Part shown: piece after piece, positions 1 to 64,000 of the stretch
Numbering within the stretch: position 1 is the first letter of the stretch
Layout of the letters: every line of letters begins with the position of its first letter
NCBI RefSeq assembly: GCF_000717915.1
Contig: NZ_JOCX01000001.1
Span: forward strand, 62,001-126,000
Length of the DNA: 64,000 nt
Reading direction: 5' to 3'
Source: Streptomyces sp. NRRL S-244
GTDB lineage: Bacteria; Actinomycetota; Actinomycetes; Streptomycetales; Streptomycetaceae
The notes under the pieces: generated by a model
What the model saw: the letters and a program-made list of their open reading frames with translations, nothing else
What the model was told of the DNA's origin: nothing
Databases searched by the model: none
Position numbers and translations under genes: made by a program

Positions 1-393
1 GCCCTGACCGAGGTCAAGCTGCTCGGGCTCGGCCACGGCGACCTCCAGCCCTGGCTCAACGCCCGGCCCGAGGTCGCGACCGCGCTGCTGCGCGCGGTGG
101 CACGGCGCCTGCGCAAGACCAACGACCAGATGTCCGACCTGGTCTTCTCCGACGTCCCGGGCCGTGTCGCCCGCGCCCTCCTGGACCTGTCGCGCCGCTT
201 CGGCGTGCAGTCCGAGGAAGGCATCCACGTCGTGCACGACCTGACGCAGGAAGAGCTGGCCCAGCTGGTCGGCGCCTCCCGCGAGACGGTCAACAAGGCC
301 CTCGCGGACTTCGCGGGCCGCGGCTGGCTCCGCCTGGAGGCCCGCGCCGTGATCCTGCTGGACGTGGAGCGGCTGGCGAAGCGGTCCCGCTGA
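1..393 (+). CDS. crp: Crp/Fnr-family transcription regulator (C-terminal part)
   Basis: The reading frame is open from the first base, so the N-terminal cyclic-nucleotide-binding domain lies mostly outside the window. The visible part has the end of a cNMP-type beta-roll, the long dimerisation helix (about residues 20-45 of the fragment) and a C-terminal winged helix-turn-helix. The recognition helix, around TQEELAQLVGASRETVNKAL, is the classic Crp signature. Streptomyces Crp is a global regulator of germination, development and antibiotic production. The family call is secure; the identity as Crp itself rests on the strong HTH match and on the neighbouring Streptomyces core genes. Confidence 0.85.
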   Translation, partial: ALTEVKLLGLGHGDLQPWLNARPEVATALLRAVARRLRKTNDQMSDLVFSDVPGRVARALLDLSRRFGVQSEEGIHVVHDLTQEELAQLVGASRETVNKALADFAGRGWLRLEARAVILLDVERLAKRSR

Positions 394-412
394 CCGCGGT
401 CCGGATGTGCGT

Positions 413-446
413 GGAGGGGTCCTGCCCGGTCGGGCGGGGCCCCTCT
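413..446. terminator. Bidirectional terminator between convergent genes
   Basis: An imperfect GC-rich hairpin (GAGGGGTCCTGCCCG against CGGGCGGGGCCCCTC) lies between the stop of the crp-like gene and the stop of the leftward gene at 497. There is no long T-run, as is common in Streptomyces. Confidence 0.55.
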
Positions 447-496
447 GGCGTCTCCGGGCGGCTCGGCCGTATTCGGGTATCCGTCTCCGGCAGCGC

Positions 497-787
497 TCAG
501 ACCTCGGTCAGGGCCTCGACCGCCTGCTTCGCCTCCAGCAGGGCGGCCCCGGTGATCCGCCGATAGACCCGGATGGCCTCGACCGTGCGGCCGTCGCGCA
601 CGAGCGCCCGTACCTCGTCCAGGCCGGCCGGCTCCGGCTCCTCGATGCCGAAGTGGTCCAGGACCAGGCCGAGGCGCCGCTCCAGCCGCTCCGAGCGCCG
701 CTCCAGGGCCTTCATGCGCAGGGTGACCGTCGAGGTGATCCACGAGGCCGTGGCGATCAGCGCGAGCAGCAGGAACAGGGTGGTCAT
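497..787 (-). CDS. Small membrane-anchored protein with L7/L12 C-terminal-like domain
   Basis: A 96-residue protein. The ATG at 787 is chosen because it overlaps the stop of the upstream metallo-hydrolase as ATGA. Residues 1-20 form one hydrophobic segment (TTLFLLLALIATASW), followed by a charged helical linker. The C-terminal 35 residues (VRDGRTVEAIRVYRRITG then ALLEAKQAVEAL) resemble the C-terminal domain of ribosomal protein bL12. Proteins of this type are common in actinobacteria and have no assigned function. It is last in a leftward NUDIX / metallo-hydrolase / this-gene unit with overlapping starts and stops, so it is probably translationally coupled. Confidence 0.75.
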   Translation of the reverse strand: MTTLFLLLALIATASWITSTVTLRMKALERRSERLERRLGLVLDHFGIEEPEPAGLDEVRALVRDGRTVEAIRVYRRITGAALLEAKQAVEALTEV

Positions 788-1629
788 TCGGGGCCCCCAG
801 GGATCAGTCCGTGATCTTGAAGGTACTCCAGCTGCGCCCGTACGGACCATTCCGCGGCCGGCCACAGCGAGCGGTCCACGTCCGCGTAGACGTGGGCGAC
901 GACCGCCCCGGGGGTCGTGTACCCGTCCTCCACGGCGGTCTCGACCTGGGCGAGCCGGTGCGCCCGGTGGGCCAGGTAGTACTCCACCGCGCCCTGCGCG
1001 TCGTCCAGGACCGGCCCGTGGCCCGGGAGCACCGTGTGCACGCCGTCGTCGACCGTCAGCGAGCGCAGGCGGCGCAGCGAGTCCAGGTAGTCGCCGAGCC
1101 GCCCGTCGGGGTGGGCCACGACGGTGGTGCCGCGGCCGAGGATCGTGTCGCCGGTCAGCACGGCGCGGTCGGCGGGCAGGTGGAAGCAGAGCGAGTCGGC
1201 GGTGTGGCCGGGGGTCGGGACCACGCGCAGCTCCAGGCCGCCGGTCCGGATCACGTCCCCGGCGCCGAGCCCCTCGTCGCCGAGGCGCAGGGCGGGGTCC
1301 AGCGCGCGGACCTTGGTACGGGTGAGCTCGGCGAACCGGCCCGCGCCCTCGGCGTGGTCGGGGTGGCCGTGGGTGAGGAGGGTCAGCGCGATCCGCTTGC
1401 CGGCCTGTTCGGCCCGCTCCACGACGGCGCGCAGGTGGGCCTCGTCCAGGGGGCCGGGATCGATGACGACGGCTTCCGCGGAACCGGGCTCCGAGACGAG
1501 CCAGGTATTGGTGCCGTCCAGGGTCATCGCGGAGGCGTTGGGGGCCAGGATGTTGACCGCGCGGGCGGTGGCGGGCCCTGAGGTAACGATTCCTCTGGGC
1601 TGTCCGGGCAGAGCGGCCGCATTCGTCAC
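784..1629 (-). CDS. MBL-fold metallo-hydrolase
   Basis: A 281-residue metallo-beta-lactamase-fold hydrolase. The metal-binding motif THGHPDH is at about residues 86-92, with further metal ligands in PTPGHTADS and LTGDT and a late GHGPV. This pattern fits the glyoxalase II / LACTB2-like branch; the natural substrate is unknown. The GTG start at 1629 overlaps the stop of the NUDIX gene as GTGA. The open frame runs on upstream to 2931, but that stretch is antisense-type shadow coding. The C-terminal helical region (SVRAQLEYLQDHGLI) is typical of LACTB2-like proteins. Confidence 0.88.
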   Translation of the reverse strand: MTNAAALPGQPRGIVTSGPATARAVNILAPNASAMTLDGTNTWLVSEPGSAEAVVIDPGPLDEAHLRAVVERAEQAGKRIALTLLTHGHPDHAEGAGRFAELTRTKVRALDPALRLGDEGLGAGDVIRTGGLELRVVPTPGHTADSLCFHLPADRAVLTGDTILGRGTTVVAHPDGRLGDYLDSLRRLRSLTVDDGVHTVLPGHGPVLDDAQGAVEYYLAHRAHRLAQVETAVEDGYTTPGAVVAHVYADVDRSLWPAAEWSVRAQLEYLQDHGLIPGGPE

Positions 1630-2525
1630 GGGGTGCCTCCGGGGCGGACGTGCTTGGTGAACTCGTCGTGGCCGGGCCAGCTGAGCACCAGCTCGCCGTT
1701 CTCCAGCGTGGCCTGGGCCAGTACGGGGGTCAGGTCCTGGCCGGCGGCCGCGGCGAGGGCGCCGGCGGCGCTCCCGTACGGCTCCAGCGAGCGCAGCGTG
1801 GAGATGGTGGGCGGCATCATCAGCAGCTCGCCCTTGGCGTAGCCGGCCGCGGCGTCCGCGGGGCGGATCCAGACGGTCCGGTCGGCCTCGGTGGAGGCGT
1901 TGCGGGTGCGCTGGCCCTCCGGGAGGGCAGCGACGAAGAACCAGGTGTCGTAGCGGCGGGGCTCGAACTCCGGGGTGATCCAGCGGGCCCAGGCGCCGAG
2001 CAGGTCGGAGCGCAGCAGCAGGCCGCGGCGGTCGAGGAACTCGGCGAAGCTGAGCTCGCGGGCGACGAGGGCCGCGCGGTCGGCCTCCCAGTCGTCGCCG
2101 GTGGTGTCGCCGACGACGGTGTCGGGGGACTCGCCGGCGAGCAGGACGCCGGCCTCCTCGAAGGTCTCGCGGACGGCGCCGCAGACGATCGCCTGGGCGG
2201 TGCGGGGGTCGGTGTCGAGGCGGGCTGCCCAGTCGTCCTGGCTCGGGCCGGCCCAGCCGACGAGGTGGTCCTCGTCGCGGGGGTCGACCCCGCCGCCGGG
2301 GTAGGCGTACGCGCCGCCCGCGAAGGCCATGGAGGCCTTGCGGCGCAGCATGTGCACGACGGGTCCGGCGGGGGTGTCGCGGAGCAGCATGACGGTGGCG
2401 GCGCGGCGGGGCTCCACCGGGACGAGGGAACCGTCCATGAGCGCGCGGATGCGGTCGGGCCATTCCGGCGGGTACCACTGGCCTCCGGCGGGGGGCTGCT
2501 GCTGACCGTACTGACCATTCGGCAT
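1626..2525 (-). CDS. NUDIX hydrolase
   Basis: A 299-residue protein with a Gln/Pro/Gly-rich N-terminus (GQYGQQQPPAGG) and a NUDIX domain whose catalytic helix is REtfEEAGVLL. The glycine-rich start of the box (YPGGGVDPRD) is separated from the REXXEE core by a longer loop than in MutT, as in the coenzyme A / diphosphatase-like NUDT7/NUDT19 group. It probably hydrolyses a nucleoside-diphosphate-linked metabolite; the substrate cannot be told from sequence. It is first in an overlapping leftward unit with the metallo-hydrolase downstream. Confidence 0.85.
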   Translation of the reverse strand: MPNGQYGQQQPPAGGQWYPPEWPDRIRALMDGSLVPVEPRRAATVMLLRDTPAGPVVHMLRRKASMAFAGGAYAYPGGGVDPRDEDHLVGWAGPSQDDWAARLDTDPRTAQAIVCGAVRETFEEAGVLLAGESPDTVVGDTTGDDWEADRAALVARELSFAEFLDRRGLLLRSDLLGAWARWITPEFEPRRYDTWFFVAALPEGQRTRNASTEADRTVWIRPADAAAGYAKGELLMMPPTISTLRSLEPYGSAAGALAAAAGQDLTPVLAQATLENGELVLSWPGHDEFTKHVRPGGTP

Positions 2526-2756
2526 GACGGGATGCTACGGGTATCCGGCCCGATGTTCGAGAGCCACCGGGGCGGCGGGCCGGGTCGCCCGGACCCGGTA
2601 CCCGAACGCAGGACGGGCCGGAAGAGGCGGTACGGGAACGAGCCCGGCGGTACGGGAACGGCCCCGGCGGGCCGCCGGACGGAGTCCGGCGCAGCGGCAC
2701 GAAGCCGGTGGGGCCCGCCAGGGCCGAAGCGCGCGAGTGGCGCGTCAAGAGGGGGT

Positions 2757-2781
2757 GTGGCGCGCCAAGAGGCGGCGCCAC
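2757..2781 (-). terminator. Hairpin downstream of the ridA-like gene
   Basis: A 7-bp perfect stem (GTGGCGC/GCGCCAC) sits just after the stop of the leftward RidA-family gene. The surrounding 2530-2800 interval holds no gene but has short direct repeats (GGTACGGGAACG twice, about 2630-2660; CGTCAGGAAGCGG twice, about 2783-2812). Confidence 0.4.
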
Positions 2782-2800
2782 GTCAGGAAGCGGCGGCGCG

Positions 2801-3271
2801 TCAGGAAGCGGAAACCTCGACCTGGAGCTCGACCTCGACCGGGGCGTCCAGCGGCAGGACCGCCACGCCGACCGCACTGCGGGCGTGGACGCCCTTCTCG
2901 CCGAGCACCTCGCCGAGCAGCTCGCTCGCACCGTTCAGCACGCCCGGCTGGCCCGTGAAGTCCGGGGCCGAGGCCACGAAGCCGACGACCTTCACGACTC
3001 GCTCGATCTTGTCGAGGTCGCCGATCACGGACTTCACCGCCGCCAGGGCGTTCAGCGCGCAGACCGCCGCCAGCTTCTTGGCCTCCTCCGCGGAGACCTC
3101 CGCCCCGACCTTGCCGGTCGTCGGCAGGCTGCCGCGGACCATCGGGAGCTGCCCCGCGGTGAACACGTACGCGCCCGACCGCACGGCCGGCTGGTACGCG
3201 GCCAGCGGCGGGACGACGTCCGGCAGGGTCAGGCCGAGCTCGGCCAGCTTCGCCTCGACGACGCCGCTCAT
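2801..3271 (-). CDS. RidA-family protein
   Basis: A 156-residue member of the RidA/YjgF/YER057c family, which deaminates reactive enamine/imine intermediates such as 2-aminoacrylate. The trimeric core strands are visible (YVFTAGQLPMVRG, the long helix with ALNALAAVKSVIG, then VVKVVGFVAS). The terminal strand has VGVAVLPLDAPVEVELQVEV. The usual catalytic Arg in the RSAVGV stretch is present (ARSAVGVAVLPL). The start overlaps the stop of the small DUF4177 gene as ATGA, so the two are likely co-translated. Confidence 0.88.
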   Translation of the reverse strand: MSGVVEAKLAELGLTLPDVVPPLAAYQPAVRSGAYVFTAGQLPMVRGSLPTTGKVGAEVSAEEAKKLAAVCALNALAAVKSVIGDLDKIERVVKVVGFVASAPDFTGQPGVLNGASELLGEVLGEKGVHARSAVGVAVLPLDAPVEVELQVEVSAS

Positions 3272-3429
3272 GCCTTCTCCCGCTTGAGGTAGGCCACGAG
3301 CTGCTCGGGGTTGTTCGGCCCGGGCACGACCTGGACGAGCTCCCAGCCGTCCTCGCCCCAGGTGTCCAGGATCTGCTTGGTGGCGTGGACCAGCAGCGGG
3401 ACCGTCGCGTATTCGAACTTCTTGGTCAT
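3268..3429 (-). CDS. DUF4177-family small protein
   Basis: A 53-residue ORF with ATG at 3429. It reads MTKKFEYATVPLL, then a helix, then WGEDGWELVQVVPGP and an end of YLKREKA. The pattern, an initial beta strand with a GEDGWELV core, is typical of DUF4177 proteins. It is conserved next to the RidA gene in Streptomyces and has no known function. Its stop overlaps the RidA start (ATGA). Confidence 0.85.
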   Translation of the reverse strand: MTKKFEYATVPLLVHATKQILDTWGEDGWELVQVVPGPNNPEQLVAYLKREKA

Positions 3430-3501
3430 GGGGGCGAGCGTAACGCGTGAGACAGAGGGCTCATGCGCAGCCCGAGGGGCGAGTGGTTAGGCTCAGACGC
3501 T

Positions 3502-4482
3502 GTGAGCAGGCTCCAGGTGGTCAGCGGCAAGGGCGGAACCGGAAAGACCACGGTCGCCGCGGCACTCGCGCTCGCCCTCGCGCGCGAGGGCAGACGGACG
3601 CTGCTGGTCGAGGTCGAGGGCAGGCAGGGGATCGCACAGCTCTTCGGGGCCGAGGCGCTCCCGTACGAGGAGCGGAAGATCGCCGTCGCTTCGGGCGGCG
3701 GGGAGGTCTTCGCCCTCGCCATCGACGCCGAGCGGGCGCTCCTCGACTACCTCCAGATGTTCTACAAGCTCGGCTCCGCCGGCCGCGCCCTCAAGAAGCT
3801 CGGCGCCATCGACTTCGCGACGACCATCGCGCCCGGTCTGCGGGACGTCCTGCTGACCGGCAAGGCGTGCGAGGCGGTCCGGCGCAAGGACAAGGCCGGG
3901 CGCTACGTCTACGACCACGTGATCATGGACGCGCCGCCGACCGGGCGGATCACCCGGTTCCTGAACGTCAACGACGAGGTGGCGGGGCTGGCCCGGTTCG
4001 GGCCGATCCACAACCAGGCGCAGGCCGTCATGAAGGTGCTCAAGTCCCCGGAGACGGCCGTCCACCTGGTCACGCTGCTGGAGGAGATGCCCGTCCAGGA
4101 GACCGCCGACGGGATCGCCGAGCTGGAGGAGGCCGGACTGCCCGTCGGGCGCGTCGTCGTCAACATGGTGCGGCCGCACCACTTGGACGAGGACACCCTG
4201 CGCGCCGCCGCCGGCGAGCGCCGGGCGGACGTGGCCAAGGCGCTGTCCCGGGCGGGCCTGGGCGGCGCACGCCGCGGCGGCCTCGCCGAGCGGCTGGTGG
4301 ACCCGCTGCTCGCGCAGGCCGCCGAGCACGCGAGCCGGGTGGAGCTGGAGCGCGCGCAGCGCACCGTACTGGAGCAGCTGGACGTGGCGACGTACGAACT
4401 CCCCCTGCTCGGCACGGGGATGGATCTGGCCGGGCTCTACGAGCTGGCCTCGGAGCTGCGGAAGCAGGCGGGCGAGGAATGA
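3502..4482 (+). CDS. ArsA-family ATPase, first of a tandem pair
   Basis: A 326-residue SIMIBI-class ATPase of the ArsA/GET3 family. The deviant Walker A GKGGTGKTT is at residues 7-15 and MDAPPTGRI is the switch II-like region. The protein is most likely not an arsenite pump: there are no arsenic genes nearby, and the tandem pair is a conserved Streptomyces arrangement beside wblA. GTG at 3502 (VSRLQVVSGKGG) is preferred over ATG at 3463 because family members begin just before the P-loop. The stop overlaps the start of the second ATPase (ATGA). Confidence 0.88.
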   Translation: MSRLQVVSGKGGTGKTTVAAALALALAREGRRTLLVEVEGRQGIAQLFGAEALPYEERKIAVASGGGEVFALAIDAERALLDYLQMFYKLGSAGRALKKLGAIDFATTIAPGLRDVLLTGKACEAVRRKDKAGRYVYDHVIMDAPPTGRITRFLNVNDEVAGLARFGPIHNQAQAVMKVLKSPETAVHLVTLLEEMPVQETADGIAELEEAGLPVGRVVVNMVRPHHLDEDTLRAAAGERRADVAKALSRAGLGGARRGGLAERLVDPLLAQAAEHASRVELERAQRTVLEQLDVATYELPLLGTGMDLAGLYELASELRKQAGEE

Positions 4483-5822
4483 CCGGGGCCACGACGGGAA
4501 TGACGGGAATGAAGACCGGCGTCGGCATGGACGCTCCCCCGCGGCTGCCCGTGGACCGGCTGCTGGACGACCCCGGGACGCGGATCATCGTCTGCTGCGG
4601 CGCGGGCGGGGTCGGCAAGACCACGACCGCCGCGGCCCTCGGCGTACGGGCGGCGGAGCGCGGGCGGAAGGTGGTCGTGCTGACCATCGACCCGGCGCGG
4701 CGGCTCGCCCAGTCGATGGGGATCGACTCGCTGGACAACACCCCGCGCAAGGTCAAGGGGGTGAACGGGCGCAAGGGAGGCAAGGGGGTCGGCAGCGCGG
4801 ACGGCGCGGACGGCGCGGACGGCGGCGAACTGCACGCCATGATGCTCGACATGAAGCGGACCTTCGACGAGATCGTCGAGGGGCACGCGGACGCCGAGCG
4901 GGCGGAGGCCATCCTCGCCAACCCCTTCTACCAGTCGCTGTCGGCCGGCTTCGCGGGCACGCAGGAGTACATGGCGATGGAGAAGCTGGGCCAGCTGCGG
5001 GCCCGCGACGACTGGGACCTGATCGTCGTGGACACCCCGCCGAGCCGGTCCGCGCTGGACTTCCTCGACGCGCCGAAGCGGCTGGGGTCCTTCCTGGACG
5101 GGAAGTTCATCCGGGTGCTGATGGCTCCGGCGAAGGTGGGCGGCCGCGCGGGGATGAAGTTCCTCAACGTCGGCATGTCCCTGATGACCGGCACGCTCAG
5201 CAAGCTGATGGGCGCCTCGCTGCTGAAGGACGTGCAGACCTTCGTGGCGGCGATGGACACGATGTTCGGCGGGTTCCGCACCCGCGCGGACGCGACGTTC
5301 CGGCTGCTCCAGGCTCCGGGTACGGCCTTCCTGGTGGTCGCGGCGCCCGAGCCGGACGCGCTGCGGGAGGCGGCGTACTTCGTGGAGCGGCTGGCGGCGG
5401 AGAAGATGCCGCTGGCCGGGCTCGTACTGAACCGGGTGCACGGCAGTGGTGCCGATCAGCTGTCCGCGGAGCGGGCGTTGGCCGCCGCAGAGAATCTTGA
5501 AGAGGGCGGCATTGTCGATCAGGAGTCCGGGAATGCTGGACTTCGTGACTCGGCCGCGGGGGCTGAAGCGGCGGACGCCGACGTGGCGGGGGCCGACGCG
5601 GCGGGGGCCGATGTGGACGAGATCACCGCAGGGCTGCTGCGTCTGCACGCCGAGCGGATGCAGGTGATCGCGCGTGAACAGCGCACACGCGATCGTTTCA
5701 CCTCGCTGCACCCCGAGGTGGCGGTGGCCGAAGTGGCCGCCCTGCCCGGCGATGTGCACGACCTCGCCGGGCTGCGGGCCATCGGAGAGCGACTCGCGGC
5801 CGGGATGCCGGCCGGAGCGTAG
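4479..5822 (+). CDS. ArsA-family ATPase, second of a tandem pair
   Basis: A 447-residue ArsA/GET3-type ATPase with Walker A GAGGVGKTT, LTIDPARRLA (A-loop DPAR) and VDTPPSRSALDFLDAP (switch). Two low-complexity insertions look like recent simple-sequence expansions: a Gly/Lys/Asp-rich stretch after KVKGV (about residues 92-112) and an Ala/Asp/Gly-rich stretch (about residues 355-380). ATG 4479 overlaps the stop of the first ATPase. The two probably act as a heterodimer; substrate and partner are unknown. Confidence 0.87.
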   Translation: MTGATTGMTGMKTGVGMDAPPRLPVDRLLDDPGTRIIVCCGAGGVGKTTTAAALGVRAAERGRKVVVLTIDPARRLAQSMGIDSLDNTPRKVKGVNGRKGGKGVGSADGADGADGGELHAMMLDMKRTFDEIVEGHADAERAEAILANPFYQSLSAGFAGTQEYMAMEKLGQLRARDDWDLIVVDTPPSRSALDFLDAPKRLGSFLDGKFIRVLMAPAKVGGRAGMKFLNVGMSLMTGTLSKLMGASLLKDVQTFVAAMDTMFGGFRTRADATFRLLQAPGTAFLVVAAPEPDALREAAYFVERLAAEKMPLAGLVLNRVHGSGADQLSAERALAAAENLEEGGIVDQESGNAGLRDSAAGAEAADADVAGADAAGADVDEITAGLLRLHAERMQVIAREQRTRDRFTSLHPEVAVAEVAALPGDVHDLAGLRAIGERLAAGMPAGA

Positions 5823-5868
5823 GCGTTCGTACGGCGGATGCCTACGACGGATGCCTGCGTACGAGCGG

Positions 5869-5888
5869 CGCCTCCGGGTGCGGAGGCG
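5869..5888. terminator. Terminator between arsA-like gene and wblA
   Basis: An 8-bp perfect stem (CGCCTCCG/CGGAGGCG) with a 4-base loop lies in the 105-bp gap between two convergent genes. A direct repeat of CGGATGCCT lies just upstream. Confidence 0.55.
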
Positions 5889-5927
5889 AGGCGGTCGTAC
5901 GCGGGACCGCGCGAGGGGGCCTGCGGC

Positions 5928-6287
5928 CTACCCCGCTGCCGCGTACGTCTCGTACGCGACGTCGATCTCCGCCATGTCCGCGTCGACATCCACGGTGAGG
6001 ATGCCCGTACTGCGCTCGTACTCCGTGCGAGCGGTTTCGAGCAACCGTCGCCACGAGGTGACGGTGGGACGCCGGCGCAGCAGTGCGCGACGCTCCCGCT
6101 CGGTCATTCCGCCCCATACTCCGAACTCGACACGATTGTCGAGCGCGTCGGCCAGGCACTCGGTCCGCACCGGACATCCGGTGCACACCGCCTTGGCCCT
6201 GTTCTGTGCCGCTCCTTGAACGAACAGTTCATCCGGATCGGTAGTGCGGCAGGCTGCCTGCGCACTCCAGTCGGTAACCCAGCCCAT
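5928..6287 (-). CDS. wblA: WhiB-like developmental regulator WblA
   Basis: A 119-residue WhiB-family iron-sulphur protein. The four cluster ligands are C13, C35, C38 and C44, followed by the G[VI]WGG turn (FGVWGGMTERERRALLRRR) and a basic DNA-binding tail. The sequence and position between the ArsA pair and a PBP match WblA, a global regulator that promotes sporulation and represses antibiotic synthesis. ATG 6287 (MGWVTDW) has a GGGAGAGGA ribosome site; an in-frame GTG at 6344 would add 19 residues. The C-terminus ends in an acidic tail (VDVDADMAEID). Confidence 0.92.
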   Translation of the reverse strand: MGWVTDWSAQAACRTTDPDELFVQGAAQNRAKAVCTGCPVRTECLADALDNRVEFGVWGGMTERERRALLRRRPTVTSWRRLLETARTEYERSTGILTVDVDADMAEIDVAYETYAAAG

Positions 6288-6684
6288 CCCGGCGCCGTCC
6301 TCTCCCGAATCGAGGCTCCCCCACGGCGGTAGCGGCATATTCACCGCTGCCAGTTGAGGACGTTACGGAAGGCGAGCACAGTGCAACACCCCCGACGGGC
6401 CCAATCTTGAATGGTCCGAACGGACTATGGGTAAGCGGCAGATCACCCGACGGAGTGATCCGGCGACATGCCCGACCATTCCGGCAATTCGGGTGGAATC
6501 GGCGGACGTCGGACGAGCGACCGTCAGAGTGAGGGGCGAGATTCGGACATAAGTCCACCCCATTCGGGAAGGGTGAAAATCAAGCCGAGGGGTTGATGTC
6601 GCACCGCACTGCTGTGACAGTTGAGGACAGCTTAGGCCAAGGCATTCGCGCGTGTCCGGTGAATGAGAACGTAGGCTGCCCTCC
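6288..6684. promoter_or_regulatory. Divergent control region of wblA and the PBP gene
   Basis: About 400 bp without a gene, unusually long for this genome and relatively AT-rich. It contains a perfect palindrome GTCCGAACGGAC (6414-6425) and an inverted repeat GATCAC-N8-GTGATC (6441-6460). These are plausible regulator sites; no specific regulator can be named from sequence. Confidence 0.5.
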
Positions 6685-8985
6685 ATGGGAAAGAAGCGCT
6701 CGGGCGCCGGGCTCACGGGGCCGCAGCAGGCCGCCAAGTTCCTCGGGGTGTCCGTTCTCTCCGGAGTTGTGCTGGCCGGCATCGCGATCCCGGGCGCAGG
6801 CGCCCTGGGGCTCGCCGCCAAGGGGACGGTCGAGGGATTCGACGAGATCCCGGCCAATCTCAAGACACCGCCGCTGAGTCAGCGCACGACGATTCTGGAC
6901 GCCGAGGGTGGCTTGATCGCCACGGTCTATTCACGGGACCGGCAGGTGGTGCCCTTGACGGCCATCTCCCCGTACATGCAGAAGGCGATCGTCGCGATCG
7001 AGGACTCGCGTTTCTACGAGCACGGCGCGATCGACGCGAAGGGCATCCTGCGCGCGGTCAACCGCAACGCGCAGGAGGGCGGGGCCGCGCAGGGCGCCTC
7101 CACGCTGACGCAGCAGTACGTGAAGAACGTGTTCGTCGAAGAGGCCGGCGATGACGAGACCAAGGTGCGCGAGGCCCAGGAGAAGAGCCTGGGCCGCAAG
7201 ATCCGCGAGCTGAAGTACTCGATCCAGGTCGAGGAGGAGCTCGGGAAGAAGAAGATCCTCGAGAACTACCTCAACATCACTTACTTCGGCCAGCAGGCAT
7301 ACGGAATCGAATCCGCCGCTCAGCGCTACTTCAGCAAGCCGGCCAAGGACCTGACCCTGGACGAGTCGGCGCTGCTGGCGGGCGTGGTGCAGTCGCCGAG
7401 CCGGTTCGACCCGGTGAACGACGCGCAGGAGGCGATGAAGCGCCGGAACGTCGTCCTCCAGCGGATGGCCGACATGAAGGACATCTCGCAGACCGAGGCG
7501 GACGAGGCGAAGAAGAAGCCGGTGACGCTGAAGGTGACGCGGCCGAAGAACGGCTGCATCACCGCGGTCAAGGGCGCGGGCTTCTTCTGCGACTACGTGC
7601 GCAACACGTTCCTGACCGACCCGGTGTTCGGCAAGACCCGCGAGGAGCGGGCCAAGCTCTGGAACCAGGGCGGCCTGACCGTGCGGACGACGCTGGACCC
7701 GCAGTCGCAGGAGTCCGTCAACGAGTCGATCAAGGACCACGTCAACCAGGACGACAAGGTCGCCACGGCCGTCACCCTGGTGCAGCCGGGCACGGGCCGG
7801 GTCCTCGGCATGGGCCAGTCCAAGCCGTACGGCTTCGGGAAGAACGAGACGCAGATCAACTTCTCGGTCGACAAGCGGATGGGCGGATCGAACTTCGGCT
7901 TCCCGACCGGTTCGACCTTCAAGCCGTTCGTCGCGGCCGCGGCCCTGGAGAAGGGCGTGTCCGCGGGCAAGACGTACCCCTCCCCGCACGACATGGAGTA
8001 CCCGAGCCCGGTGGAGACCTGCGGCGACAAGCCCTGGGTCAACACCTCCCACGACCGGGTCGAGAACGAGTCGGAGTCCGAGCGCGGCCCGTACGGCATG
8101 CAGGAGGCGATGGCCAAGTCGGTCAACACGTACTTCGTGGAGATGATCTCCGAGAACGGGCTCTGCCCCGTGACCGAGATGACCACGAAGCTCGGCGTGA
8201 TCCCGGCCGACGGGACGAAGCTGCCGGAGGTACCGGCCATCGCGCTCGGCACCGAGGGCATGTCCCCGCTGACCATGGCGAACGCGTACGCGACCTTCGC
8301 CAACCGCGGTGTGTACTGCACCCCCGTCGCCCTGGAGTCCATCACCGACGCGCACGGCAAGGCGCTGGCGGTGCCGAAGTCGCAGTGCGACCGCGTGATG
8401 AGCGAGAAGACCGCCGACACCGTCAACACGCTGCTGCTCGGCGTGATCGACTCCGGTACGGGTACCGCGGCGGGTCTGACCGACCGGCAGAACGCGGGCA
8501 AGACCGGCACCACCGACAGCCGCTACAACGCCTGGTTCGTCGGGTACACGCCGAACATGGCCGGCGCGACGTGGGTCGGCTCGGGCGGCGCGAAGCAGGT
8601 GTCGATGGAGAACATCACCATCGGCGGCCAGTACTACGACAAGGTCTACGGCGGCGGGCTGCCCGGCCCGATCTGGAAGCAGGCGGTCTCGGGCGCGCTG
8701 GACGGCCGGGAGGCGCCGAGCTTCGTCACGGTCGGCCTCGGGCCGGAGACGGGCGCGCCGACGGGCGGCGGCCGGCCCAGCACCCCGAACCCGAACAAGC
8801 CGGGGAAGCCCGGCAAGCCGGGCGGCGACAACAAGCCCGGCGGCCGCCCCGGCGGCCAGACGGCGGCGGGAGCCACGGGCGGCCCGGCGGGCGGCGCGAC
8901 GGGCGGGGCGACGGGCGGCGCGACGGGCGGCAACACCCCGACCGACCCGTTCCCGGGCGGCGTGATCGGCGGCCTGGAGGACTAG
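6685..8985 (+). CDS. Class A penicillin-binding protein (GT51 + transpeptidase)
   Basis: A 766-residue bifunctional peptidoglycan synthase. One transmembrane segment (about residues 20-50) is followed by a GT51 glycosyltransferase domain with EDSRFYEHG (about residue 107), GASTLTQQYVKN and RKIRELKYSIQ. The transpeptidase motifs are SxxK (GSTFKPF, about 409), SxN (SVNT, about 479) and KTGTT (about 605). The C-terminus is low complexity: PNKPGKPGKPGG, then repeated GGAT units, probably a flexible extracellular tail. It follows wblA, as in the Streptomyces core order. Confidence 0.95.
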   Translation: MGKKRSGAGLTGPQQAAKFLGVSVLSGVVLAGIAIPGAGALGLAAKGTVEGFDEIPANLKTPPLSQRTTILDAEGGLIATVYSRDRQVVPLTAISPYMQKAIVAIEDSRFYEHGAIDAKGILRAVNRNAQEGGAAQGASTLTQQYVKNVFVEEAGDDETKVREAQEKSLGRKIRELKYSIQVEEELGKKKILENYLNITYFGQQAYGIESAAQRYFSKPAKDLTLDESALLAGVVQSPSRFDPVNDAQEAMKRRNVVLQRMADMKDISQTEADEAKKKPVTLKVTRPKNGCITAVKGAGFFCDYVRNTFLTDPVFGKTREERAKLWNQGGLTVRTTLDPQSQESVNESIKDHVNQDDKVATAVTLVQPGTGRVLGMGQSKPYGFGKNETQINFSVDKRMGGSNFGFPTGSTFKPFVAAAALEKGVSAGKTYPSPHDMEYPSPVETCGDKPWVNTSHDRVENESESERGPYGMQEAMAKSVNTYFVEMISENGLCPVTEMTTKLGVIPADGTKLPEVPAIALGTEGMSPLTMANAYATFANRGVYCTPVALESITDAHGKALAVPKSQCDRVMSEKTADTVNTLLLGVIDSGTGTAAGLTDRQNAGKTGTTDSRYNAWFVGYTPNMAGATWVGSGGAKQVSMENITIGGQYYDKVYGGGLPGPIWKQAVSGALDGREAPSFVTVGLGPETGAPTGGGRPSTPNPNKPGKPGKPGGDNKPGGRPGGQTAAGATGGPAGGATGGATGGATGGNTPTDPFPGGVIGGLED

Positions 8986-9009
8986 CAGGACATGCATTGA
9001 CCGAAACCG

Positions 9010-9059
9010 AATGACTGAGGGCCCCGCCCGCGCAACGCGCGGAGGGGCCCTCAGTCATT
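9010..9059. terminator. Strong rho-independent-type hairpin after the PBP gene
   Basis: A perfect 16-bp inverted repeat (AATGACTGAGGGCCCC and its complement) around an 18-base loop, placed between the convergent PBP and YqeY genes. Confidence 0.8.
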
Positions 9060-9060
9060 C

Positions 9061-9084
9061 ACGCGTTCACGCGTTCACGCGTTC
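9061..9084. repeat. Three tandem 8-bp units
   Basis: ACGCGTTC is repeated three times exactly, next to the PBP terminator and just after the stop of the leftward YqeY gene. It is probably slipped-strand expansion; no function is apparent. Confidence 0.7.
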
Positions 9085-9088
9085 ATGT

Positions 9089-9550
9089 CTACGAGAGGTG
9101 CTTCTTGACGGCGGCGGCGACGCGGCCGCCGTCCGCCAGACCGGCCACCTTCGGGTTCACGATCTTCATGACGGCACCCATGGCCCGCGGCCCCTCGGCA
9201 CCCGCGGCCTTGGCCTCCTCGACGGCCTGCGCCACGATCGCGCCGAGCTCCTCGTCGCTGAGCTGCTTGGGCAGGTAGGTGTCGAGGAACTCGCCCTCCG
9301 CCGTCTCGCGCGCGGCCTGCTCGGGACGGCCGCCCTGCGCGAAGGCCTCCGCGGCCTCGCGGCGCTTCTTCGCCTCCTTGGCGATCACCTTGAGGACCTC
9401 GTCGTCGGAGAGCACGCGCGCCTCCTTGCCCGCGACCTCCTCCTTGGTGATGGCGGAGAGGGTCAGGCGCAGCGTGGACGAGTGCAGCTCGTCGCGCGCC
9501 CTGATGGCGGTGGTGAGGTCTTCCTGGAGCTTGGCCTTGAGCGTGGTCAT
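9089..9550 (-). CDS. GatB/YqeY domain protein
   Basis: A 153-residue protein matching the YqeY family, whose C-terminal helical half resembles the tRNA-binding tail of GatB. Features are MTTLKAKLQEDL, KKRREAAEAF, FLDTYLPKQLSDEEL and MGAVMKIV. The molecular role is uncertain; an influence on tRNA or amidotransferase function has been proposed for the family. ATG 9550 is chosen because the 23 codons upstream lack family similarity. Confidence 0.88.
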   Translation of the reverse strand: MTTLKAKLQEDLTTAIRARDELHSSTLRLTLSAITKEEVAGKEARVLSDDEVLKVIAKEAKKRREAAEAFAQGGRPEQAARETAEGEFLDTYLPKQLSDEELGAIVAQAVEEAKAAGAEGPRAMGAVMKIVNPKVAGLADGGRVAAAVKKHLS

Positions 9551-9617
9551 GACCTGAGTCTGCCAGGTGGAGGGCCGGTGGCGCCCGCCGGTTTTCCGCG
9601 TCTGCGACGATGGGGCC

Positions 9618-10556
9618 ATGCGTGCGCGTTACGGAGTACCCCTGAAGGTCACGGCGTCGATCGCGGCGGTGGGGGCCGCCGGTGTGGCCTACGCCGCCGG
9701 TTTCGAGGCGCGGTCGTTCCGGCTGCGCCGGATCACCGTGCCGGTGCTCCCCGCCGGGATGCGCCCGCTGCGCGTGCTCCAGGTCTCCGACATCCACATG
9801 GTCGGCGGGCAGCACAAGAAGCGCGCCTGGCTGCAGTCGCTGGCCGGCCTGCGCCCGGACTTCGTGGTGAACACGGGGGACAACCTCTCCGACACGGAGG
9901 GCGTCCCGGAGGTACTGGACGCCCTCGGCCCCCTGATGTCCTTCCCCGGGGTGTACGTCTTCGGGTCGAACGACTACTACGGGCCGCGGCTGCGCAACCC
10001 CGGGCGCTACCTGATCGAGAAGGTCCAGGGACGGCACGGGCTGAACGGCAACAAGCCGGTCGTCGGCGCCGTGCACAACCCGTGGGAGGAGCTGCGGGAC
10101 GCCTTCGACGCGGCCGGCTGGGTCAACCTCACCAACACCCGCGGCCGCCTGAAACTGCCCGGTCTGGAGCTCGCCTTCACCGGGCTCGACGACCCGCACA
10201 TCAAGCGCGACCGGTACGAGCGGGTCGCGGGCGGGCCGGAGGCGGACGCCGACTTCTCGATGGCGGTCGTGCACGCCCCGTACCTGCGGGTCCTGGAGTC
10301 CTTCACGGCCGACCGGTACCCGCTGATCCTGGCCGGGCACACGCACGGCGGGCAGCTGTGCATCCCCTTCTACGGGGCGCTCGTCACCAACTGCGACCTG
10401 GACACGAAGCGGGTGAAGGGGCTCTCCACGCACGAGGCGAACGGGCACCGCGCCTACCTCCACGTCTCGGCGGGCTGCGGCACGAACCGCTACACCCCGG
10501 TCCGCTTCGCCTGCCCCCCGGAAGCCACCCTCCTGACGCTGACCCCGAAGGCGTAG
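9618..10556 (+). CDS. Membrane-anchored metallophosphoesterase
   Basis: A 312-residue calcineurin-like phosphoesterase. After an N-terminal hydrophobic anchor (about residues 8-28) come the five metal motifs: SDIHM (D-x-H), GDN, GSND, HAPY and GHTHGGQ. This is the YkuE-type arrangement of integral-membrane Mn/Fe-dependent phosphoesterases. The extracellular or membrane-side substrate is unknown. Divergent from YqeY; followed by the tRNA-Pro gene. Confidence 0.88.
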   Translation: MRARYGVPLKVTASIAAVGAAGVAYAAGFEARSFRLRRITVPVLPAGMRPLRVLQVSDIHMVGGQHKKRAWLQSLAGLRPDFVVNTGDNLSDTEGVPEVLDALGPLMSFPGVYVFGSNDYYGPRLRNPGRYLIEKVQGRHGLNGNKPVVGAVHNPWEELRDAFDAAGWVNLTNTRGRLKLPGLELAFTGLDDPHIKRDRYERVAGGPEADADFSMAVVHAPYLRVLESFTADRYPLILAGHTHGGQLCIPFYGALVTNCDLDTKRVKGLSTHEANGHRAYLHVSAGCGTNRYTPVRFACPPEATLLTLTPKA

Positions 10557-10587
10557 CGCCCCCGCCGCCCCCTCGCGAAAACCGGAT

Positions 10588-10616
10588 TTCGTCTCCGGCC
10601 GAGGGTCCGCTAAAGT
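10588..10616 (+). promoter_or_regulatory. Probable promoter of tRNA-Pro
   Basis: TTCGTC, a 17-base spacer and TAAAGT sit 41 bases upstream of the mature tRNA 5' end. The -10 is a good match to vegetative Streptomyces promoters; the -35 is weaker. Confidence 0.5.
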
Positions 10617-10657
10617 AATCGATGTCGCCAGGACAGCAACCGCTGCAAGGCGGCGAT

Positions 10658-10731
10658 CGGGGTGTAGCGCAGCTTGGCAGCGCGCTTCGTTCGGGACGAA
10701 GAGGTCGTGGGTTCAAATCCCGCCACCCCGA
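10658..10731 (+). tRNA. tRNA-Pro(CGG)
   Basis: A full cloverleaf: acceptor stem CGGGGTG/CACCCCG, D stem GCGC/GCGC, anticodon stem CTTCG/CGAAG around loop TTCGGGA (anticodon CGG), T arm GTGGGTTCAAATCCCGC and discriminator A. CCA is not encoded. The 3' portion from 10690 is also the attL core of the integrated element, so the tRNA stays intact after integration. Confidence 0.95.
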
Positions 10732-10732
10732 C
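10690..10732. repeat. attL core (43 bp)
   Basis: Begins TTCGGGACGAAGAGGTCGTG, ends CCACCCCGAC, and is identical to 25744-25786. It spans the anticodon loop to the 3' end of tRNA-Pro plus one base. The sequences diverge immediately on both sides. Confidence 0.95.
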
Positions 10733-10742
10733 TTCGTAAGAC

Positions 10743-10784
10743 CAGGTCGGACCACGTACCAATTTTGGTACGTGGTCCGACCTG
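10743..10784. terminator. Bidirectional terminator inside the element next to attL
   Basis: A near-perfect palindrome: an 18-bp GC-rich stem (starting CAGGTCGGACCACG) extended by two A-T pairs, with a 2-base loop. It ends transcription of the tRNA from the left and of int from the right. It replaces the native tRNA terminator, which now lies beyond attR. Confidence 0.85.
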
Positions 10785-10790
10785 TTTCTG

Positions 10791-10810
10791 TGAGTGTCTA
10801 ACTGAGTGAC
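10791..10810. repeat. 20-bp subterminal direct repeat, left copy
   Basis: TGAGTGTCTAACTGAGTGAC, identical and in the same orientation as 25626-25645 near the other end. Position is 58 bp inside attL and overlapping the int stop by one base. A candidate arm-type Int or Xis binding site. Confidence 0.8.
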
Positions 10811-11976
10811 TACGATTTTGGATCTTCCTTGAAGATGCCGTCCATGACCGTCGCCCCCGTCTGGATCACCGGACGGATCTGCTTCCGGTAGACCGCCTCC
10901 GTGACCGCCGTGCCGGAGTGGCCGACGAGCCTGGAGATCTCTTCCAGCGGGACACCCTTGTCCGAGAGCAGCGAGACGAAGCTGTGCCGCAGCTCCCGCG
11001 GGGTCCACTCCTTCGCGTCGACTCCCTCGGCCCCGGTGATCGCCTGCCGGAAGGCGCGCCGGACGTTGGTGGAGTCCAGCTCCGTCCCTGTCGCGGAAGA
11101 GAAGACGAGCCCCTTCTCCGTCCACTGATCACCAGCGGCCAGCCGATCCCATCCCTGATCTTCGAATTGCTGCCAGAGCGCATCCACGCACCTGGCCGGC
11201 AGGGCGATCGTCCGACGCGACTTCTTGGTCTTGGTGTCCCCGGTGGAGCGAACCGACCGCCACACCGCGATGTGCGGCGGCACGGGCGGCGACGCGTCCG
11301 GGTCCCCCTTCAGGAAGACGTGGTCCCAGGTAAGCGCCCGCATCTCTTCCGTCCGCGCGCCGGTGAGCAGGGCCACCACGATGTACGCGTACGCGGACGT
11401 CCCCGCTGCCGCCTTCAGCACCGCCTCAGCCTGGGCGAGCTTGAGCGCCTTCGACGGTCGACCGGGCTGGCCTGTCGGGATCGAGCACAGCTCCACGATG
11501 TTCCGCTTCACCTTGTCCCGGACCATGGCTCGCTTCACGGAGCGGTTCAGGCACGAGTGGATCGCCTGAAGCGTGCGCGTGCTCAGCGTCATGGCCTTTT
11601 CTGCCAGCCACTTGTCGACGTCCTCGCCGCTCAGCTCCCTCAGCTTCCGGGCTCCGAGCGCGGGGATCACGTGGATGCGGCCGAGGGACGTGCAGGTGGC
11701 GACTGTCTTCGCGTCGCGGCCGGCCAGCCCGTACATGAGCCAGTCGTTCACCGCGTTCTCCACCGTGTAGTTGGTGGGCGCGATGGCCAGCCCGTCCTCG
11801 TGATCCCGCAGCACCTCCTTGAGCTTGGCCTTGGCCTCGGTCTTGGTCCTGCCGCTGCCCTTCCGCACGATGCGCTTCCCGCTGGGCGAGAAGCCGAGGG
11901 TCACGCTGGCAATCCACCGCTGCCGATCCTCGTCCCAGTGGAGACCGCCGTCCCCGCGGCTGCGGCGCGCTGTCAT
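10810..11976 (-). CDS. int: Tyrosine site-specific integrase
   Basis: A 388-residue tyrosine recombinase. It has an N-terminal AP2-like arm-binding domain (DRQRWIASVTLGFSPSGKR), a core-binding SAM-like domain (VENAVNDWLMYGL) and a catalytic domain. Catalytic residues seen are Arg in TGARTEEMRAL, RELRHSF, GHSGT and the nucleophile Tyr in AVYRKQ. The first His of the usual HxxR box is Arg (TPRELRHS). ATG 11976 overlaps the xis stop (ATGA). It catalyses recombination between the element and tRNA-Pro. Confidence 0.95.
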   Translation of the reverse strand: MTARRSRGDGGLHWDEDRQRWIASVTLGFSPSGKRIVRKGSGRTKTEAKAKLKEVLRDHEDGLAIAPTNYTVENAVNDWLMYGLAGRDAKTVATCTSLGRIHVIPALGARKLRELSGEDVDKWLAEKAMTLSTRTLQAIHSCLNRSVKRAMVRDKVKRNIVELCSIPTGQPGRPSKALKLAQAEAVLKAAAGTSAYAYIVVALLTGARTEEMRALTWDHVFLKGDPDASPPVPPHIAVWRSVRSTGDTKTKKSRRTIALPARCVDALWQQFEDQGWDRLAAGDQWTEKGLVFSSATGTELDSTNVRRAFRQAITGAEGVDAKEWTPRELRHSFVSLLSDKGVPLEEISRLVGHSGTAVTEAVYRKQIRPVIQTGATVMDGIFKEDPKS

Positions 11977-12194
11977 CGCCCTGCACCTGCTTCGCGCTCC
12001 AGAAGGGCCACGTAGTCCGCGATGGCGGAAGCGGGAACGAGGCGCGTGCGGCCCTCCGTGACCGTCCGGAGGCGACCCGCACGGATCAGCTCGTAGATCA
12101 CGGTCCGGCTCAGCCTCAGGACCGTCGTGGCCTCGGTGACGCGGTAGAGCACCGGTGCCACGACGTCGACCCCGTGATGACTCATCACGGTCAT
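11973..12194 (-). CDS. xis: Excisionase (HTH, MerR/Xis type)
   Basis: A 73-residue protein: YRVTEATTVLRLSRTVIYEL is the helix-turn-helix, followed by IRAGRLRTVTEGRTRLVPASAI, the wing and insertion typical of the DNA-binding excisionase family. It bends attL/attR DNA to favour excision by Int. It overlaps rep upstream (ATGA with the rep stop) and int downstream, forming one rep-xis-int translational unit. ATG 12194 is chosen for the overlap; ATG 12185 is an alternative. Confidence 0.9.
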   Translation of the reverse strand: MTVMSHHGVDVVAPVLYRVTEATTVLRLSRTVIYELIRAGRLRTVTEGRTRLVPASAIADYVALLEREAGAGR

Positions 12195-13582
12195 AGCCCG
12201 GCCTCCTGATCCGTGGTGTGCTCCGCGAGCGCTTCGCGGGCGGTCTGGCGGTTGAGTTGGATGTCGCGGGCGATAGTGGCGGCGAGCACGGATTCCCCGG
12301 GGCTGTGGCCATGGCCGGCGTACTGCCACGAGGCGAGGACGAGCACGGTGCCCGGCTCGACGTCGCCGAGGCCGCGTGCTTCGCGTTCCTGGGCGGCGCG
12401 GTAATCGGCGCGTGTCTGCCGCAGATCACCGAGGGTGGTCGAGTACCGGCGGGACTTGGTCGAGAAGTGCCCGCGGAATCCGAGCATGTGGGCCCAGGCG
12501 GCGAGCCTGCGTTCCGGGTAGAGCGGGTCCAGGTCGAGGCAGGCCCCGACGAGCCGGGCCGTGTGCGCGGGGACGTCCAGGAGGACGAGTGCCTCCCTGT
12601 TCCCGATGCGCCGGTCGAGGGTGCCGGTGTTCTCGGCCGCCTTGGTGGCGTACTTGGCGACGTACGAGGCGACGGCCTGTTCGGTGATGTCCGAGCCGTC
12701 CCCGAACGCCTTGATGGGCCGTACGTCGAGCTGTGTCCCCCAGCGGAAGGTGCGAGCAGGCTGATCCGCGACGGCAGGGACGCTGACCGAGGTGTACGCG
12801 TGGGCGGCGGCCGCCCTGATCGCACGGTCGAGGAGCTCGGTCGTGGCCCAGGCGGGCGGCGGACTGTCCGGCCCGTCAGGACCGTCGATGCGGACCACGG
12901 CATGGAAGTGGATCGCGCCGCGCTTCTGAAACTCGGCGACCTTGCCGTAGGAGATCCGGACAACCTCCTTCAGCTCCCGCTGAGTGAGCCCGGCGTACGC
13001 GGCGATCTCACGGCGCAGGCGGGTGGTGAAGCGCTGCCAGAGCTGTCCGGCGTGGTTGTTGAAGAGGACGGAGCCCGCATAGTCGTACGTCTCGGGGTCG
13101 AGGGCGGTACCAAGTTCGGCGGCGTCCTCCTGGTGGTGCTTGCCGCAGCGGCAGGGACGGCCCACGGGGCGGTTGTGCACGAGACCGAAAGAGGGTGCCG
13201 TGAGCGTGGCGAAGACGCGAGGGTGTTCGCGGACGGTGGCGGGGATGTCCCGGCGGTCGTCTCCCGCGAGCCCGGCCCGGATGAGGTGGTAGGTGTCTCC
13301 GGCGTAGGTCCAGGCACAGCTGGGGCAACGCGAGGCGCGGCGGTTGCCACAGGCGATACGAAGGCGGGCGCCGGGTTCGTTCTCGGTGGAGTAGCGGTAC
13401 AGGGTCTCGCCGGTGGTCTTGTCCTTGGTGACGGTCCAGCCGGTGATGTGGATGGGGTCCGAGCAGCCGCCCGTACGGCGGATCTGGTCTTCCCAGCGGG
13501 CGTAACCGGGATCGGCGGCCGCCTTCAGCATGTCGCCGAGGAGGCCGGGATCCAGGTCCGCGAGGGGCGCGGAGCCGGTCAC
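12191..13582 (-). CDS. RepSA-like HUH replication initiator
   Basis: A 463-residue rolling-circle replication initiator of the AICE RepSA type. A zinc-ribbon-like CGNRRASRCPSC motif is followed by the HUH metal motif IHFHAVVRI, and the nicking tyrosines are in VASYVAKYATK. It nicks the element's double-strand origin for replication after excision. GTG 13582 overlaps the stop of the preceding micro-gene (GTGA). The open frame continues upstream to 13645, but that stretch is out-of-frame coding for the micro-gene. Confidence 0.93.
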   Translation of the reverse strand: MTGSAPLADLDPGLLGDMLKAAADPGYARWEDQIRRTGGCSDPIHITGWTVTKDKTTGETLYRYSTENEPGARLRIACGNRRASRCPSCAWTYAGDTYHLIRAGLAGDDRRDIPATVREHPRVFATLTAPSFGLVHNRPVGRPCRCGKHHQEDAAELGTALDPETYDYAGSVLFNNHAGQLWQRFTTRLRREIAAYAGLTQRELKEVVRISYGKVAEFQKRGAIHFHAVVRIDGPDGPDSPPPAWATTELLDRAIRAAAAHAYTSVSVPAVADQPARTFRWGTQLDVRPIKAFGDGSDITEQAVASYVAKYATKAAENTGTLDRRIGNREALVLLDVPAHTARLVGACLDLDPLYPERRLAAWAHMLGFRGHFSTKSRRYSTTLGDLRQTRADYRAAQEREARGLGDVEPGTVLVLASWQYAGHGHSPGESVLAATIARDIQLNRQTAREALAEHTTDQEAGL

Positions 13583-13668
13583 GCGGTCGCCACCTGACGG
13601 CGGGCGGTGGAGGGGTGTGCCTCGCAGTTCGGGCAGATGCGGCACGGCGGGCGTGTGCCCCGGTCCAT
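13579..13668 (-). CDS. CxxC micro-protein upstream of rep
   Basis: A 29-residue ORF with ATG at 13668 and a good AAAGGA ribosome site, overlapping the rep start (GTGA). Its centre reads PPCRICPNCE, three cysteines in a C-x2-C-x2-C pattern, and its tail is basic. A tiny gene at this place, coupled to rep, is often left unannotated. It may be a metal-binding peptide or merely a translational-coupling leader; its function is unknown. Confidence 0.65.
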   Translation of the reverse strand: MDRGTRPPCRICPNCEAHPSTARRQVATA

Positions 13669-13757
13669 GATGGTGGTCCTTTCGATTGCGGTCGGGAGGG
13701 GCCGGTCTCTCCGGGCGGCGGCGATGCTTGGTGGCTTGTGCGCCGCCCGGAGGCCGG

Positions 13758-14072
13758 TCAGTGGTTCCTGAAGTCCTGGCGCAGGGCGCGGACGAGGAAC
13801 AGCAGGACGACGCCGCTGACGGACAGGGCGACCGCGGTGACCGCGACGGCCAAGAGCAGCGAGACGGCGACGGACGCCAGGGCGAGAACTCCGGCGACTC
13901 CCCCGGCGGCGAGGGCGAGCGCGGTCCCGGGCGAGTTCTGGACCAGGCCGCCGAGGGCGGTCTGGGGCTTGGCCGACACCGGGGCCGCCGTGGAGTGCTC
14001 GGCGGGCGCCGGAGCCGGGCGGATCGTCGCCGGCGTGTAGGAGTCAGGGCTCGGGTACTTGGGCTTGAACAC
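13758..14072 (-). CDS. SpdB-like spread protein (membrane)
   Basis: A 104-residue protein. A Pro/Ala-rich N-terminus is followed by a long hydrophobic region (about residues 48-95, GTALALAAGGVAGVLALASV then VALSVSGVVLLFLV), probably two transmembrane helices, and a basic end (RALRQDFRNH). Small membrane proteins of this type follow the tra gene in Streptomyces conjugative elements. They act in intramycelial spread (pock formation). Confidence 0.75.
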   Translation of the reverse strand: MFKPKYPSPDSYTPATIRPAPAPAEHSTAAPVSAKPQTALGGLVQNSPGTALALAAGGVAGVLALASVAVSLLLAVAVTAVALSVSGVVLLFLVRALRQDFRNH

Positions 14073-14095
14073 GGTCGTTCTCCTTCCGGGTTGGG

Positions 14096-14254
14096 CTACT
14101 TGCTGATCGCGGTGTCAATGGCCGGGGCGAGGAAGCTGTCCGCGAGGAGGAAGCCGCCAAGGAGGGTCACGGCGACCAGCCACCAGGGCGGACGGATGAG
14201 CTTCACGCCGAGGACTCCGACGGCAAGCAGGGCCAACCAGAGCGGGACATCCAT
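14096..14254 (-). CDS. Small AICE membrane protein
   Basis: A 52-residue ORF, ATG 14254. It has two hydrophobic helices (PLWLALLAVGVLGVKL and WWLVAVTLLGGFLLADSFL) separated by IRPPW, and a short polar tail. The position between transfer and spread genes suggests a role in plasmid spread. No biochemical function is known. Confidence 0.7.
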   Translation of the reverse strand: MDVPLWLALLAVGVLGVKLIRPPWWLVAVTLLGGFLLADSFLAPAIDTAISK

Positions 14255-14275
14255 GGCGGTGGCCTTTCGAGGCGT

Positions 14276-14467
14276 TCAGCTGACGCGGCAGCGGTGGGTG
14301 CGGGCGGCGAGCTGGGCGGCGGTCGAGGAGCTGTAGTCGGAGGACCAGCCGCATCCGTCGGTGGTGCAGACGGCGGCGTCCTTGGTGCGGCCCTGGCGGT
14401 CGCGGTAGTTACCGATCTGGACGGGGCCGATCTTCATGAGCGAGCGGAAGTTGATCCGGGCGGGCAT
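14276..14467 (-). CDS. Mobile element transfer protein (small zinc-ribbon-like)
   Basis: A 63-residue protein with a clear GAGAGGAG ribosome site. MKIGPVQIGNYRDRQGRTK is followed by CTTDGC and a later HRC, giving a C-x5-C...H-x-C pattern that may bind zinc. This small family accompanies the translocase gene in many Streptomyces AICEs and is annotated as a transfer protein from genetic context only. Confidence 0.75.
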   Translation of the reverse strand: MPARINFRSLMKIGPVQIGNYRDRQGRTKDAAVCTTDGCGWSSDYSSSTAAQLAARTHRCRVS

Positions 14468-14478
14468 GGGATCTCCTC

Positions 14479-15108
14479 TCAGGCCAGCTGGGCGGCGATG
14501 GCCTCAGCCAGCGAGGGCGGGACGCCGAGCCGGGTTCGCAGGGTCTCGGTGTCGATGTCCGAGCCCGTACGGGTGCGGTGCTCGGCGGCGATCTTCTGGG
14601 CGTGGGCGACGAGGGCGGGTGGTGCCGTGACCGTCGGCTCCGGGGCGGGCAGGGCGGCGGCCGGAGCAGCCTGTACGCCGGGTTCTGTCTCCCGCTCGAC
14701 CACCGGCTCAGGTTCGGGATCCGGAGCGCTGGTCGTCGTAGGCCGGTGGACCAGGAGCGTGCCGCCGAGGAAGGCGAGCGCGGGCCATCCGGCGACGAGG
14801 ATCCGGAGCCAGTCCGGGACGTCGCGCAGGTCGAGAAGGCCGGCCGTCGCGACGTTCGCGCCGAGCGAGGCCGCGAGGGCTACGGCGAACCAGGACCAAG
14901 CCGACCGCGAGGGCTCGCCCGCGTCTCGCAGGCTGCGTAGGCGGTGCCAGGCGGCGACGAGGAGCAGATCCACGCTGACCGGGTAGGCCCAGGCCTTCCA
15001 GCCGTCCTGACCGGCGGCTTCGGCGAGGTCGTGCAGGTGGGCGAAGGAGAGGGCTCCGGCGATGACGGCCTGGACGAGGACGGCGTCCGGGCGGACCAGG
15101 CGGGTCAT
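14479..15108 (-). CDS. DUF2637 membrane protein (Spd-type)
   Basis: A 209-residue protein with four predicted transmembrane segments: LVQAVIAGALSFAHLHDL, WAYPVSVDLLLVAAW, WFAVALAASLGANVATAGL and ILVAGWPALAFLGGTLLV. A cytosolic Pro/Glu-rich linker and a C-terminal helical domain (IDTETLRTRLGVPPSLAEAI, winged-helix-like) follow. DUF2637 proteins sit beside the TraB gene in AICEs and act in mycelial spread. ATG 15108 is preferred over GTG 15120 because AGGAGG is correctly spaced for it. Confidence 0.82.
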   Translation of the reverse strand: MTRLVRPDAVLVQAVIAGALSFAHLHDLAEAAGQDGWKAWAYPVSVDLLLVAAWHRLRSLRDAGEPSRSAWSWFAVALAASLGANVATAGLLDLRDVPDWLRILVAGWPALAFLGGTLLVHRPTTTSAPDPEPEPVVERETEPGVQAAPAAALPAPEPTVTAPPALVAHAQKIAAEHRTRTGSDIDTETLRTRLGVPPSLAEAIAAQLA

Positions 15109-15188
15109 GGTGTTCTTCACCTCCTTCAGGCATGGGGCGGGTAGGGACTTGGCGCGAGAGGCCGCGCCGACCGGGGTGGGCCAAGTGC

Positions 15189-16547
15189 TTAGAAGGCACC
15201 TGCTGCGGTGGCCTTGGGCTGGACCTTGCCGACGTGCACGCGAGGCGGGAGCGCCGGCCGGAAGGGGTCCAGCTCAGGAATGCTCGGGGTGCGGTGCGCG
15301 TGGGCGTTGCAGGTGTCCACGGCCTGGCGGAGCGTGGTGTGCGGGGCCCGGATGCGGGACCAGCCGCCGGACGAGTCACCGGCCACGGCGGTGCCGGGGC
15401 GGTCCCTGTCGATCTGGACAGCGGCGAGGACGGCGTCCGGGGAGATGTCCCCGAAGGCCATGTTCGCCGAGGTCTCGTCGTTGACGCGGTGGGCGGTACG
15501 GCCGGTGAGCTGGGCGCGGAGCATGGTGATGCCCTTGCCGAGCTCGGAGCCGAAGCGCTGGCCGCAGATCTCCAGGTGTACGCCGGCGGCGCGGCCGAGC
15601 TGGGCGAGACGTACGAGATCGGTGACGATCTGGTCCCGCCGGAGTTCCTCGGCCTTGTTCGCGGCGAGAGCCAGCTCAGCGACCTCGTCGACGATGACCA
15701 CGACGGGTACGGGACGGAGGTGCGCGGGCAGGTCCCAGATGTCGGCGGTGATCTCCGCATCCGGCAGGCCGACGCTGATGCGCTGTTCGGCCCGGATGAC
15801 CTGGTAGACGCGGCCCATGTACTGGACGAGTGCGGACAGCAGCACAGCCGCATCGGCGGGGTTCTCTGCCAAGGCGCTGAACCGGGCCGCCAGCGGGGAC
15901 AGTTCCACGCCGTTCTTGCAGTCGATGCCGACGAGCGCGACGTTCTGCGGCGCCAGCCCGGCAACGAGGGTGCGCTGGTAGACGGACTTGCCGGACTTCG
16001 TCGCGCCGACGTTCAGGGCGTGCGGAACCTGCCGGTAGTCCCGGTAGTGGACCTGCCCGTCCTCACGCAGGGCCACCGGAACCCGGAGCACCTCAGACGG
16101 CAGCGCCCGCGGCATGCGCACGCGCTCAAGTACGTCGTACCCGGTCATCCGCAGCTCAACGACGCCGGACCGGATCTCCCGGGAGACGACGTTGTGCAGT
16201 CCGAACGAGTGGCGAAGCCGGTCGGAGGAGGCGGAGAAGTCGAAGGCGTCCTGTCCGGGCCGGAGTTTGAGCCTCAGGACCAGGCCGGTCGCAGTGGGCA
16301 GCAGTCGCAGGATGCGCGGCGAACGAGCCTCGGGTACGGGGCGGTTGGTAACCCGGGCGAGTGTCAGCCGCCAGCGGGCGGGCGGGACGGTGAGCCCGCA
16401 GGCGTCCATGACCGACCGGTAGCGGATCAGGACGCGGATCGTCGCGAAGGTGACCCCGAAAGTCATCCAGTACCAGGTGGGCCACCGCCAGCGCAGAACG
16501 AGCGCGAGGGCCAGGACCACCAGCAGCGTGACCCATAAGGCGTCCAC
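15189..16547 (-). CDS. TraB/TraSA-type FtsK-HerA DNA translocase
   Basis: A 452-residue conjugation motor. Two N-terminal transmembrane helices (about residues 3-35) precede a P-loop ATPase with Walker A GATKSGKS and Walker B VPVVVIVDEVAEL, plus the sensor region LEICGQRFGS. In Streptomyces one such ring ATPase moves double-stranded DNA between hyphae, recognising short clt repeats with a C-terminal winged helix. GTG 16547 starts 3 bases from the previous stop. The frame is open upstream to 16925, but that part is shadow of the neighbouring gene. Confidence 0.9.
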   Translation of the reverse strand: MDALWVTLLVVLALALVLRWRWPTWYWMTFGVTFATIRVLIRYRSVMDACGLTVPPARWRLTLARVTNRPVPEARSPRILRLLPTATGLVLRLKLRPGQDAFDFSASSDRLRHSFGLHNVVSREIRSGVVELRMTGYDVLERVRMPRALPSEVLRVPVALREDGQVHYRDYRQVPHALNVGATKSGKSVYQRTLVAGLAPQNVALVGIDCKNGVELSPLAARFSALAENPADAAVLLSALVQYMGRVYQVIRAEQRISVGLPDAEITADIWDLPAHLRPVPVVVIVDEVAELALAANKAEELRRDQIVTDLVRLAQLGRAAGVHLEICGQRFGSELGKGITMLRAQLTGRTAHRVNDETSANMAFGDISPDAVLAAVQIDRDRPGTAVAGDSSGGWSRIRAPHTTLRQAVDTCNAHAHRTPSIPELDPFRPALPPRVHVGKVQPKATAAGAF

Positions 16548-16549
16548 GC

Positions 16550-16888
16550 TCAGCCCGCCTTGGCCAGTGAGGTGACGGCGACGGCGCGGAAGCTGAGCCC
16601 GTGGCGCTTCTGGCCGTTGAACTCGTTCTCCCACGGTCGGGCGACGAGGCCGGTCAGCGCGACGGGGGTCCCCGTGACCAAGTCGCCGGAGATGTCGGGC
16701 TCCGCGACGGTGACGGACACGACCTCGGCGTTGCCGTTCATCACGAACAGCACGTCGACGGTCATGAGGTTGTTGCCACTCTCGGTGTCGACGGCGACCT
16801 GGCCGGTCTTCTTGTCGCGCAGCTTGAGCTGCGGGGGCTGGGCGACCATCACGGTCGCACCGGTGGTGTCCACAGGGATCTGACGCAC
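16550..16888 (-). CDS. SCO3933-family (Pra-like) regulatory protein
   Basis: A 112-residue beta-rich protein (MRQIPVDTTGATVMVAQPPQ, later PVALTGLVARPWE and HGLSFRAVAV). It belongs to the AICE regulator family named after SCO3933; in pSAM2 this position is taken by the activator Pra. GTG 16888 is preceded by AGGAG at 9 bases. It is the first gene of the leftward transfer-replication-integration unit and lies just downstream of two operator-like sites, so it is probably under control of the neighbouring GntR repressor. Confidence 0.8.
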   Translation of the reverse strand: MRQIPVDTTGATVMVAQPPQLKLRDKKTGQVAVDTESGNNLMTVDVLFVMNGNAEVVSVTVAEPDISGDLVTGTPVALTGLVARPWENEFNGQKRHGLSFRAVAVTSLAKAG

Positions 16889-16923
16889 GGAAGATCACTC
16901 CTACATAGGGGTCGAACTCCGTC

Positions 16924-16939
16924 ACTCATGTATATGAGT
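16924..16939. promoter_or_regulatory. KorSA-like operator O1
   Basis: ACTCATGTATATGAGT. Its reverse complement differs from O2 at one base. It lies in the 139-bp gap between the repressor gene and the transfer operon. Confidence 0.65.
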
Positions 16940-16959
16940 GACATGAAGAAGAGTGCACC

Positions 16960-16975
16960 ACTCCTATACATGAGT
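16960..16975. promoter_or_regulatory. KorSA-like operator O2
   Basis: ACTCCTATACATGAGT, placed in inverted orientation 36 bp from O1. It differs from O3 at two positions. Confidence 0.65.
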
Positions 16976-17027
16976 CAACCCGCTACGAAGAGAAACTCGC
17001 AGCGGGCTGTGGGGAGTTGAGCGGCCG

Positions 17028-17810
17028 TCAGTCTCGCGCAGGGATCCTGTACTCGAAGACGAACTGGTCAGCGGCCATGAGGGTGTCGCAGACCTCGACC
17101 ACTCGCCCCTCTTCCGTGACGGCATCGCGAACCAGATGCACCACGGGCGCGCCGGGGCTCAGGGACAGCTCCGTGGTCTCCGCCTTGGTGGCCGGCCGAG
17201 CCCGGAGCGTCTCCACGAACTCCGCGAAGACGTGCCCGTGATCCTCCAGTCGCGCATAGATGCCACCAGGACCAGGGTTCTCGGCGAACAGCTCCGGGAT
17301 GTCCTTGACCACGTCCCACGGCAGGTACGAGCTGGCCGTCTCGACAGGGGTCCCGTCCCGGAAGTACAACCGCCGCCGCGCGAGCACCTGAGTCCCCGCA
17401 GTCACTCCCAGCCTCGCGGCGATCTCCTCCGGCGCCTCCATGGGCCCGATGAACAGCACGCTCACCTTGGCCTCAGCGCCGGACTGCGCAGACTCGGCAA
17501 GATAGGCGGCCCGACCTTCCTGCCGATGCGTACGCCGGAACCGATCCGAGGACCGGTGCCGTACGGGGGGCCGGGCCTTCACCATCGAGCCCTTGCCGTG
17601 CCGGGTCTCCACGAGCCCACTGGCCCGAACTTCGACCATGGCCTTCCGGATCGTCCCGCCGGAGACGCCGTAGCGATCCACCAGCTCGGACTCACTCGGC
17701 ACCATGTCGCCGGCCTTCAGTACGCCGGCCCGGATCTGCTGGACGAGTTCGTCAGCGATCTGCACGTAGCGCGGCCCTGCCCCGCGGCCACCTCCCACTG
17801 CGGTTCCCAT
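17028..17810 (-). CDS. KorSA-like GntR/HutC-family repressor
   Basis: A 260-residue GntR regulator. The winged HTH is in residues 13-75 (YVQIADELVQQIRAG, PSESELVDRYGVSGGTIRKA) and the UTRA effector domain follows (SYLPWDVVKDIP and later LSPGAPVVHLVRD). By position and type it matches KorSA, the pSAM2 repressor that keeps the element silent by blocking pra. Operator-like sites flank the gene on both sides, suggesting it represses the transfer unit, the NUDIX gene and possibly itself. Confidence 0.87.
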   Translation of the reverse strand: MGTAVGGGRGAGPRYVQIADELVQQIRAGVLKAGDMVPSESELVDRYGVSGGTIRKAMVEVRASGLVETRHGKGSMVKARPPVRHRSSDRFRRTHRQEGRAAYLAESAQSGAEAKVSVLFIGPMEAPEEIAARLGVTAGTQVLARRRLYFRDGTPVETASSYLPWDVVKDIPELFAENPGPGGIYARLEDHGHVFAEFVETLRARPATKAETTELSLSPGAPVVHLVRDAVTEEGRVVEVCDTLMAADQFVFEYRIPARD

Positions 17811-17830
17811 AGTCCTTCTCTTCCTCCTAT

Positions 17831-17846
17831 GCTCCTGTACATGAGT
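17831..17846. promoter_or_regulatory. KorSA-like operator O3 over the NUDIX start
   Basis: GCTCCTGTACATGAGT. It overlaps the ATG of the NUDIX gene at 17841, so repressor binding would directly block its transcription. Confidence 0.62.
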
Positions 17847-18293
17847 ACGGGTTCCCCGCAGGCCAAGTCAACGCCACTGCACTCCGTGTCCGTAGCCGGG
17901 GCAGTGCTGCGCGAGGACGGCCGACTCCTGGCGATCCGCCGAGCGGACAACGGGACTTGGGAGCTGCCCGGCGGAGTCCTCGAACTCACCGAGTCCCCGG
18001 AGGCCGGCGTCCGCCGTGAGGTCGTCGAAGAGACGGGCATCGAGGTAGAGGTAAATGACCTGACCGGGGTCTACAAGAACACCACGCGCGGCGTCGTAGC
18101 CCTGGTCTTCCGCTGCAAGCCGTCCGGCGGCACGGAACGCACCTCAGAGGAATCAACCGCGGTCGCCTGGCTCACTCCGGACGAGGTCTCGGCCCAGATG
18201 TCCGAGGTCTACGCGATCCGTCTCCTGGACGCCCTGGACGAAGCAGGCCCCCACGTCCGCAGCCACGACGGCCGCCATCTCGTCACGTCATGA
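17841..18293 (+). CDS. Pif-like NUDIX protein
   Basis: A 150-residue NUDIX hydrolase with a perfect box, GGVLELTESPEAGVRREVVE then ETGIEV. The pSAM2 immunity factor Pif is a NUDIX protein that blocks redundant transfer into cells already holding the element. The gene is divergent from the KorSA-like repressor, as expected for that role. ATG 17841 (or 17829) has no Shine-Dalgarno sequence, so the mRNA may be leaderless. Alternative role: a housekeeping-type nucleotide hydrolase. The stop overlaps the next start (ATGA). Confidence 0.82.
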   Translation: MSTGSPQAKSTPLHSVSVAGAVLREDGRLLAIRRADNGTWELPGGVLELTESPEAGVRREVVEETGIEVEVNDLTGVYKNTTRGVVALVFRCKPSGGTERTSEESTAVAWLTPDEVSAQMSEVYAIRLLDALDEAGPHVRSHDGRHLVTS

Positions 18294-18502
18294 CCCGCGA
18301 GGAGGCCATCCGCCTGGTCCAGCTCCTCATGGACGGCGGCACTTTGAGCGAGGCCGAGGACGACTCCATCATCGAAGCCCTGCAACGGGGCCTGCGGTGC
18401 CCGCACATCATCAACTACATCTTCCATCCGGCTCCCGGACCGGAGCCCACCGCTGAACAGATCGTGGACCGAGCCATGGCCTACCACCCGATCGCCCTCT
18501 GA
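18290..18502 (+). CDS. Colicin E9-immunity-like small protein
   Basis: A 70-residue acidic, helical protein: TREEAIRLVQLLMDG, DDSIIEALQRGL, then CPHIINYIFHP. The C-terminal motif resembles the HP-x-x-[SD]-L-I-Y-Y-P core of colicin/pyocin DNase immunity proteins, and Streptomyces homologues are often named e9imm peptide. No toxin gene is seen nearby. It is translationally coupled to the Pif-like NUDIX gene, so it may take part in entry exclusion or protect against a nuclease. The fold assignment is tentative. Confidence 0.65.
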   Translation: MTREEAIRLVQLLMDGGTLSEAEDDSIIEALQRGLRCPHIINYIFHPAPGPEPTAEQIVDRAMAYHPIAL

Positions 18503-18954
18503 CCCAGCAGCGATGCGATAAGAGTTTCCCTACTTCATCAAGGCTCGCTTCGCTCGCGGCGCTGGCTGCCCCATCCAGCTCGGAAGAGCAAGACACACTC
18601 AGACGACCAGGTCGTCATCGTTCCCGGCCTCCTGAACTGCAAGAGCAGTCTGATGTAGGGATCAGAGGTGCCGCGCACAGCGCGACGGCGCCGGTCGGGC
18701 GCCGGCCGCGCTGCCCCTCCTTGCCTCCGTCACCGGGGCCGCACGTCCGTCACCCGCCCGCGCCCACAAGGGGCGAAAGACCAGGCCGGGGAAAGCAACG
18801 GCAGCGCACCGCCGCACCAGGCAGCCACCCGCGCACACGCCCCTGATCCGTCAGCCACCCGTCACAGACCTATGCCTCCGGCGGGGGCGCTCCGGCTCCG
18901 GGATGCACGGGGCCCGTTCTGCGTCTGCCGGCCGGTTCATGGTGGGTGGTGGGG
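18503..18954. other. Non-coding stretch
   Basis: About 450 bp with no convincing gene. Small hairpins occur (for example GACGACC/GGTCGTC near 18601-18615). An open frame from 18668 is arginine-rich and lacks any domain, so it is not called. Confidence 0.5.
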
Positions 18955-19107
18955 AGCTGTCATCCCGTCTGCCGTCGACCCAGGCAAGCCATAGCAGACC
19001 AGGCTTCTGGGGCCCAGGTCGTTCGTCCAGCAGGGCGCTCCACCTGGGCCCCAGAAGCCTGCCCCGCTATCACTCCGTGTGGGTCGACGGCAGACGGGAT
19101 GACAGCT
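18955..19107. repeat. 153-bp nested perfect hairpin (origin-like)
   Basis: Outer arms 18955-18982 and 19080-19107 are perfect 28-bp inverted repeats (starting AGCTGTCATCCCGTCTGCCG). Inner arms 19000-19019 and 19042-19061 are perfect 20-bp inverted repeats (CAGGCTTCTGGGGCCCAGGT). A 5-bp match, ATAGC/GCTAT, lies between them, and the loop is 22 bases. Such structure in an element replicating by rolling circle suggests a single- or double-strand origin or a transfer locus. Confidence 0.8.
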
Positions 19108-19162
19108 GGGCGGACTTTGGCTGCCAGCCCAACAGGACGCTTGGCGTCGGCATACTGCTGCA

Positions 19163-19741
19163 ATGAGCGAAACCGTGTGGGTTGCCATCATCACAGCCGC
19201 CTCAACACTGGCGGGCGGAAGCATCGCATCCCTGGTCGCCGCCTGGAATACGCGTAAGCAGCTACAGGCAAATCACGCTCTCGCGTCCATTCAAGACATA
19301 GAACGGAAAAAGAGCGAACGTCTATCTCTACAGCGAGACGCCTGCATGCAATTCATAAGTCAACTTACTGCGACGGAAAGAGCCATGATCAGCTTTTGGC
19401 AGGCCGTTGCCCCGGCGGAGGGGTCTAACATCCGGACGCACGAGCCGTTCGTAGCCGCTAGCGCGGAGTTGAACGCGCTCGTCGACCGAGCCCGTCTGAT
19501 AGCTCTTGAAGGCCCGGAGGAACTGCACATCGCAGCACTTCAATGCGCGGTCGACGAGGCGAAGGCCCTAGCTGCGCTAGGCGATGTCGCTCATGAGAGC
19601 AGAGGCAGAAGCGACGACCTAGGAACTCTCTACTCCGATGTTCGAAATACGCAGAACACCACACGCTATACGAACACGAGCGCCTTCATCCGGGCCGCCC
19701 GTGCCGCTCTACAGCCCGAAGCGGCTACACCGTCACCCTAG
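19163..19741 (+). CDS. Unknown protein with N-terminal membrane anchor and coiled coil
   Basis: A 192-residue protein not recognised. Residues 5-27 (WVAIITAASTLAGGSIASLV) form one transmembrane helix. Residues 29-65 are a charged coiled coil (NTRKQLQANHALASIQDIER then KKSERLSLQRD), and the rest is helical. Base composition is clearly lower in GC and codon use less biased than in the backbone, marking it as acquired cargo. It precedes a two-gene nucleotidyltransferase operon by 160 bp and might belong to the same cargo module. Confidence 0.7.
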   Translation: MSETVWVAIITAASTLAGGSIASLVAAWNTRKQLQANHALASIQDIERKKSERLSLQRDACMQFISQLTATERAMISFWQAVAPAEGSNIRTHEPFVAASAELNALVDRARLIALEGPEELHIAALQCAVDEAKALAALGDVAHESRGRSDDLGTLYSDVRNTQNTTRYTNTSAFIRAARAALQPEAATPSP

Positions 19742-19901
19742 GGCGCCCCCGCCAGGGGTGAACCCAGCGACCGCTGAAGATCACAGACCAGTCAAGCCAG
19801 CCCGCGTGCACAAATTCGGAGCCCGACTAGATCGTTTCCGCAGCCAATGTCACGGCAAGGACCTAAGGTGAGCGCAGCTTTGACGGACGCAGGGGGCAAG
19901 T

Positions 19902-20483
19902 GTGGAGCTGACCTTCGAGGACAACGGACATCTTCAGCCGGGCCGCTACCAGGTTGATCTAGACCGAGCACGGGAGTTTCTCGTTGAACACCACCGCTTC
20001 TCAGAGTCCCTGACACGGGCGCCCCTCTGGGAGGGCCTGGAGAGGTACCTGATCCGCTTCTGGGCCCTCGAAGATCAACATTCCACACGCCTAGCGGGCT
20101 CAACCTTGATCGATCGGCTATGGCTCGGCGGGAGCTACGTTAGCCACAGGGTCAACCCGGACAACATAGACCTCACGGTCATCATCGACCATGAGGCGGA
20201 GCAGCGCGTCCGGAATCAGCTGGGCGCCAGATGGCTGACTGACGCGTTTCAGCGAGAGTCGATCAAAACCGAGTTCGGTCTCAGCCCCATACCGATGCGT
20301 TACGTCCGAGTAGCCTCCCCCTTCAAGAAGAGAGAGCTGGACCAGAAGGACAGGCAGTACTACTCGGACAGGGGGGCATGGGACGACTGGTGGCAGCGCC
20401 GTCGCGCTTCCGATCACATCAAGGATGGCCCTACCGTGGAGACCGCAGTAGCCAGCCGAGGGTACCTGGAGGTGACACTGTGA
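19902..20483 (+). CDS. DUF6932-like nucleotidyltransferase-fold protein
   Basis: A 193-residue protein. The central WLGGSYVSHRVNPDNIDLTV (about residues 74-93) has the GGS...D-x-x-D-L pattern of small nucleotidyltransferases of the DUF6932 type. The first metal Asp of a strict DxD is Asn here (N88-I-D90). GTG 19902 follows AGGGGGC. The stop overlaps the next gene as GTGA, with GGAGGTGACACT as its ribosome site, so the pair is one operon. Many orphan nucleotidyltransferases in mobile elements act in toxin-antitoxin or phage defence; that role is inference. Confidence 0.68.
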   Translation: MELTFEDNGHLQPGRYQVDLDRAREFLVEHHRFSESLTRAPLWEGLERYLIRFWALEDQHSTRLAGSTLIDRLWLGGSYVSHRVNPDNIDLTVIIDHEAEQRVRNQLGARWLTDAFQRESIKTEFGLSPIPMRYVRVASPFKKRELDQKDRQYYSDRGAWDDWWQRRRASDHIKDGPTVETAVASRGYLEVTL

Positions 20484-21364
20484 GCACCGCCCGTGAACGC
20501 CTCATGTCGAAGCACCAAGATGAGGCGCACTCTTGGCTACAGCGCGAGCTTGCAAAGCCAGTCCCCTCGGAGGATGAGTACGACTCAGACGTGCGTTTGC
20601 GGTGGCTTGAGGTCGCACGCAGCCACGACCCAGGTGCAAGCCTCACAGAAGAGCTCATGTTCCGATTGCGCGGAGATGCAGCTAGTGCAGGCGGTCTGGA
20701 CCTTGGCGTCGGGGGCCTCCTCCTCAAGCCGCTACAGGAGATGATCACAGCTGCGGCTGAACGGAACGTGAAGCTTCTCCTGGTGGGCGTGTCTCCCGGA
20801 AGTACGGTTCTGCATTTCCAGCCTCAAGAAGCGGGCCCCATCACCAGTGAGACCGAGACCACTCCCGGTCAAGTGATTGAAGGTGCCGTCCGCAAGATTC
20901 ACACCCTGTTTGAGGCGGCCGACAATGGAAGGCAGGCCGAAAACTGGGGGGATACAGAGAAGCATCTCGGCGACTTGGCCCGAGTACTCTCAAAGTTCGA
21001 TTTGACGGCCGATCTACGCTGGCTAGACGGAGGCGGCGGGGTAGTTTCATCGTCTCTCACGGAACGCGGGCGGGATAACGTCAAGACCTGGCATGCGCAT
21101 GTTCCAGAAGCCACCCCACCCCAGATGTCTATCACCGGCCATATTGCAACCCTTGACAAATCCACCGGGGTAGCAAAGGTGAAAACTGGCCCGTCCCGAA
21201 AATCGAAGGCATACGCTGTGCACTTCGATCCAGGAGATCTAGTGTCCCTTCGACTGACTCTCGATCAACACGTCACATTCACTGTCGAAGAGCGCACGAA
21301 AATCAAGCGAGATGGCACGGTCGTAACAGAAACGTACTTCGTGAGCTGGAACGGACAACAGTAA
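20480..21364 (+). CDS. Unknown partner of the DUF6932-like gene
   Basis: A 294-residue protein not recognised. The N-terminal part is acidic and helical and the middle contains LLLKPLQEMITAAAERNVKL. The C-terminal third is beta-rich (SITGHIATLDKSTGVAKVKT, VSLRLTLDQHVTFTVEER), suggesting an OB- or SH3-like barrel. GTG 20480 overlaps the upstream stop. Lower-GC codon use matches its neighbour. It is followed by a strong terminator at 21551, which closes the operon. Confidence 0.7.
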   Translation: MSTARERLMSKHQDEAHSWLQRELAKPVPSEDEYDSDVRLRWLEVARSHDPGASLTEELMFRLRGDAASAGGLDLGVGGLLLKPLQEMITAAAERNVKLLLVGVSPGSTVLHFQPQEAGPITSETETTPGQVIEGAVRKIHTLFEAADNGRQAENWGDTEKHLGDLARVLSKFDLTADLRWLDGGGGVVSSSLTERGRDNVKTWHAHVPEATPPQMSITGHIATLDKSTGVAKVKTGPSRKSKAYAVHFDPGDLVSLRLTLDQHVTFTVEERTKIKRDGTVVTETYFVSWNGQQ

Positions 21365-21550
21365 TGTGCGCCGCGGCATGTCGGCGGTCATCGGCGCCAG
21401 CAAACAGTCCCTTGGCCGTGATCATGACCCAGAAGCCATAGTCGCGGCCTACTTGCGGACGACGGCTGGGGCGTAGGGGCTCACAACCTCTTGACCTGCT
21501 GAAACGCGTGAGACACACGGGGTCTCCGCAGCCGGGTGTGCGCCAAGTAG

Positions 21551-21581
21551 GAGCGGCCCCAGACTGGGTCTGGGGCCGCTC
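21551..21581 (+). terminator. Terminator after the two-gene cargo operon
   Basis: A perfect 13-bp stem (GAGCGGCCCCAGA and complement) with a 5-base loop, then TATTTG. It lies between convergent transcription units; 21365-21550 holds no gene. Confidence 0.75.
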
Positions 21582-21604
21582 TATTTGCCTTGTACGGGAT
21601 CTTG

Positions 21605-21931
21605 CTATCTGAGGTGCGTTGGCGGTCCTGGATGAGCTAGGTGGCCTGGACGCGGGAGGCGGTGGCCGCGGCTTGTTGCTACGCGGACTGCGTCTCGTAG
21701 CGCGCCGGTCAGATCCGTTGCTAGCAGGCGGAGTTCGTCCGGGTCGGTCTCGGCGTCCGCGAGTACCTCTAGTGCCTGGTCCAAGAGCTCGATGCCCCGG
21801 CTGAGCTGTATCACTTCGGTGTTGTCGGCCAGGTGTGATAGGTAGCCGCCAGCGTCGTCAGTGCTCAGGAAGCAGGGCTTGCCGTCGAGGCCGGGCCATG
21901 GGAGGAGTCTCAGCTCGGTGTACGAGGTCAT
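21605..21931 (-). CDS. Conserved AICE hypothetical protein
   Basis: A 108-residue protein beginning MTSYTELRLLPWPGLDGKPC, with a helical middle (ADNTEVIQLSRGIELLDQAL) and an Arg-rich end. Similar proteins, with the same MTSYTELRLLPW start, lie downstream of GntR genes in other Streptomyces elements, but the function is unknown. The start overlaps the end of the GntR gene by 4 bases, so they are co-translated. Confidence 0.72.
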   Translation of the reverse strand: MTSYTELRLLPWPGLDGKPCFLSTDDAGGYLSHLADNTEVIQLSRGIELLDQALEVLADAETDPDELRLLATDLTGALRDAVRVATSRGHRLPRPGHLAHPGPPTHLR

Positions 21932-22656
21932 TTCTTCGACGTCCTCGCTTTCGTCGGAGGGTGGGCAGTGAAGAGTGCGTCGGATCGGTCGCCTGGCAGG
22001 ACCAGGAGGGCCGCTTCTACCGCGCGCCCCGTCGTGTCGGTCGCCACGCGTGTGATCGAGAGGACGGCCAAGGACGTGCCGATTCGAAGGGTCGTCGCCT
22101 CCTCCGGGGTTGGGAGGCGGGCACTGAGCCTTTCCTGGACCTCGGCCAGTGGAGGGCAGAGCTCTGCCAAGCGTGTCGTCAGGGCCTCGGGTGACTCCTC
22201 ACCCATGTCGGCCGGCGCCAGGTCGCGGGGGACGTAGATGCGCGCCAGGCCGTGCGGCGATTTTCCTTGGTGACTGAGGCAGTGGAATTCGGTCAGGGGG
22301 CTGCCGAATGGCACGCGCAGGAGGGCGGTCAGGTGGCCGTGCGCCTGGACGTTGGTGGTTCGGACGGTCAGGCGCAGGGGCTCAGTGTGCGGGTACGGCG
22401 CGGCTCCCCCACCGACGTACGTGATCTTGCGCAGCAGGTGGCGGACGAAGTTACCGCTGCCGTGGATCTTCTCCACCAGGCCTTCGCCTTGCAGGAGCGC
22501 GAGGGCGCTTCGAAGCGTTGGTGTGCTGACCTCGTAGCGGGTGGCGAGTTGGGCTTCGGAGGGAAGGCGTTCGCCGGCTTTGAAGTGGCCTGTCGCGATC
22601 TGGCGGCGGAGGTCATCCGCGATGGTGTGGCGGCGGGAAGGCACGGGGCGGATCAC
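21928..22656 (-). CDS. GntR/HutC-family regulator
   Basis: A 242-residue regulator. The winged HTH is near the start (TIADDLRRQIATG, PSEAQLATRYEVSTPTLRSA) and the UTRA ligand domain follows (LTEFHCLSHQGKSPHGLARI). GTG 22656 is chosen for the GTGA overlap with the 74-residue gene upstream. The longer open frame to 22779 lacks similarity. It belongs to a leftward run of small genes; the target is unknown. Confidence 0.8.
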   Translation of the reverse strand: MIRPVPSRRHTIADDLRRQIATGHFKAGERLPSEAQLATRYEVSTPTLRSALALLQGEGLVEKIHGSGNFVRHLLRKITYVGGGAAPYPHTEPLRLTVRTTNVQAHGHLTALLRVPFGSPLTEFHCLSHQGKSPHGLARIYVPRDLAPADMGEESPEALTTRLAELCPPLAEVQERLSARLPTPEEATTLRIGTSLAVLSITRVATDTTGRAVEAALLVLPGDRSDALFTAHPPTKARTSKK

Positions 22657-22877
22657 CACTTCCTCATCGTCCGGAGGGCGATGAGTTGGCTCCGCGCATG
22701 CAGCGTCAGCACCTCGCCCGTCTCGAAGAACAGGCGCTTGGCCCCGGCCGGCATCTGGATGAGGTCGGCGACCCGGCATGGCTGGCCACCAATTTGGATG
22801 ACGTCGCCGAGCTGGACGCTGACCGATGTGATCTCGATGCTCGCGGCGTACGCGCCAGTGGGGGGCTGCCCTCTCAC
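22653..22877 (-). CDS. Small unknown protein (beta-rich)
   Basis: A 74-residue protein with alternating hydrophobic strands (IEITSVSVQLGDVIQIGGQP, KRLFFETGEVLTLHARSQLI). It looks like a small beta-barrel. The GTG start overlaps the upstream gene's stop, and its own stop overlaps the GntR start, so the three genes are coupled. Similar short genes accompany GntR regulators in other Streptomyces elements. Confidence 0.68.
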   Translation of the reverse strand: MRGQPPTGAYAASIEITSVSVQLGDVIQIGGQPCRVADLIQMPAGAKRLFFETGEVLTLHARSQLIALRTMRKW

Positions 22878-23116
22878 TGGTTCGCCTGCCGCGGTTCAGG
22901 GGCGTCGTCCGCCACGTGGCAGGAGCAGGCGCAGGCCTCGTAGATCACGGGGACGCCGACGGGCGCCGCGGCGGGGGACGACTGGGCGCATTCCGAGTGC
23001 GTGCCGATCGCGCACGAGCTCGACCGGTACGTGGTCCTCCCGTGCGTGGCATAGGAGAGTGCGGGGAGTTGCGGCCCACTGGTGCGGGCGGGGGTAGGGC
23101 CCATACGGTTGTGCAC
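22874..23116 (-). CDS. Small cysteine-containing unknown protein
   Basis: An 80-residue protein with SSSCAIGTHSECAQ and a later YEACACSCHV; five cysteines and two histidines could bind a metal. GTG 23116 is preferred because AGGAG lies 9 bases upstream; ATG 23104 is an alternative. Unknown function; coupled to the downstream 74-residue gene. Confidence 0.62.
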   Translation of the reverse strand: MHNRMGPTPARTSGPQLPALSYATHGRTTYRSSSCAIGTHSECAQSSPAAAPVGVPVIYEACACSCHVADDAPEPRQANQ

Positions 23117-23128
23117 GCTGATCAGCTC

Positions 23129-23407
23129 CTATCGCTGACGGCCAGGTCCCCGGACGTCGCCCGTCGCGGGGACCGCTTTATTTACGGCGGCCCAGAGAGT
23201 GCGGCCGGTCAAGCTGCTGGCGACGAGTCCGAATCGGTCAGCCTCCGCCACCACTTTCAGGACCTCCCGCCACGATTCGGCGGGCAGCGCTTCCGGTACC
23301 TCCGCTTCGATCGACGTGTAGGCGGCGTGCGGCTCCACGCGCGTGGTCAGCCCGAGAGCCGACAACCGGGCGGCGAGATCCCTGGCCCTTGCATCCGAAG
23401 CGGGCAC
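23129..23407 (-). CDS. Small unknown protein, first of leftward run
   Basis: A 92-residue alpha/beta protein (ARDLAARLSALGLTTRVEPH, SWREVLKVVAEADRFGLVAS) without a recognised domain. GTG 23407. It is divergent from the GntR gene at 23487, with the paired CTAG operators between them, so it and the genes behind it are probably controlled by that regulator. Confidence 0.65.
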   Translation of the reverse strand: MPASDARARDLAARLSALGLTTRVEPHAAYTSIEAEVPEALPAESWREVLKVVAEADRFGLVASSLTGRTLWAAVNKAVPATGDVRGPGRQR

Positions 23408-23446
23408 AGAAGGGCCTCCGTCGCCGACTGAACACGTTGAGTGAAG

Positions 23447-23477
23447 CTAGTTAACTAGATTAGAGCTAGTGGACTAG
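23447..23477. promoter_or_regulatory. Tandem CTAG palindromes, likely GntR operator
   Basis: CTAGTTAACTAG (23447-23458) and CTAGTGGACTAG (23466-23477), 19 bp apart (about two helical turns), inside a repeated AGCTAGT..ACTAGATTnnA context. They sit in the 79-bp divergent promoter of a GntR gene and a run of small genes. CTAG is rare in Streptomyces DNA. Confidence 0.7.
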
Positions 23478-23486
23478 ATTTTCCAC

Positions 23487-24242
23487 ATGCCTGAGCAGCC
23501 GCCTTATCTCCGCATCGCCGACGTCCTGCGGCAGCGGATCGCGGAGCACGAGTGGACGGCCGGCGATCGGCTCCCCTCACGCGCCCAGATCGCCGAGGAG
23601 TGTGGTGTCGGCGAGAACGTGGTTCGCAGGGCGCAGGAACTGCTGATCTCTCAGGGTGTGCTGGAGGGGCGCGCGGGTTCGGGTACTTACGTCGCCGAGC
23701 CCAGGCAGCGCGTACGGGTGGTGCGATCCTCGGCGCGTGAGCAGCCGGGCGGTTCTCCGTTCCGGGCGGACATGCAGGCACTGGGCAAGCAGGGGAACTG
23801 GGAGAGCCGGACCGAGGCGAAGGTGCCCGCGCCGGCTGAGATCGCGGCGCGGCTCGGGATCGCCGAGGGCGATCTGTGCGTCCGAACCGTCTACGAGTTC
23901 CTCGCCGATGGCAGGCCTGTGCAGCTGTCGACGAGTTGGGAGCCGTACGAGCTCACCGGCGGCACGCTCGTTGTGCTTCCGGAGGGTGGGCCGCATGCCG
24001 GGATCGGCGTCGTGAACCGCATGGCGGAGATCGGTGTCACCGTCAGCCATGCCGTCGAGCAGCCCGAGCCGCGGAACGCGACCGCCGAAGAAGCGTCGCT
24101 CCTCGGGATTCAGAAGTCCTCCGTCGTGACCCACATCCGGCGGACGTACTACAGCGACCAGGGGCAGCCCGTGGAGACGGCGGACGTCGTCATCCCCGCT
24201 GCGCTGTGCGAGATCGTCTACGAGATTCCCGTCAACCGCTAG
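23487..24242 (+). CDS. GntR/HutC-family regulator
   Basis: A 251-residue protein. The winged HTH is at residues 5-70 (YLRIADVLRQRIAEHEW, PSRAQIAEECGVGENVVRRA, GSGTYV), followed by a UTRA domain (VYEFLADGRPVQLSTSWEP). ATG 23487 follows the tandem CTAG palindromes directly, so autoregulation is likely. It is the third GntR regulator in the element. Confidence 0.83.
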   Translation: MPEQPPYLRIADVLRQRIAEHEWTAGDRLPSRAQIAEECGVGENVVRRAQELLISQGVLEGRAGSGTYVAEPRQRVRVVRSSAREQPGGSPFRADMQALGKQGNWESRTEAKVPAPAEIAARLGIAEGDLCVRTVYEFLADGRPVQLSTSWEPYELTGGTLVVLPEGGPHAGIGVVNRMAEIGVTVSHAVEQPEPRNATAEEASLLGIQKSSVVTHIRRTYYSDQGQPVETADVVIPAALCEIVYEIPVNR

Positions 24243-24346
24243 AGAGCCAGCGGCACCCCAGTGCGCCTGCACCATGAACAGCTCGCTGGCAGATCGCCCT
24301 GCTGGTCATCACGGGCTCGTTTGGCGTCTCGGGCTCACGTACTGCG

Positions 24347-24847
24347 CTAGGCGTGAGCCCGAGCGAACACCTCGGCTCCTACTGGCTGAGGAGGCGCGCC
24401 CTTTTGCTGGTCGAACTCCCCCTGCGTGAGTAGTCCCTGCTCGACCAAGCTCCGCAACTTCAGAAGCTCGTCTGCGACCGACACAGGGGCACTCGGTGCC
24501 GTGCCCTGGGGTGCGTGCTGGGCGGCGATCGCCTGGTCGAGCGCGACGCGAAGGCGCTCGAACTCCGGCTGCTGCTGCTTCGTGAAGACGACGCTGTTCT
24601 CGTCCTTACTGGCGTCGAGTGTGCGGCCACCCTTCGGAGCCTGGCGGTCGGCTCCGCCGATGGAGAACTGAATGAAGCCGTTCACCACAGCGCCGGCGGG
24701 CTTCCACTGCACCGCGCTGATCTGGGCGACGTGCAGTCTCTTCTCCCCCTTGCCGTGCGTTGCACGTGCGAGGAAGCCCTTACGGGTGATGGTGACGTAC
24801 TGGCCGTCGAACACGATCTGTCCGCCGTAGCCTGACACTTCAATCAT
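24347..24847 (-). CDS. DUF4429 / SHOCT domain protein
   Basis: A 166-residue protein. The DUF4429-type beta domain (IVFDGQYVTITRKGFLARAT, HVAQISAVQWKPAG) spans about residues 8-100. The short C-terminal SHOCT helix pair (DELLKLRSLVEQGLLTQGEF) is followed by about 20 unstructured residues. ATG 24847 has AAGGGGG at the right distance. The family is common in actinobacteria with no defined function; SHOCT domains are thought to promote oligomerisation. Confidence 0.78.
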   Translation of the reverse strand: MIEVSGYGGQIVFDGQYVTITRKGFLARATHGKGEKRLHVAQISAVQWKPAGAVVNGFIQFSIGGADRQAPKGGRTLDASKDENSVVFTKQQQPEFERLRVALDQAIAAQHAPQGTAPSAPVSVADELLKLRSLVEQGLLTQGEFDQQKGAPPQPVGAEVFARAHA

Positions 24848-25021
24848 GGCTGCCCCCTTGAACCGTCGGGTCGCCATCATCCGGTACTGCGGGTCCCCCG
24901 CGGAGGAGAATCACGAAGACGGACCCGCGGACATTCCGCTCCACCAAAACCTCCATCTCGGGGACTTCAAGGCGGTGAAGCGAGATGATCGCCCTCAACG
25001 CGAAAGTGGCTGAGGGGGACC

Positions 25022-25603
25022 ATGCGGAGCAGCAACATCACCGTCGGGGTGTGCCTACTCATTTGTCTCACCGCCTGCTCAGAGTCTGCGGACTCCACCG
25101 ACGGAGCCAACCGCACTACCCCGACGCCCAAGGTTGCAACACCATTCCCAACGAGACCCACACCGGTCGCTCCCCTTCAGATCGGCCAGGAAGCCACGTG
25201 GGGAGGGGGCGCACCAGACCCGGCGAGCGGCACAACTGTCGTCCTGTCCTACGAGCAGCCCGTCAAGGGCGCCAGGCCACCCGGGGATGGTCTTGGTGTC
25301 AACGACGGCGTGTGGGCAGCCGTCGAGGTCAAGGTGTGCAACAAGCAGGGGCCCGACATCAGCAGCGATCAGCAGCCTTGGTCGCTGGCCTTTGCCGACG
25401 GGACACGAACGCAGACGACCGGGTTGAACGGAGGCGACTTGCCGAAGCCCGAGTATCCGACGCTCCCCACCGTGGTCAAAGCCGGCGACTGCCTGCGCGG
25501 CAAGATCCCGTTCCCCGTGTCGAAAGAGCGGCGACCCACAAAGATCGTCTATCAACCGGCGAGCGCCACGACCTCTACCGAGTGGACTGTGCCACCGTCG
25601 TAG
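25022..25603 (+). CDS. Predicted secreted lipoprotein
   Basis: A 193-residue protein with a lipoprotein signal peptide: hydrophobic VGVCLLICLTAC with a lipobox ending LTAC (Cys about 19). A Thr/Pro-rich linker and a beta domain follow (VWAAVEVKVCNKQGP, WSLAFADGTRTQTTG, CLRGKIPFPV), resembling DUF4352-type immunoglobulin-like domains. It is the last cargo gene before attR. Surface lipoproteins on conjugative elements sometimes act in exclusion, but nothing here proves that. Confidence 0.75.
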   Translation: MRSSNITVGVCLLICLTACSESADSTDGANRTTPTPKVATPFPTRPTPVAPLQIGQEATWGGGAPDPASGTTVVLSYEQPVKGARPPGDGLGVNDGVWAAVEVKVCNKQGPDISSDQQPWSLAFADGTRTQTTGLNGGDLPKPEYPTLPTVVKAGDCLRGKIPFPVSKERRPTKIVYQPASATTSTEWTVPPS

Positions 25604-25625
25604 GGCGTCACCTGGCGGCTCGGTC

Positions 25626-25645
25626 TGAGTGTCTAACTGAGTGAC
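25626..25645. repeat. 20-bp subterminal direct repeat, right copy
   Basis: Identical to 10791-10810, placed 98 bp inside attR. See the left copy. Confidence 0.8.
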
Positions 25646-25743
25646 AACGGGGGCGGACAGTGCCGGACGGCGGCGGACTGTCTGGGACTGTTAGCGCAGG
25701 TCAGCGGCATCGCGCCCCATGGTCGGCCCACCACCGGGGTTGC

Positions 25744-25786
25744 TTCGGGACGAAGAGGTCGTGGGTTCAAATCCCGCCACCCCGAC
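25744..25786. repeat. attR core (43 bp)
   Basis: Second copy of the tRNA-Pro 3' half. It lacks the acceptor 5' strand and D arm, so it is not a tRNA gene but the element's right boundary. Confidence 0.95.
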
Positions 25787-25801
25787 GCTGTAGTACGAGG
25801 T

Positions 25802-25833
25802 CAGGGCCGGTTTCCTTTGGGAGACCGGCCCTG
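25802..25833. terminator. Native terminator of tRNA-Pro, displaced by the element
   Basis: A 10-bp stem (CAGGGCCGGT/ACCGGCCCTG) followed by TTTCGTTTT, 16 bp beyond attR. Before integration it would have stood directly downstream of tRNA-Pro. Confidence 0.65.
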
Positions 25834-25898
25834 TTTCGTTTTGGCTTGGCGTACTGCGTGTCATCCGCCGCGTACGGCGCGTGCCGGTTCGGGCCACT

Positions 25899-25930
25899 GG
25901 GGGGCCACCGGGGGGACACCGGGGGTGGGG
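25899..25930 (+). promoter_or_regulatory. G-quadruplex-capable tract upstream of the scaffold peptide gene
   Basis: Four runs of at least four G (25899-25904, 25910-25915, 25921-25925, 25927-25930) with short loops lie on the coding strand 50 bp upstream of the 22-codon gene. It is followed at once by a minimal ORF, MLFSSR (25931-25951), whose last codon is the rare AGG. A regulatory role is only suggested. Confidence 0.4.
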
Positions 25931-25979
25931 ATGCTGTTCAGCAGTAGGTGACCACTGACGCCGAGCGGAGGTGAATCAG

Positions 25980-26048
25980 ATGAAGGTTTACGTCAAGCCG
26001 GAGGCCAAGAAGGTCGACCAGGGCACCATCGTCGCCGCTGTCCGCTAG
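25980..26048 (+). CDS. 22-residue leader-like peptide ending in Val-Arg (candidate scaffold peptide)
   Basis: A 22-codon ORF with an excellent ribosome site (GGAGG, 8-base spacer, ATG), standing alone before fzmA in the same direction. The product begins MKVYVKPEA, is Lys-rich, has a single Gly (residue 15) and ends TIVAAVR. Tyr4-x-x-Pro7 recalls the YxxP motif by which lasso-peptide leaders bind their RRE domain, but no core follows. The last two residues, Val21-Arg22, are exactly the dipeptide attached to the hydrazide in fosfazinomycin A. I infer a ribosomal scaffold whose C-terminal Arg carboxylate is modified by the fzm enzymes. It could instead be a translational leader, but no attenuation logic (repeated codons) is seen. 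Confidence 0.75.
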   Translation: MKVYVKPEAKKVDQGTIVAAVR

Positions 26049-26057
26049 CAGCGATCC

Positions 26058-26091
26058 CATGCCACGCCTCCCGTTCGGGGGGCGTGGCATG
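26058..26091 (+). terminator. Hairpin between the peptide gene and fzmA
   Basis: A 15-bp stem (CATGCCACGCCTCCC against GGGGGGCGTGGCATG, one G-T pair) with loop GTTC begins 10 bases after the peptide stop. There is no T-run. It probably acts as a partial terminator or RNA stabiliser that makes the peptide mRNA more abundant than the enzyme mRNA, an arrangement common after RiPP precursor genes. Confidence 0.75.
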
Positions 26092-26130
26092 TCCGCTCCA
26101 GTCACCAGTCACAGGGGAATCGGAAGGCTT

Positions 26131-28320
26131 ATGTGCGGAATTGCTGGATTCGCCCATACGGACGGAAGCGCTCTTGCCGGGTCCGCCGACGCGATTCTCC
26201 GGGACATGGCCCATGCGCTGCGGCCGCGCGGGCCGGACGACATGCAGTTCCATCACACCGGGCCCGCGTGCATGTCGTTCACGCGGCTCGCGCTGATCGA
26301 CCCCGAGGGCGGGCGGCAGCCGTTCATCAGCGAGGACGGGAACGTCATCCTCGCGGCGAACGGGGAGATCTACAACCACCGGGAGCTGCGGAAGGGGTTC
26401 GAGGGGCGGGTTCGCTTTCGGAGTGAGAGCGACTGCGAGGTGCTTCTCCATCTTTATCTGGAGAGGGGGATCGGGTTTCTCGATGATGTGCGGGGGATGT
26501 TCGGGATCGCCGTCATCGACCTGCGCGAGCAGCGGCTGCTGCTCGCACGCGACCGGCTCGGCATCAAGCCGCTGTTCATCCACCGCAACCGCGACACCGT
26601 GCTCTTCGGCTCCGAGGTCAAGGCGCTCTTCGCGCACCCCGAATGCCCGCGCGAGCTCGACTGGACGCGCGCCCTCGCCGACCAGGGGCTCAGCTCCGCG
26701 CCGGTGATGAGCGACGACGAGCCCGTCAGTTGGTTCAAGGGGATCGATCACGTTCCGGTCGGGGCCATCGTCGACATCAGCCTGCGCGGCGGGGCCACCC
26801 GCGTGCACCGGTACTGGGAGCTGCCCACGCCGGCCGAGGCCGGCGGGCTCCCCGAGAGCTTCTTCGTACGGAGCATGGGCGACCTGCTCGCCTCCTCCGT
26901 CCGCGAGTGCCTGATCGCCGACGCCGAGATCGGCGTCTTCCTCAGCGGCGGCCTGGACTCCGCGGCCATCACCTCCCTGGCCGCGCACACCGGACTGCAC
27001 ACCTTCTCCGCGCTGACCGGCGCCACCGTCGTCAACAAGGACGCCCAGTACGCCCGCGAGACCGCCGACCTCCTCGGACTCCCCAACCACCAGGTCGCCT
27101 TCGGCGCCGACCGGATCCCCTCGCCCGACGAGTGGCGCCGCCTGCTCTGGCTGATGGAGACGCCGCTGTGCGGCCCCGAGCAGTTCTACAAGAGCGAGAT
27201 GTACCGCTTCGCCCGCGCCGAACGCCCCGAGCTCAAGGCGATCCTGCTCGGCTCCGGCGCCGACGAGTTCAGCGGCGGCTACAGCGTCGCCCTCTCCGGC
27301 GGCGGCGACTGGAAGGACTTCGAGGGCAACCTGCGGACGATGGCCCGCCGCAAGGCGCTCGGCTCACAGTCCGCCCTCTCCGTCTGGTGGGAGGGCACCG
27401 ACCTGCCGCTGCTCAGCGACGACGCCGTCGGCGCGTACGCCCCCGGCGCGGTGGACGACCCGTACGGCTCCTACCTGGCCTGGAAGTTCCGGGACATGCA
27501 GCAGTACAACTTCTGGGTCGAGGACCGCACCGCCTCCGGCAACGGCGTGGAGGCGCGCGTCCCCTTCCTCGACCACCGCATCATCGAGCTGCTCGCGACC
27601 GTGCCGCGCGCCTACCGCAAGCGGCTGTTCTGGGACAAGCAGGTCATCCGCGAGGCCGTACGGGACATCCTGCCCGCCGAGGTGATCGGCCGGCCCAAGC
27701 TCGCCTTCTACGAGGGCGAAGGCGTGCGCCACACCCACCGCACCTTCACCCGCATGCTCGCGCAGAACGGCGACGAGCTCGTCGAGCAGGCCCTCTCCTC
27801 GCCGCGCGCCGCCCAGTACCTCGACGGCGCCAACATCCACCGCGCCCTGCGCCGGCTGGAGCGGGACCAGGGCTCCGGCCACGTCGAACTGCTGCTGCGC
27901 GTGGTCAACCTGGGCATCCTCGACCTGATGGCCGTGGACGTCCCCGGCAGCCGGGCCCCGAACGGGCCGGCCCCGTACGCACTGCGCGTCACGGACTTCG
28001 AGGGCCCGGAGGTCCGGGAGCTGTTCCCGCAGGCACGGATCGAGGAGACCTCGGTGTTCCGCCTCGCCGAAGGCGTCCTCGTGCTCGACGACGTACAGGG
28101 CGCCAACACCTCGTACGTCGTGGTCGACGGCGGCATCCGCTTCGTCATCGACCACCTCACCCACGCGGACTGGCTGCGCCTGCTGCGTGGATTCGACGGA
28201 CGCCGGCCGCTGTCGGAGGCGCTCGCCGCCACCGGCTGTGCATTCGACGCGATGCGGCCGCTGCTGGACGGATCGCTCGAAGCCGGCCTGCTGGAGTCCG
28301 TCGACGCCCCTGAAAAGTAA
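26131..28320 (+). CDS. fzmA: FzmA: asparagine synthetase-like amidotransferase with RRE-like C-terminus
   Basis: A 729-residue glutamine-dependent asparagine synthetase homologue. Cys2 (MCGIAGF) is the Ntn glutaminase nucleophile and SGGLDS (about 272) is the ATP-pyrophosphatase loop. In fosfazinomycin biosynthesis glutamylhydrazine is made by the hydrazine cassette. An AsnB-like enzyme is the logical catalyst to release hydrazine and couple it to an adenylated carboxylate (Arg). The protein is longer than AsnB: residues about 615-729 (LLRGFDGRRPLSEALAATG, PLLDGSLEAGLLE) look like a PqqD/RRE winged helix, as used to bind leader peptides. ATG 26131 is required for Cys2. Confidence 0.88.
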   Translation: MCGIAGFAHTDGSALAGSADAILRDMAHALRPRGPDDMQFHHTGPACMSFTRLALIDPEGGRQPFISEDGNVILAANGEIYNHRELRKGFEGRVRFRSESDCEVLLHLYLERGIGFLDDVRGMFGIAVIDLREQRLLLARDRLGIKPLFIHRNRDTVLFGSEVKALFAHPECPRELDWTRALADQGLSSAPVMSDDEPVSWFKGIDHVPVGAIVDISLRGGATRVHRYWELPTPAEAGGLPESFFVRSMGDLLASSVRECLIADAEIGVFLSGGLDSAAITSLAAHTGLHTFSALTGATVVNKDAQYARETADLLGLPNHQVAFGADRIPSPDEWRRLLWLMETPLCGPEQFYKSEMYRFARAERPELKAILLGSGADEFSGGYSVALSGGGDWKDFEGNLRTMARRKALGSQSALSVWWEGTDLPLLSDDAVGAYAPGAVDDPYGSYLAWKFRDMQQYNFWVEDRTASGNGVEARVPFLDHRIIELLATVPRAYRKRLFWDKQVIREAVRDILPAEVIGRPKLAFYEGEGVRHTHRTFTRMLAQNGDELVEQALSSPRAAQYLDGANIHRALRRLERDQGSGHVELLLRVVNLGILDLMAVDVPGSRAPNGPAPYALRVTDFEGPEVRELFPQARIEETSVFRLAEGVLVLDDVQGANTSYVVVDGGIRFVIDHLTHADWLRLLRGFDGRRPLSEALAATGCAFDAMRPLLDGSLEAGLLESVDAPEK

Positions 28321-28339
28321 TCACGAGTGAGGTCATCCG

Positions 28340-29041
28340 ATGACAGCCCATCTCTACTGGGACGAGATCTGGCGCACCGACAGCGGGCGCACAGGCGACT
28401 GGTCGCGGCCGCACCCGTGGGTCGTGGACGAGGCCGCACGACTGCGGAAGCTCGGCGCGCAGGACGTACTGGACCTCGGCTGCGGCGTGGGCCGGCACGC
28501 CCTCTGGTTCGCCGAGGCCGGGTTCACCAGCTCCGGCACCGACGCCAGCGAGGCGGCCGTGCGCGCCGCCCGCGAGGAGGGCGAGAAGCGCGGGGTACGG
28601 GTCGCCCTCGACATCGGCGACTTCGGCGAACTCCCCTACCCGGACGCCAGCTTCGACTACGTCCTCGCCTTCAACGTGGTCTACCACAACGACGAGGCGG
28701 GCCTGGGCCGCGTACTCGACGAGGTCCGGCGCGTCCTGCGCCCGGGCGGCGCGTACCAGTCCACGATGCTCTCCAAGCGCAACGGCGAGTACGGGCGCGG
28801 CATCGAGGTGAGCCCCAACACCTTCCGCCAGCCCGGGGCCACCGACGACAAGGTGCACCCGCACCTGTACGTGGACGCCGCCGACCTGCTGCGCCTGCAC
28901 CCCGGGTTCCGCCTGCTCAGTGCCACCGACGCCGAGCACTCCGCGCCCGGCTCCTTCCACTGGCACTGCGTGTTCGAGTCGGCGGGGGAGGACGTGGCGG
29001 GCACCCGCCACGGCCGTTTCGCGCAGAGGGCCGGGGAATAG
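28340..29041 (+). CDS. fzmB: FzmB: SAM O-methyltransferase
   Basis: A 233-residue class I methyltransferase with motif I VLDLGCGVGRHALWFAEAG, then DASEAAV, a helix, and VLRPGGAYQSTML. In the published fosfazinomycin pathway FzmB methylates phosphonoacetate to its methyl ester. It is the only simple O-methyltransferase in the phosphonate operon. Its TAG stop shares one base with the GTG of fzmC. Confidence 0.87.
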   Translation: MTAHLYWDEIWRTDSGRTGDWSRPHPWVVDEAARLRKLGAQDVLDLGCGVGRHALWFAEAGFTSSGTDASEAAVRAAREEGEKRGVRVALDIGDFGELPYPDASFDYVLAFNVVYHNDEAGLGRVLDEVRRVLRPGGAYQSTMLSKRNGEYGRGIEVSPNTFRQPGATDDKVHPHLYVDAADLLRLHPGFRLLSATDAEHSAPGSFHWHCVFESAGEDVAGTRHGRFAQRAGE

Positions 29042-29895
29042 TGTCGAAGGCGACGCGACTGCGCGAACTGCTGGAACGCAGGGCACTGGCCCGGATCGTC
29101 GGATCCCGGGACGCGCTGACCGCCCTGCTCGTCGAGGAAGCCGGGTTCGACGGCCTGTGGGCGTCGAGCTTCGAGATCTCCGCCTCCCGGGCCCTGCCCG
29201 ACCTGGGCCTGCTGACCATGTCCGAGCTGCTCGAAGCCTGCTCGCACGTGAACCAGGCGACCGGGCTGCCGCTGCTCGCGGACTGCGACACCGGCTTCGG
29301 CGGCAACATCAACGTCGTCCGTACGGTCCGCCAGTTCGAGGCCGCGGACATCGGCGGCATCTGCATGGAGGACAAGGTGTTCCCCAAGCGGAACAGCTTC
29401 CTCGGCGGCGGCCAGAACCTGGAGGACGCGGGCGAGTTCGCCGGCCGGATCCAGGCCGCCGTACGGGCCCGGACCACCGCCGACTTCACCGTCATCGCCC
29501 GCGTCGAGGCGCTCATCGCCGGGGCCGGGCTCGCCGAGGCGCTGCGCCGCGCCCACCTGTACGCGGACGCCGGCGCCGACGCCATACTGATGCACTCCAA
29601 GAAGTCCACGCCGATCGAGATCCTGGAGTTCCTCCAGGCCTGGCAGGCCCGCACGCCCGTGGTCGTCGTACCGACCACCTATCCGCACTGGGACCTCGCC
29701 GAGGCCGAGGCGGCGGGCGTCTCGATGGTGATCTACGCGAACCACGCGCTGCGCGCCTCGGTCTCCGCCATGCGCGACGTCCTCGGCGAGATCCGGCTCC
29801 AGGGCGGGACCGGCGGGGTCGAGGACACCATCGCCCCGATGAAGGAGCTGTTCGGCCTCACCCAGGTGAACCGGTGGGAGGAGTGGAGCGCATGA
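29041..29895 (+). CDS. fzmC: FzmC: phosphoenolpyruvate mutase
   Basis: A 284-residue PEP mutase, which makes the C-P bond (PEP to phosphonopyruvate) and starts nearly all phosphonate pathways. The diagnostic EDKxxxxxNS motif is present as EDKVFPKRNS (about residues 110-119), separating it from isocitrate lyases. DCDTGFGG provides Mg2+ ligands. The GTG start overlaps the fzmB stop. The letter C follows cluster order. Confidence 0.95.
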   Translation: MSKATRLRELLERRALARIVGSRDALTALLVEEAGFDGLWASSFEISASRALPDLGLLTMSELLEACSHVNQATGLPLLADCDTGFGGNINVVRTVRQFEAADIGGICMEDKVFPKRNSFLGGGQNLEDAGEFAGRIQAAVRARTTADFTVIARVEALIAGAGLAEALRRAHLYADAGADAILMHSKKSTPIEILEFLQAWQARTPVVVVPTTYPHWDLAEAEAAGVSMVIYANHALRASVSAMRDVLGEIRLQGGTGGVEDTIAPMKELFGLTQVNRWEEWSA

Positions 29896-31004
29896 TCAGC
29901 GCCGAGTTCTTCTGCGCGGAGCTGGACCGCCGCGGGTACGGGTTCTTCAGCGGGGTGCCGTGTTCCTTCCTCAAGGGCCCGTTCGCGCTGCTGGAGCAGC
30001 GCGACAGCTACGTCCCGGCGCCCAACGAGGGCATCGCGCTGTCCATGGCCGCCGGGGCCGAGCTGGGCGGGACCCGGGCCGTGGTGCTGGCCCAGAACTC
30101 GGGGCTCGGCAACCTCCTCGACCCGCTGACCTCGCTCACCATGGCGTACGAGATCCCGCTGCTGCTGTTCGTCAGCCTGCGCGGCTGGCCGCACGCCGAG
30201 GACGACGAGCCGCACCACGCGGCGATGGGCGCCGGGACCATCGGCGTACTGGAGGCCCTCGGGGTCGCCCACGGCATCCTGGACCCCGCCGAGGAGAGCC
30301 TGGGCGCTCTCCTCGACCGCGCGGAGTCGGCCCGGCGCGAGAGGCGGTCCTTCGTCGTCCTCGTACCGGCGAAGACCGTGGACGCCCGCCCGGTGCCGGC
30401 GCCCGCCCCGGACGCGCGGATGGACCGCCGGGCCGCCGTGTCCGTCATCGCCGGGCACCTGGGCGACGCGCTCGTCTACAGCACCACCGGCATGATCAGC
30501 CGGGAGCTGTTCGGGGTCGTCGACGACCCGCGCAACTTCTACATGCAGGGCTCCATGGGGCACGCCATCGGCCTGGGCCTGGGCACCGCGCTGAACCGCC
30601 CCGACCAGGACGTCGTGGTCATCGACGGCGACGGCGCGGCGGTCATGCACCTCGGCGGGCTCGCGCTCGTCGGCGAGCGGCGGCCCCCGAACCTGACCCA
30701 CTTCGTGCTCGACAACGGCGCGTACGACTCCACCGGCGGCCAGCGCACCCGCGCCACGGCCATGCGCTGGGACGAGTTGGCGCTGGCGGCCGGATACCGC
30801 ACGGGCAGGGTCTGCCGTACGGCCGAGGAAGTCACCGCCCATCTGGGGGAGATCAAGGGGCGGCCCGGGCCGCATCTGGTCGCCCTGCACATCGGCAGGG
30901 GTGGGGCCACGCCCCCGCGGGTAACTTCGGCGCACACCAACGCCGAGGTCAGGGCCCGCTTCCAGGCCGCGGCGACCGAAGCCCGGAAGGACGACCTGCC
31001 GTGA
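29892..31004 (+). CDS. fzmD: FzmD: phosphonopyruvate decarboxylase
   Basis: A 370-residue thiamine-diphosphate enzyme converting phosphonopyruvate to phosphonoacetaldehyde, the irreversible step that pulls the mutase reaction. The N-terminal Pyr domain contains the catalytic Glu in APNEGIAL. The C-terminal TPP motif GDGAAVMHLGGLALVGERRP (about 246) runs to a later DN. ATGA overlap with fzmC and GTGA overlap with fzmE. Confidence 0.94.
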   Translation: MISAEFFCAELDRRGYGFFSGVPCSFLKGPFALLEQRDSYVPAPNEGIALSMAAGAELGGTRAVVLAQNSGLGNLLDPLTSLTMAYEIPLLLFVSLRGWPHAEDDEPHHAAMGAGTIGVLEALGVAHGILDPAEESLGALLDRAESARRERRSFVVLVPAKTVDARPVPAPAPDARMDRRAAVSVIAGHLGDALVYSTTGMISRELFGVVDDPRNFYMQGSMGHAIGLGLGTALNRPDQDVVVIDGDGAAVMHLGGLALVGERRPPNLTHFVLDNGAYDSTGGQRTRATAMRWDELALAAGYRTGRVCRTAEEVTAHLGEIKGRPGPHLVALHIGRGGATPPRVTSAHTNAEVRARFQAAATEARKDDLP

Positions 31005-31765
31005 CCACCGTCATCGCCCATGTCAGCGATCTGCACCTGGACCTCTCGGAGCGCGCCACGCAGCGCGCGCTGACCGTCATGAACCACCTGCGCGACATGC
31101 CGGGGCCCATCGACGCCGTCCTCGTCTCCGGTGACATCGCCGACCACGCGACGCCGGACGAGTACGCGCAGGCCCGCAAGCTGTTCGACCTGCCCTACCC
31201 GGTGCTGGTACTGCCCGGAAACCACGACCGGCGGGGTCCGTTCCGTACGGGCCTGCTCGACGCGGCGCCGGATGACGGGGAGCTGAACCAGGTCGTCCGC
31301 ACGCCCGGAGCCGTCTTCCTGCTGTGCGATTCGACCGTCCCAGGCAGCGACGAGGGCCTGCTCAGCGACCTGACCCTGAGGTGGCTGGACGAGACGCTGA
31401 CCGCCGCGGGCGGGGAGCTGCCCGTCTTCGTCTGCTTCCACCACCCGCCGGTCGACCTGCACACCCCGTACGTGGACCGGGTCCGGCAGTTCGGCGAGGA
31501 GCGCCTCGCCGCGGTGCTGGAACGGCACCCGCAGGTCGTGGCCCTGCTGTGCGGACACGCGCACGTGGCCGCGGCCACGACGTTCGCGGGGCGCCCGCTG
31601 CTCGTGGCGCCCGGGGTCGCCTCGACCGTCCCGCTGCCCTTCGAGGGCCTGCCCGCCGTGGACTACGAGCTGGCCCCGGCGCTGGCCTTCCACGTACTCG
31701 ACGACCGGCGGCGGCTGGTCACGCACTACAGGGCGCTCGGCCGACCGCACCTCCCCGAGCACTGA
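31001..31765 (+). CDS. fzmE: FzmE: CpdA-like metallophosphoesterase
   Basis: A 254-residue calcineurin-like phosphoesterase with DLHLD, SGDIAD, GNHDRR, CFHHPP and GHAHVA, the class III cyclic-nucleotide-phosphodiesterase pattern. Its role in the cluster is undefined. It could remove a phosphate or nucleotidyl group from an intermediate, perhaps opposing the cluster's kinase-like or nucleotidyltransferase proteins. GTG 31001 overlaps the fzmD stop. Confidence 0.84.
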   Translation: MTTVIAHVSDLHLDLSERATQRALTVMNHLRDMPGPIDAVLVSGDIADHATPDEYAQARKLFDLPYPVLVLPGNHDRRGPFRTGLLDAAPDDGELNQVVRTPGAVFLLCDSTVPGSDEGLLSDLTLRWLDETLTAAGGELPVFVCFHHPPVDLHTPYVDRVRQFGEERLAAVLERHPQVVALLCGHAHVAAATTFAGRPLLVAPGVASTVPLPFEGLPAVDYELAPALAFHVLDDRRRLVTHYRALGRPHLPEH

Positions 31766-31831
31766 ACCACCGCCGAGCCGCTGCCGAGCCTGCGAGCCCC
31801 GAAAGCCACCGAGAAGCGCTGGGAGAAGGCC

Positions 31832-33157
31832 ATGAGAAGAGTCCTGATCGCCAACCGCGGTGCGATCGCGGCCCGGGCCGTGGACACCTTCCGCAGGCTG
31901 GGCTGGTCGCCGATCGCCGTCGTCGCCTCATCGGACCCCCAGCGCCTGCACGCGCTCGCCGCGGACGGGTGCGAGTACCTGGAAGGCACCGGGCTCGCGG
32001 AGACGTACGACCACGTGGGCCGGATCGTCGAGGCCGCCCGGCGCTGCGGCGCCGACGCGGTCTACCCGGGCTACGGGGCGCTGGCGGAGGATCCGGAGCT
32101 GCCCGAGCGGCTGGCGGCGGCGGGCATCGCCTTCGTCGGGCCGACGGCGGAGGTGCTCGCGGCGGCCCGCGACAAGGACCACGCGGTCGCCACCGCCGAC
32201 CGGCTGGGCCTGCCCGTGCTGCCGCACGCGACCGGGCACGAGCCCATCGCCAAGCTGGTGGCGGACATCGGGCTGCCGGTCATCCTCAAGCCGGTCACCG
32301 GGTGCGGGGGCCTCGGCGTGCGCATCGTGCACACCGAGGCGGAGGCGGAGCGGGCGCTCGCACAGATCGGTACGGACGAGGGTGACGCCTGGTACGCCGA
32401 GCGGTACGTGGAGCGCGGAGCGGTGGTCGGGGTCACGGTCGCCGTGGACGGGGCCGGAACCGTGCACCCGCTCGGTGAGCGGGAGAGCCTCCTGGTCGAC
32501 GGCAGCATGAAGCTGCTGGAGGCCTCGCCCGTCCAGGGCGTGGCCCCGGAGCTGGTGGAGCGGATGCGGACGGACACGGCCCGGCTCGTCACCGGTATGG
32601 GGTTACGGGGCGTGGCGACGGTCGAGTTCATCGTCGGCTCGGGTGTCGGTGGCGGCGTCGGTGCCGGCGTCGGTGCCGGTGCCCGGAGCCACTACTTCCT
32701 GGAGGTCAACGGGCGGCTGCCGCTGGCCTACCGGATGTGCGAGGCGCAGACCGGCCTGGACGTGGTGGCCCTCCAGATGGAGCTGGCGCAGGGCGCGCTG
32801 CCCGCCCCCGGCCGCATACGCGTCGACCGGGACACGCACTGCCTGGAGGCGCGCCTGTTCATCGAGCCGGCCCCGGACGGGGCGCCCGGCCGGATCACCG
32901 CCCTGGAGCTGGCCCCCGAGCCGGGGGTGACGTACAACTGCGCGCTGGACGTACGCGGGCCGGTCGTCCTCGACAACATCGTCACGCAGGTCCTGGCCCT
33001 GGGCGAGCGCCGCGGCGCGGCGGCCGGGGCGGTACTGCGGGCCGTCGAGGGCAGCGGGGTTTCGGGGGTCGGAACCTGCGCGGAAGAGATAGCCGTGTGG
33101 CTGCGGGGTTCGGGGCTGGTCCCGGAACGCCTCGGCAGCCAGGCCTTGGGAGTCTGA
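31832..33157 (+). CDS. fzmF: FzmF: biotin-carboxylase-like ATP-grasp ligase
   Basis: A 441-residue ATP-grasp protein of the biotin carboxylase/carbamoyl phosphate synthetase type. It has RRVLIANRGAIAARAV, the pre-ATP-grasp domain YPGYGALAEDPELPE, LKPVTGCGGLGV (Gly-rich loop) and FLEVNGRLPLAYR. No biotin carrier protein is nearby, so it is probably a carboxylate-amine ligase. It is the best candidate to join the methylated hydrazide to the phosphonate carboxyl group. Residue 258 is encoded by TTA (32603-32605). A Gly/Val simple-sequence insertion lies before FLEVNG. Confidence 0.8.
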   Translation: MRRVLIANRGAIAARAVDTFRRLGWSPIAVVASSDPQRLHALAADGCEYLEGTGLAETYDHVGRIVEAARRCGADAVYPGYGALAEDPELPERLAAAGIAFVGPTAEVLAAARDKDHAVATADRLGLPVLPHATGHEPIAKLVADIGLPVILKPVTGCGGLGVRIVHTEAEAERALAQIGTDEGDAWYAERYVERGAVVGVTVAVDGAGTVHPLGERESLLVDGSMKLLEASPVQGVAPELVERMRTDTARLVTGMGLRGVATVEFIVGSGVGGGVGAGVGAGARSHYFLEVNGRLPLAYRMCEAQTGLDVVALQMELAQGALPAPGRIRVDRDTHCLEARLFIEPAPDGAPGRITALELAPEPGVTYNCALDVRGPVVLDNIVTQVLALGERRGAAAGAVLRAVEGSGVSGVGTCAEEIAVWLRGSGLVPERLGSQALGV

Positions 33158-33163
33158 TCTGAG

Positions 33164-34111
33164 ATGAACAGCAACGATCCGTTCTCGACCGTCCGCCACC
33201 CCGTCGACCGCGCGCTCGCGACGGCCGTCGCCGAGAGCGGGGAGGAGGACGTACGCGCGCCCTGGTACCGGGAGTTCGGGCAGACCATCGGCGGTCACGT
33301 ACGGCGCCACCTCGACGCCCGGCCCGGCTACTTCGTGCTGAGCGGCCTGGACCACCTGGGCGAGGAGCAGGCGCGCCGGTTCACGGTCGCGGTCTCCCGG
33401 CTGGCCGGGGACCTGCTGCCGCAGGACGGCGCGGGGGCCCTGCTGCGGGACGTACGGGACCGGGGGGTGCGGCTCGGCGAGGGCGCGACCGGCCGCTACT
33501 CGGACAGCCGGCAGGGCGGCAGCCTGCACACCGACGCGGCGCACCGGCCGGGGCGGCTTCCGGACATTTTCGCGCTGTTCTGCGTCCGGCAGGCCTCCAG
33601 CGGCGGGGCCCTGGTCACGGTGCACGTGAGCGATCTGCTGGAGATCCTCCGGGGCCACCCCGAGGAGCTCGCGGCGCTGCGGCTGCCGGTCCACTTCGAC
33701 ACCCGGGACGACACGCCGGGGGTGCCGCTCACGACCGAGCGGCCCGTACTGGAGTCCAAGGACGGCCGGGAGCGGATGTACTACCTGCGGGACTACATCG
33801 AGATCGGGCACAGCCATCCGCACGTACCGCCGTTGACGCCCGAGCAGGTCAAGGCGCTGGACCTGCTGGACTCGCTGCTGGAGCGGCGCGATCTGCAGAC
33901 GCACGGGCGGCTGGCACCGGGCGAGATGATCTTCATCGACAACCGGTCGATCGTGCACGGCCGGACGCCGTTCGACGAGGACCGGCCGGTTGACGGCGGG
34001 CGGCTGATGCTCCGCACCTGGATCGGGCTCACCGCGCAGCGCGCGGCCGCGGCCGACACGGACACGGGCACGGGCACGGACACCGACGCCGGGGCTGGGG
34101 CCGTCCGGTGA
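33164..34111 (+). CDS. fzmG: FzmG: 2-oxoglutarate/Fe(II) dioxygenase (TauD type)
   Basis: A 315-residue TauD/TfdA-like oxygenase with iron ligands His122 and Asp124 (LHTDAAH) and distal His265 (IVHGRTPF), and a 2OG-binding Arg in RLMLRTW. Published work assigns FzmG two steps, oxidation of phosphonoacetaldehyde to phosphonoacetate and hydroxylation of methyl phosphonoacetate. That explains why no aldehyde dehydrogenase gene is present here. The C-terminal tail is a Thr/Asp/Gly repeat (TDTGTGTDTDAGAGA). Confidence 0.9.
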   Translation: MNSNDPFSTVRHPVDRALATAVAESGEEDVRAPWYREFGQTIGGHVRRHLDARPGYFVLSGLDHLGEEQARRFTVAVSRLAGDLLPQDGAGALLRDVRDRGVRLGEGATGRYSDSRQGGSLHTDAAHRPGRLPDIFALFCVRQASSGGALVTVHVSDLLEILRGHPEELAALRLPVHFDTRDDTPGVPLTTERPVLESKDGRERMYYLRDYIEIGHSHPHVPPLTPEQVKALDLLDSLLERRDLQTHGRLAPGEMIFIDNRSIVHGRTPFDEDRPVDGGRLMLRTWIGLTAQRAAAADTDTGTGTDTDAGAGAVR

Positions 34112-35157
34112 CACGGGTCGTCACCGAGCTCGAACGGCTCGGCCTCGCCGAGTTCCTGGCCGACTTCCCCGGGGACTCGGTGGACCGCCGCCAGTGGGCC
34201 GCCGGCGCCCGCGGCCTCGACGGCGAACTGCGCACCCTCGCCGGGTTCCTGCTGCTCGGGGAGGCTGCGGCGGCCGACCGGCTGCCACCCGCCCTCGCCG
34301 GGGCGCTGCCGGCCCTGGTCACGAGCGGGGTCGCGCACCAGCGCGGGGCCGAGGTCCAGCTGGTCGACGTCAGCCTGTTCCGCTCGGGCGGGGTGTGGCT
34401 GTTCGCGGAGCCGCCGAGCCCCTTCCCCGTACGCCACTACTTCGGCCGGGACTCGATCGCGCTGGCCCGGCGCACCGGCTTCCGGGCGGGGGCGCGGGTC
34501 CTCGACCTGTGCTCCGGGCCGGGGTTCCAGGGGCTGCTCGCCGCCCGCGGCGGCGCCCGGGCCACGCTGGTGGAGCTGCTGCCCGAGACCGCCGAAGTGG
34601 CCCGGATCAACGCGGAGATCAACGGGGTGGCCGACCGGATCGAGGTCCTCGTCGGCGACCTGTACGAGCCGCTGCCGGCCGGGGTGGAACCGTACGACCA
34701 CGTCATCGCGAACATCCCCTTCCTGCCGACCCTCGCCGCCCCGGGCGAGGAGGCCGCCCACGAGGGCGGCGAGGACGGGTTCGGCGTGGGCCGGCGGGTC
34801 CTCGCCGGGCTCCCCCGGCACCTGGGCGCGGGCGGTACGGCCCATCTGACCGCGCTCCTCCTCCAGGCGGACCAGCAGCTCGTCACCGACGGCGAACTGC
34901 GGGCCTGGGCCGCGGCGAACGGATACGGCCTGACGGTCACGCTGACCGAGCGGATGGCGGTGGACGCCGACTCCGACCTCGTCCAGACGACGGTGTCGGA
35001 CCACCTGGAGACCGATCCGCAGGCCGATCCCGAGGAGCTCACCGCCGCCGCCGTCGCCGTGTACGCGAGCCGCGGGGCGACGGCCGCCCGACTGGCCTAT
35101 CTGCGGATCGACGCCGGGATGGCCGACTTTCGTGTCCTCGACCGCGCGGGCGGCTGA
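34108..35157 (+). CDS. fzmH: FzmH: SAM N-methyltransferase
   Basis: A 349-residue class I methyltransferase of the HemK/RlmG-like type. An N-terminal helical domain is followed by VLDLCSGPGFQGLLAA (motif I) and HVIANIPFLP, an NxPF motif typical of N-methyltransferases acting on planar nitrogen. FzmH has been reported to methylate arginine hydrazide. GTG 34108 overlaps the fzmG stop. Confidence 0.87.
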   Translation: MTRVVTELERLGLAEFLADFPGDSVDRRQWAAGARGLDGELRTLAGFLLLGEAAAADRLPPALAGALPALVTSGVAHQRGAEVQLVDVSLFRSGGVWLFAEPPSPFPVRHYFGRDSIALARRTGFRAGARVLDLCSGPGFQGLLAARGGARATLVELLPETAEVARINAEINGVADRIEVLVGDLYEPLPAGVEPYDHVIANIPFLPTLAAPGEEAAHEGGEDGFGVGRRVLAGLPRHLGAGGTAHLTALLLQADQQLVTDGELRAWAAANGYGLTVTLTERMAVDADSDLVQTTVSDHLETDPQADPEELTAAAVAVYASRGATAARLAYLRIDAGMADFRVLDRAGG

Positions 35158-35209
35158 AGGTGGCTACCGTGACCCGCGCACTCGATCGCGATCGGGAAGG
35201 ACGCACAGC

Positions 35210-36433
35210 GTGACGACGGCAGGGACGGACGGCGCGGGCAACGGCAACACGACCCACGGCACGGGCAGCATCGGCTCGAAGGGCCCCGAGCTCATCGAGC
35301 TCGCCTCCATCAAGGACGCGGAAGTCGACCGGTGGAACGCCCTCGCGGGCGACGCCGCCCTCTACTCGACCCACCGCTGGCTGCTCTACGGCGAGGAGCT
35401 GGCCGACGCCGGCTCCCGCCACCTGGTCGCCGCCTGCGACGGCTCGTACACCGTCGGGCTCCCCACCCACCGCTTCACCGGGAAGGTCCCGCACTTCTAC
35501 GATCCCGCCGTGCTGTTCCCCGGCGCCGCCGAGCCGGCCACGCCCGAGCGCCCGCTGCTCCTCGGCGGCACCCGCCTCGGCTACACCAGCGAGGTGATCG
35601 TCGCTCCGGGCACCGCCGAGCCGCTCGCCGCGGCGGGCGTGCGGACCGTACTGGACCGGCTGCGCGCGATGGGCGCCGAGGACGACGGCCTCGCGGCCCT
35701 GCTCTACCTCACCGACGAGTCGGTGGAGCGGCTGCTGCCGCACCTGGGCCCCCGGGACCAGGTGGTGATGATGGACGCGACCGCCGTCCTGCCCGTCGAC
35801 CCCGACGGCCTGGAGGGCTACCGCAGACGCTTCACCTCCCACCAGTTCACCTCCATCCGCCGCGAGATGCGCCGCTACACCGACGCCGGCTGCCGCACCG
35901 AGGTCAAGCTCCTCTCCGAGTGCCACCAGCTGCTCGGCCCGCTCTCCGCGCAGGTGCTCATCCGGTACGGGCACCCCGTCACCGACGAGAGCGAGTCGGA
36001 GCGCTTCGCCCAGCAGGCCACGCTGTTCGACGACAACTGCCGGATCCTGGGCGCCTACCAGGGCGACCGGATGGTGGGCTTCACCCAGTACTTCTTCTGG
36101 GGGAACACCATGTACGCCCGCTCGCACGGGCTGGACGACTCCATCGCCCGCGAGGCCAAGCTCTACTTCAACCTCACCTACTACGAGGCCGTGAAGTACG
36201 CGGCGGCCAACGGCTACCACTGCGTGGACCTGAGCTGCGACGCCTTCCAGGCCAAGGTGTCCCGGGCCGCCCGGCTCCAGCCCCTGTGGGGCGTCCTCCT
36301 CGACGCCCCGTGGACCGGGCCGGTCCTGGAGCGCGTACGCGCCGAGGAGCGGGCCCGGCGCCGGGAGTTCGCCTCCCACGACCCGGGGATCGAGTCGCGG
36401 GTGGCGCAGCTCGTGGACGCGCGCGGCCGGTAG
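35210..36433 (+). CDS. fzmI: FzmI: FemX/GNAT-fold transferase
   Basis: A 407-residue protein with a double GNAT arrangement. The C-terminal half (ILGAYQGDRMVGFTQYFFWG, EAKLYFNLTYYEAVKYAA) resembles the GNAT_6 / FemABX acyltransferases, some of which use aminoacyl-tRNA. In the fosfazinomycin pathway this position fits addition of valine to the Arg part, converting B to A. GTG 35210 has GGAAGG at 9 bases. It is the last gene of the rightward operon. Confidence 0.8.
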   Translation: MTTAGTDGAGNGNTTHGTGSIGSKGPELIELASIKDAEVDRWNALAGDAALYSTHRWLLYGEELADAGSRHLVAACDGSYTVGLPTHRFTGKVPHFYDPAVLFPGAAEPATPERPLLLGGTRLGYTSEVIVAPGTAEPLAAAGVRTVLDRLRAMGAEDDGLAALLYLTDESVERLLPHLGPRDQVVMMDATAVLPVDPDGLEGYRRRFTSHQFTSIRREMRRYTDAGCRTEVKLLSECHQLLGPLSAQVLIRYGHPVTDESESERFAQQATLFDDNCRILGAYQGDRMVGFTQYFFWGNTMYARSHGLDDSIAREAKLYFNLTYYEAVKYAAANGYHCVDLSCDAFQAKVSRAARLQPLWGVLLDAPWTGPVLERVRAEERARRREFASHDPGIESRVAQLVDARGR

Positions 36434-36442
36434 GCCGACGAC

Positions 36443-36472
36443 AGGGCCCGGGCCCCCGAAGACGGGCCCAGG
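36443..36472. terminator. Possible terminator between the converging fzm operons
   Basis: Imperfect GC-rich inverted repeats built of GGGCCC units in the 52-bp gap between fzmI and fzmJ stops. Confidence 0.35.
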
Positions 36473-36485
36473 CCGGCCGCGACGC

Positions 36486-37721
36486 TCACCCGGCCGGTCT
36501 GGGCTCCCGCTCCTTCTCCCACTCCCGCTCCCGCTGGTCGCGCCCGCGCTCCGCGATGGCCGCCACCGGCGGCACCGCCGCCCCGGCCGCGACCATGAGG
36601 GTGACGAGCACGGCCCAGCCCAGCGGGCCCGCGCTCAGGCACAGCGCGTTCAGCACGGTCGGCGCCACCGCGCCGCCGATGCCGACGCCGACGGAGAACA
36701 CGCCCTGGTACTCGCCCTGCGCGTGCTCGGGGGCCAGCCCGAACGACAGCGCGTACTCCCCCGCCGTGAACAGCATCTCCCCGAAGGTCAGCGCCGCCGT
36801 GCCGATCAGGATCAGCCCCATCGCCCCGTACATCGGGACGTGCGCGGCGGCGTAGACGAGGGCTATGGCCACGGCGATGACGGGCCCGCTGCGCCGCATG
36901 GCCAGCGCCCCGTCGCGCGGGGTCTCGACCCCCTTGGCGACCTTGGTCTGGAGCAGGACCACCAGCGCGCAGCTCAGCGCGAAGACCAGCGACACCGTCC
37001 AGCGCGGCGCCTTCGTGTACTCGGCGATCCACACCGGCATCAGCACCGTCATGAAGACGTCGAACATGACGAGGGTGCCCGCGAGCACGCTGACGGCGAG
37101 GAACGGGCGGTCGGCGAGCGCGTAGTGGCGGCCGCTCCCCGGCTCCTTGGGGATCGGCGGCAGGTGCGGCAGCCGGGCCACCAGCACCGCGGCGACGAGG
37201 TACGAGACGACGTCGGCGCAGATCGCGATCACGTACGCGGTCCGGGTGTCGGCCTGTAGCGCCAGCCCGCCGAGCAGCGAGCCGGAGACCATCGCGAGGT
37301 TCTGGAGGGAGTAGATCCGCGCCCGGTACGCGACGCGGTCCGCACCGCCGACGTACGCGATCAGCGCCCCGCTGATCGCGGGGAAGGCGCCGCGCCCCAG
37401 GGCGATCAGGGTGATCACCACGAGGAACCCGGCCATGCCCTCCACCAGCAGCAGGGCGCCCGCGGCGGCCGCCTGGGCGACCAGTCCGGCGATGCCCACC
37501 TCGCGCGGCCCGAACCGGTCGGCGAGCCGGCCGACGAGCGGCCCGGCGACCAGGCCCGCGAGCCCGGCCGCCGTCAGCCCCATGACCACGTTGCCCGTGG
37601 ACAGTCCCACGGACCGGACGAAGAACAGGACTTGGAGAGGGGCCCAGCTGCCCGCCCCGAGGTAGCGGACGAACAGTGCGGCCGCCAGGCCGCGTCTCAG
37701 GCTCCGTCCGTCGCTCGGCAT
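36486..37721 (-). CDS. fzmJ: FzmJ: MFS transporter
   Basis: A 411-residue major facilitator with 12 predicted transmembrane helices. The motif A-like loop GPLVGRLADRFGPREV lies between helices 2 and 3 and a long central loop follows GRHYALADRP. Most likely it exports the phosphonate product and gives self-protection. Start ATG 37721 shares one base with the fzmK stop (TGATG). Confidence 0.87.
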   Translation of the reverse strand: MPSDGRSLRRGLAAALFVRYLGAGSWAPLQVLFFVRSVGLSTGNVVMGLTAAGLAGLVAGPLVGRLADRFGPREVGIAGLVAQAAAAGALLLVEGMAGFLVVITLIALGRGAFPAISGALIAYVGGADRVAYRARIYSLQNLAMVSGSLLGGLALQADTRTAYVIAICADVVSYLVAAVLVARLPHLPPIPKEPGSGRHYALADRPFLAVSVLAGTLVMFDVFMTVLMPVWIAEYTKAPRWTVSLVFALSCALVVLLQTKVAKGVETPRDGALAMRRSGPVIAVAIALVYAAAHVPMYGAMGLILIGTAALTFGEMLFTAGEYALSFGLAPEHAQGEYQGVFSVGVGIGGAVAPTVLNALCLSAGPLGWAVLVTLMVAAGAAVPPVAAIAERGRDQREREWEKEREPRPAG

Positions 37722-38416
37722 CAGTGGCCCGCCGGGGCTTCGACGGCGGCGGGGCGGGGGGCGGACTCCGCGGGGCGGGGGTTGACCTCGACCCCCAGCT
37801 TGGGCGCCAGCAGTTTGCGCAGCTGCTGCGCCGCCGCCTCGGCGGTGTTCGCCCGTACGACGTCCCAGCCGCGCCGGGCCGCCCAGTCGAGCATGACGTC
37901 CCGGACGGCGGCCTGGTGGGACAGGAAGCTCTCCGGCCGGCACTCCGGGTCGCGGCCGCACTCGTACGGGGTGATGTCCCCCTTCTTGCGGCGCAGAGCC
38001 TCCTCGGGGGTGACGTCGAAGAAGACCACGCTGTCCACCGGGGCCATGGCGTGGACGATGGCGTCCACGAGCTCCTGGGGGCAGCCCGCCAGCAGTTCGG
38101 TGGCGGCGTGCTTGACCCAGTAGCCGTCGAGGACGACGAGGTCCGCCTCGGCGGCGCGGGCGCGCTCCGCGGCCAGGGTGTTGAGCCAGCCGAGGAAGAG
38201 CATCCGGGCCGGGTTCGGCATCTCGGCGATGCAGACCCGCAGTTCGTCGAGGGTGGTGCCGCGCAGGAAGCGGGCCTGCGGTACCTCCGATTCCGCGAAC
38301 ACCTGCCACTTGCCGACGACGCGGAACGACAGGCCCTGGCCCTCGGCCCAGCTCTGGAGCCGCTTGACCTGCGTGCTCTTGCCCGCGCCGTCGGGTCCGT
38401 CCATCGCAACGATCAC
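37721..38416 (-). CDS. fzmK: FzmK: thymidylate-kinase-like P-loop protein
   Basis: A 231-residue P-loop kinase of the thymidylate kinase family: GPDGAGKSTQ (Walker A, residues 7-16), a VVLDGYW switch (DR[YHW]-like DGYW) and ALRRKKGDIT in the lid. It has a Pro/Ala-rich C-terminal tail. Housekeeping Tmk is a separate gene elsewhere, so this copy probably phosphorylates a pathway intermediate or gives self-resistance by phosphorylating the phosphonate. GTG 38416. Confidence 0.82.
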   Translation of the reverse strand: MIVAMDGPDGAGKSTQVKRLQSWAEGQGLSFRVVGKWQVFAESEVPQARFLRGTTLDELRVCIAEMPNPARMLFLGWLNTLAAERARAAEADLVVLDGYWVKHAATELLAGCPQELVDAIVHAMAPVDSVVFFDVTPEEALRRKKGDITPYECGRDPECRPESFLSHQAAVRDVMLDWAARRGWDVVRANTAEAAAQQLRKLLAPKLGVEVNPRPAESAPRPAAVEAPAGH

Positions 38417-38465
38417 TGTTCAAATCCCTTCGGAAGATCCGCCACGGGCCATCGCCGTACGGAAG

Positions 38466-39932
38466 TCATGCGGTGCTGCCGCGGTGGTACGCGAGAGCCC
38501 GCTCGATCAGCGCCTCGGCGGCGCCGGTGTACTCGGCCGGGATGAGCAGCCGCTCCAGCTGCGCGGCGGTGAACTCCTCGGCCAGTTCGGGCGCTTCCGC
38601 GAGGAGCCGCCCGACCAGGGATTCCGCGGAGTCCGCCGGCGCCCCGCCCCCGCCTCCGCCCGCGGCCACCCGGCCGACCAGGCGCTTCGCGCCCGCCTTG
38701 CCGAGTACGGGGGCCAGTGCGGCGGCCAGCCGCTCGGTGACCACGGCCCCGCCGGTGAGCCGCAGGTTCGCCGCCATCCGAGCGGGCCGCACCTCCAGCC
38801 CCTCGGCCAGCTCCGCCGCGGTGCAGGCGGCCCCGCCCACCAGCCGCAGCGCCTCGCGCAGCGGCTGCCATTCGCCGTGCCAGGCCCCGGCGGGCCGCTC
38901 GTCCTCGGCGGCGGCCGCGCAGTGCGACAGCGTGAGGACGAGCGAGGGCACCTGGAGGGCGGCGGAGCGGATCATCGCGGCGAGCACCGGGTTGCGCTTC
39001 TGCGGCATGGCGGAGGAGACGCCGCGGCCGGCCCCGGCGGGTTCGGCCACCTCGGCGAGCTCGGTGCGGGCCAGGGTCTGCACATCGGTGGCGAACTTAC
39101 CGAGCGCCGCGGCGGCATGCCCGAGGACGGCGCCCGTGTCGCCGATCGGCGTGCGCAGGGTGTGCCAGGGCAGGACGGGCTCCGCGAGTCCCGTCTCGGC
39201 GGCGAAGAGGGCGATCAGCTCCCCGGCGTACGCACCCGCGTCGGCGCCCGGATCCGTGCCCGCGCCCGTGCCCGCCCGGTCCTGTGCCGGCCGCGCGTAC
39301 TCGAGATAGCCCGCGAGGGTGCCCGCGGCCCCGCCGAGCTGGACCGGCAGCCCCCCGTCGAGCAGGGCCCCGACCCGGCGCCGTACGTCGACCACCGCGA
39401 CGAGCCAGCCCGCCGCCTTGAGGCCGAACGTGGTGGGGACGGCGTGCTGGCCGAGGGTACGGGCCACCGCCGGCGTCCCCCGGTGCGCGTCGGCCAGGTG
39501 GGCCAGCGCCCCGGCCGTCCGGTCGAGCTCGGTCCGTACGAGGCGCAGCGCACGGGCCGTGACCAGCATCGCGCCGGTGTCGAGGATGTCCTGGCTGGTG
39601 GAGCCGCGGTGCACGTACTCCGCCGCCGCGGGGTCCTCGGCCGCGACCAGCGCCGTCAGCTCCTCGACCAGGGCGACCACCGGGTTGCCGGCGCCGCGCG
39701 CCCGTACCGCCAGCGCGGGCAGGTCGATCGCCCCGGCCCGGGCGCACGCCGTGATCGTCTCGGCGGCCTTCGCGGGTACGGTGCCCAGCCGGGACTGGGC
39801 CCGGGCCAGGGCGGCCTCGGCGTCGAGCATCGCCTGGGCCCAGGCGGTGTCGGTGAGGGCCGCCTCGGTGGCGGTACCGGCCCGGACCGGCGAGAGGAAG
39901 CCGGTGTCCGGAGATGTGGTGGGGCGGTCCAT
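38466..39932 (-). CDS. fzmL: FzmL: nitrosuccinate lyase (aspartase/fumarase superfamily)
   Basis: A 488-residue lyase of the aspartase/fumarase superfamily, nearest to 3-carboxymuconate cycloisomerase and CreD. It has HRGSTSQDILDTG, TLGQHAVPTTFG and the signature GVSSAMPQKRNP. CreD/FzmL release nitrous acid from nitrosuccinate, supplying the oxidised nitrogen for N-N bond formation. A Gly/Thr/Ala-rich insertion (AGTGAGTDPGADAGAYAG) interrupts the middle. Start ATG 39932 overlaps the fzmM stop by one base. Confidence 0.88.
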   Translation of the reverse strand: MDRPTTSPDTGFLSPVRAGTATEAALTDTAWAQAMLDAEAALARAQSRLGTVPAKAAETITACARAGAIDLPALAVRARGAGNPVVALVEELTALVAAEDPAAAEYVHRGSTSQDILDTGAMLVTARALRLVRTELDRTAGALAHLADAHRGTPAVARTLGQHAVPTTFGLKAAGWLVAVVDVRRRVGALLDGGLPVQLGGAAGTLAGYLEYARPAQDRAGTGAGTDPGADAGAYAGELIALFAAETGLAEPVLPWHTLRTPIGDTGAVLGHAAAALGKFATDVQTLARTELAEVAEPAGAGRGVSSAMPQKRNPVLAAMIRSAALQVPSLVLTLSHCAAAAEDERPAGAWHGEWQPLREALRLVGGAACTAAELAEGLEVRPARMAANLRLTGGAVVTERLAAALAPVLGKAGAKRLVGRVAAGGGGGGAPADSAESLVGRLLAEAPELAEEFTAAQLERLLIPAEYTGAAEALIERALAYHRGSTA

Positions 39933-41884
39933 CAGGTGGTGCTCCTCGTCAGCGAGTCGAAGCGGCGGTCCGCCCCCCGGGCGAGGCGGAGGATGCCGCG
40001 GGCCATCGCGTCGGAGTCGCCGAGGATCACCGAGTCGACGCCCGGCCGGGCCCCGGCGGCGGTCACCCAGTGCACGCCCTCGGTGGGCACGCCGTACGCG
40101 AAGCGCCGCTCGTGCGCCGCGCCGGTCGCGTCGATGACGTGGTACGGGCGCTCGGTGACAGCGATCCCTCCGGTCCGGTACGGGCCGCGCTCGTCGTCGA
40201 TCACGTACGGGACGCACTGGCCGGTGGCGTACAGGTACCCCAGCAGCGGGTCCTCGGTGCGCACCACATCGGGCTCGGGCAGCCGCGCGTCGATGAACGC
40301 CCGCGCGTGCACCGCGTCCCCGCCGACCCGGGGCGAGCGGGCGGTGAAACGGCCGGCGGCCTCGTCCGCGCCGAACTCCGCCCCCGGGCCGAGGACGGTC
40401 AGCACGCCGGCCTCGATCAGCGCGATCGCCTCCCGGATCCGGCGCGGCGGCGGGCCGATCGACAGGTAGGCGTTCAACGGCCCGTAGCGGGCGGTCAGTT
40501 CGTCCCGGTAGTCGGCGCCGGATATCCCGCCGTGGTCGACCAGCAGCCGCACCTCGTTGCGCAGGTCGCGCAGCACGTCGAGGGCCGCCTTGTACGGGCC
40601 GTCGACGTTCCCGGCGTGCGCCTCGGCCACGTCCCGGCGCAGGTGCTCCAGCAGCCACCCGGTGAACGCGGCGCGGTCGGCGAAGACCCGGTCCGCGCAG
40701 GGCCGGGCGACGCGGTCCCAGTCCCAGCGCCGCCCGGCCGGCACGCCCAGCACGTCGAGCAGCCGGTCGCGGTCGTACGGGGTCCAGGGCCCGGAGGCGC
40801 TCCGTTCGAGCAGCCGCGCCGCGGCCTCGGGGCGGCCGCCGGCCCGCAGCAGGGCGGCGTAGTAGACGGTCTCGACCTCCTGGGAGACCAGCGGCCAGAT
40901 GTCGCACCGGAAGCGGGGCCGCCGCGGCCCCCGGCGCAGCCGGGCCACCGCCGCCGGGGTGAGGACGAGCGGGAGGTGGCGGCCGTGCGCGCCCTTCTGG
41001 TTCTCGCCGCGCGCCTGGTACGGCACCCCCCGGCGCGATCCGGCGTACAGCACGGGCTCGCGCCCGGAGCGGTGGTAGACCAGCCCGGCGTCCTTGGCTT
41101 CGTAGACCCCGCCGCGGCCCTCCGTCAGCAGGGCCATGTGGTCGAAGAAGTTGAGCCCGAGGCCGCGCAGCAGGACCGGCTCCCCGGGCTCGATCCCGTC
41201 GAGCCGGGCCTCGGCCGGGTTCCCCGGGGGCAGGTAGCAGAGCCCGCGGCGGGCCGCGAACCGCGCGAAGGCGGCCTCGGCGGGGGCCGGGGAGACCGGC
41301 AGGTGCCCCTGGGCCAGGACCACCGCGTCGAGCCCGGACAGCACCGTGCCGTCGTCCAGGGTCACCCGGTCGAGGCCCCCTGCGGAGGTGTCCGCGTCGA
41401 GGCGGACGGCCCGCGCGGGGTGGGTACGGATGTCCGCCGGGCCCCGCCGGACCACGCCGCGCAGCACCCACTCCAGGTAGCGCCCGTACAGGGCCCGGGT
41501 GGGGTAGCCGTCGGGACCCGGCACCTCGTCCCCGGCCGGGGAGGCGCCGCCGTGCAGGGCGGGGTCGGCGGCCCACTCGGCCAGGCTGGGGCCGGGCCGC
41601 ACGGGGCCGTCCATCGTCACGCTGTCATCGGTGAACAGGGTCACCTGGGAGGCGACCGTGTTCATGAGCAGGTGCCGCGACTGGTCGGAGCGCCACACCT
41701 GCCCGCTGCCCGGCCGCGGGTCGACGAGGTGGACCCGCAGCCGCACCCCGGCCGGCAGCAGCTCGTCCGCGTTGGCCGCCAGCCGCTCCAGGACGGACAG
41801 CCCCCGCGGGCCCGACCCGATGACGCAGACCGTCAACCAGCGCTCCCCGTCGCCGTGTTCGTCAGTACGTGCCGAAGTACTCAC
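39932..41884 (-). CDS. fzmM: FzmM: FAD-dependent aspartate N-oxygenase
   Basis: A 650-residue FAD/NAD(P)-binding protein. The N-terminal Rossmann motif VCVIGSGPRGLSVLERLA is followed by HLVDPRPGSGQVWR and an ATG-like hinge YLYATGQCVPYV near the end. It matches the CreE/FzmM group, which oxidises aspartate to nitrosuccinate in successive N-oxygenations. It pairs with FzmL directly downstream. The GTG start lies 23 bp inside the end of fzmN. Confidence 0.87.
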   Translation of the reverse strand: MSTSARTDEHGDGERWLTVCVIGSGPRGLSVLERLAANADELLPAGVRLRVHLVDPRPGSGQVWRSDQSRHLLMNTVASQVTLFTDDSVTMDGPVRPGPSLAEWAADPALHGGASPAGDEVPGPDGYPTRALYGRYLEWVLRGVVRRGPADIRTHPARAVRLDADTSAGGLDRVTLDDGTVLSGLDAVVLAQGHLPVSPAPAEAAFARFAARRGLCYLPPGNPAEARLDGIEPGEPVLLRGLGLNFFDHMALLTEGRGGVYEAKDAGLVYHRSGREPVLYAGSRRGVPYQARGENQKGAHGRHLPLVLTPAAVARLRRGPRRPRFRCDIWPLVSQEVETVYYAALLRAGGRPEAAARLLERSASGPWTPYDRDRLLDVLGVPAGRRWDWDRVARPCADRVFADRAAFTGWLLEHLRRDVAEAHAGNVDGPYKAALDVLRDLRNEVRLLVDHGGISGADYRDELTARYGPLNAYLSIGPPPRRIREAIALIEAGVLTVLGPGAEFGADEAAGRFTARSPRVGGDAVHARAFIDARLPEPDVVRTEDPLLGYLYATGQCVPYVIDDERGPYRTGGIAVTERPYHVIDATGAAHERRFAYGVPTEGVHWVTAAGARPGVDSVILGDSDAMARGILRLARGADRRFDSLTRSTT

Positions 41885-43424
41885 GGTGCTCCCATGCGGT
41901 GGTCTCGCCCGGTCCGGCGGGCCCCGCGACGGCCAGCCACTCCCCGAACCGGGCCACCTCGCTGTGCTTGAGCTGCGCCAGGCAGTCCTGGAGCGGTTTG
42001 CCCAGCAGGTCCCGGGCCAGGGCGCTGCCCTCCATCGCCGCCACCGCCTCCGCCAGATCGCGCGGCAGCGCCGCCGCCGTGGGGGCGTGCGGGTCCTCGG
42101 CGAGGGCGCCGGGCCGCAGCCCGCGCTCGATGCCGTCTAGCCCGGCGGCGAGCTGCGCGGCGAGGTAGAGGTAGGGGTTGGCGCAGGGCTCCCCGATCCG
42201 GTTCTCCACGTGCGTGGACTCCTCGCCCGGGCCGCCGAGGACCCGGATCAGGGCGCCCCGGTTCTCGGCGCTCCACACGACCCGGTCCGGGGAGAGCGAG
42301 AACTGCTCGTCGAGCCGCCGGTACCCGTTGACGGTCGGGATGCAGAACAGGGCGGTGTCCGCGGCGTGTTCGAGCAGCCCGGCCACGTAGCCGAGGCCTT
42401 CGTCCGAGAGCAGCGCGGCGCCGCCCTCGCCCGGAAGCGGAACGAAGGCGTTGCGGTCGGCCGCCGTGTCGAACAGCGACTGGTGCAGGTGCCAGCCGCT
42501 CGGGTCGAAGCGCTCCAGCCGGGGCAGCGCCATGAAGGAGGCGTGGTGGCCGAGGCGGGCGCAGATCTGCTTGGCGACCGTACGGAAGAGCAGCATGGCG
42601 TCGGCGGCGTCCAGCCCGTTCATCGGGCTGAACGTGAACTCCAGCTGGCCCGGGCCGGATTCGTGCTCGACGGTGCGCAGCGGCAGCCCGAGTTCGCGCA
42701 GGGCCCGCGCGAGCGGGGTGACGAGGTGCATCAGGCCGTCGGTGAAGGTGTCCAGGTTGAACTGGTAGCCGCTGTTGACCGGTTCCACGGCGGGCGGTTC
42801 GCCCTGGACGCCGAATCCGCCGACCGCCGCGGCGGCCCCCGGGCCGTGTTCCGCGCCGGCCAGCCGGGTCACGTACCACTCCACCTCCAGGCCGACCACG
42901 TAACTCAGGCCGCGCCCGGCGGCGCGGGCGCACTGGCGGCGCAGCACGGCACGGCTGGAGAGCGGGTGGGGGGTGCCGTCGCGCAGGTGCTCGTCGGCGA
43001 TGACCCAGCCGGTGGCCGCCTCGGTGTACGGCAGCACCTTGAAGGTGAGCGGATCGGGGACGATCAGGAAATCGCCGGCGCCGGTCAGCTCGGGTATGCC
43101 GATGCCGCCGCCGGGTGCGAAGAAGTCGACGCCCACGGCGTGCCCGGTGTCGAAGACGAAGGGGCCCGGGCTCATGTCGATGCCGTTGCGCAGCGCCGTG
43201 CGGAAGGCCTCGACCGTCAGGGTCTTGGAGCGCATCAGCCCGTGCGGATCGCCGAAGCCGACCCGGACGAACTCCAGGCCCGCCAGGGTCTCCTCCAAGG
43301 CCTCCGCGGCGGCCCGCTGGTCCGCGCTCCACAGGCCGTGGCGCTCGACGAAGCCGACGCTGCCGGTGGCGAAGCGGGCGTAGCGCCGCTCGTCGGCCTC
43401 GCGGGCGGTGGTGGCCTTGGTCAT
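41862..43424 (-). CDS. fzmN: FzmN: glutamine synthetase-like glutamylhydrazine synthetase
   Basis: A 520-residue type I/III glutamine synthetase fold: VGLEVEWYV (metal Glu), NSGYQFNLD, EHESGPGQLEFTFSP, HASFMALPR, GWHLHQSLFD and ENRGALIRVLG. In fosfazinomycin and kinamycin pathways this enzyme joins hydrazine to the side chain of glutamate, giving glutamylhydrazine. It forms the fixed fzmN-O-P-Q-R cassette with the next four genes. ATGA overlap with fzmO. Confidence 0.88.
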   Translation of the reverse strand: MTKATTAREADERRYARFATGSVGFVERHGLWSADQRAAAEALEETLAGLEFVRVGFGDPHGLMRSKTLTVEAFRTALRNGIDMSPGPFVFDTGHAVGVDFFAPGGGIGIPELTGAGDFLIVPDPLTFKVLPYTEAATGWVIADEHLRDGTPHPLSSRAVLRRQCARAAGRGLSYVVGLEVEWYVTRLAGAEHGPGAAAAVGGFGVQGEPPAVEPVNSGYQFNLDTFTDGLMHLVTPLARALRELGLPLRTVEHESGPGQLEFTFSPMNGLDAADAMLLFRTVAKQICARLGHHASFMALPRLERFDPSGWHLHQSLFDTAADRNAFVPLPGEGGAALLSDEGLGYVAGLLEHAADTALFCIPTVNGYRRLDEQFSLSPDRVVWSAENRGALIRVLGGPGEESTHVENRIGEPCANPYLYLAAQLAAGLDGIERGLRPGALAEDPHAPTAAALPRDLAEAVAAMEGSALARDLLGKPLQDCLAQLKHSEVARFGEWLAVAGPAGPGETTAWEHREYFGTY

Positions 43425-44941
43425 GTCGATTCCTTTGCTGGTTCCGGCGATCGCGCCGAGAGCGCCGCGTAGTGGTGGTGCCAGGGCCGCGCCTGCTCCA
43501 GCTGGTACGCGGCGGCCAGGACCCGCAGGTCCTCGCCCCGCCCGCCGACCAGTTGCAGGCCGACGGGCAGGCCCTCGGGCGACAGCCCCGCCGGGACGGA
43601 CACGGCGGGCTGGCCGGTCAGGTTGAAGGTGTAGGCCTCGGGGGCCCACGCCAGCCAGGACAGGGCGCCCTTGCGGACCGGGTCCGGCGGCTCGTGCCGG
43701 TCGGCGGCGAACGGCGCGATGGCCACGGTCGGCATGGCCAGCAGGTCGTAGTGCTCCATCAGGGCCTGGCTGCGGGCGCGCAGCACGGCGCGCGCCTCGT
43801 ACGCCCGGGCCAGCCGGGCGGCGCTGAGCGTGCGCCCGTACCGGATGACGCGGAGCCGGCCGGGGTCGAGGCGGTCCGCGACCTCGTCGAGGTCCCGGGG
43901 GTGGGCGGCCGCCTCCCAGCCGGCCAGGATCGTCTCCAGGGCCCGGTACGGGTCCTCGAAGGGCGGCGCGATCTCCTCGACCGCGTGCCCCCGGGCCGCC
44001 AGCGCCTCCACGGCCCGCCGGGCGACGGCCGCGATACCGGGCGGCGGTACGGGATCGCCGAGCGAGGGGATCCAGCCGATGCGCAGGCGGGGCAGGAGCC
44101 CGGCCGTCTCCTCCAGGTCCCCGGCCGGCCCGCCGGGCGCCCCGAAGGACAGCGGGTCGGCCGTGTCGTAGCCGGACATCACCTGGGTGAGCAGGGCCGC
44201 GTCGGCCACCGTCCGGGTCAGCGGCCCCAGGTGGGACAGCTCGTCCGGGCTCTGGGGCACGTACGGGATCCGGCCCAGCGAGGGTTTGAACCCGACGACC
44301 CCGCAGAAGGCGGCCGGGATGCGGATCGACCCGGCGCCGTCGGTGCCGGTGGCGCCGACCCCGATGCCCACGGCCACCGAGGCGGCCGCGCCGGCGCTGG
44401 AGCCGCCGGGGGTGCGGGCGGGGTCCCACGGATTGCGGGTGGGGCCCTGGAGCCGGTTGACGCCGGCCGCGCTCCACCCGCCCTCGGAGGTGTTGGTCTT
44501 GCCGATGACGATCGCGCCCGCCGCCCGCAGCCGGGCCACGGCCGGGGCGTCCCGGCCGGGTACGGCGTCGGCGTGCAGGAGGGAGCCGCGGGTGGTCCGT
44601 ATCCCCTCCGTCGGGGTCAGGTCCTTGACGGAGACGGGCATGCCGAGCAGCGGCCGGTCCCGCCAGACGGCGTTCCCGTACCGGTGGAGCAGCCGGTCGG
44701 CGGCCTCGGCCTCGGCGGTGGCGCGCTCGCGGGCGAGCGTGAGGAAGGCGCCGATCCGGGGCTCCCACCGGTCCAGCAGCCCGAAGGTGGCGGCGAGGTG
44801 CTCCGAGGGCAGCAGGCTGCCGTCCCCGTAGGCGGCGCGGAGCGTGCGGATCCCGGCGGACGGCGACGCGGGCAGGTGGGGTGCGGCGGGCAGGCCGGGT
44901 GCGGCGGGCAGGTGGGGTGCGGCGGGCAGGTCAGGCGCCAT
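43421..44941 (-). CDS. fzmO: FzmO: amidase-signature hydrolase
   Basis: A 506-residue amidase. The Ser-cisSer-Lys triad is visible as VSVKDL (Lys), GGSSAG (cis-Ser) and GTDGAGSIRIPA (nucleophile Ser). In the cassette it hydrolyses acetylhydrazide to free hydrazine for FzmN. The N-terminus is built from three copies of an LPAAPx hexapeptide encoded by 18-bp tandem repeats. Its ATG lies 11 bp inside the fzmP end. Confidence 0.86.
   Translation of the reverse strand: MAPDLPAAPHLPAAPGLPAAPHLPASPSAGIRTLRAAYGDGSLLPSEHLAATFGLLDRWEPRIGAFLTLARERATAEAEAADRLLHRYGNAVWRDRPLLGMPVSVKDLTPTEGIRTTRGSLLHADAVPGRDAPAVARLRAAGAIVIGKTNTSEGGWSAAGVNRLQGPTRNPWDPARTPGGSSAGAAASVAVGIGVGATGTDGAGSIRIPAAFCGVVGFKPSLGRIPYVPQSPDELSHLGPLTRTVADAALLTQVMSGYDTADPLSFGAPGGPAGDLEETAGLLPRLRIGWIPSLGDPVPPPGIAAVARRAVEALAARGHAVEEIAPPFEDPYRALETILAGWEAAAHPRDLDEVADRLDPGRLRVIRYGRTLSAARLARAYEARAVLRARSQALMEHYDLLAMPTVAIAPFAADRHEPPDPVRKGALSWLAWAPEAYTFNLTGQPAVSVPAGLSPEGLPVGLQLVGGRGEDLRVLAAAYQLEQARPWHHHYAALSARSPEPAKEST
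44871..44924. repeat. Three 18-bp tandem repeats in the 5' end of fzmO
   Basis: Units begin GGCAGGTGGGGTGCGGCG and encode LPAAPH/LPAAPG on the minus strand. The copy number probably varies between strains without frame loss. Confidence 0.85.
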
Positions 44942-46658
44942 GGAAATCCCGGTACCAGCCGTTGTCGAAATCGCGGATCTCCAGGCCCCGGTCGGCGGCC
45001 GCCTGGTGCAGCAGCGCCTGGATCCGGCCGGCCGTCATGGCCGCCCGCAGGTCGCCCTGCCCGAACTCGGCGCCGGAGGTGCGCAGCAGCCGCAGGTCGT
45101 AGAGGCCGGGGCGGTACGCGCCTTCCAGCACGATGCCGAGCGGGACGCGCAGGGCGTGCCGGACGCCGAAGGTGACGTGCCCGGTGTGGTGCTGGTCGGA
45201 CCAGTTGGTGATGTCGGCCGTCATCGGGGCGAAGAACCAGTCGTCGCGGCCCGGGGACTCCGCGGTCCACGACATGCTGTGCGGCAGGTAGTGCCAGGTG
45301 TTGTAGCGCATCCGCGCGCTGTACGCGGAGAGGGTCCGGGCGAGGGCGGCCCGGTCCTCGGCGAACTTCCGGGCGAACGCGGCGCCGGGCGCGACGCAGC
45401 AGTAGAAATCGCGGGTGGCCAGGGCGATCCGGTCCTCGGCCGGGTGGCCGCTGTGCAGGACGGCGACGCTCTTGGGTCCCCGGCCCATCACGACGTCGCA
45501 GTCCAGCGCCCCGGCCAGCGTCTCGAAGAAGCGGTGCAGGAACCCCTCGTACGCGCTGGTGAACCCGGCGGGCGCGGCGAGCCGTACGACGCGCTCCACG
45601 ACCTCCTCGGCGTACGCCGAGACCGCCGCGGGGGCGGCCGCCACGGGGAAGGGCCGGCCCGCGGCGCCGGAGAGCAGCTCCGCCACCGGCGCCGGGAGCT
45701 CGTCCCAGCCGAGCGGCTCGGCCATGATCCGCTCGCGTTTGTGCAGGGAGGCACCGTTGATCTCGCGGTAGAACACGGCGCCCGCGCGCAACCGCTCCGC
45801 CCGCGCTGCGGCGCAGGCGGCGGCCAGGGCGTCGAGCGCGGCGCCCGTCGGCGAGCCGGCGAGGTCCGGGACCGGGGCCCCGTACGTCTCGATGCGTTCC
45901 CGCAGGAAGCCCGCGAGCAGGTCCGGGGTGAGCTGTACGCCGTTGAACTCCTCGGCCCGGACCGGGGAGCCGGAGCTGATGAGCGCGTTCAGGCAGACGA
46001 CGAAGGTGGCGTCCTCGGGGGACCACCGCGCGGCCGGGGCCGCCCGGAGCGCGGTGAGCACGGAGCCCTCGGACCCGGCGGCCAGCGAACGGCCGGGCAG
46101 ATTGCTGAACTTGCCGAGGTTGCTGTAGAAGCGGTCGCCCACGTACAGCAGTACGGGGGCCATGTGGACCAGGGCGTGGCCCACGGCGTCGATCCGCTGC
46201 CGCACGGAGTCGGCGTCCTGCTGCGCGAGCCAGCGGTGCACCTCCTCGAACTGGATCCGCTGGACGTCCTGGGCCAGCGCCCACAGCCGGCCCAGGGATT
46301 CCGGCCGGTTCTGCCACTTGAGGGTGCCGAGTGGCTCGGCCTCCTCGGGGCCGGCCGGCCGGGTGCCGGCCGGGACGACGCGCAGCCGCCCGGTCCCGGT
46401 CAGGACCAGCAGGTCCCCGGCGCCGTCGTCCGCCGCGGTGTCGGGGCCGCCGGTCGGGGCGAAGCCCGCGACCTGGGACTCGGCGATCTCCGTGTACACG
46501 CGCTCGCCGAGCCCCATGGCCGCTCGGCCGATCTGCTCGGGGACCATCCCGTCGAGGGTGGCCGCTATCCGTATCGCGTCGGCGGCCAGGCCGCAGGCGC
46601 GGGCCCGTTCGGCGGCCGCCTTGACCTGGGCATCGAATCCGGGCGTCTTCAGCTGCAT
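44931..46658 (-). CDS. fzmP: FzmP: cassette protein of unknown function
   Basis: A 575-residue soluble protein, conserved as the fifth member of the kinamycin/fosfazinomycin hydrazine cassette (kinJ equivalent). No recognised domain. The C-terminal part is rich in aromatic and His residues (MRYNTWHYLPHSM, DITNWSDQHHTGHVTFG), which could bind metal or heme. As the only uncharacterised cassette member it is a candidate for work around the N-N bond, but this is inference. ATG 46658 follows AGGTGA; GTG 46667 is an alternative start. Confidence 0.78.
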   Translation of the reverse strand: MQLKTPGFDAQVKAAAERARACGLAADAIRIAATLDGMVPEQIGRAAMGLGERVYTEIAESQVAGFAPTGGPDTAADDGAGDLLVLTGTGRLRVVPAGTRPAGPEEAEPLGTLKWQNRPESLGRLWALAQDVQRIQFEEVHRWLAQQDADSVRQRIDAVGHALVHMAPVLLYVGDRFYSNLGKFSNLPGRSLAAGSEGSVLTALRAAPAARWSPEDATFVVCLNALISSGSPVRAEEFNGVQLTPDLLAGFLRERIETYGAPVPDLAGSPTGAALDALAAACAAARAERLRAGAVFYREINGASLHKRERIMAEPLGWDELPAPVAELLSGAAGRPFPVAAAPAAVSAYAEEVVERVVRLAAPAGFTSAYEGFLHRFFETLAGALDCDVVMGRGPKSVAVLHSGHPAEDRIALATRDFYCCVAPGAAFARKFAEDRAALARTLSAYSARMRYNTWHYLPHSMSWTAESPGRDDWFFAPMTADITNWSDQHHTGHVTFGVRHALRVPLGIVLEGAYRPGLYDLRLLRTSGAEFGQGDLRAAMTAGRIQALLHQAAADRGLEIRDFDNGWYRDFHGA

Positions 46659-46733
46659 TGTCGTCACCTACGGAACGTCATTCGACGGCGGTTCGGGATC
46701 GGGGCGGGACGGCCCGCCCCGCGGGACCCGGGT

Positions 46734-47138
46734 TCAGCCGAGCGCATCGAGGGTCCATGCGGACTCGTGGCGGCTGAACCCGAGGTGCGGGTAGTACGCG
46801 ACGGCGGCCGGGGCCGAGAGGAGCACGAGCTTGGCCTGCGGCGCCGCCTCCCGGGTGGCGCGGATGAGATCCCGGCCCACGCCGCGGCGCTGGAACTCGG
46901 CGTCCACGGCGATGTCGCTCAGGTACGTGACGTACGAGCCGTCGGTGATCGAGCGCGCGATGCCGATGAGCCGCCCGTCGAGGCGGGCCGTGATCACGAG
47001 GTTGGCGCCGGCCAGCATCCGGGTGAACCGCTCGACGTCCTCGACGGGACGGCGCTCGCCGAGGGTGGACGCGCGGTACAGGGCGGTGACTTCGGCGACG
47101 TCGAGGCTGGCACCGACGACGGGCTCACACTTCCACAT
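46734..47138 (-). CDS. fzmQ: FzmQ: GNAT N-acetyltransferase
   Basis: A 134-residue GNAT enzyme with YLSDIAVDAEFQRRGVGRDL (acetyl-CoA motif A) and AYYPHLGF (motif B). In the cassette FzmQ acetylates hydrazinosuccinate before the lyase step. It overlaps the end of fzmR by 14 bp. Confidence 0.9.
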   Translation of the reverse strand: MWKCEPVVGASLDVAEVTALYRASTLGERRPVEDVERFTRMLAGANLVITARLDGRLIGIARSITDGSYVTYLSDIAVDAEFQRRGVGRDLIRATREAAPQAKLVLLSAPAAVAYYPHLGFSRHESAWTLDALG

Positions 47139-48432
47139 GCTGCTGCAGCTCCTTGCTCAGTTCGTTCAGTCGGGATTTGAGGTGGTCGCGGTTTCCGAGG
47201 AAGCGCCGCGGGTCCATGTGATCGGCGGTGACGTCCACGCCGCGGGAGCCGAGGCCCTCGGCCAGGCTCGTGCCGCGCTCCCAGGCCTCGGTGGCCGCGG
47301 CCTGGACCAGCCGGTAGGCCTCCTCGCGGTCCCGGCCCTCCTCGACGAGGTCCAGGAACACCTCGGAGCTGTAGACCAGGCCCCGGGTGGCGTCGATGTT
47401 GCGCGCCATGCGCTCGGGGAACACCCGCAGCCCGCGCAGCAGTCCGGCGGCCGACACGAGCTGGTAGTGGGCCACGGTCAGGCTGTCGGGCAGGATGACC
47501 CGCTCCACGGAGGAGTGCGCGAGGTCCCGTTCGTGCCACAGCGCGACGTTCTCGTAGGCCGCCCCGGCGTTGGAGCGCAGGATCCGGGCGAGACCGCACA
47601 GCCGCTCGCTGGTCGTCGGGTTCCGCTTGTGCGGCATCGCGCTGGACCCCTGGTAGGCGCTGGTGCGCGGCTCGTCCACCTCCCCGACCTCGGTGCGCTG
47701 GAGCATCCGCATCTCCAGGGCGAACTGCTCGACGACGGCCCCCGTGACGGCGAGCGCGGAGAGCAGCTCGGCGTGCCGGTCCCGCGCCACGACCTGGGTG
47801 GGCATCGGCTCGACGCCGAGCCCGAGTTGCCCGCAGACCCACCCCTCCACGTACGGGGAGATGTGCGCGTACGTGCCGACCGGCCCGGAGAGGGTGCCAA
47901 CGGCGACGGCGGCGCGGGCGGCGGTCAGCCGGGCGATGCTGCGGTGCAGGGCGAAGGCGTGCACGGCGAGCTTCTGCCCGAAGGTGGTGGGCTCGGCGTG
48001 GATGCCGTGGGTGCGGGCGATGCACACCGTGTCCCAGTGCTCCAGGGCGCGCTCCACGAGCAGTTCGGCGAACGTACGGGCGGCATTCAGCACGTGGTCG
48101 CACGAGCGGGCCAGGATGTGTCCCAGCGCGGTGTCGACGAGGTCGTAGCTCGTCATCCCGTGGTGCACCCAGCGCGCGGAAGCGGTCGGCATCGTCTCCG
48201 TGTAGGCCGCGAGGAACGCGAGGATCTCGTGGTCGCGGGTGAGCTCCAGCTCGCGGACCCGGGCGACGGCGGGGACGGGGGCGCGGCGGATGTCGGCCAG
48301 GCTGCCCTGGTCCACGACGCCGAGTTCTGCCTGGGCGGTGCTCGCCAGTACCTCGACGCGCGTCCAGGTGGCGTACTTGTGCTCCTCGGTCCAGAGCTCG
48401 GCCAGCTCCGGAGTGGAATAGCGTTCGATCAA
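47125..48432 (-). CDS. fzmR: FzmR: adenylosuccinate-lyase-like hydrazinosuccinate lyase
   Basis: A 435-residue PurB homologue. IERYSTPELAELW, THGIHAEPTTFG (catalytic His) and the signature QGSSAMPHKRNPTTSE are clear. In the cassette it splits N-acetylhydrazinosuccinate into fumarate and acetylhydrazide. I start it at TTG 48432 because AGGAGA lies 7 bases upstream and PurB proteins begin with this L/M-IERYS; the open frame extends to 48468. It is not the housekeeping purB, given its cluster context. Confidence 0.88.
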   Translation of the reverse strand: MIERYSTPELAELWTEEHKYATWTRVEVLASTAQAELGVVDQGSLADIRRAPVPAVARVRELELTRDHEILAFLAAYTETMPTASARWVHHGMTSYDLVDTALGHILARSCDHVLNAARTFAELLVERALEHWDTVCIARTHGIHAEPTTFGQKLAVHAFALHRSIARLTAARAAVAVGTLSGPVGTYAHISPYVEGWVCGQLGLGVEPMPTQVVARDRHAELLSALAVTGAVVEQFALEMRMLQRTEVGEVDEPRTSAYQGSSAMPHKRNPTTSERLCGLARILRSNAGAAYENVALWHERDLAHSSVERVILPDSLTVAHYQLVSAAGLLRGLRVFPERMARNIDATRGLVYSSEVFLDLVEEGRDREEAYRLVQAAATEAWERGTSLAEGLGSRGVDVTADHMDPRRFLGNRDHLKSRLNELSKELQQHVEV

Positions 48433-48534
48433 GGTCGGTTCTCCTCGGATCTCCCCGTCGGACGGCACGGCGGGGGACGGGACGCGGGGGACGGGACGTG
48501 GGGGCGGAGCTCGCGGGGGCGGAGCTCGCGGGGC

Positions 48535-50532
48535 TCAGGCGGTGAAGCCGAGCTCCGGTGGCAACGGGCCTGCGGCGGCGACGGCTTCGGCACGGGCCGC
48601 CGGGCCGCTCGCGGACGGGGTGGCCCGCAGCGGGACCAGCGCTCCGGCCGGTCTCGCGTACCAGGCGGCCAGCGCGTTCTGCACCGCGCCGTGCCGGCTC
48701 CGCATCGGGTCCACGTCGAACGTGAGCTCCCGCGCGTACAGCCGGACCAGCGGGTGGTACGAGAAGCGCACCCCGCTGCCCTTGACGAAGTCGGCCTCCA
48801 GCAGGTGCTGCGCGGTCAGCCGCTCCAGGGTCTCCTCCGTACGGTCGTCCGGCAGCCCCAGCGCGGCCGCGGCCACCCGTACCGGGAACGAGGCCGTCTC
48901 CAGCAGGCTGAGCAGCCGGAACGCCCTGCGCTCCGGAGCGTCCAGCGCGGCGTAGCCGACCGCCAGGCTGTCGCGGACGCCGAGGTCGCCGACCGCCAGC
49001 TCGTCGAGCCTCCTGCGCTCCGACTCCAGCCGCCGGGCGAGCGTCTCCAGCCGCCAGTGCGGACGCTCCAGCAGGCGCGCGCCGACGATCCGGATCGCCA
49101 GCGGCAGCCGCCCGCAGTACCGCACCAGGTCCCGCGCGGCCCCCTCCTCGGCCGCCACCCGTTCGCGGCCGAGGATCCTGGCCAGGATCTCGCGGGACTC
49201 CTCCGCGGTCAGCAGTCCGAGGCGCACGTGCCGGGTGCCGCCCAGGGTGGACAGCATCTCCAGGCTGGTCACCACGGCCGCGCAGGTCGGCGAGGCCGGC
49301 AGCAGCGGCCGTACCTGCGCCTCGTCGCGCGCCCCGTCCAGCACGATCAGCACGCGCCGGTGGGAGAGCAGCCCCCGGTACAGGGCCACCCGTTCACCGG
49401 AGTCGGCGGGCACGGCGCCGGGGCCGACGCCGAGCGCGCGGAGCAGCTCGCCGAGCACGTCCGCCGGCTCGCGGAAGGCGTCGCCGCGCTGGAGCTCGAC
49501 GTACAGCTGGCCGTCGGGGAAGGCCGGGCTGACGGCGTGGGCGACCCGGACCGCCATGGTGGTCTTGCCGACTCCGGCGGCCCCGTACAAGTTGAGCGTC
49601 TGCGCGGCGGTGCGCTCCGCGCCCTCCCGGGAGACGTCGCGCAGCCGCCGGATCAGGTCCGCCTCGATGCCGGGCCGGGCGAACTCGGCGAGGCCCGGCG
49701 GGAGGGTGTACGGGCATCCCCGGCGCGCAGGGGCTCCGGCGGCGCCCGGACGGGGGCCGGCGGGGGCGGACCGGGGCGGCGCCGGCTGCGCCGTCGACCG
49801 GGCGGGACCGGCGAGTATCCGGCCGTGGGCGGCGCGGAGTTCCTCGCCGGGTTCCACGCCGAGCTCGTCCGCCAGCAGCCGCCGGGCCTCCTGGTAGGCG
49901 GCGAGGGCCTCGCCCTGGCGGCCCGCCCGGTACAGGGCCGTCATGAGACGGCCCCACGCGCTTTCCCTGAACGGGTGTTCCGATACGAGCGCCCTGAGCC
50001 GGGGCAGTACTTCGGCGTGACGTCCCACTGCCATTTCGGCGTCGGCCCAGCTTTCCGTGGCATTCAGCCAGCGTTCAAGCAGGGCCGCCCCGTCGCCCTG
50101 CTGGAGGTATTCGGAGGGGATGTCGACGAGCGGGGTTCCGTTGGTCTGCTCCATCGCCGACCGGAACAGCCGGGCGCGCTCGGCGGGTTCGGTGGTGAGT
50201 TCCGCCTTGTGCAGGAAGGTATTGAACCGGTCGAGGTCGAGCCGCTCCGCGCCGATTGCGATCGCGTAGCCGGAGGCCCGGCTGACGACCGCCTCGGCGC
50301 CCAGCAGTTTGCGCAGGCGGGCGATGTACCCCTGGAGGGTCTTGCGCGCGGTCAGCGGGGGTTCCCCGCCCCACAGCTGCTGGATGAGCTCCTCCGCGGT
50401 GAGCGCGCGGGGGGCGTGCAGCAGCAGGGCCGCCAGAACGACGCGGTGTTTGGCCCGCGGAATTTCCAATAATTCTCCGTTCCGCCGTACGGTCAGCGGA
50501 CCGAATACATCGAACTGGAGATCGTCCAGCAT
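48535..50532 (-). CDS. SARP-family activator with NB-ARC ATPase domain
   Basis: A 665-residue AfsR/DnrI-type regulator. It has an OmpR-like winged HTH (residues 1-95, FDVFGPLTVRRNG, KTLQGYIARLRKLLG), a bacterial transcriptional activation domain (to about 250), then a P-loop ATPase (YGAAGVGKTTMAVRVA) with VLIVLDGARD Walker B. It probably activates the fzm operons by binding heptameric repeats. Codon 21 is TTA (50470-50472), making expression depend on the bldA tRNA. Transcribed in the same direction as the genes behind it. Confidence 0.9.
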   Translation of the reverse strand: MLDDLQFDVFGPLTVRRNGELLEIPRAKHRVVLAALLLHAPRALTAEELIQQLWGGEPPLTARKTLQGYIARLRKLLGAEAVVSRASGYAIAIGAERLDLDRFNTFLHKAELTTEPAERARLFRSAMEQTNGTPLVDIPSEYLQQGDGAALLERWLNATESWADAEMAVGRHAEVLPRLRALVSEHPFRESAWGRLMTALYRAGRQGEALAAYQEARRLLADELGVEPGEELRAAHGRILAGPARSTAQPAPPRSAPAGPRPGAAGAPARRGCPYTLPPGLAEFARPGIEADLIRRLRDVSREGAERTAAQTLNLYGAAGVGKTTMAVRVAHAVSPAFPDGQLYVELQRGDAFREPADVLGELLRALGVGPGAVPADSGERVALYRGLLSHRRVLIVLDGARDEAQVRPLLPASPTCAAVVTSLEMLSTLGGTRHVRLGLLTAEESREILARILGRERVAAEEGAARDLVRYCGRLPLAIRIVGARLLERPHWRLETLARRLESERRRLDELAVGDLGVRDSLAVGYAALDAPERRAFRLLSLLETASFPVRVAAAALGLPDDRTEETLERLTAQHLLEADFVKGSGVRFSYHPLVRLYARELTFDVDPMRSRHGAVQNALAAWYARPAGALVPLRATPSASGPAARAEAVAAAGPLPPELGFTA

Positions 50533-50596
50533 GTGATGGCCCCCGTAATGTCTCACCCACGGGAAAATACGCAGGGGTGGTGACCCCTGAGGCGAT

Positions 50597-50920
50597 TCAG
50601 CCCCGGGAATCACCCTGGGTGATGTTCACGACATCGTGCCGAGCGAGTTCCGTGAAGAGCTCGACGATGTCCTGCACCACGGATTCCTGATCGATGTCGT
50701 ATTCCTGGGCGATCAGCGCGGCGATATCGCTCACGGTGCGCTTCCCGTCGATCTGCCGCCAGATGTGGGCGGCGGACGCGGTCAGCTCGAAGAAGTGCTC
50801 GTACCCGCCGACCACCGTCGTACCGCGGTGGTTGCGGATCTTCACGTTCAGCGGCAGCGAGGCCACCGAACCGGGGCCCACCTGCACGTCTTTGCCGAGC
50901 GGCGGTTCGTCGAGCGCCAT
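50597..50920 (-). CDS. PqqD/RRE-like protein
   Basis: A 107-residue protein. A beta strand pair (VKIRNHRGTTVVGGYEHFFE) precedes a winged helix with AAHIWRQIDGKRTVSDIAAL and VVQDIVELFTELARHDVV, the PqqD-family pattern. PqqD and RRE domains bind leader peptides of ribosomally made products and deliver them to enzymes. Its presence in a phosphonate cluster is unexpected and makes sense if the 22-residue peptide is a substrate. The start shares one base with the stop of the nucleotidyltransferase gene. Confidence 0.85.
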   Translation of the reverse strand: MALDEPPLGKDVQVGPGSVASLPLNVKIRNHRGTTVVGGYEHFFELTASAAHIWRQIDGKRTVSDIAALIAQEYDIDQESVVQDIVELFTELARHDVVNITQGDSRG

Positions 50921-51702
50921 CAGACCGACACCTCCATGGAGATCCGCTGGCAGACGGCGATGGTCTCCTCGACCCACTTGCGCGGGTGGTCCGGATCGAA
51001 GGAGCGCATCGTCTCGATGGCCCAGTACGCGTCGAACGGCAGCAGGGCGGGGTCGAGGATCTCCATCCGCCGGGCCCGCCACTTCGGCCACAGGCTGCCG
51101 AACTGGCCCAGGCTGGCCTGGAGCGCGTCCACCGAGTGGTTGAAGGCGTTCTTCGTCGCGATGACCGCGCTGTACAGATCGCCCCGGGCGATCTGGCCGG
51201 CCGCGTCCTCCGTGTAGCTGTCGGCCTGCTTGAGCGAGTTCACGATGAGCACCGAGCGGTGGGCCGAGGCGGCGAGCCGCTCGCGGGTGCCCTCCAGCCA
51301 GGCGCCGTCGTCCGCGGCCGCGGCGTACGGGAGCCGCTCCAGCATGGCGATCTCGTGGTAGCTCAGGGTGCGCCAGGTGCCCCGGCCGTCGGCGAACTGC
51401 TCCTGGGAGACCTTCGAGAGGACCTGCTCGATCTGGGACGCGGTCCAGTACTCGACGTCCCAGCGGCGGCCGTCGACGAACGTGCCCTCGTACTGGAGCG
51501 TGTTGGGTTCGAGCGCGACGTGGTTGGTCTCGTCGATCGTGCTGGTCCAGACGTCCCGGGTGACGACGTGGACGTCGAGGTCGCTGGTGGGGTTGCCCCA
51601 GCCTCTGATCAGGGAACCGCTCGCGAACACCGTCTCGTACGCGTCCGGGAGCAGATTGCGGCTCTTGAGCTCGGCGATTACCCCGGAGGTGTCATACGTC
51701 AT
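50920..51702 (-). CDS. Nucleotidyltransferase-fold protein
   Basis: A 260-residue protein. GSLIRGWGNPTSDLDVHVV gives the GS...DxD metal motif (Gly29-Ser30, Asp41, Asp43), and the rest is helical, like kanamycin- or streptomycin-type nucleotidyltransferases. ATG 51702 has GGAAGGG upstream; the open frame goes to 51747. It is first in the leftward fzm operon and coupled to the PqqD-like gene, so it may nucleotidylate the peptide, an intermediate, or the product as self-protection. Confidence 0.82.
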   Translation of the reverse strand: MTYDTSGVIAELKSRNLLPDAYETVFASGSLIRGWGNPTSDLDVHVVTRDVWTSTIDETNHVALEPNTLQYEGTFVDGRRWDVEYWTASQIEQVLSKVSQEQFADGRGTWRTLSYHEIAMLERLPYAAAADDGAWLEGTRERLAASAHRSVLIVNSLKQADSYTEDAAGQIARGDLYSAVIATKNAFNHSVDALQASLGQFGSLWPKWRARRMEILDPALLPFDAYWAIETMRSFDPDHPRKWVEETIAVCQRISMEVSV

Positions 51703-52283
51703 GAGGCACGGCCCTTCCCCGTCTCGGACCGCCGCGACCGAGATCATCGGATGACGGCGTGCCCTGGTTCTCCTTGGATCGCCGCCACGGCGTCGGAACG
51801 GGCGGCACGCCCCGGAAAGGTGATCTCCGACCCCGGGGCCAATTCCGGCTCACCCGAAGAATCGGCTGGCCATGCAGAAGTCCTGAACTTCGGCACGGAC
51901 CAGCATATTGACAAACCTTCAGTTGAGTCCAGAACAATCTGGTGGCGCGAATTTGCCTTTACATTCAGGGGCTTACTGTCCGTAAAGGGAGCATCAGTAA
52001 ACGTGTACGGCCCAGTTGAGCCGCGGGAATCAACCGCGCGCGGATGACCCGGCCGTGCCCGCGTGACGGCGCTCCCGCGCACAGGAACGCCCGGAAGGCA
52101 TGTCCGACGCGGGTGCAAACCACCGATTCTCGCCATACGCGACCCCGCCGCGGGCTGCCGACGGTGAAGAAATATTTGCCTTCCCGGGGTCGCGGCTGCA
52201 ATCTCGCCCACCGCGAGGCCGAGGTGGCACCGGTTCTTCACCGGCGCAAGGGAGCGAACCGGCGTGCCGCCCTTACCGGTTGC
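51703..52283 (-). promoter_or_regulatory. Upstream region of the leftward fzm operon
   Basis: About 580 bp without a credible gene. The part at 51890-52010 is AT-rich for this genome and holds overlapping inverted repeats: CCTTTAC (51956-51962) with GTAAAGG (51982-51988), and TTACTG (51973-51978) with CAGTAA (51995-52000). It probably contains the promoter and regulator sites of the nucleotidyltransferase-PqqD-SARP operon. Confidence 0.5.
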
Positions 52284-52877
52284 TCAGGTACCGGTCCCGG
52301 ACTCGGCGGCCAGCGAGCCGAGTTCGGCGCGGACCAGCGCGAGGAAGGCGACCGAGGGCGCCGCCTCCACCCCGCGCTCCCGCGCGACCGCCCGCAGGCG
52401 GTCGAGGACCGCGCCGAGCGTGGGCAGGGAGCCGAGCGGACGCAGCAGCCACAGGCGCCCGGGCGGGCGGCGCGGGAGTCCGAGGGCCGTGAGGACCTCC
52501 TCGGCCTCCCAGTCGAGGTCGTGCAGATCGGGGTCCGCGAGCGGGGCGGCCTCCACGTCGGTGATGTGCCCGTGGCCGTCCAGCCGGGTCTCCACCGCCC
52601 AGTGGGTGGACCGGTCCGGGATCCAGGTCCGGGCCGCCGGGGGCCACACGTACGGGAGGAACACCCACAGCGTGTCCTCGGGCGCGGGCTCCCAGCCGAG
52701 CACCTCCAGCTCCCGGACCTCGGGCAGCCGGTCCGGCTCCTGCTCGCTGCGGCCGGTCCGGCGCAGCGCGAGCGGGTGCGGTGTTCCGTCCTCGTCCCAC
52801 GAGGCCCACGAAGCCCACGAGTCCGATGAATCCGACGAATCCGACGAATCCGACGAGTCCGGCGCGTCCCACGACAT
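52284..52877 (-). CDS. Unknown protein with Ser-Asp repeats
   Basis: A 197-residue protein not recognised. The N-terminus is SSDSSDSSDSSDS, from 9-bp tandem repeats at about 52818-52860, followed by ASWASWDE. The remaining domain is mixed (WVFLPYVWPPAARTWIPD, DWEAEEVLTALGLPRRPPGR). It stands between the fzm cluster and the core gene codA and is probably outside the cluster. Confidence 0.6.
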   Translation of the reverse strand: MSWDAPDSSDSSDSSDSSDSWASWASWDEDGTPHPLALRRTGRSEQEPDRLPEVRELEVLGWEPAPEDTLWVFLPYVWPPAARTWIPDRSTHWAVETRLDGHGHITDVEAAPLADPDLHDLDWEAEEVLTALGLPRRPPGRLWLLRPLGSLPTLGAVLDRLRAVARERGVEAAPSVAFLALVRAELGSLAAESGTGT

Positions 52878-52909
52878 GCGCGCAGGCTACCGCCGGAGCG
52901 GGCGCCGGC

Positions 52910-54205
52910 CTACGACCGGCGGAAGTCCACCTCGGCCGGCGGCTCCCCCGGCCAGTTCAGCCGGGTCGGCGCCGGCGGGGTCTCGGCGAGTACGGTGCCC
53001 CGCGCGACCACGTACCGCGGCCGGACCTGGCGGCGGACCGCCTCGGCGGGGGTCTCGGCCGGCAGCAGCACGAAGGAGGCGGGGGCGCCCTCCGAGATCC
53101 CGTACTCCGCGTCCGTCAGGCCCAGCACCCGCGCCGCGCGCTCCGTCACCATCTCGAACGCCACCGGGATCTCGTCCGCTCCCGTGAGCTGGGCGGCGTA
53201 CAGCCCGACGAGGGCGGTCTGGAGGGGGCTCGCGGTGCCGAGCGCGTTCCACGGGTCCATCACGTCGTCGTGGCCGAAGGCCACGTTGACCCCCGCCCCC
53301 AGCATCTCCTTGACCTGCGTGAGGCCGCGGCGCTTGGGGTAGCCGTCGAAGCGGCCCTGGAGATTGAGGTTCGCGAAGGGGTTGGAGACCAGGTTGATCC
53401 CGGAGCGGGACAGCAGCCGCTGGAGTTTGAAGCTGTACGCACCGCCGTAGGAGCCCATCGCCGTCGTGTGCGAGGCCGTCGCCCGTTCCCGCAGCCCCGT
53501 GCGCAGCGCGAGCGCGGCCAGCACCTCCACGAACCGGGACTGCTCGTCGTCGATCTCGTCGCAGTGGGCGTCCACGCGCAGGCCGTGCTCCTCGGCCACC
53601 GCGAAGGCGATGCCCAGCGAAGCGACCCCGTCCTCGCGGGTGTCCTCGAAGTGCGGGATCGCCCCGACGACGTCGGCGCCGCGGGCGACCGCCTCCCGCA
53701 GCAGCGCCGCGCCGCCCGGGAAGGAGACGATGCCCTCCTGCGGGAACGCGACGATCTGCAGGGTCATGAAGTCCCGGACCCGGTCGCGGACCTCCAGCAG
53801 CGCGTCCAGCGCGGTGAGCTCCGGGTCGGTGACGTCGCAGTGCGTCCGCACGTGCAGCACGCCCTGGGCCGCCTGCCAGCGCAGCACCTGCGTGGCCCGC
53901 GCGACGACGTCCTCGCGGGTCAGGGTCCGCTTGCGCTCGCTCCAGCAGGCGATCCCCTCCCACAGCGTCCCGGAGGCGTTCGGGCGCGGCTCCCCGGCGG
54001 TCAGGGCCGTGTCCAGGTGGATGTGCGGCTCGACGAAGGGGGCGCTGAGCAGCCCGCCGTGCGCCTCGATCAGCACGCCGGTGGCCGGCGGCTCCTTCTG
54101 GTCGTCGTACGGGACCACCCGCGCGATCCGGCCGTCCTCGGCGACCTCGACGTCGTACAGGCCCTCGGTGTGTGACAGCCGGGCGCCCCGGACGATCATC
54201 CGCAT
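52910..54205 (-). CDS. codA: Cytosine deaminase
   Basis: A 431-residue amidohydrolase closely matching CodA: EPHIHLD (metal ligands), HCDEIDDEQSRFVE (catalytic Glu), ASHTTAMGSYGGAYSFKL and FGHDDVMDPWNALGTAS. It deaminates cytosine to uracil and ammonia (or isoguanine in some relatives). ATG 54205. It is monocistronic, separated from the upstream gene by a perfect terminator hairpin. Confidence 0.9.
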   Translation of the reverse strand: MRMIVRGARLSHTEGLYDVEVAEDGRIARVVPYDDQKEPPATGVLIEAHGGLLSAPFVEPHIHLDTALTAGEPRPNASGTLWEGIACWSERKRTLTREDVVARATQVLRWQAAQGVLHVRTHCDVTDPELTALDALLEVRDRVRDFMTLQIVAFPQEGIVSFPGGAALLREAVARGADVVGAIPHFEDTREDGVASLGIAFAVAEEHGLRVDAHCDEIDDEQSRFVEVLAALALRTGLRERATASHTTAMGSYGGAYSFKLQRLLSRSGINLVSNPFANLNLQGRFDGYPKRRGLTQVKEMLGAGVNVAFGHDDVMDPWNALGTASPLQTALVGLYAAQLTGADEIPVAFEMVTERAARVLGLTDAEYGISEGAPASFVLLPAETPAEAVRRQVRPRYVVARGTVLAETPPAPTRLNWPGEPPAEVDFRRS

Positions 54206-54221
54206 GCGGCCACCCTACGAC

Positions 54222-54257
54222 CGTGGCCCGCGGTTTCCGGGGAAACCGCGGGCCACG
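54222..54257 (-). terminator. Terminator of the small gene upstream of codA
   Basis: A perfect 17-bp stem (CGTGGCCCGCGGTTTCC and complement) with a 2-base loop, 16 bp before the codA start. Confidence 0.75.
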
Positions 54258-54324
54258 CCCGGTGCATCGGATCAGCGCGTCTTCGCGGAGACGGACCGCA
54301 CGGACCGCGCGTCCGGAGCGAGGG

Positions 54325-54492
54325 TCAGCCGCGCCCGCCCTTGCGGCGCTGCTGCTCGCGCATCCGGTCCTCCTTCATGGCCATGGTCTGCGCCTCGCGC
54401 ACGTCCTCGACCAGCATCGCCGGCTTGCTCGGCATCCCGGATTCGGACGACCGACGGTCCTCGTGAGTCTGTTCCTTGCGCTGCTTCGCCAT
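54325..54492 (-). CDS. Small hydrophilic conserved protein
   Basis: A 55-residue, highly charged ORF beginning MAKQRKEQTHEDRR, with SKPAMLVEDVREAQTMAMK and a basic GGRG end. No domain and probably disordered. The clean hairpin after its stop and its codon usage support it as a real gene. Function unknown. Confidence 0.6.
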   Translation of the reverse strand: MAKQRKEQTHEDRRSSESGMPSKPAMLVEDVREAQTMAMKEDRMREQQRRKGGRG

Positions 54493-54601
54493 GATCACTC
54501 CTCACTGGAACTGGAAAACGGCTGGGGTGGGACCCCGCCCACGCTGCCCCCTCCCGTCCGCCACGACCATTCGGCAGCGCCAATCGGGTTACATGGAGGG
54601 T

Positions 54602-56395
54602 ATGACTGACAACACGGCCGTGCCCGATTGGGAGAAGCGCTTCCGGGCGCCGCGCGTCGGGCTGCCCGACTGGGCCGAGGATGCCCCGGACCGCTCGCTC
54701 TTCGTCTCGAACGCCACCGGGACGTACGAGCTCTACGCCTGGGACCGGGCCACCGGCAGCCGGCGGCAGGCCACCGACCGGCCCAACGGGACCACCGACG
54801 GGACCCTCTCGCCCGACGGCGAGTGGATCTGGTGGTTCTCCGACACCGACGGCGACGAGTTCGGCACCTGGGTGCGCCAGCCCTTCGGGGGCGGCCCGGA
54901 CGAACCGGCCACCCCCGGGCTGGAGCCCTCGTACCCCGCCGGGCTCGCCATCGGCCGCGACGGGACCTCGGTCGTCGGCCGCTCCACCGACGAGGACGGC
55001 TCGACCATCCACGTGGTGCGGCCGGACGGCGCGGAGCCCGTGGTGATCTACCGGCACCGGGAGTCGGCCGGCGTCGGCGACCTCTCCCACGACGGGACCC
55101 TGATCGCGATCGAGCACACCGAGCACGGGGACGCCATGCACTCGGCGCTGCGCGTGGTCACCCTCGACGGGGCCACCGTCGCCGAGCTCGACGACTCCCG
55201 GGGCGGCACGGTGGAGCTGGGCCTGGAGGTGCTCGGCTTCGCGCCGGTCGCCGGGGACACCCGGCTGCTGGTCGGCCACCAGCGGCGCGGCCGCTGGGAG
55301 CCGATGGTGTGGGACGTCGCCACCGGGGCCGAGGAGGACCTCGCGATCGAGCTGCCGGGCGACGTCAGCGCCGAGTGGTACCCGGACGGCTCCGCGCTGC
55401 TGATCGCGCACGGCTTCGAGGCGCGCAGCGAGCTCTGGCGCTACGACCTGGCGGCGCGGGAGCTCGTCCGGGTGCAGACCCCGCCCGGCACGGTCTCTGG
55501 TGCGACGGCCCGGCCCGACGGCACGGTGGAGTACCAGTGGTCCTCGGCGGCCGAGCCCTCGGCCGTACGGTCCACCGCGGGCGGGATCGTCCTGGACGCG
55601 CCCGGATTCCGGCCGCCCGGCTCGGTGCCGGTGGAGGACGCGTGGGTGGAGGGCCCCGGCGGACGGATCCACGCGCTGGCGCAGCGGCCCGCGGGCCACG
55701 GCGACGGCCCCTTCCCGACGATCTTCGAGGTGCACGGCGGGCCGACCTGGCACGACAGCGACGCCTTCGCGGCGACCCCGGCGGCCTGGCTGGACCACGG
55801 GTTCGCGGTGGTCCGGGTCAACTACCGGGGCTCGACCGGGTACGGCCGCGAGTGGACCGACGCCCTCAAGCACCGCGTCGGCCTGATCGAGCTGGAGGAC
55901 ATCGCGGCGGTCCGGGAGTGGGCGGTGGCCTCCGGCCTCGCCGATCCGGCGCGCCTCGTGCTCTCCGGCGGCTCCTGGGGCGGCTACCTGGCCCTGCTGG
56001 GGCTCGGCACCCAGCCCGAGGCCTGGGCCGTGGGCCTGGCCGCCGTACCCGTCGCCGACTACGTCACGGCGTACCACGACGAGATGGAGGCACTGAAGTC
56101 CCTGGACCGCACCCTCTTCGGCGGCACGCCGGAGGAGGTCCCGGACCGCTTCGAGGCGTCCTCCCCGCTCACCTACGTCGACGCGGTGAAGGCCCCCGTC
56201 CACATCGCGGCGGGCGTCAACGACCCGCGCTGCCCGATCCGGCAGATCGACAACTACGTCGAGCGGCTGGCGGCGCGCGGGGCGGTGCACGAGGTGTACC
56301 GGTACGACGCCGGGCACGGCTCGCTCGTCGTGGAGGAGCGGATCAAGCAGGTCCGGATGGAGCTGGAGTTCGTCCAGAAGCACCTGCCGAGGTAG
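54602..56395 (+). CDS. S9-family prolyl oligopeptidase
   Basis: A 597-residue serine peptidase. An N-terminal beta-propeller (TolB-like repeats such as LSPDGEWIWW, SHDGTLIAIEH) is followed by an alpha/beta hydrolase domain. The nucleophile is in GGSWGGY, the Asp in NDPRCP and the His in GHGSL. There is no signal peptide, so it is cytosolic. Such enzymes cut short peptides. It lies near the fzm cluster but with core genes between, so a role in releasing Val-Arg is only a possibility. ATG 54602 follows GGAGGGT. Confidence 0.87.
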   Translation: MTDNTAVPDWEKRFRAPRVGLPDWAEDAPDRSLFVSNATGTYELYAWDRATGSRRQATDRPNGTTDGTLSPDGEWIWWFSDTDGDEFGTWVRQPFGGGPDEPATPGLEPSYPAGLAIGRDGTSVVGRSTDEDGSTIHVVRPDGAEPVVIYRHRESAGVGDLSHDGTLIAIEHTEHGDAMHSALRVVTLDGATVAELDDSRGGTVELGLEVLGFAPVAGDTRLLVGHQRRGRWEPMVWDVATGAEEDLAIELPGDVSAEWYPDGSALLIAHGFEARSELWRYDLAARELVRVQTPPGTVSGATARPDGTVEYQWSSAAEPSAVRSTAGGIVLDAPGFRPPGSVPVEDAWVEGPGGRIHALAQRPAGHGDGPFPTIFEVHGGPTWHDSDAFAATPAAWLDHGFAVVRVNYRGSTGYGREWTDALKHRVGLIELEDIAAVREWAVASGLADPARLVLSGGSWGGYLALLGLGTQPEAWAVGLAAVPVADYVTAYHDEMEALKSLDRTLFGGTPEEVPDRFEASSPLTYVDAVKAPVHIAAGVNDPRCPIRQIDNYVERLAARGAVHEVYRYDAGHGSLVVEERIKQVRMELEFVQKHLPR

Positions 56396-56462
56396 GCGCG
56401 TCCGGGGCCGGAGCGGCGGCCCCGGCCCCGGTGATCCGGTGCACCCCCCGTACGGTGGTGGG

Positions 56463-57317
56463 GTGCACCGGTTTCTCCTGACCCCGCGCTGGTGGGGGAT
56501 CAACGTCTTCGTCGCGCTCGCCGTTCCCGTCTGCCTGTTCATGGGGACCTGGCAGCTCGGCCGGTTCGAGGACCGCGTCGACAGCCACAAGGAGGCGGCC
56601 ACCGGACGGCCCGCCGCCGAGGCCGCCGCGCCGCTGGAGTCGCTGCTCCCGGTGGACAAGAAGACCTCCGGACGCCTCGCCTCCGCCTCCGGCGAGTACG
56701 CCGAGCAGCTGCTCGTCCCCGAGCGGCGGCTCGACGGCAAGAGCGGCTTCTACGTCCTGACCCTGCTCAGGACCGACTCCGGCAAGGCCGTCCCGGTGGT
56801 CCGGGGCTGGCTGCCGGGCGCGGCCGACGCGGCGAAGGCCCCGGCCGCGCCGACCGGGCGGGTCGAGGTCACGGGAGCGCTCCAGGCCTCGGAGAACTCC
56901 ACCAGCAAGGGCGTGTACGCCGACGGCGGGCTGCCGGCCGGACAGCTCGGGGTGATCGGGGCGGCCTCACTGGTCAACCTCGTGCCGTACGAGCTGTACG
57001 ACGCCTGGCTGACGGTGCAGACCCCGGCCGACGGGCTGACCCCGGTGCCCGCGCAGGCGCCGAGCAACACCGGGCTGGACCTGAAGGCCTTCCAGAACCT
57101 CGGCTACACCGGCGAGTGGTTCGTCTTCGCCGCGTTCGTGCTGTTCATGTGGTTCCGGCTCTACCGCCGCGAGGTGGAGACCCTGCGCGATGCCGAGGCT
57201 GGACTGCTGCCGCAGACCGACGGCCGGTCGGCGGAGCCCGCCGCGGCTTCGGCTTCTACTGCGTCTGCGTCTGCCTCTGCGGCTACGGCTACGGCTTCGG
57301 GGCGTCCAGCGGAATGA
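56463..57317 (+). CDS. SURF1-family protein
   Basis: A 284-residue membrane protein. A first helix (WWGINVFVALAVPVCLFMGT then WQLGRFEDR, the SURF1 W-Q-x-x-R motif), an extracytoplasmic domain with VPVVRGWLPG, and a second helix near residue 225 (WFVFAAFVLFMWFRLYRREV). SURF1 assists cytochrome c oxidase (heme a3) assembly. The C-terminal tail is Ala/Ser-rich. GTG 56463 is preferred over the in-frame GTG 56439. The 3' end overlaps the convergent gene by 29 bp. Confidence 0.88.
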   Translation: MHRFLLTPRWWGINVFVALAVPVCLFMGTWQLGRFEDRVDSHKEAATGRPAAEAAAPLESLLPVDKKTSGRLASASGEYAEQLLVPERRLDGKSGFYVLTLLRTDSGKAVPVVRGWLPGAADAAKAPAAPTGRVEVTGALQASENSTSKGVYADGGLPAGQLGVIGAASLVNLVPYELYDAWLTVQTPADGLTPVPAQAPSNTGLDLKAFQNLGYTGEWFVFAAFVLFMWFRLYRREVETLRDAEAGLLPQTDGRSAEPAAASASTASASASAATATASGRPAE

Positions 57318-58389
57318 CGCCCGTCCGGTAGACCGTCCCCCCGCAGGCCGCGGGGATCGTCGTCTGCGTGGTGGTCGGCGCGCCCGGCACCGCCGTGTGC
57401 GGCGTGTGCGTCACCTCCACCCCGGTCGGCTCCGGGGTCTTGGCGCCGGACTCCGGCTCCGGGCCATCGGCACGGGCCGCCGTGCCCTGCCCGCTCTCCG
57501 GGGCACCCACCGGGGGCTTGGGCGCCGGGTCGGGCGTGGCCGCCGGGCAGGACTGCGCCGAGGGCACCCACGCGAAGCGGACCTCGTACGCCGTGTACGG
57601 CTGGAGCAGCAGCAGCGGCGTCTCCGCCGAGGGGTCGGGCAGCCCGGCCGCCGGATCCCCCGCCGTGTGGCCGACCACGGTGACCCCCGAGGACTGGCCG
57701 GGCACGGTGGCCGACACCGAGGCCGCCGTCACGGTGTCCGGGCCGATGACCGTGCAGCCGCGCGCCGAGACGTTGGTGACCTTGAAACTGCCGTACACCT
57801 TGCCGTCGGCCTCCGGGGCCTTGGCGCTGCCCTGCACCCCGAGCTGCTCCGCGCTGCACCCGGGCACGCCGGGCGCCGCCACCACCGGGGGCTGCGGGCC
57901 GGTGCCGGCCCCGGCCCCCGCCGTCGCTCCCGCGGTGTCCGGGCCGGCCACGGCGCCACCGGTCGGGGCTCCGCCCTCCTGCGGTTCGGGCCGCGCGCCG
58001 GCGCCGCCGGTCTCCGCGCCCTTGCCGGCGACCTTGCCGGGCCGGGGCTGCGCGCCCGCGCCGTCCTGGTGCGGATCGGAGGTGCCGTCGCCGGCCGTGG
58101 TCCCGGGCTGCTCACCGTGTCCGGCCATGGCGGAGTGCTCGGCGGCGGAACCCTCACCGCCGGTGATGTGCAGGTGCAGGGCCGCCGGGATGGCCGTACC
58201 GGCCAGCAGCGCGGCCGCAGCCGCCCCGACGAGGGCCTGCCGCTTGCGGGTCCTGCGTACGGGGACGGCGTGGCGCAGCCGCTCCAGCGCGCCGTCGGAG
58301 GGCTCCAGGCCCTCGACGGCTCCGCGCAGCAGGCTCCGCAGCGCCTGTTCCTCGCCCGCCCCGCCCGGCGGGGTGTGGTCGTCCATCAT
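57289..58389 (-). CDS. Membrane protein linked to ECF sigma factor, Pro/Gly-rich
   Basis: A 366-residue protein. The short cytoplasmic N-terminus resembles anti-sigma or sigma-partner tails (LRSLLRGAVEGLEPSDGALE), one transmembrane helix follows (ALVGAAAAALLAGTAIPAAL), then a low-complexity Gly/Ala/Pro linker and an extracytoplasmic beta domain (YGSFKVTNVSARGCTVIGPD). Its start overlaps the sigma factor stop (ATGA), so it is probably the sigma factor's membrane partner. It lacks a clear zinc-binding anti-sigma motif. Confidence 0.72.
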   Translation of the reverse strand: MMDDHTPPGGAGEEQALRSLLRGAVEGLEPSDGALERLRHAVPVRRTRKRQALVGAAAAALLAGTAIPAALHLHITGGEGSAAEHSAMAGHGEQPGTTAGDGTSDPHQDGAGAQPRPGKVAGKGAETGGAGARPEPQEGGAPTGGAVAGPDTAGATAGAGAGTGPQPPVVAAPGVPGCSAEQLGVQGSAKAPEADGKVYGSFKVTNVSARGCTVIGPDTVTAASVSATVPGQSSGVTVVGHTAGDPAAGLPDPSAETPLLLLQPYTAYEVRFAWVPSAQSCPAATPDPAPKPPVGAPESGQGTAARADGPEPESGAKTPEPTGVEVTHTPHTAVPGAPTTTQTTIPAACGGTVYRTGVIPLDAPKP

Positions 58390-59156
58390 GACTGCGCAGC
58401 CTCCATCGCCACCCGCAGCGCGGCAATGCCCCGCGATCCGTACGCCTTGACCGAGCCGAGCGAGACGCCGAGCGTCTCGGCGACCTGGGCCTCCGTCATG
58501 TCCGCGAAGTACCGCAGCACCAGCACCTCGCGCTGACGCCGCTGGAGTCCGCGCATCGCCTTGATGAGATCGTCCCGTTCCAGCTGGTCGTACGCGCCCT
58601 CTTCGGCACTGGCCATGTCCGGCATCGGCTTCGAGAGCAGCTTGAGGCCGAGGATGCGGCGGCGCAGCGCGGAGCGCGAGAGGTTGACGACGGTCTGGCG
58701 CAGATACGCCAGTGTCTTGTCCCGATCGCGAACCCGGTTGCGCGCCGAGTGGACCCGGATGAACGCCTCCTGGACGACGTCCTCGCAGGAGGCGGTGTCG
58801 TCGAGGAGCAGCGCGGCCAGGCCGAGCAGCGAGCGGTAGTGGGCCTGGTAGGTCTCGGTGAGGTGGTCGACCGTGGTGCCCTCGACGACCACCGGCTCGG
58901 CGGCCGCGGCCGCGGCAACGGCGGACTGGGCGGCCGCCTCCTCCCCGCTCCCCGCGGCCTCCGCGCTATCGCGGGGCGCGGGCACGCGGCCGCCCCGGGT
59001 CGGCACGGCGGAGGGCACGGCGATCGGCGCTGCGGCCGGCGGACCGGGAAGGATCACGGGGAACCCGCCGGGCGCGGGCGCGCGGGAAGGCCGGAGCGGC
59101 GCACCGAGTGCGCTGCGCGCCGGTACGACGGCGAAGTCGAGAAGTGCCTCTGCCAC
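58386..59156 (-). CDS. SigE-family ECF RNA polymerase sigma factor
   Basis: A 256-residue protein. The first 95 residues are an Ala/Pro-rich extension. Region 2 follows (YQAHYRSLLGLAALLLDDTA, CEDVVQEAFIRVH, KTLAYLRQTVVNLSRSALRR), then region 4 (RQREVLVLRYFADMTEAQVA, ETLGVSLGSVKAYGSRGIAA). It is the usual neighbour of asd-ask in Streptomyces. It is co-transcribed with the membrane protein downstream. Confidence 0.9.
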   Translation of the reverse strand: MAEALLDFAVVPARSALGAPLRPSRAPAPGGFPVILPGPPAAAPIAVPSAVPTRGGRVPAPRDSAEAAGSGEEAAAQSAVAAAAAAEPVVVEGTTVDHLTETYQAHYRSLLGLAALLLDDTASCEDVVQEAFIRVHSARNRVRDRDKTLAYLRQTVVNLSRSALRRRILGLKLLSKPMPDMASAEEGAYDQLERDDLIKAMRGLQRRQREVLVLRYFADMTEAQVAETLGVSLGSVKAYGSRGIAALRVAMEAAQS

Positions 59157-59298
59157 GCCAGTTGGACACGCGTCCCCCCACCAGGGTTGTACGCGTGAGG
59201 CCGCCTCACCAGCAAAATCCCCATAGCCCTCATGCGTACCCGCTCTTCCTGATTGCCCCGCCCGTCCAGGCGGCAGTCAGGCCATCACCTTGATCAAG

Positions 59299-59314
59299 GG
59301 ATCAGCACTGATCC
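59299..59314 (-). terminator. Short hairpin after asd
   Basis: GGATCAG/CTGATCC with a 2-base loop, just after the asd stop (59326). Weak but well placed. Confidence 0.4.
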
Positions 59315-59325
59315 TACAAAGTGAA

Positions 59326-60402
59326 TTACGCGAATTCACCAGCGATCAGTTCCGCGATCTGAGTGGCGTTCAGGGCGGCCCCGTTGCGGAGATTGTCCGC
59401 GCACACGAAGAACTCCAGGGAGCGCGGATCGTCGAGCGAGGACCGCAGCCGCCCCACCCACGCCGGATCCGTCCCGGCGGCGTCCACCGGGGTCGGGAAC
59501 TCCCCGGCCGCCGGGTCGTCCACCACGACCACACCGGGCGCGGCCTCCAGGATCTCGCGGGCGTGCGAGGCGTCCACCTCGGCCTCGAACCGCGCCCGTA
59601 CGCTCAGCGAATGCCCCGTCAGCACGGGCACCTGTACGCAGGTCACCGCCACCGGGAGCGCGTCCAGGTGCAGCACCCGGCGGGTCTGCGCCCGTACGGC
59701 AAGCTCGTGCGAGGACCAGCCGCCGTCCCGCAGTTCGCCGGACCACGGCACCACGTTCAGCGCGAGCGGGGCCGCGAAGGGGCCGGCGTCCTCGCCGACG
59801 GCGCGGCGCACGTCACCGGTCTGCTCGCCCAGGGAGGTCCCGGCGACCAGCGACAGCTGGCGGCGCAGCACCTCGGATCCGGCCCGGCCGGCCGCGCTCG
59901 CGGCCTGGTACGAGGACACGGTCAGGTCGGCCAGCGCGTACTCGGCGTGCAGCGCGCCCAGGGTCGCGATCATCGCGGCGGTGACGCAGTCCGGGCTCGC
60001 GACGATCCCGCGCGGGCGCATCCGTACGGCCTGCGCGTTGACCTCGGGCACCACCAGCGGCACCTCGGGGTCCTCGCGGAAGGCCGCGGACTGGTCGACG
60101 GCGACGGCTCCGCGCGTGACGACGACCGGGGCCCAGCGGGCCGAGACCTCGGCCGGGGTCAGGAACAGCACCACGTCGCCCTGGCCGATGCCCTCGAAGG
60201 CGTCCTCGGTGAGGGCGAGCACCTCGCACTCCTGCCCGCGCACGGCCAGCATGCGGCCGGCCGAGCGCCCGGAGGCGATCAGGCGTATGTCGCCCCAGAC
60301 GTCCGCCCGCTGGGACAGGATCTGGAGCACCACGGAGCCGACTGCTCCGGTCGCCCCGACCACGGCGAGCGCCGGAGCCGGGGCCGACCGGGTCGCGGTC
60401 AT
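59326..60402 (-). CDS. asd: Aspartate-semialdehyde dehydrogenase
   Basis: A 358-residue NADP-dependent enzyme reducing aspartyl phosphate, the second step toward Lys/Thr/Met and diaminopimelate. The Rossmann motif is [16 protein letters not shown]. The catalytic Cys is in [11 protein letters not shown], where most enzymes have PNCST, a substitution I note as unusual. [12 protein letters not shown] and [13 protein letters not shown] [15 protein letters not shown] follow. ATGA overlap with ask, giving the ask-asd operon. Confidence 0.9.
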
Positions 60403-60920
60403 CGTCCGGTGCCTCCGTAGACGACGGCCTCGTCGCTGTCGGAGTCGAGGCCGAAGGCCGTGTGCACGGCGCGGACGGCCTCGTTGACGTCGTCCTGGCG
60501 GGTCACGACCGAGATGCGGATCTCGGAGGTCGAGATCAGCTCGATGTTGACGCCCGCGTCGGACAGCGCCTGGAAGAAGGAGGCGGTGACGCCCGGGTTC
60601 GTCTTCATGCCCGCGCCGACCAGGGAGATCTTGCCGATCTGGTCGTCGTAGCGCAGGGAGTCGAAGCCGATGGCGCCCTTGGCCTTCTCCAGCGCGTCGA
60701 TGGCCTTGTGGCCCTCGGTCTTGGGGAGGGTGAAGGAGATGTCCGTCAGGCCCGTGGACGCGGCGGACACGTTCTGCACGATCATGTCGATGTTGATCTC
60801 GGCGTCCGCGATGGCGCGGAAGATCGCCGCGGCCTCGCCCGGCTTGTCCGGTACGCCGACGACCGTGATCTTGGCTTCGGAGACGTCGTGAGCGACTCCG
60901 GAGATGATGGCGTGCTCCAC
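60399..60920 (-). CDS. ask: Aspartokinase beta subunit (internal in-frame start)
   Basis: In actinobacteria ask makes alpha2beta2 kinase by a second, in-frame start before the ACT domains. Here GTG 60920 ([18 protein letters not shown]) is preceded by AAGGGGA and would give a 173-residue beta subunit. That agrees with the corynebacterial start (MEEAVLTGVATDKSEAKV). Inferred from family knowledge and the ribosome site. Confidence 0.6.
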
Positions 60921-61673
60921 CTGCTCGTCCCCTTGCGGATTCTCGTTGCTGACCCAGGTGCCCGGCAGTCCCGAGAAGGACGAGCGGACGTGGATCGGGA
61001 TGTTGTATCGGCGTGCGTACTCGACACAGCGGTGCAGCAGCACCTTGGAACCGGAGGCCGCGAGCTCCAGCATGTCCTCGGACGAGATCCAGTCGATCTT
61101 CCGGGCCTTCTTCACGACGCGGGGGTCCGCGGTGAAGACGCCGTCGACATCGGTGTAGATCTCGCAGACCTCGGCGTCCAGCGCCGCGGCGAGCGCGACG
61201 GCGGTCGTGTCCGAGCCGCCCCGGCCGAGGGTGGTGATGTCCTTGGAGTCGGCCGACACGCCCTGGAAGCCGGCGACGATGGCGATGTTGCCCTCGTCCA
61301 GCGCAGTGCGGATACGGCCCGGCGTGACATCGATGATGCGCGCTTTGTTGTGGACCGAGTCGGTGATGACGCCTGCCTGGCTGCCGGTGAACGACTGGGC
61401 CTCGTGGCCCAGGTTTTTGATCGCCATGGCCAGCAGGGCCATGGAGATACGCTCTCCGGCGGTCAGCAGCATGTCGAATTCGCGCCCGGCAGGCATCGGG
61501 GATACCTGTTCGGCGAGATCGATCAGCTCGTCCGTCGTGTCGCCCATCGCGGAAACCACGACGACCACCTGGTGGCCGTTCTTCTTGGCGTCCACGATCC
61601 GCTTGGCGACGCGCTTGATGCCCTCGGCATCGGCTACGGAGGAGCCTCCGTACTTCTGCACGACAAGGCCCAC
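60399..61673 (-). CDS. ask: Aspartokinase (alpha subunit)
   Basis: A 424-residue aspartate kinase: [48 protein letters not shown] and [15 protein letters not shown]. Two C-terminal ACT domains ([40 protein letters not shown]) mediate feedback by Lys and Thr. GTG 61673 has GAGGAGC upstream. Aspartate is also the precursor of nitrosuccinate in the fzm pathway, but this is the core copy. Confidence 0.95.
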
Positions 61674-61804
61674 GTGCGCTCCTCGCTCAGTCCGTCTCAT
61701 TGCTGGTGCAGTGTAACGAGCGGCCGCGATCCGACCGCTTCGTACCGCATCATGAGACGAACAGACCGGAGCCAAGGTTCCGTTTTGTCGTGGTTCCCCG
61801 CTCC

Positions 61805-62461
61805 CTACTTCCCCGGCAGGCCCAGCCGGGCACCGATTTCCTCGGCCATCACCCGTCCGGCCTGCTCGGCGAGGTCGTCCTCGGCCAGGTCCTCGTCGGT
61901 GTCCAGGCCGTCCAGGGCTTCCAGCGGCTGGTCCAGCCGCACGTGCGCGATCAGCGACTGGAGGGCGCGCAGGGTGGCCGAGGCCGTCGGGCCCCAGTTG
62001 GTGAAGTACGAGAACTGCCACCACCACAGCGCCTCCGTGACGCGGCCCGACTCGTGGTGGATGAGCCCGTGCCGCAGATCGGCGACCACGTCGGCCAGAT
62101 CGTCGGAGATCCGGTGCGCCACCGGGGCCTTGCGCGGCTCGTACGGGTCGAAGACCTCGGAGTAGACGTCGACCGGCTCCAGCATGATCGCGAACCGCTC
62201 GCGCAGGTCGTCCACGTCCGGCTCCGGACCGAGGTCGGGCTCGTAGCGCTCGTCGGGCAGGACGTCCTGGTACGCGCCCAGCCGGCCGCCCGCCAGCAGC
62301 AGCTGGGACACCTCCAGGAGGAGGAAGGGCACCGCGCTGTCCGGGTCCTCGCCCTTGGCCACCTCGGTGACCGCGACGATGAAGGACCCGATCTGGTCCG
62401 CGATCGAGGCGGCGAAGTCGTCCGGATCCTGGGCCAGGGCGTGCAGCGTTGCGTCAGACAT
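61805..62461 (-). CDS. DUF5063 protein
   Basis: A 218-residue acidic helical protein ([40 protein letters not shown]) matching DUF5063, conserved behind recR in Streptomyces. Function unknown. ATG 62461 lies in the last codons of recR and has AAGGAAGG upstream, so the two are coupled. Confidence 0.82.
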
Positions 62462-63053
62462 CGAGAAGTCGCCTTCCTTCAAAGGCCCGCCCGAGCGTGA
62501 CCTCGTCCGCGTACTCCAGATCTCCCCCGACGGGGAGCCCGCTGGCCAGGCGGGTGACCTTCAGGCCCATGGGCTTGATCATGCGGGCGAGGTACGTGGC
62601 GGTCGCCTCGCCCTCCAGGTTCGGGTCGGTGGCGAGGATCAGCTCGGTCACCTCGCCGTCCGCGAGGCGCGCCAGCAGCTCGCGGATGCGCAGGTCGTCC
62701 GGGCCGACGCCCTCGATCGGGCTGATCGCGCCGCCGAGGACGTGGTACCGGCCCCGGAACTCGCGGGTCCGCTCGATCGCGACCACGTCCTTCGGCTCCT
62801 CCACCACACAGATGACCGTGGTGTCGCGGCGCGGATCGCGGCAGATGTTGCACCGCTCCTCCTGCGCCACGTTCCCGCACACCGCGCAGAACCGGACCTT
62901 GTCCTTGACCTCCAGCAGCGCGTGCGCGAGGCGCCGGACGTCGGTGGGCTCGGCCTGCAGGATGTGGAAGGCGATCCGCTGCGCGCTCTTGGGCCCGACG
63001 CCGGGCAGCCTGCCCAGTTCGTCGATCAGGTCCTGGACCACGCCTTCGTACAC
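62454..63053 (-). CDS. recR: Recombination protein RecR
   Basis: A 199-residue protein with the HhH motif ([20 protein letters not shown]), a four-Cys zinc finger ([16 protein letters not shown]), a Toprim domain ([37 protein letters not shown]) and the final [20 protein letters not shown]. It works with RecO and RecF in gap repair. GTG 63053. Downstream of ybaB as in most bacteria. Confidence 0.96.
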
Positions 63054-63092
63054 GGACTGCCTTCTTTCGCTATGGGGGGGGTGGATGGAGGG

Positions 63093-63437
63093 CTAGAACG
63101 GGAGGCCGGGGATGCCGCTGCCGCCGCCCAGGCCCTGTGCCAGCGGGCCGAGCTTCTCCTGCTGGAGCGCCTGGGCGTTCTCGTTGGCCGCCTGGACCGC
63201 CGCGACGACCAGGTCGGCGAGGGTCTCGGTGTCCGCCGGATCCACGGCCTTGGGGTCGATCACCAGCGCGCGCAGCTCACCGGAACCGGTGACGGTCGCC
63301 TTCACCAGGCCGCCGCCGGCCTGGCCCTCGACCTCGGCCTGTGCGAGCGCCTCCTGGGCCGCGGCAAGGTCCTGCTGCATCTTCTGGGCCTGCTGCAGCA
63401 GCTGCTGCATGTTGGGCTGGCCACCACCGGGAATCAC
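63093..63437 (-). CDS. YbaB/EbfC nucleoid-associated protein
   Basis: A 114-residue protein: Gln-rich helix ([20 protein letters not shown]), beta sheet ([20 protein letters not shown]) and helix ([20 protein letters not shown]). It forms a tweezer-like DNA-binding dimer. GTG 63437. First gene of the ybaB-recR-DUF5063 unit. Confidence 0.93.
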
Positions 63438-63704
63438 AGGTCACTCACTCCGTCACGTCGGTCCAAGACTGGGGCAGCTTGGTCAATCCGAGCCTACGTG
63501 CTCCCCGCGCGGCGCGCCCTACGCCGTGAGGACCAACTCTTTCGAGTGAGAGACGGGGCGTGCGCGTACCTGATGGAGACCTCCTTGCGGGCGGAAAACC
63601 GGGGATTCGTCGCCCATCGGCCGCCATTCGAAGGTAGGAAGAGCATGCGCATCATTGCGCACACGCGCACCACCACACGTCAGCGCAGGCAGAGGGAGTG
63701 CCGG

Positions 63705-64000
63705 GTGAGCCAGCCGGAGATGCAGCCCGAGGGGCCACCCCGGGATCCCCGGGAACCCCGGGACTCCCGGGAGGAGGGCAGCGGACCGATGGCGGCGGGC
63801 GATCTGACCGGTGGACCGTTCCCCCTCGGGGACTGGGGCGAGCCGGCCGAGCGGCTGGACGAGCTCTACCGGCGGGTCGAGGCCGATGCGCTGCGCACCG
63901 CGGAGTGGTATCTGTCGGACCGGGCCTGGAAGCGCCGTGGCGCGCGGGTGCTGCGGATCGGCGCGGCGGCCGGGGCGGTGGCCGGGGCCGCGATCCCGCT
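63705..64000 (+). CDS. SLATT-domain protein (5' part, runs off the window)
   Basis: The first 98 codons of a protein with a Pro/Arg/Glu-rich start (PRDPREPRDSREEG), then LDELYRRVEADALRTAEWYL and a first hydrophobic segment (IGAAAGAVAGAAIP). This is the entry to the SLATT two-helix membrane domain found in proteins near nucleotide-signalling systems and, in Streptomyces, next to recR. GTG 63705 follows GAGGGAG; an in-frame ATG at 63645 is an alternative. Confidence 0.72.
   Translation, partial: MSQPEMQPEGPPRDPREPRDSREEGSGPMAAGDLTGGPFPLGDWGEPAERLDELYRRVEADALRTAEWYLSDRAWKRRGARVLRIGAAAGAVAGAAIP

Follow-up and report, generated by a model that had tools for sequence, protein, structure and literature searches.

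A 22-residue peptide encoded upstream of fzmA as a probable ribosomal source of the fosfazinomycin Val-Arg unit

Introduction

By which route does hydrazine reach arginine in the biosynthesis of the phosphonate antibiotic fosfazinomycin? Fosfazinomycin A carries a Val-Arg dipeptide and fosfazinomycin B carries Arg. In published biochemistry, the asparagine-synthetase-like enzyme FzmA released glutamate, and hence hydrazine, from glutamylhydrazine, and when FzmA was supplied with 5 mM free arginine both arginine adenylation and argininylhydrazine went unobserved (PMC6133997). As late as 2025, the subsequent steps were termed unconfirmed (PMC12154649).

A first-pass annotation of the fosfazinomycin locus of Streptomyces sp. 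NRRL S-244 had pointed to an unlisted ORF of 22 codons directly before fzmA and proposed that the Val-Arg at the end of its product becomes the dipeptide of the antibiotic. Here we examine this ORF in the window (the whole stretch of 64,000 nucleotides that was analysed) and at related loci from other genomes. The proposed ribosomal origin is partly supported overall, and at the genomic level, where it is judged from sequence comparison, it appears well supported. Searches of an open-access collection, which does not include the papers on fosfazinomycin from 2015 and 2016, revealed no recognisable account of this peptide or of a ribosomal origin, and none of its papers contains 'fosfazinomycin' together with 'ribosomally synthesized'.

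Results

The peptide gene and its immediate surroundings

The 22-codon ORF (25980..26048, plus strand) encodes the putative precursor (scaffold) peptide MKVYVKPEAKKVDQGTIVAAVR, followed by a stop codon. Its ribosome-binding site, GGAGG (25967..25971, plus strand), is read from the sequence 8 nt 5' of the ATG, and the fzmA start at 26131 (MCGIAGF...) lies 82 nt past the stop codon, so that the arrangement described in the first-pass annotation, a short ORF with a ribosome site just ahead of fzmA, holds. The peptide consists of a leader with the motif Y4-x-K6-P7-x-A9-K10-x-V12 and ends with Val21-Arg22. An NCBIfam scan of the 22-mer gave no match. When the 730-nt upstream region was shuffled by mononucleotides, an M..Y.KP ORF of at most 40 codons arose in 8 of 5000 shuffles, and the ORF at 25980-26048 is confirmed as real, beyond chance.

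The interval between the peptide gene and fzmA contains a hairpin (26058..26091, plus strand) with a perfect stem of 11 bp and a 12-nt spacing of the arms. It folds with a z-score of -4.7, a T run is absent 3' of the stem, and a partial terminator or a stabiliser is a possible role. Its position after the 22-mer ORF suits a precursor that is expressed above its operon, or attenuation. Of the 29 loci in the folding test, which left out L017 and L085, two short stretches without the peptide, 27 have a z-score below -2 for the 75 nt 3' of the ORF. Within 25600-26300, a sigma-70 scan revealed no promoter-like site, and a terminator scan revealed a single terminator-like site, which lies upstream (25802-25833).

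At 10690 and 25744, the 3' end of tRNA-Pro is present as an exact repeat of 43 bp. The repeats bracket about 15 kb (10690-25786) with GntR-type regulator-like and Nudix-like genes, recognised by inspection of the sequence, and this region is probably an integrated element whose end lies about 190 bp 5' of the peptide gene.

Genes of the cluster

The protein encoded by fzmA (26131..28320, plus strand) has 729 residues and is asparagine-synthetase-like, with Cys2, SGGLDS and GSGADE motifs intact. Its Pfam matches are GATase and Asn_synthase, and both the glutaminase and the synthetase motifs of AsnB are whole. On the same strand follow a methyltransferase (28340..29041), PEP mutase (29041..29895), phosphonopyruvate decarboxylase (29892..31004), a calcineurin-like phosphoesterase (31001..31765), an ATP-grasp ligase (31832..33157), a TauD-type 2-oxoglutarate oxygenase (33164..34111), a further methyltransferase (34108..35157) and a FemAB/GNAT-like protein (35210..36433) that is a candidate aminoacyl transferase. 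Letters were assigned by position: we take the first methyltransferase to be FzmB, the ligase FzmF, the oxygenase FzmG, the second methyltransferase FzmH and the FemAB/GNAT-like protein FzmI. The enzyme published as FzmH is an argininylhydrazine N-methyltransferase (PMC6133997).

The minus strand encodes an MFS transporter (36486..37721), a P-loop kinase-like protein (37721..38416) and a series of enzymes whose roles are taken from published work (PMC6133997): the lyase FzmL (38466..39932; nitrite release), the flavoprotein FzmM (39932..41884; N-hydroxylase), the glutamine-synthetase homologue FzmN (41881..43332), the amidase FzmO (43421..44941), which makes glutamylhydrazine, the N-acetyltransferase FzmQ (46734..47138) and the adenylosuccinate-lyase homologue FzmR (47125..48468). 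FzmN was assigned by gene order, has no Pfam match and may start further upstream than 43332. Between FzmO and FzmQ lies an FzmP/KinJ-type hydrazine-forming haem enzyme (44931..46667, minus strand), also free of Pfam matches and assigned by order and size (role from PMC12154649). A SARP-type regulator (48535..50613, minus strand) follows.

A comparison of fzm clusters in differing chromosomal contexts, from which G775 was left out, shows a conserved block that extends from the peptide gene to a nucleotidyltransferase gene (50920-51747), the last conserved gene of the cluster. Pfam gave no peptidase-type match, and hence no protease gene, among the cluster genes; an S9 peptidase is encoded at 54593-56395, outside the conserved block.

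Conservation of the peptide at FzmA loci

FzmA loci were taken from named contigs (6 loci), from 392 Streptomyces genomes (25 loci in 24 genomes, E <= 1e-100) and from 394 class-level genomes (3 positive genomes, two of them new). L010 and L008 apparently represent one S. eurythermus record and were counted once, and the set comprises 32 distinct FzmA loci. A 22-codon M..Y.KP ORF is present at 31 of them, with 22 residues every time. When the 700 nt upstream were scanned without any motif for short ORFs preceded by a ribosome site, a 22-codon ORF of this kind was recovered at 28 of 30 distinct loci; since no motif was used, the constancy of Y4, K6 and P7 at these loci is unselected. At the remaining three loci, these residues were search terms: the motif M..Y.KP added L019 and, farther upstream, L041 (around L017) and L087 (around L085).

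As a control, we used 39 places with other AsnB homologues (E <= 1e-20, 21 genomes), 27 of which were examined as loci, and a Y.KP short ORF was found at none of the 27. The looser motif [YFW]..P proved useless as a marker, being present in 18 of the 27 control loci; only Y.KP discriminates.

The peptide gene usually lies 79-154 nt 5' of the FzmA gene, and kilobases upstream of it in L041 and L087. Tandem copies occur in L041 (two) and L053 (three). An alignment of the 31 distinct peptides reveals that M1, Y4, K6 and P7 are invariant and that K10 and V12 are nearly invariant. The two residues near the peptide start that the first-pass annotation had singled out, Tyr4 and Pro7, are therefore both invariant, along with K6, and the short ORF that it suggested looking for in other fzm-like clusters is indeed kept in those examined.

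Selection on the peptide can be gauged from the seven fzm-type loci, in which pN/pS is 0.35, meaning that amino-acid-changing differences reach, per site, about one-third of the frequency of silent differences; the value of 0.95 over all 29 peptides is saturated and uninformative. Change is smallest in codons 2-12 and largest in codons 19-22 (pN 0.24 versus 0.64). The 22-mer thus combines two features of RiPP precursors, namely a short ORF conserved with a modifying enzyme and a conserved leader followed by a variable C-terminal block. The entropies within that block are 2.6 and 3.0 at positions 19-20 and 1.8 and 2.1 at positions 21-22. The predicted core positions 21-22 are less variable than 19-20, which counts against the core reading.

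G571 has the sole FzmA locus without a YxKP peptide, and the PqqD and nucleotidyltransferase genes described below are also absent from it. At this locus (L088), a 19-residue ORF, MTKVSDKQIDARTAAMARI, and a downstream hairpin seen by eye stand before the AurF and FzmA genes.

A PqqD-like protein and a nucleotidyltransferase accompany the peptide

Clustering of gene neighbourhoods at the FzmA loci turned up two partners, both of which lie beyond the SARP gene in the window. One is a PqqD-family RiPP recognition element (RRE) of 107 residues (50597..50920, minus strand; PF05402, E 2.6e-14). Among PDB entries, it matches PqqD 5sxy with E 6.3e-7, and lasso B1 proteins match much more weakly (E 0.018-0.025). 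A predicted leader-recognition-type gene, a further hallmark of RiPP loci, is therefore inside the cluster; its distance of 24.5 kb from the peptide gene counts against a role of the 22-mer as precursor. The other partner is a nucleotidyltransferase-fold protein of 275 residues with a GSx...SDLD motif (50920..51747, minus strand), whose homologues begin near residue 16. Ser45, Gly49, Ser55, Asp56 and Asp58 are invariant in an alignment of 66 sequences, and the best Foldseek match of its structural model (pLDDT 94) is to kanamycin/ANT(4') nucleotidyltransferases (E 1.0e-6).

The PqqD gene adjoins the nucleotidyltransferase gene at 31 of the 32 FzmA loci (the window and 30 others). The YxKP peptide is encoded at these same 31 loci, and all three genes are missing from the remaining one. 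Among the 392 Streptomyces genomes, 24 encode FzmA (E <= 1e-100), 25 encode the nucleotidyltransferase (E <= 1e-20) and 24 encode both (Fisher p ~2e-37, uncorrected for kinship). This co-occurrence of PqqD/RRE and nucleotidyltransferase, together with the fusion of FzmA to PqqD described below, is the strongest evidence, and it was absent from the first-pass annotation.

The odd genome is G372 (L134), which has the nucleotidyltransferase without FzmA, PqqD or a Y.KP peptide; its neighbours there include another gene of the AsnB-like kind (29% to a member of the FzmA family) and one for PEP mutase (50% to a PEP mutase from the present loci). Further nucleotidyltransferase copies are found in G014, G097, G176, G183 and G287, and the copy in G343 has an in-frame TGA. 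The extra copies in G183, G287 and G097 (L127, L128 and L129) are located elsewhere than FzmA, and contig 68 of G183 has a group of three; the stretches read around these copies contain no Y.KP peptide. Such extra copies count against a strict module.

The C-terminus of FzmA resembles PqqD

The C-terminal region of FzmA (residues 636-727; 28036..28311, plus strand) is PqqD/RRE-like according to hhalign. A profile of residues 620-729 matches the PqqD profile of these loci with a probability of 83% (E 9e-6), and 43 other families from these loci reach 1.4% at most in the same test. In the FzmA model, pLDDT is mostly 80-92 over this region. At E <= 1e-120, we found 373 relatives of FzmA, and the best 120 of these include one protein, P0179 (833 residues), with a C-terminal PqqD domain (E 4.6e-11) that is 47% identical to the PqqD of the window. 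Because of this fusion and the PqqD-like C-terminus of FzmA itself, we conclude that the FzmA family carries a recognition-type region. The solved structure nearest to FzmA by sequence is 7ylz, a hydroxyamidotransferase.

Val-Arg ends occur in hydrazine-type clusters

Eight loci are of the hydrazine type (the window, L003-L008 and G252), and the peptide ends in Val-Arg in all eight. Among the 23 remaining peptide-bearing loci, one (G319) shares this ending. The C-terminal dipeptide, whose invariance in fzm-like clusters the first-pass annotation had proposed to check, is thus identical throughout this group. The Fisher value for the association, 1e-6, overstates independence because FzmA proteins from the hydrazine-type loci fall into a single clade, and the association may represent one evolutionary event. 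FzmH is encoded in 7 of the 31 FzmA-bearing genomes, all seven with a Val-Arg peptide. FzmP is encoded in 9 of the 31, the copies in G252 and G388 lying away from the FzmA locus. The G319 peptide ends in ...VVR, and neither FzmH nor FzmP accompanies it, which counts against the link between Val-Arg and hydrazine chemistry.

The cluster in G252 (L130/L035/L089) keeps FzmA, FzmH, a FemAB-like protein, FzmN/O/Q/R-like genes and a peptide ending in ...AVVR, and has MetRS-like, Lys/Orn N-hydroxylase and saccharopine-dehydrogenase-type proteins instead; no PEP mutase is present in the stretches read. The gene set points to another hydrazine route, and the product is probably another Val-Arg hydrazide with a different hydrazine source. 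A fosfazinomycin-like cluster in S. eurythermus (L034/L139, G181) contains phosphonate and hydrazine genes and a peptide ending in ...NVR, and has no gene space for FzmH, FzmI, FzmL or FzmM. It represents a natural test of the origin of valine.

An AurF-type diiron oxygenase was found by the gene caller, which missed the FzmA region of L052, in 21 of the 22 non-hydrazine Streptomyces loci; it is also present in G405 and G571. The AurF-type call is based on PF11583 in the one member scanned. The AurF-type loci (L036-L057 and L087) are without FzmH and make up most of the FzmA-peptide-PqqD-nucleotidyltransferase loci examined. Additional genes in L040, L042, L044 and L051 belong to carbamoyltransferase, PLP-dependent, ornithine-cyclodeaminase-like, haem-oxygenase-like, 2OG-oxygenase and ATP-grasp families.

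Discussion

A proposed pathway on a ribosomal peptide

We consider it likely that the 22-mer is the RiPP precursor of fosfazinomycin, with a leader predicted to sit on PqqD and a C-terminal Arg22 whose carboxylate FzmA would provide with hydrazine. With slightly less confidence, we favour a joint reading in which fosfazinomycin is a RiPP-phosphonate hybrid with an encoded Val-Arg and a hydrazide made by FzmA, and represents one branch of a large actinobacterial YxKP class. That class would be defined by 22-residue precursors, an FzmA-type synthetase, PqqD and an aminoglycoside-nucleotidyltransferase-like protein, and would so far comprise two chemistries, hydrazine (with Val-Arg) and AurF-type diiron oxidation (with variable ends).

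In the proposed mechanism, the leader MKxYxKPxAKxV would bind PqqD and possibly also the C-terminal region of FzmA. FzmA would then adenylate the Arg22 carboxylate of the bound peptide and capture hydrazine, channelled from its own glutaminase-type site with glutamylhydrazine as the donor, to yield a peptidyl-Arg-hydrazide. FzmH would methylate this intermediate, the phosphonate would be joined through the hydrazide, and a protease would release Val-Arg for fosfazinomycin A or Arg for fosfazinomycin B. The nucleotidyltransferase probably acts on the same peptide or is brought to it by the RRE, and it may modify the peptide, as a nucleotidyltransferase is also predicted in a lasso cluster.

The null result with free arginine fits a peptide acceptor for FzmA. 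YxxP is a characterised recognition motif of RREs (PMC12710340), whose Tyr and Pro occupy positions -17 and -14, respectively, in lasso leaders (PMC10368454). This lasso ruler puts the boundary between leader and core after residue 20, and the predicted core would be exactly Val-Arg; the ruler is borrowed, and Pfam revealed no lasso-type protease among the cluster genes. The Thr that lasso leaders have at -2 (residue 19 here) is not conserved in these peptides. FzmH reportedly uses argininylhydrazine (PMC6133997), and from this substrate a free Arg-hydrazide may exist, which counts against our preferred reading. Because FzmI could add valine, only the arginine might be ribosomal, and Val21 could then be left without a role in the product.

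Alternative explanations

The dual possibility for valine leads to an alternative in which the peptide is a carrier, guide or activator of FzmA whose residues stay out of the product, arginine being free and valine arriving through FzmI from Val-tRNA. We give this a small chance. The FemAB/GNAT-like character of FzmI and the reported action of FzmH on argininylhydrazine (PMC6133997) agree with it, and the sequence pattern would be the same for a conserved leader with no known product, but Val-Arg is constant in all eight hydrazine-type clusters, whereas positions 19-22 vary elsewhere. Furthermore, adenylation or hydrazinylation of free arginine by FzmA was not observed in the published assay (PMC6133997). 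This last result, the want of either arginine adenylation or argininylhydrazine, also weighs on the proposal made in the same paper, for which TsnB9, an AsnB homologue, served as precedent, that FzmA couples hydrazine to free arginine, the short ORF being unrelated to the step. The nearest solved structure, 7ylz, as a hydroxyamidotransferase, is in line with that proposal; the RRE-like C-terminus of FzmA, its PqqD-fused relative and the co-occurring peptide are not, and we regard it as decidedly unlikely.

The peptide, PqqD and nucleotidyltransferase might also belong to a separate RiPP that merely shares its locus with fosfazinomycin. These parts stand at opposite margins of the cluster, and their core recurs in the AurF-type loci, of which only 1 of 22 shows a PEP mutase gene in the stretch read. 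Nevertheless, their partner enzyme FzmA acts on glutamylhydrazine, an intermediate of fosfazinomycin (PMC6133997), and every one of these parts is present in the S. eurythermus cluster though it is without FzmH and FzmI, which makes a chance cohabitation very improbable. Even less credence can be given to the ORF as a regulatory leader peptide, that is, an attenuator governing the hairpin and the expression of fzmA. Its conserved part is the N-terminal YxKP, with no run of one regulatory amino acid, and its C-terminal residues differ widely. Tandem copies (two in L041, three in L053), peptide genes kilobases off FzmA in L041 and L087 and the co-occurring RRE gene likewise disagree with such a function. 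The strong hairpin between the ORF and fzmA, which has counterparts 3' of the ORF at 27 of the 29 loci tested, favours an attenuator, but a hairpin behind a RiPP precursor gene can equally signal partial termination.

Comparison with known systems

A close parallel to the proposed RiPP pathway is the amidation or nitrilation of RiPP C-termini by asparagine-synthetase-like (AS-like) enzymes such as PesC (nitrilobacillins), TsrC and ScdTA, in which a ribosomally made peptide receives a nitrogen at its C-terminal carboxylate, as proposed here; some 300 further AS-like RiPP candidates are uncharacterised (PMC13060819). The words 'fosfazinomycin' and 'fzm' are absent from the main text of that paper. 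In contrast to these systems, the nucleophile here would be hydrazine from glutamylhydrazine, the precursor has just 22 residues, PqqD and the nucleotidyltransferase are discrete proteins, and the product would be a phosphonate-joined dipeptide hydrazide.

Lasso peptide biosynthesis (A, B1, B2, C) shares the YxxP leader, a PqqD-type B1 RRE and an AsnB-family enzyme, and a gene for a predicted nucleotidyltransferase, bsfN, is likewise present in one or more lasso clusters (PMC10368454). A lasso peptide was nonetheless rejected: Pfam gave no B2 transglutaminase-like protease domain among the cluster genes, FzmA scores 170 bits against the lasso cyclase model NF033535 (cut-off 525), and the 2-4 residues past the conserved part offer neither an Asp/Glu ring acceptor nor a ring-sized core. 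PqqA, the scaffold peptide of PQQ biosynthesis, is very short. The pairing of such a scaffold with a PqqD chaperone is shared with the present loci, but no radical SAM domain was found by Pfam among the cluster genes scanned, and the chemistry here is of the AsnB type.

PEARL pathways (3-thiaglutamate, ammosamide) assemble a small product at the C-terminal end of a ribosomal carrier peptide and afterwards release it by cleavage (PMC9016710 and PMC12424672), as we propose; they add residues from tRNA, whereas the C-terminal residues here would be encoded. Pfam detected no LanB-like/lantibiotic-dehydratase domain among the cluster genes, and a PEARL pathway was rejected. TsnB9 (trichostatin) and Afn14 (albofungin) are AsnB homologues that transfer hydroxylamine or hydrazine, hydrazine in the case of Afn14 (PMC6133997 and PMC11705231). 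Unlike FzmA in our proposal, they act on an advanced intermediate and an aromatic polyketide precursor, with no ribosomal peptide.

Implications

If the proposed pathway is correct, it answers how hydrazine reaches arginine, an open step of fosfazinomycin biosynthesis, and explains why FzmA showed no observed reaction with free arginine. A classic phosphonate antibiotic would be reclassified among the RiPPs, and the peptide C-terminal hydrazide would join ribosomal chemistry as a variant of AS-like RiPP chemistry. If the product residues are encoded, the pathway might be redirected through the last codons. Precursors this small may escape gene finders. The full module of peptide, FzmA, PqqD and nucleotidyltransferase is present at 31 loci, and 373 proteins are related to FzmA at E <= 1e-120.

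A PEP mutase gene was found in 1 of the 22 AurF-type loci, within the stretch read. This locus, L057 (G030), also encodes phosphonopyruvate decarboxylase and a peptide ending in ...TRVA, and from its gene content it is a candidate for a second RiPP-phosphonate hybrid.
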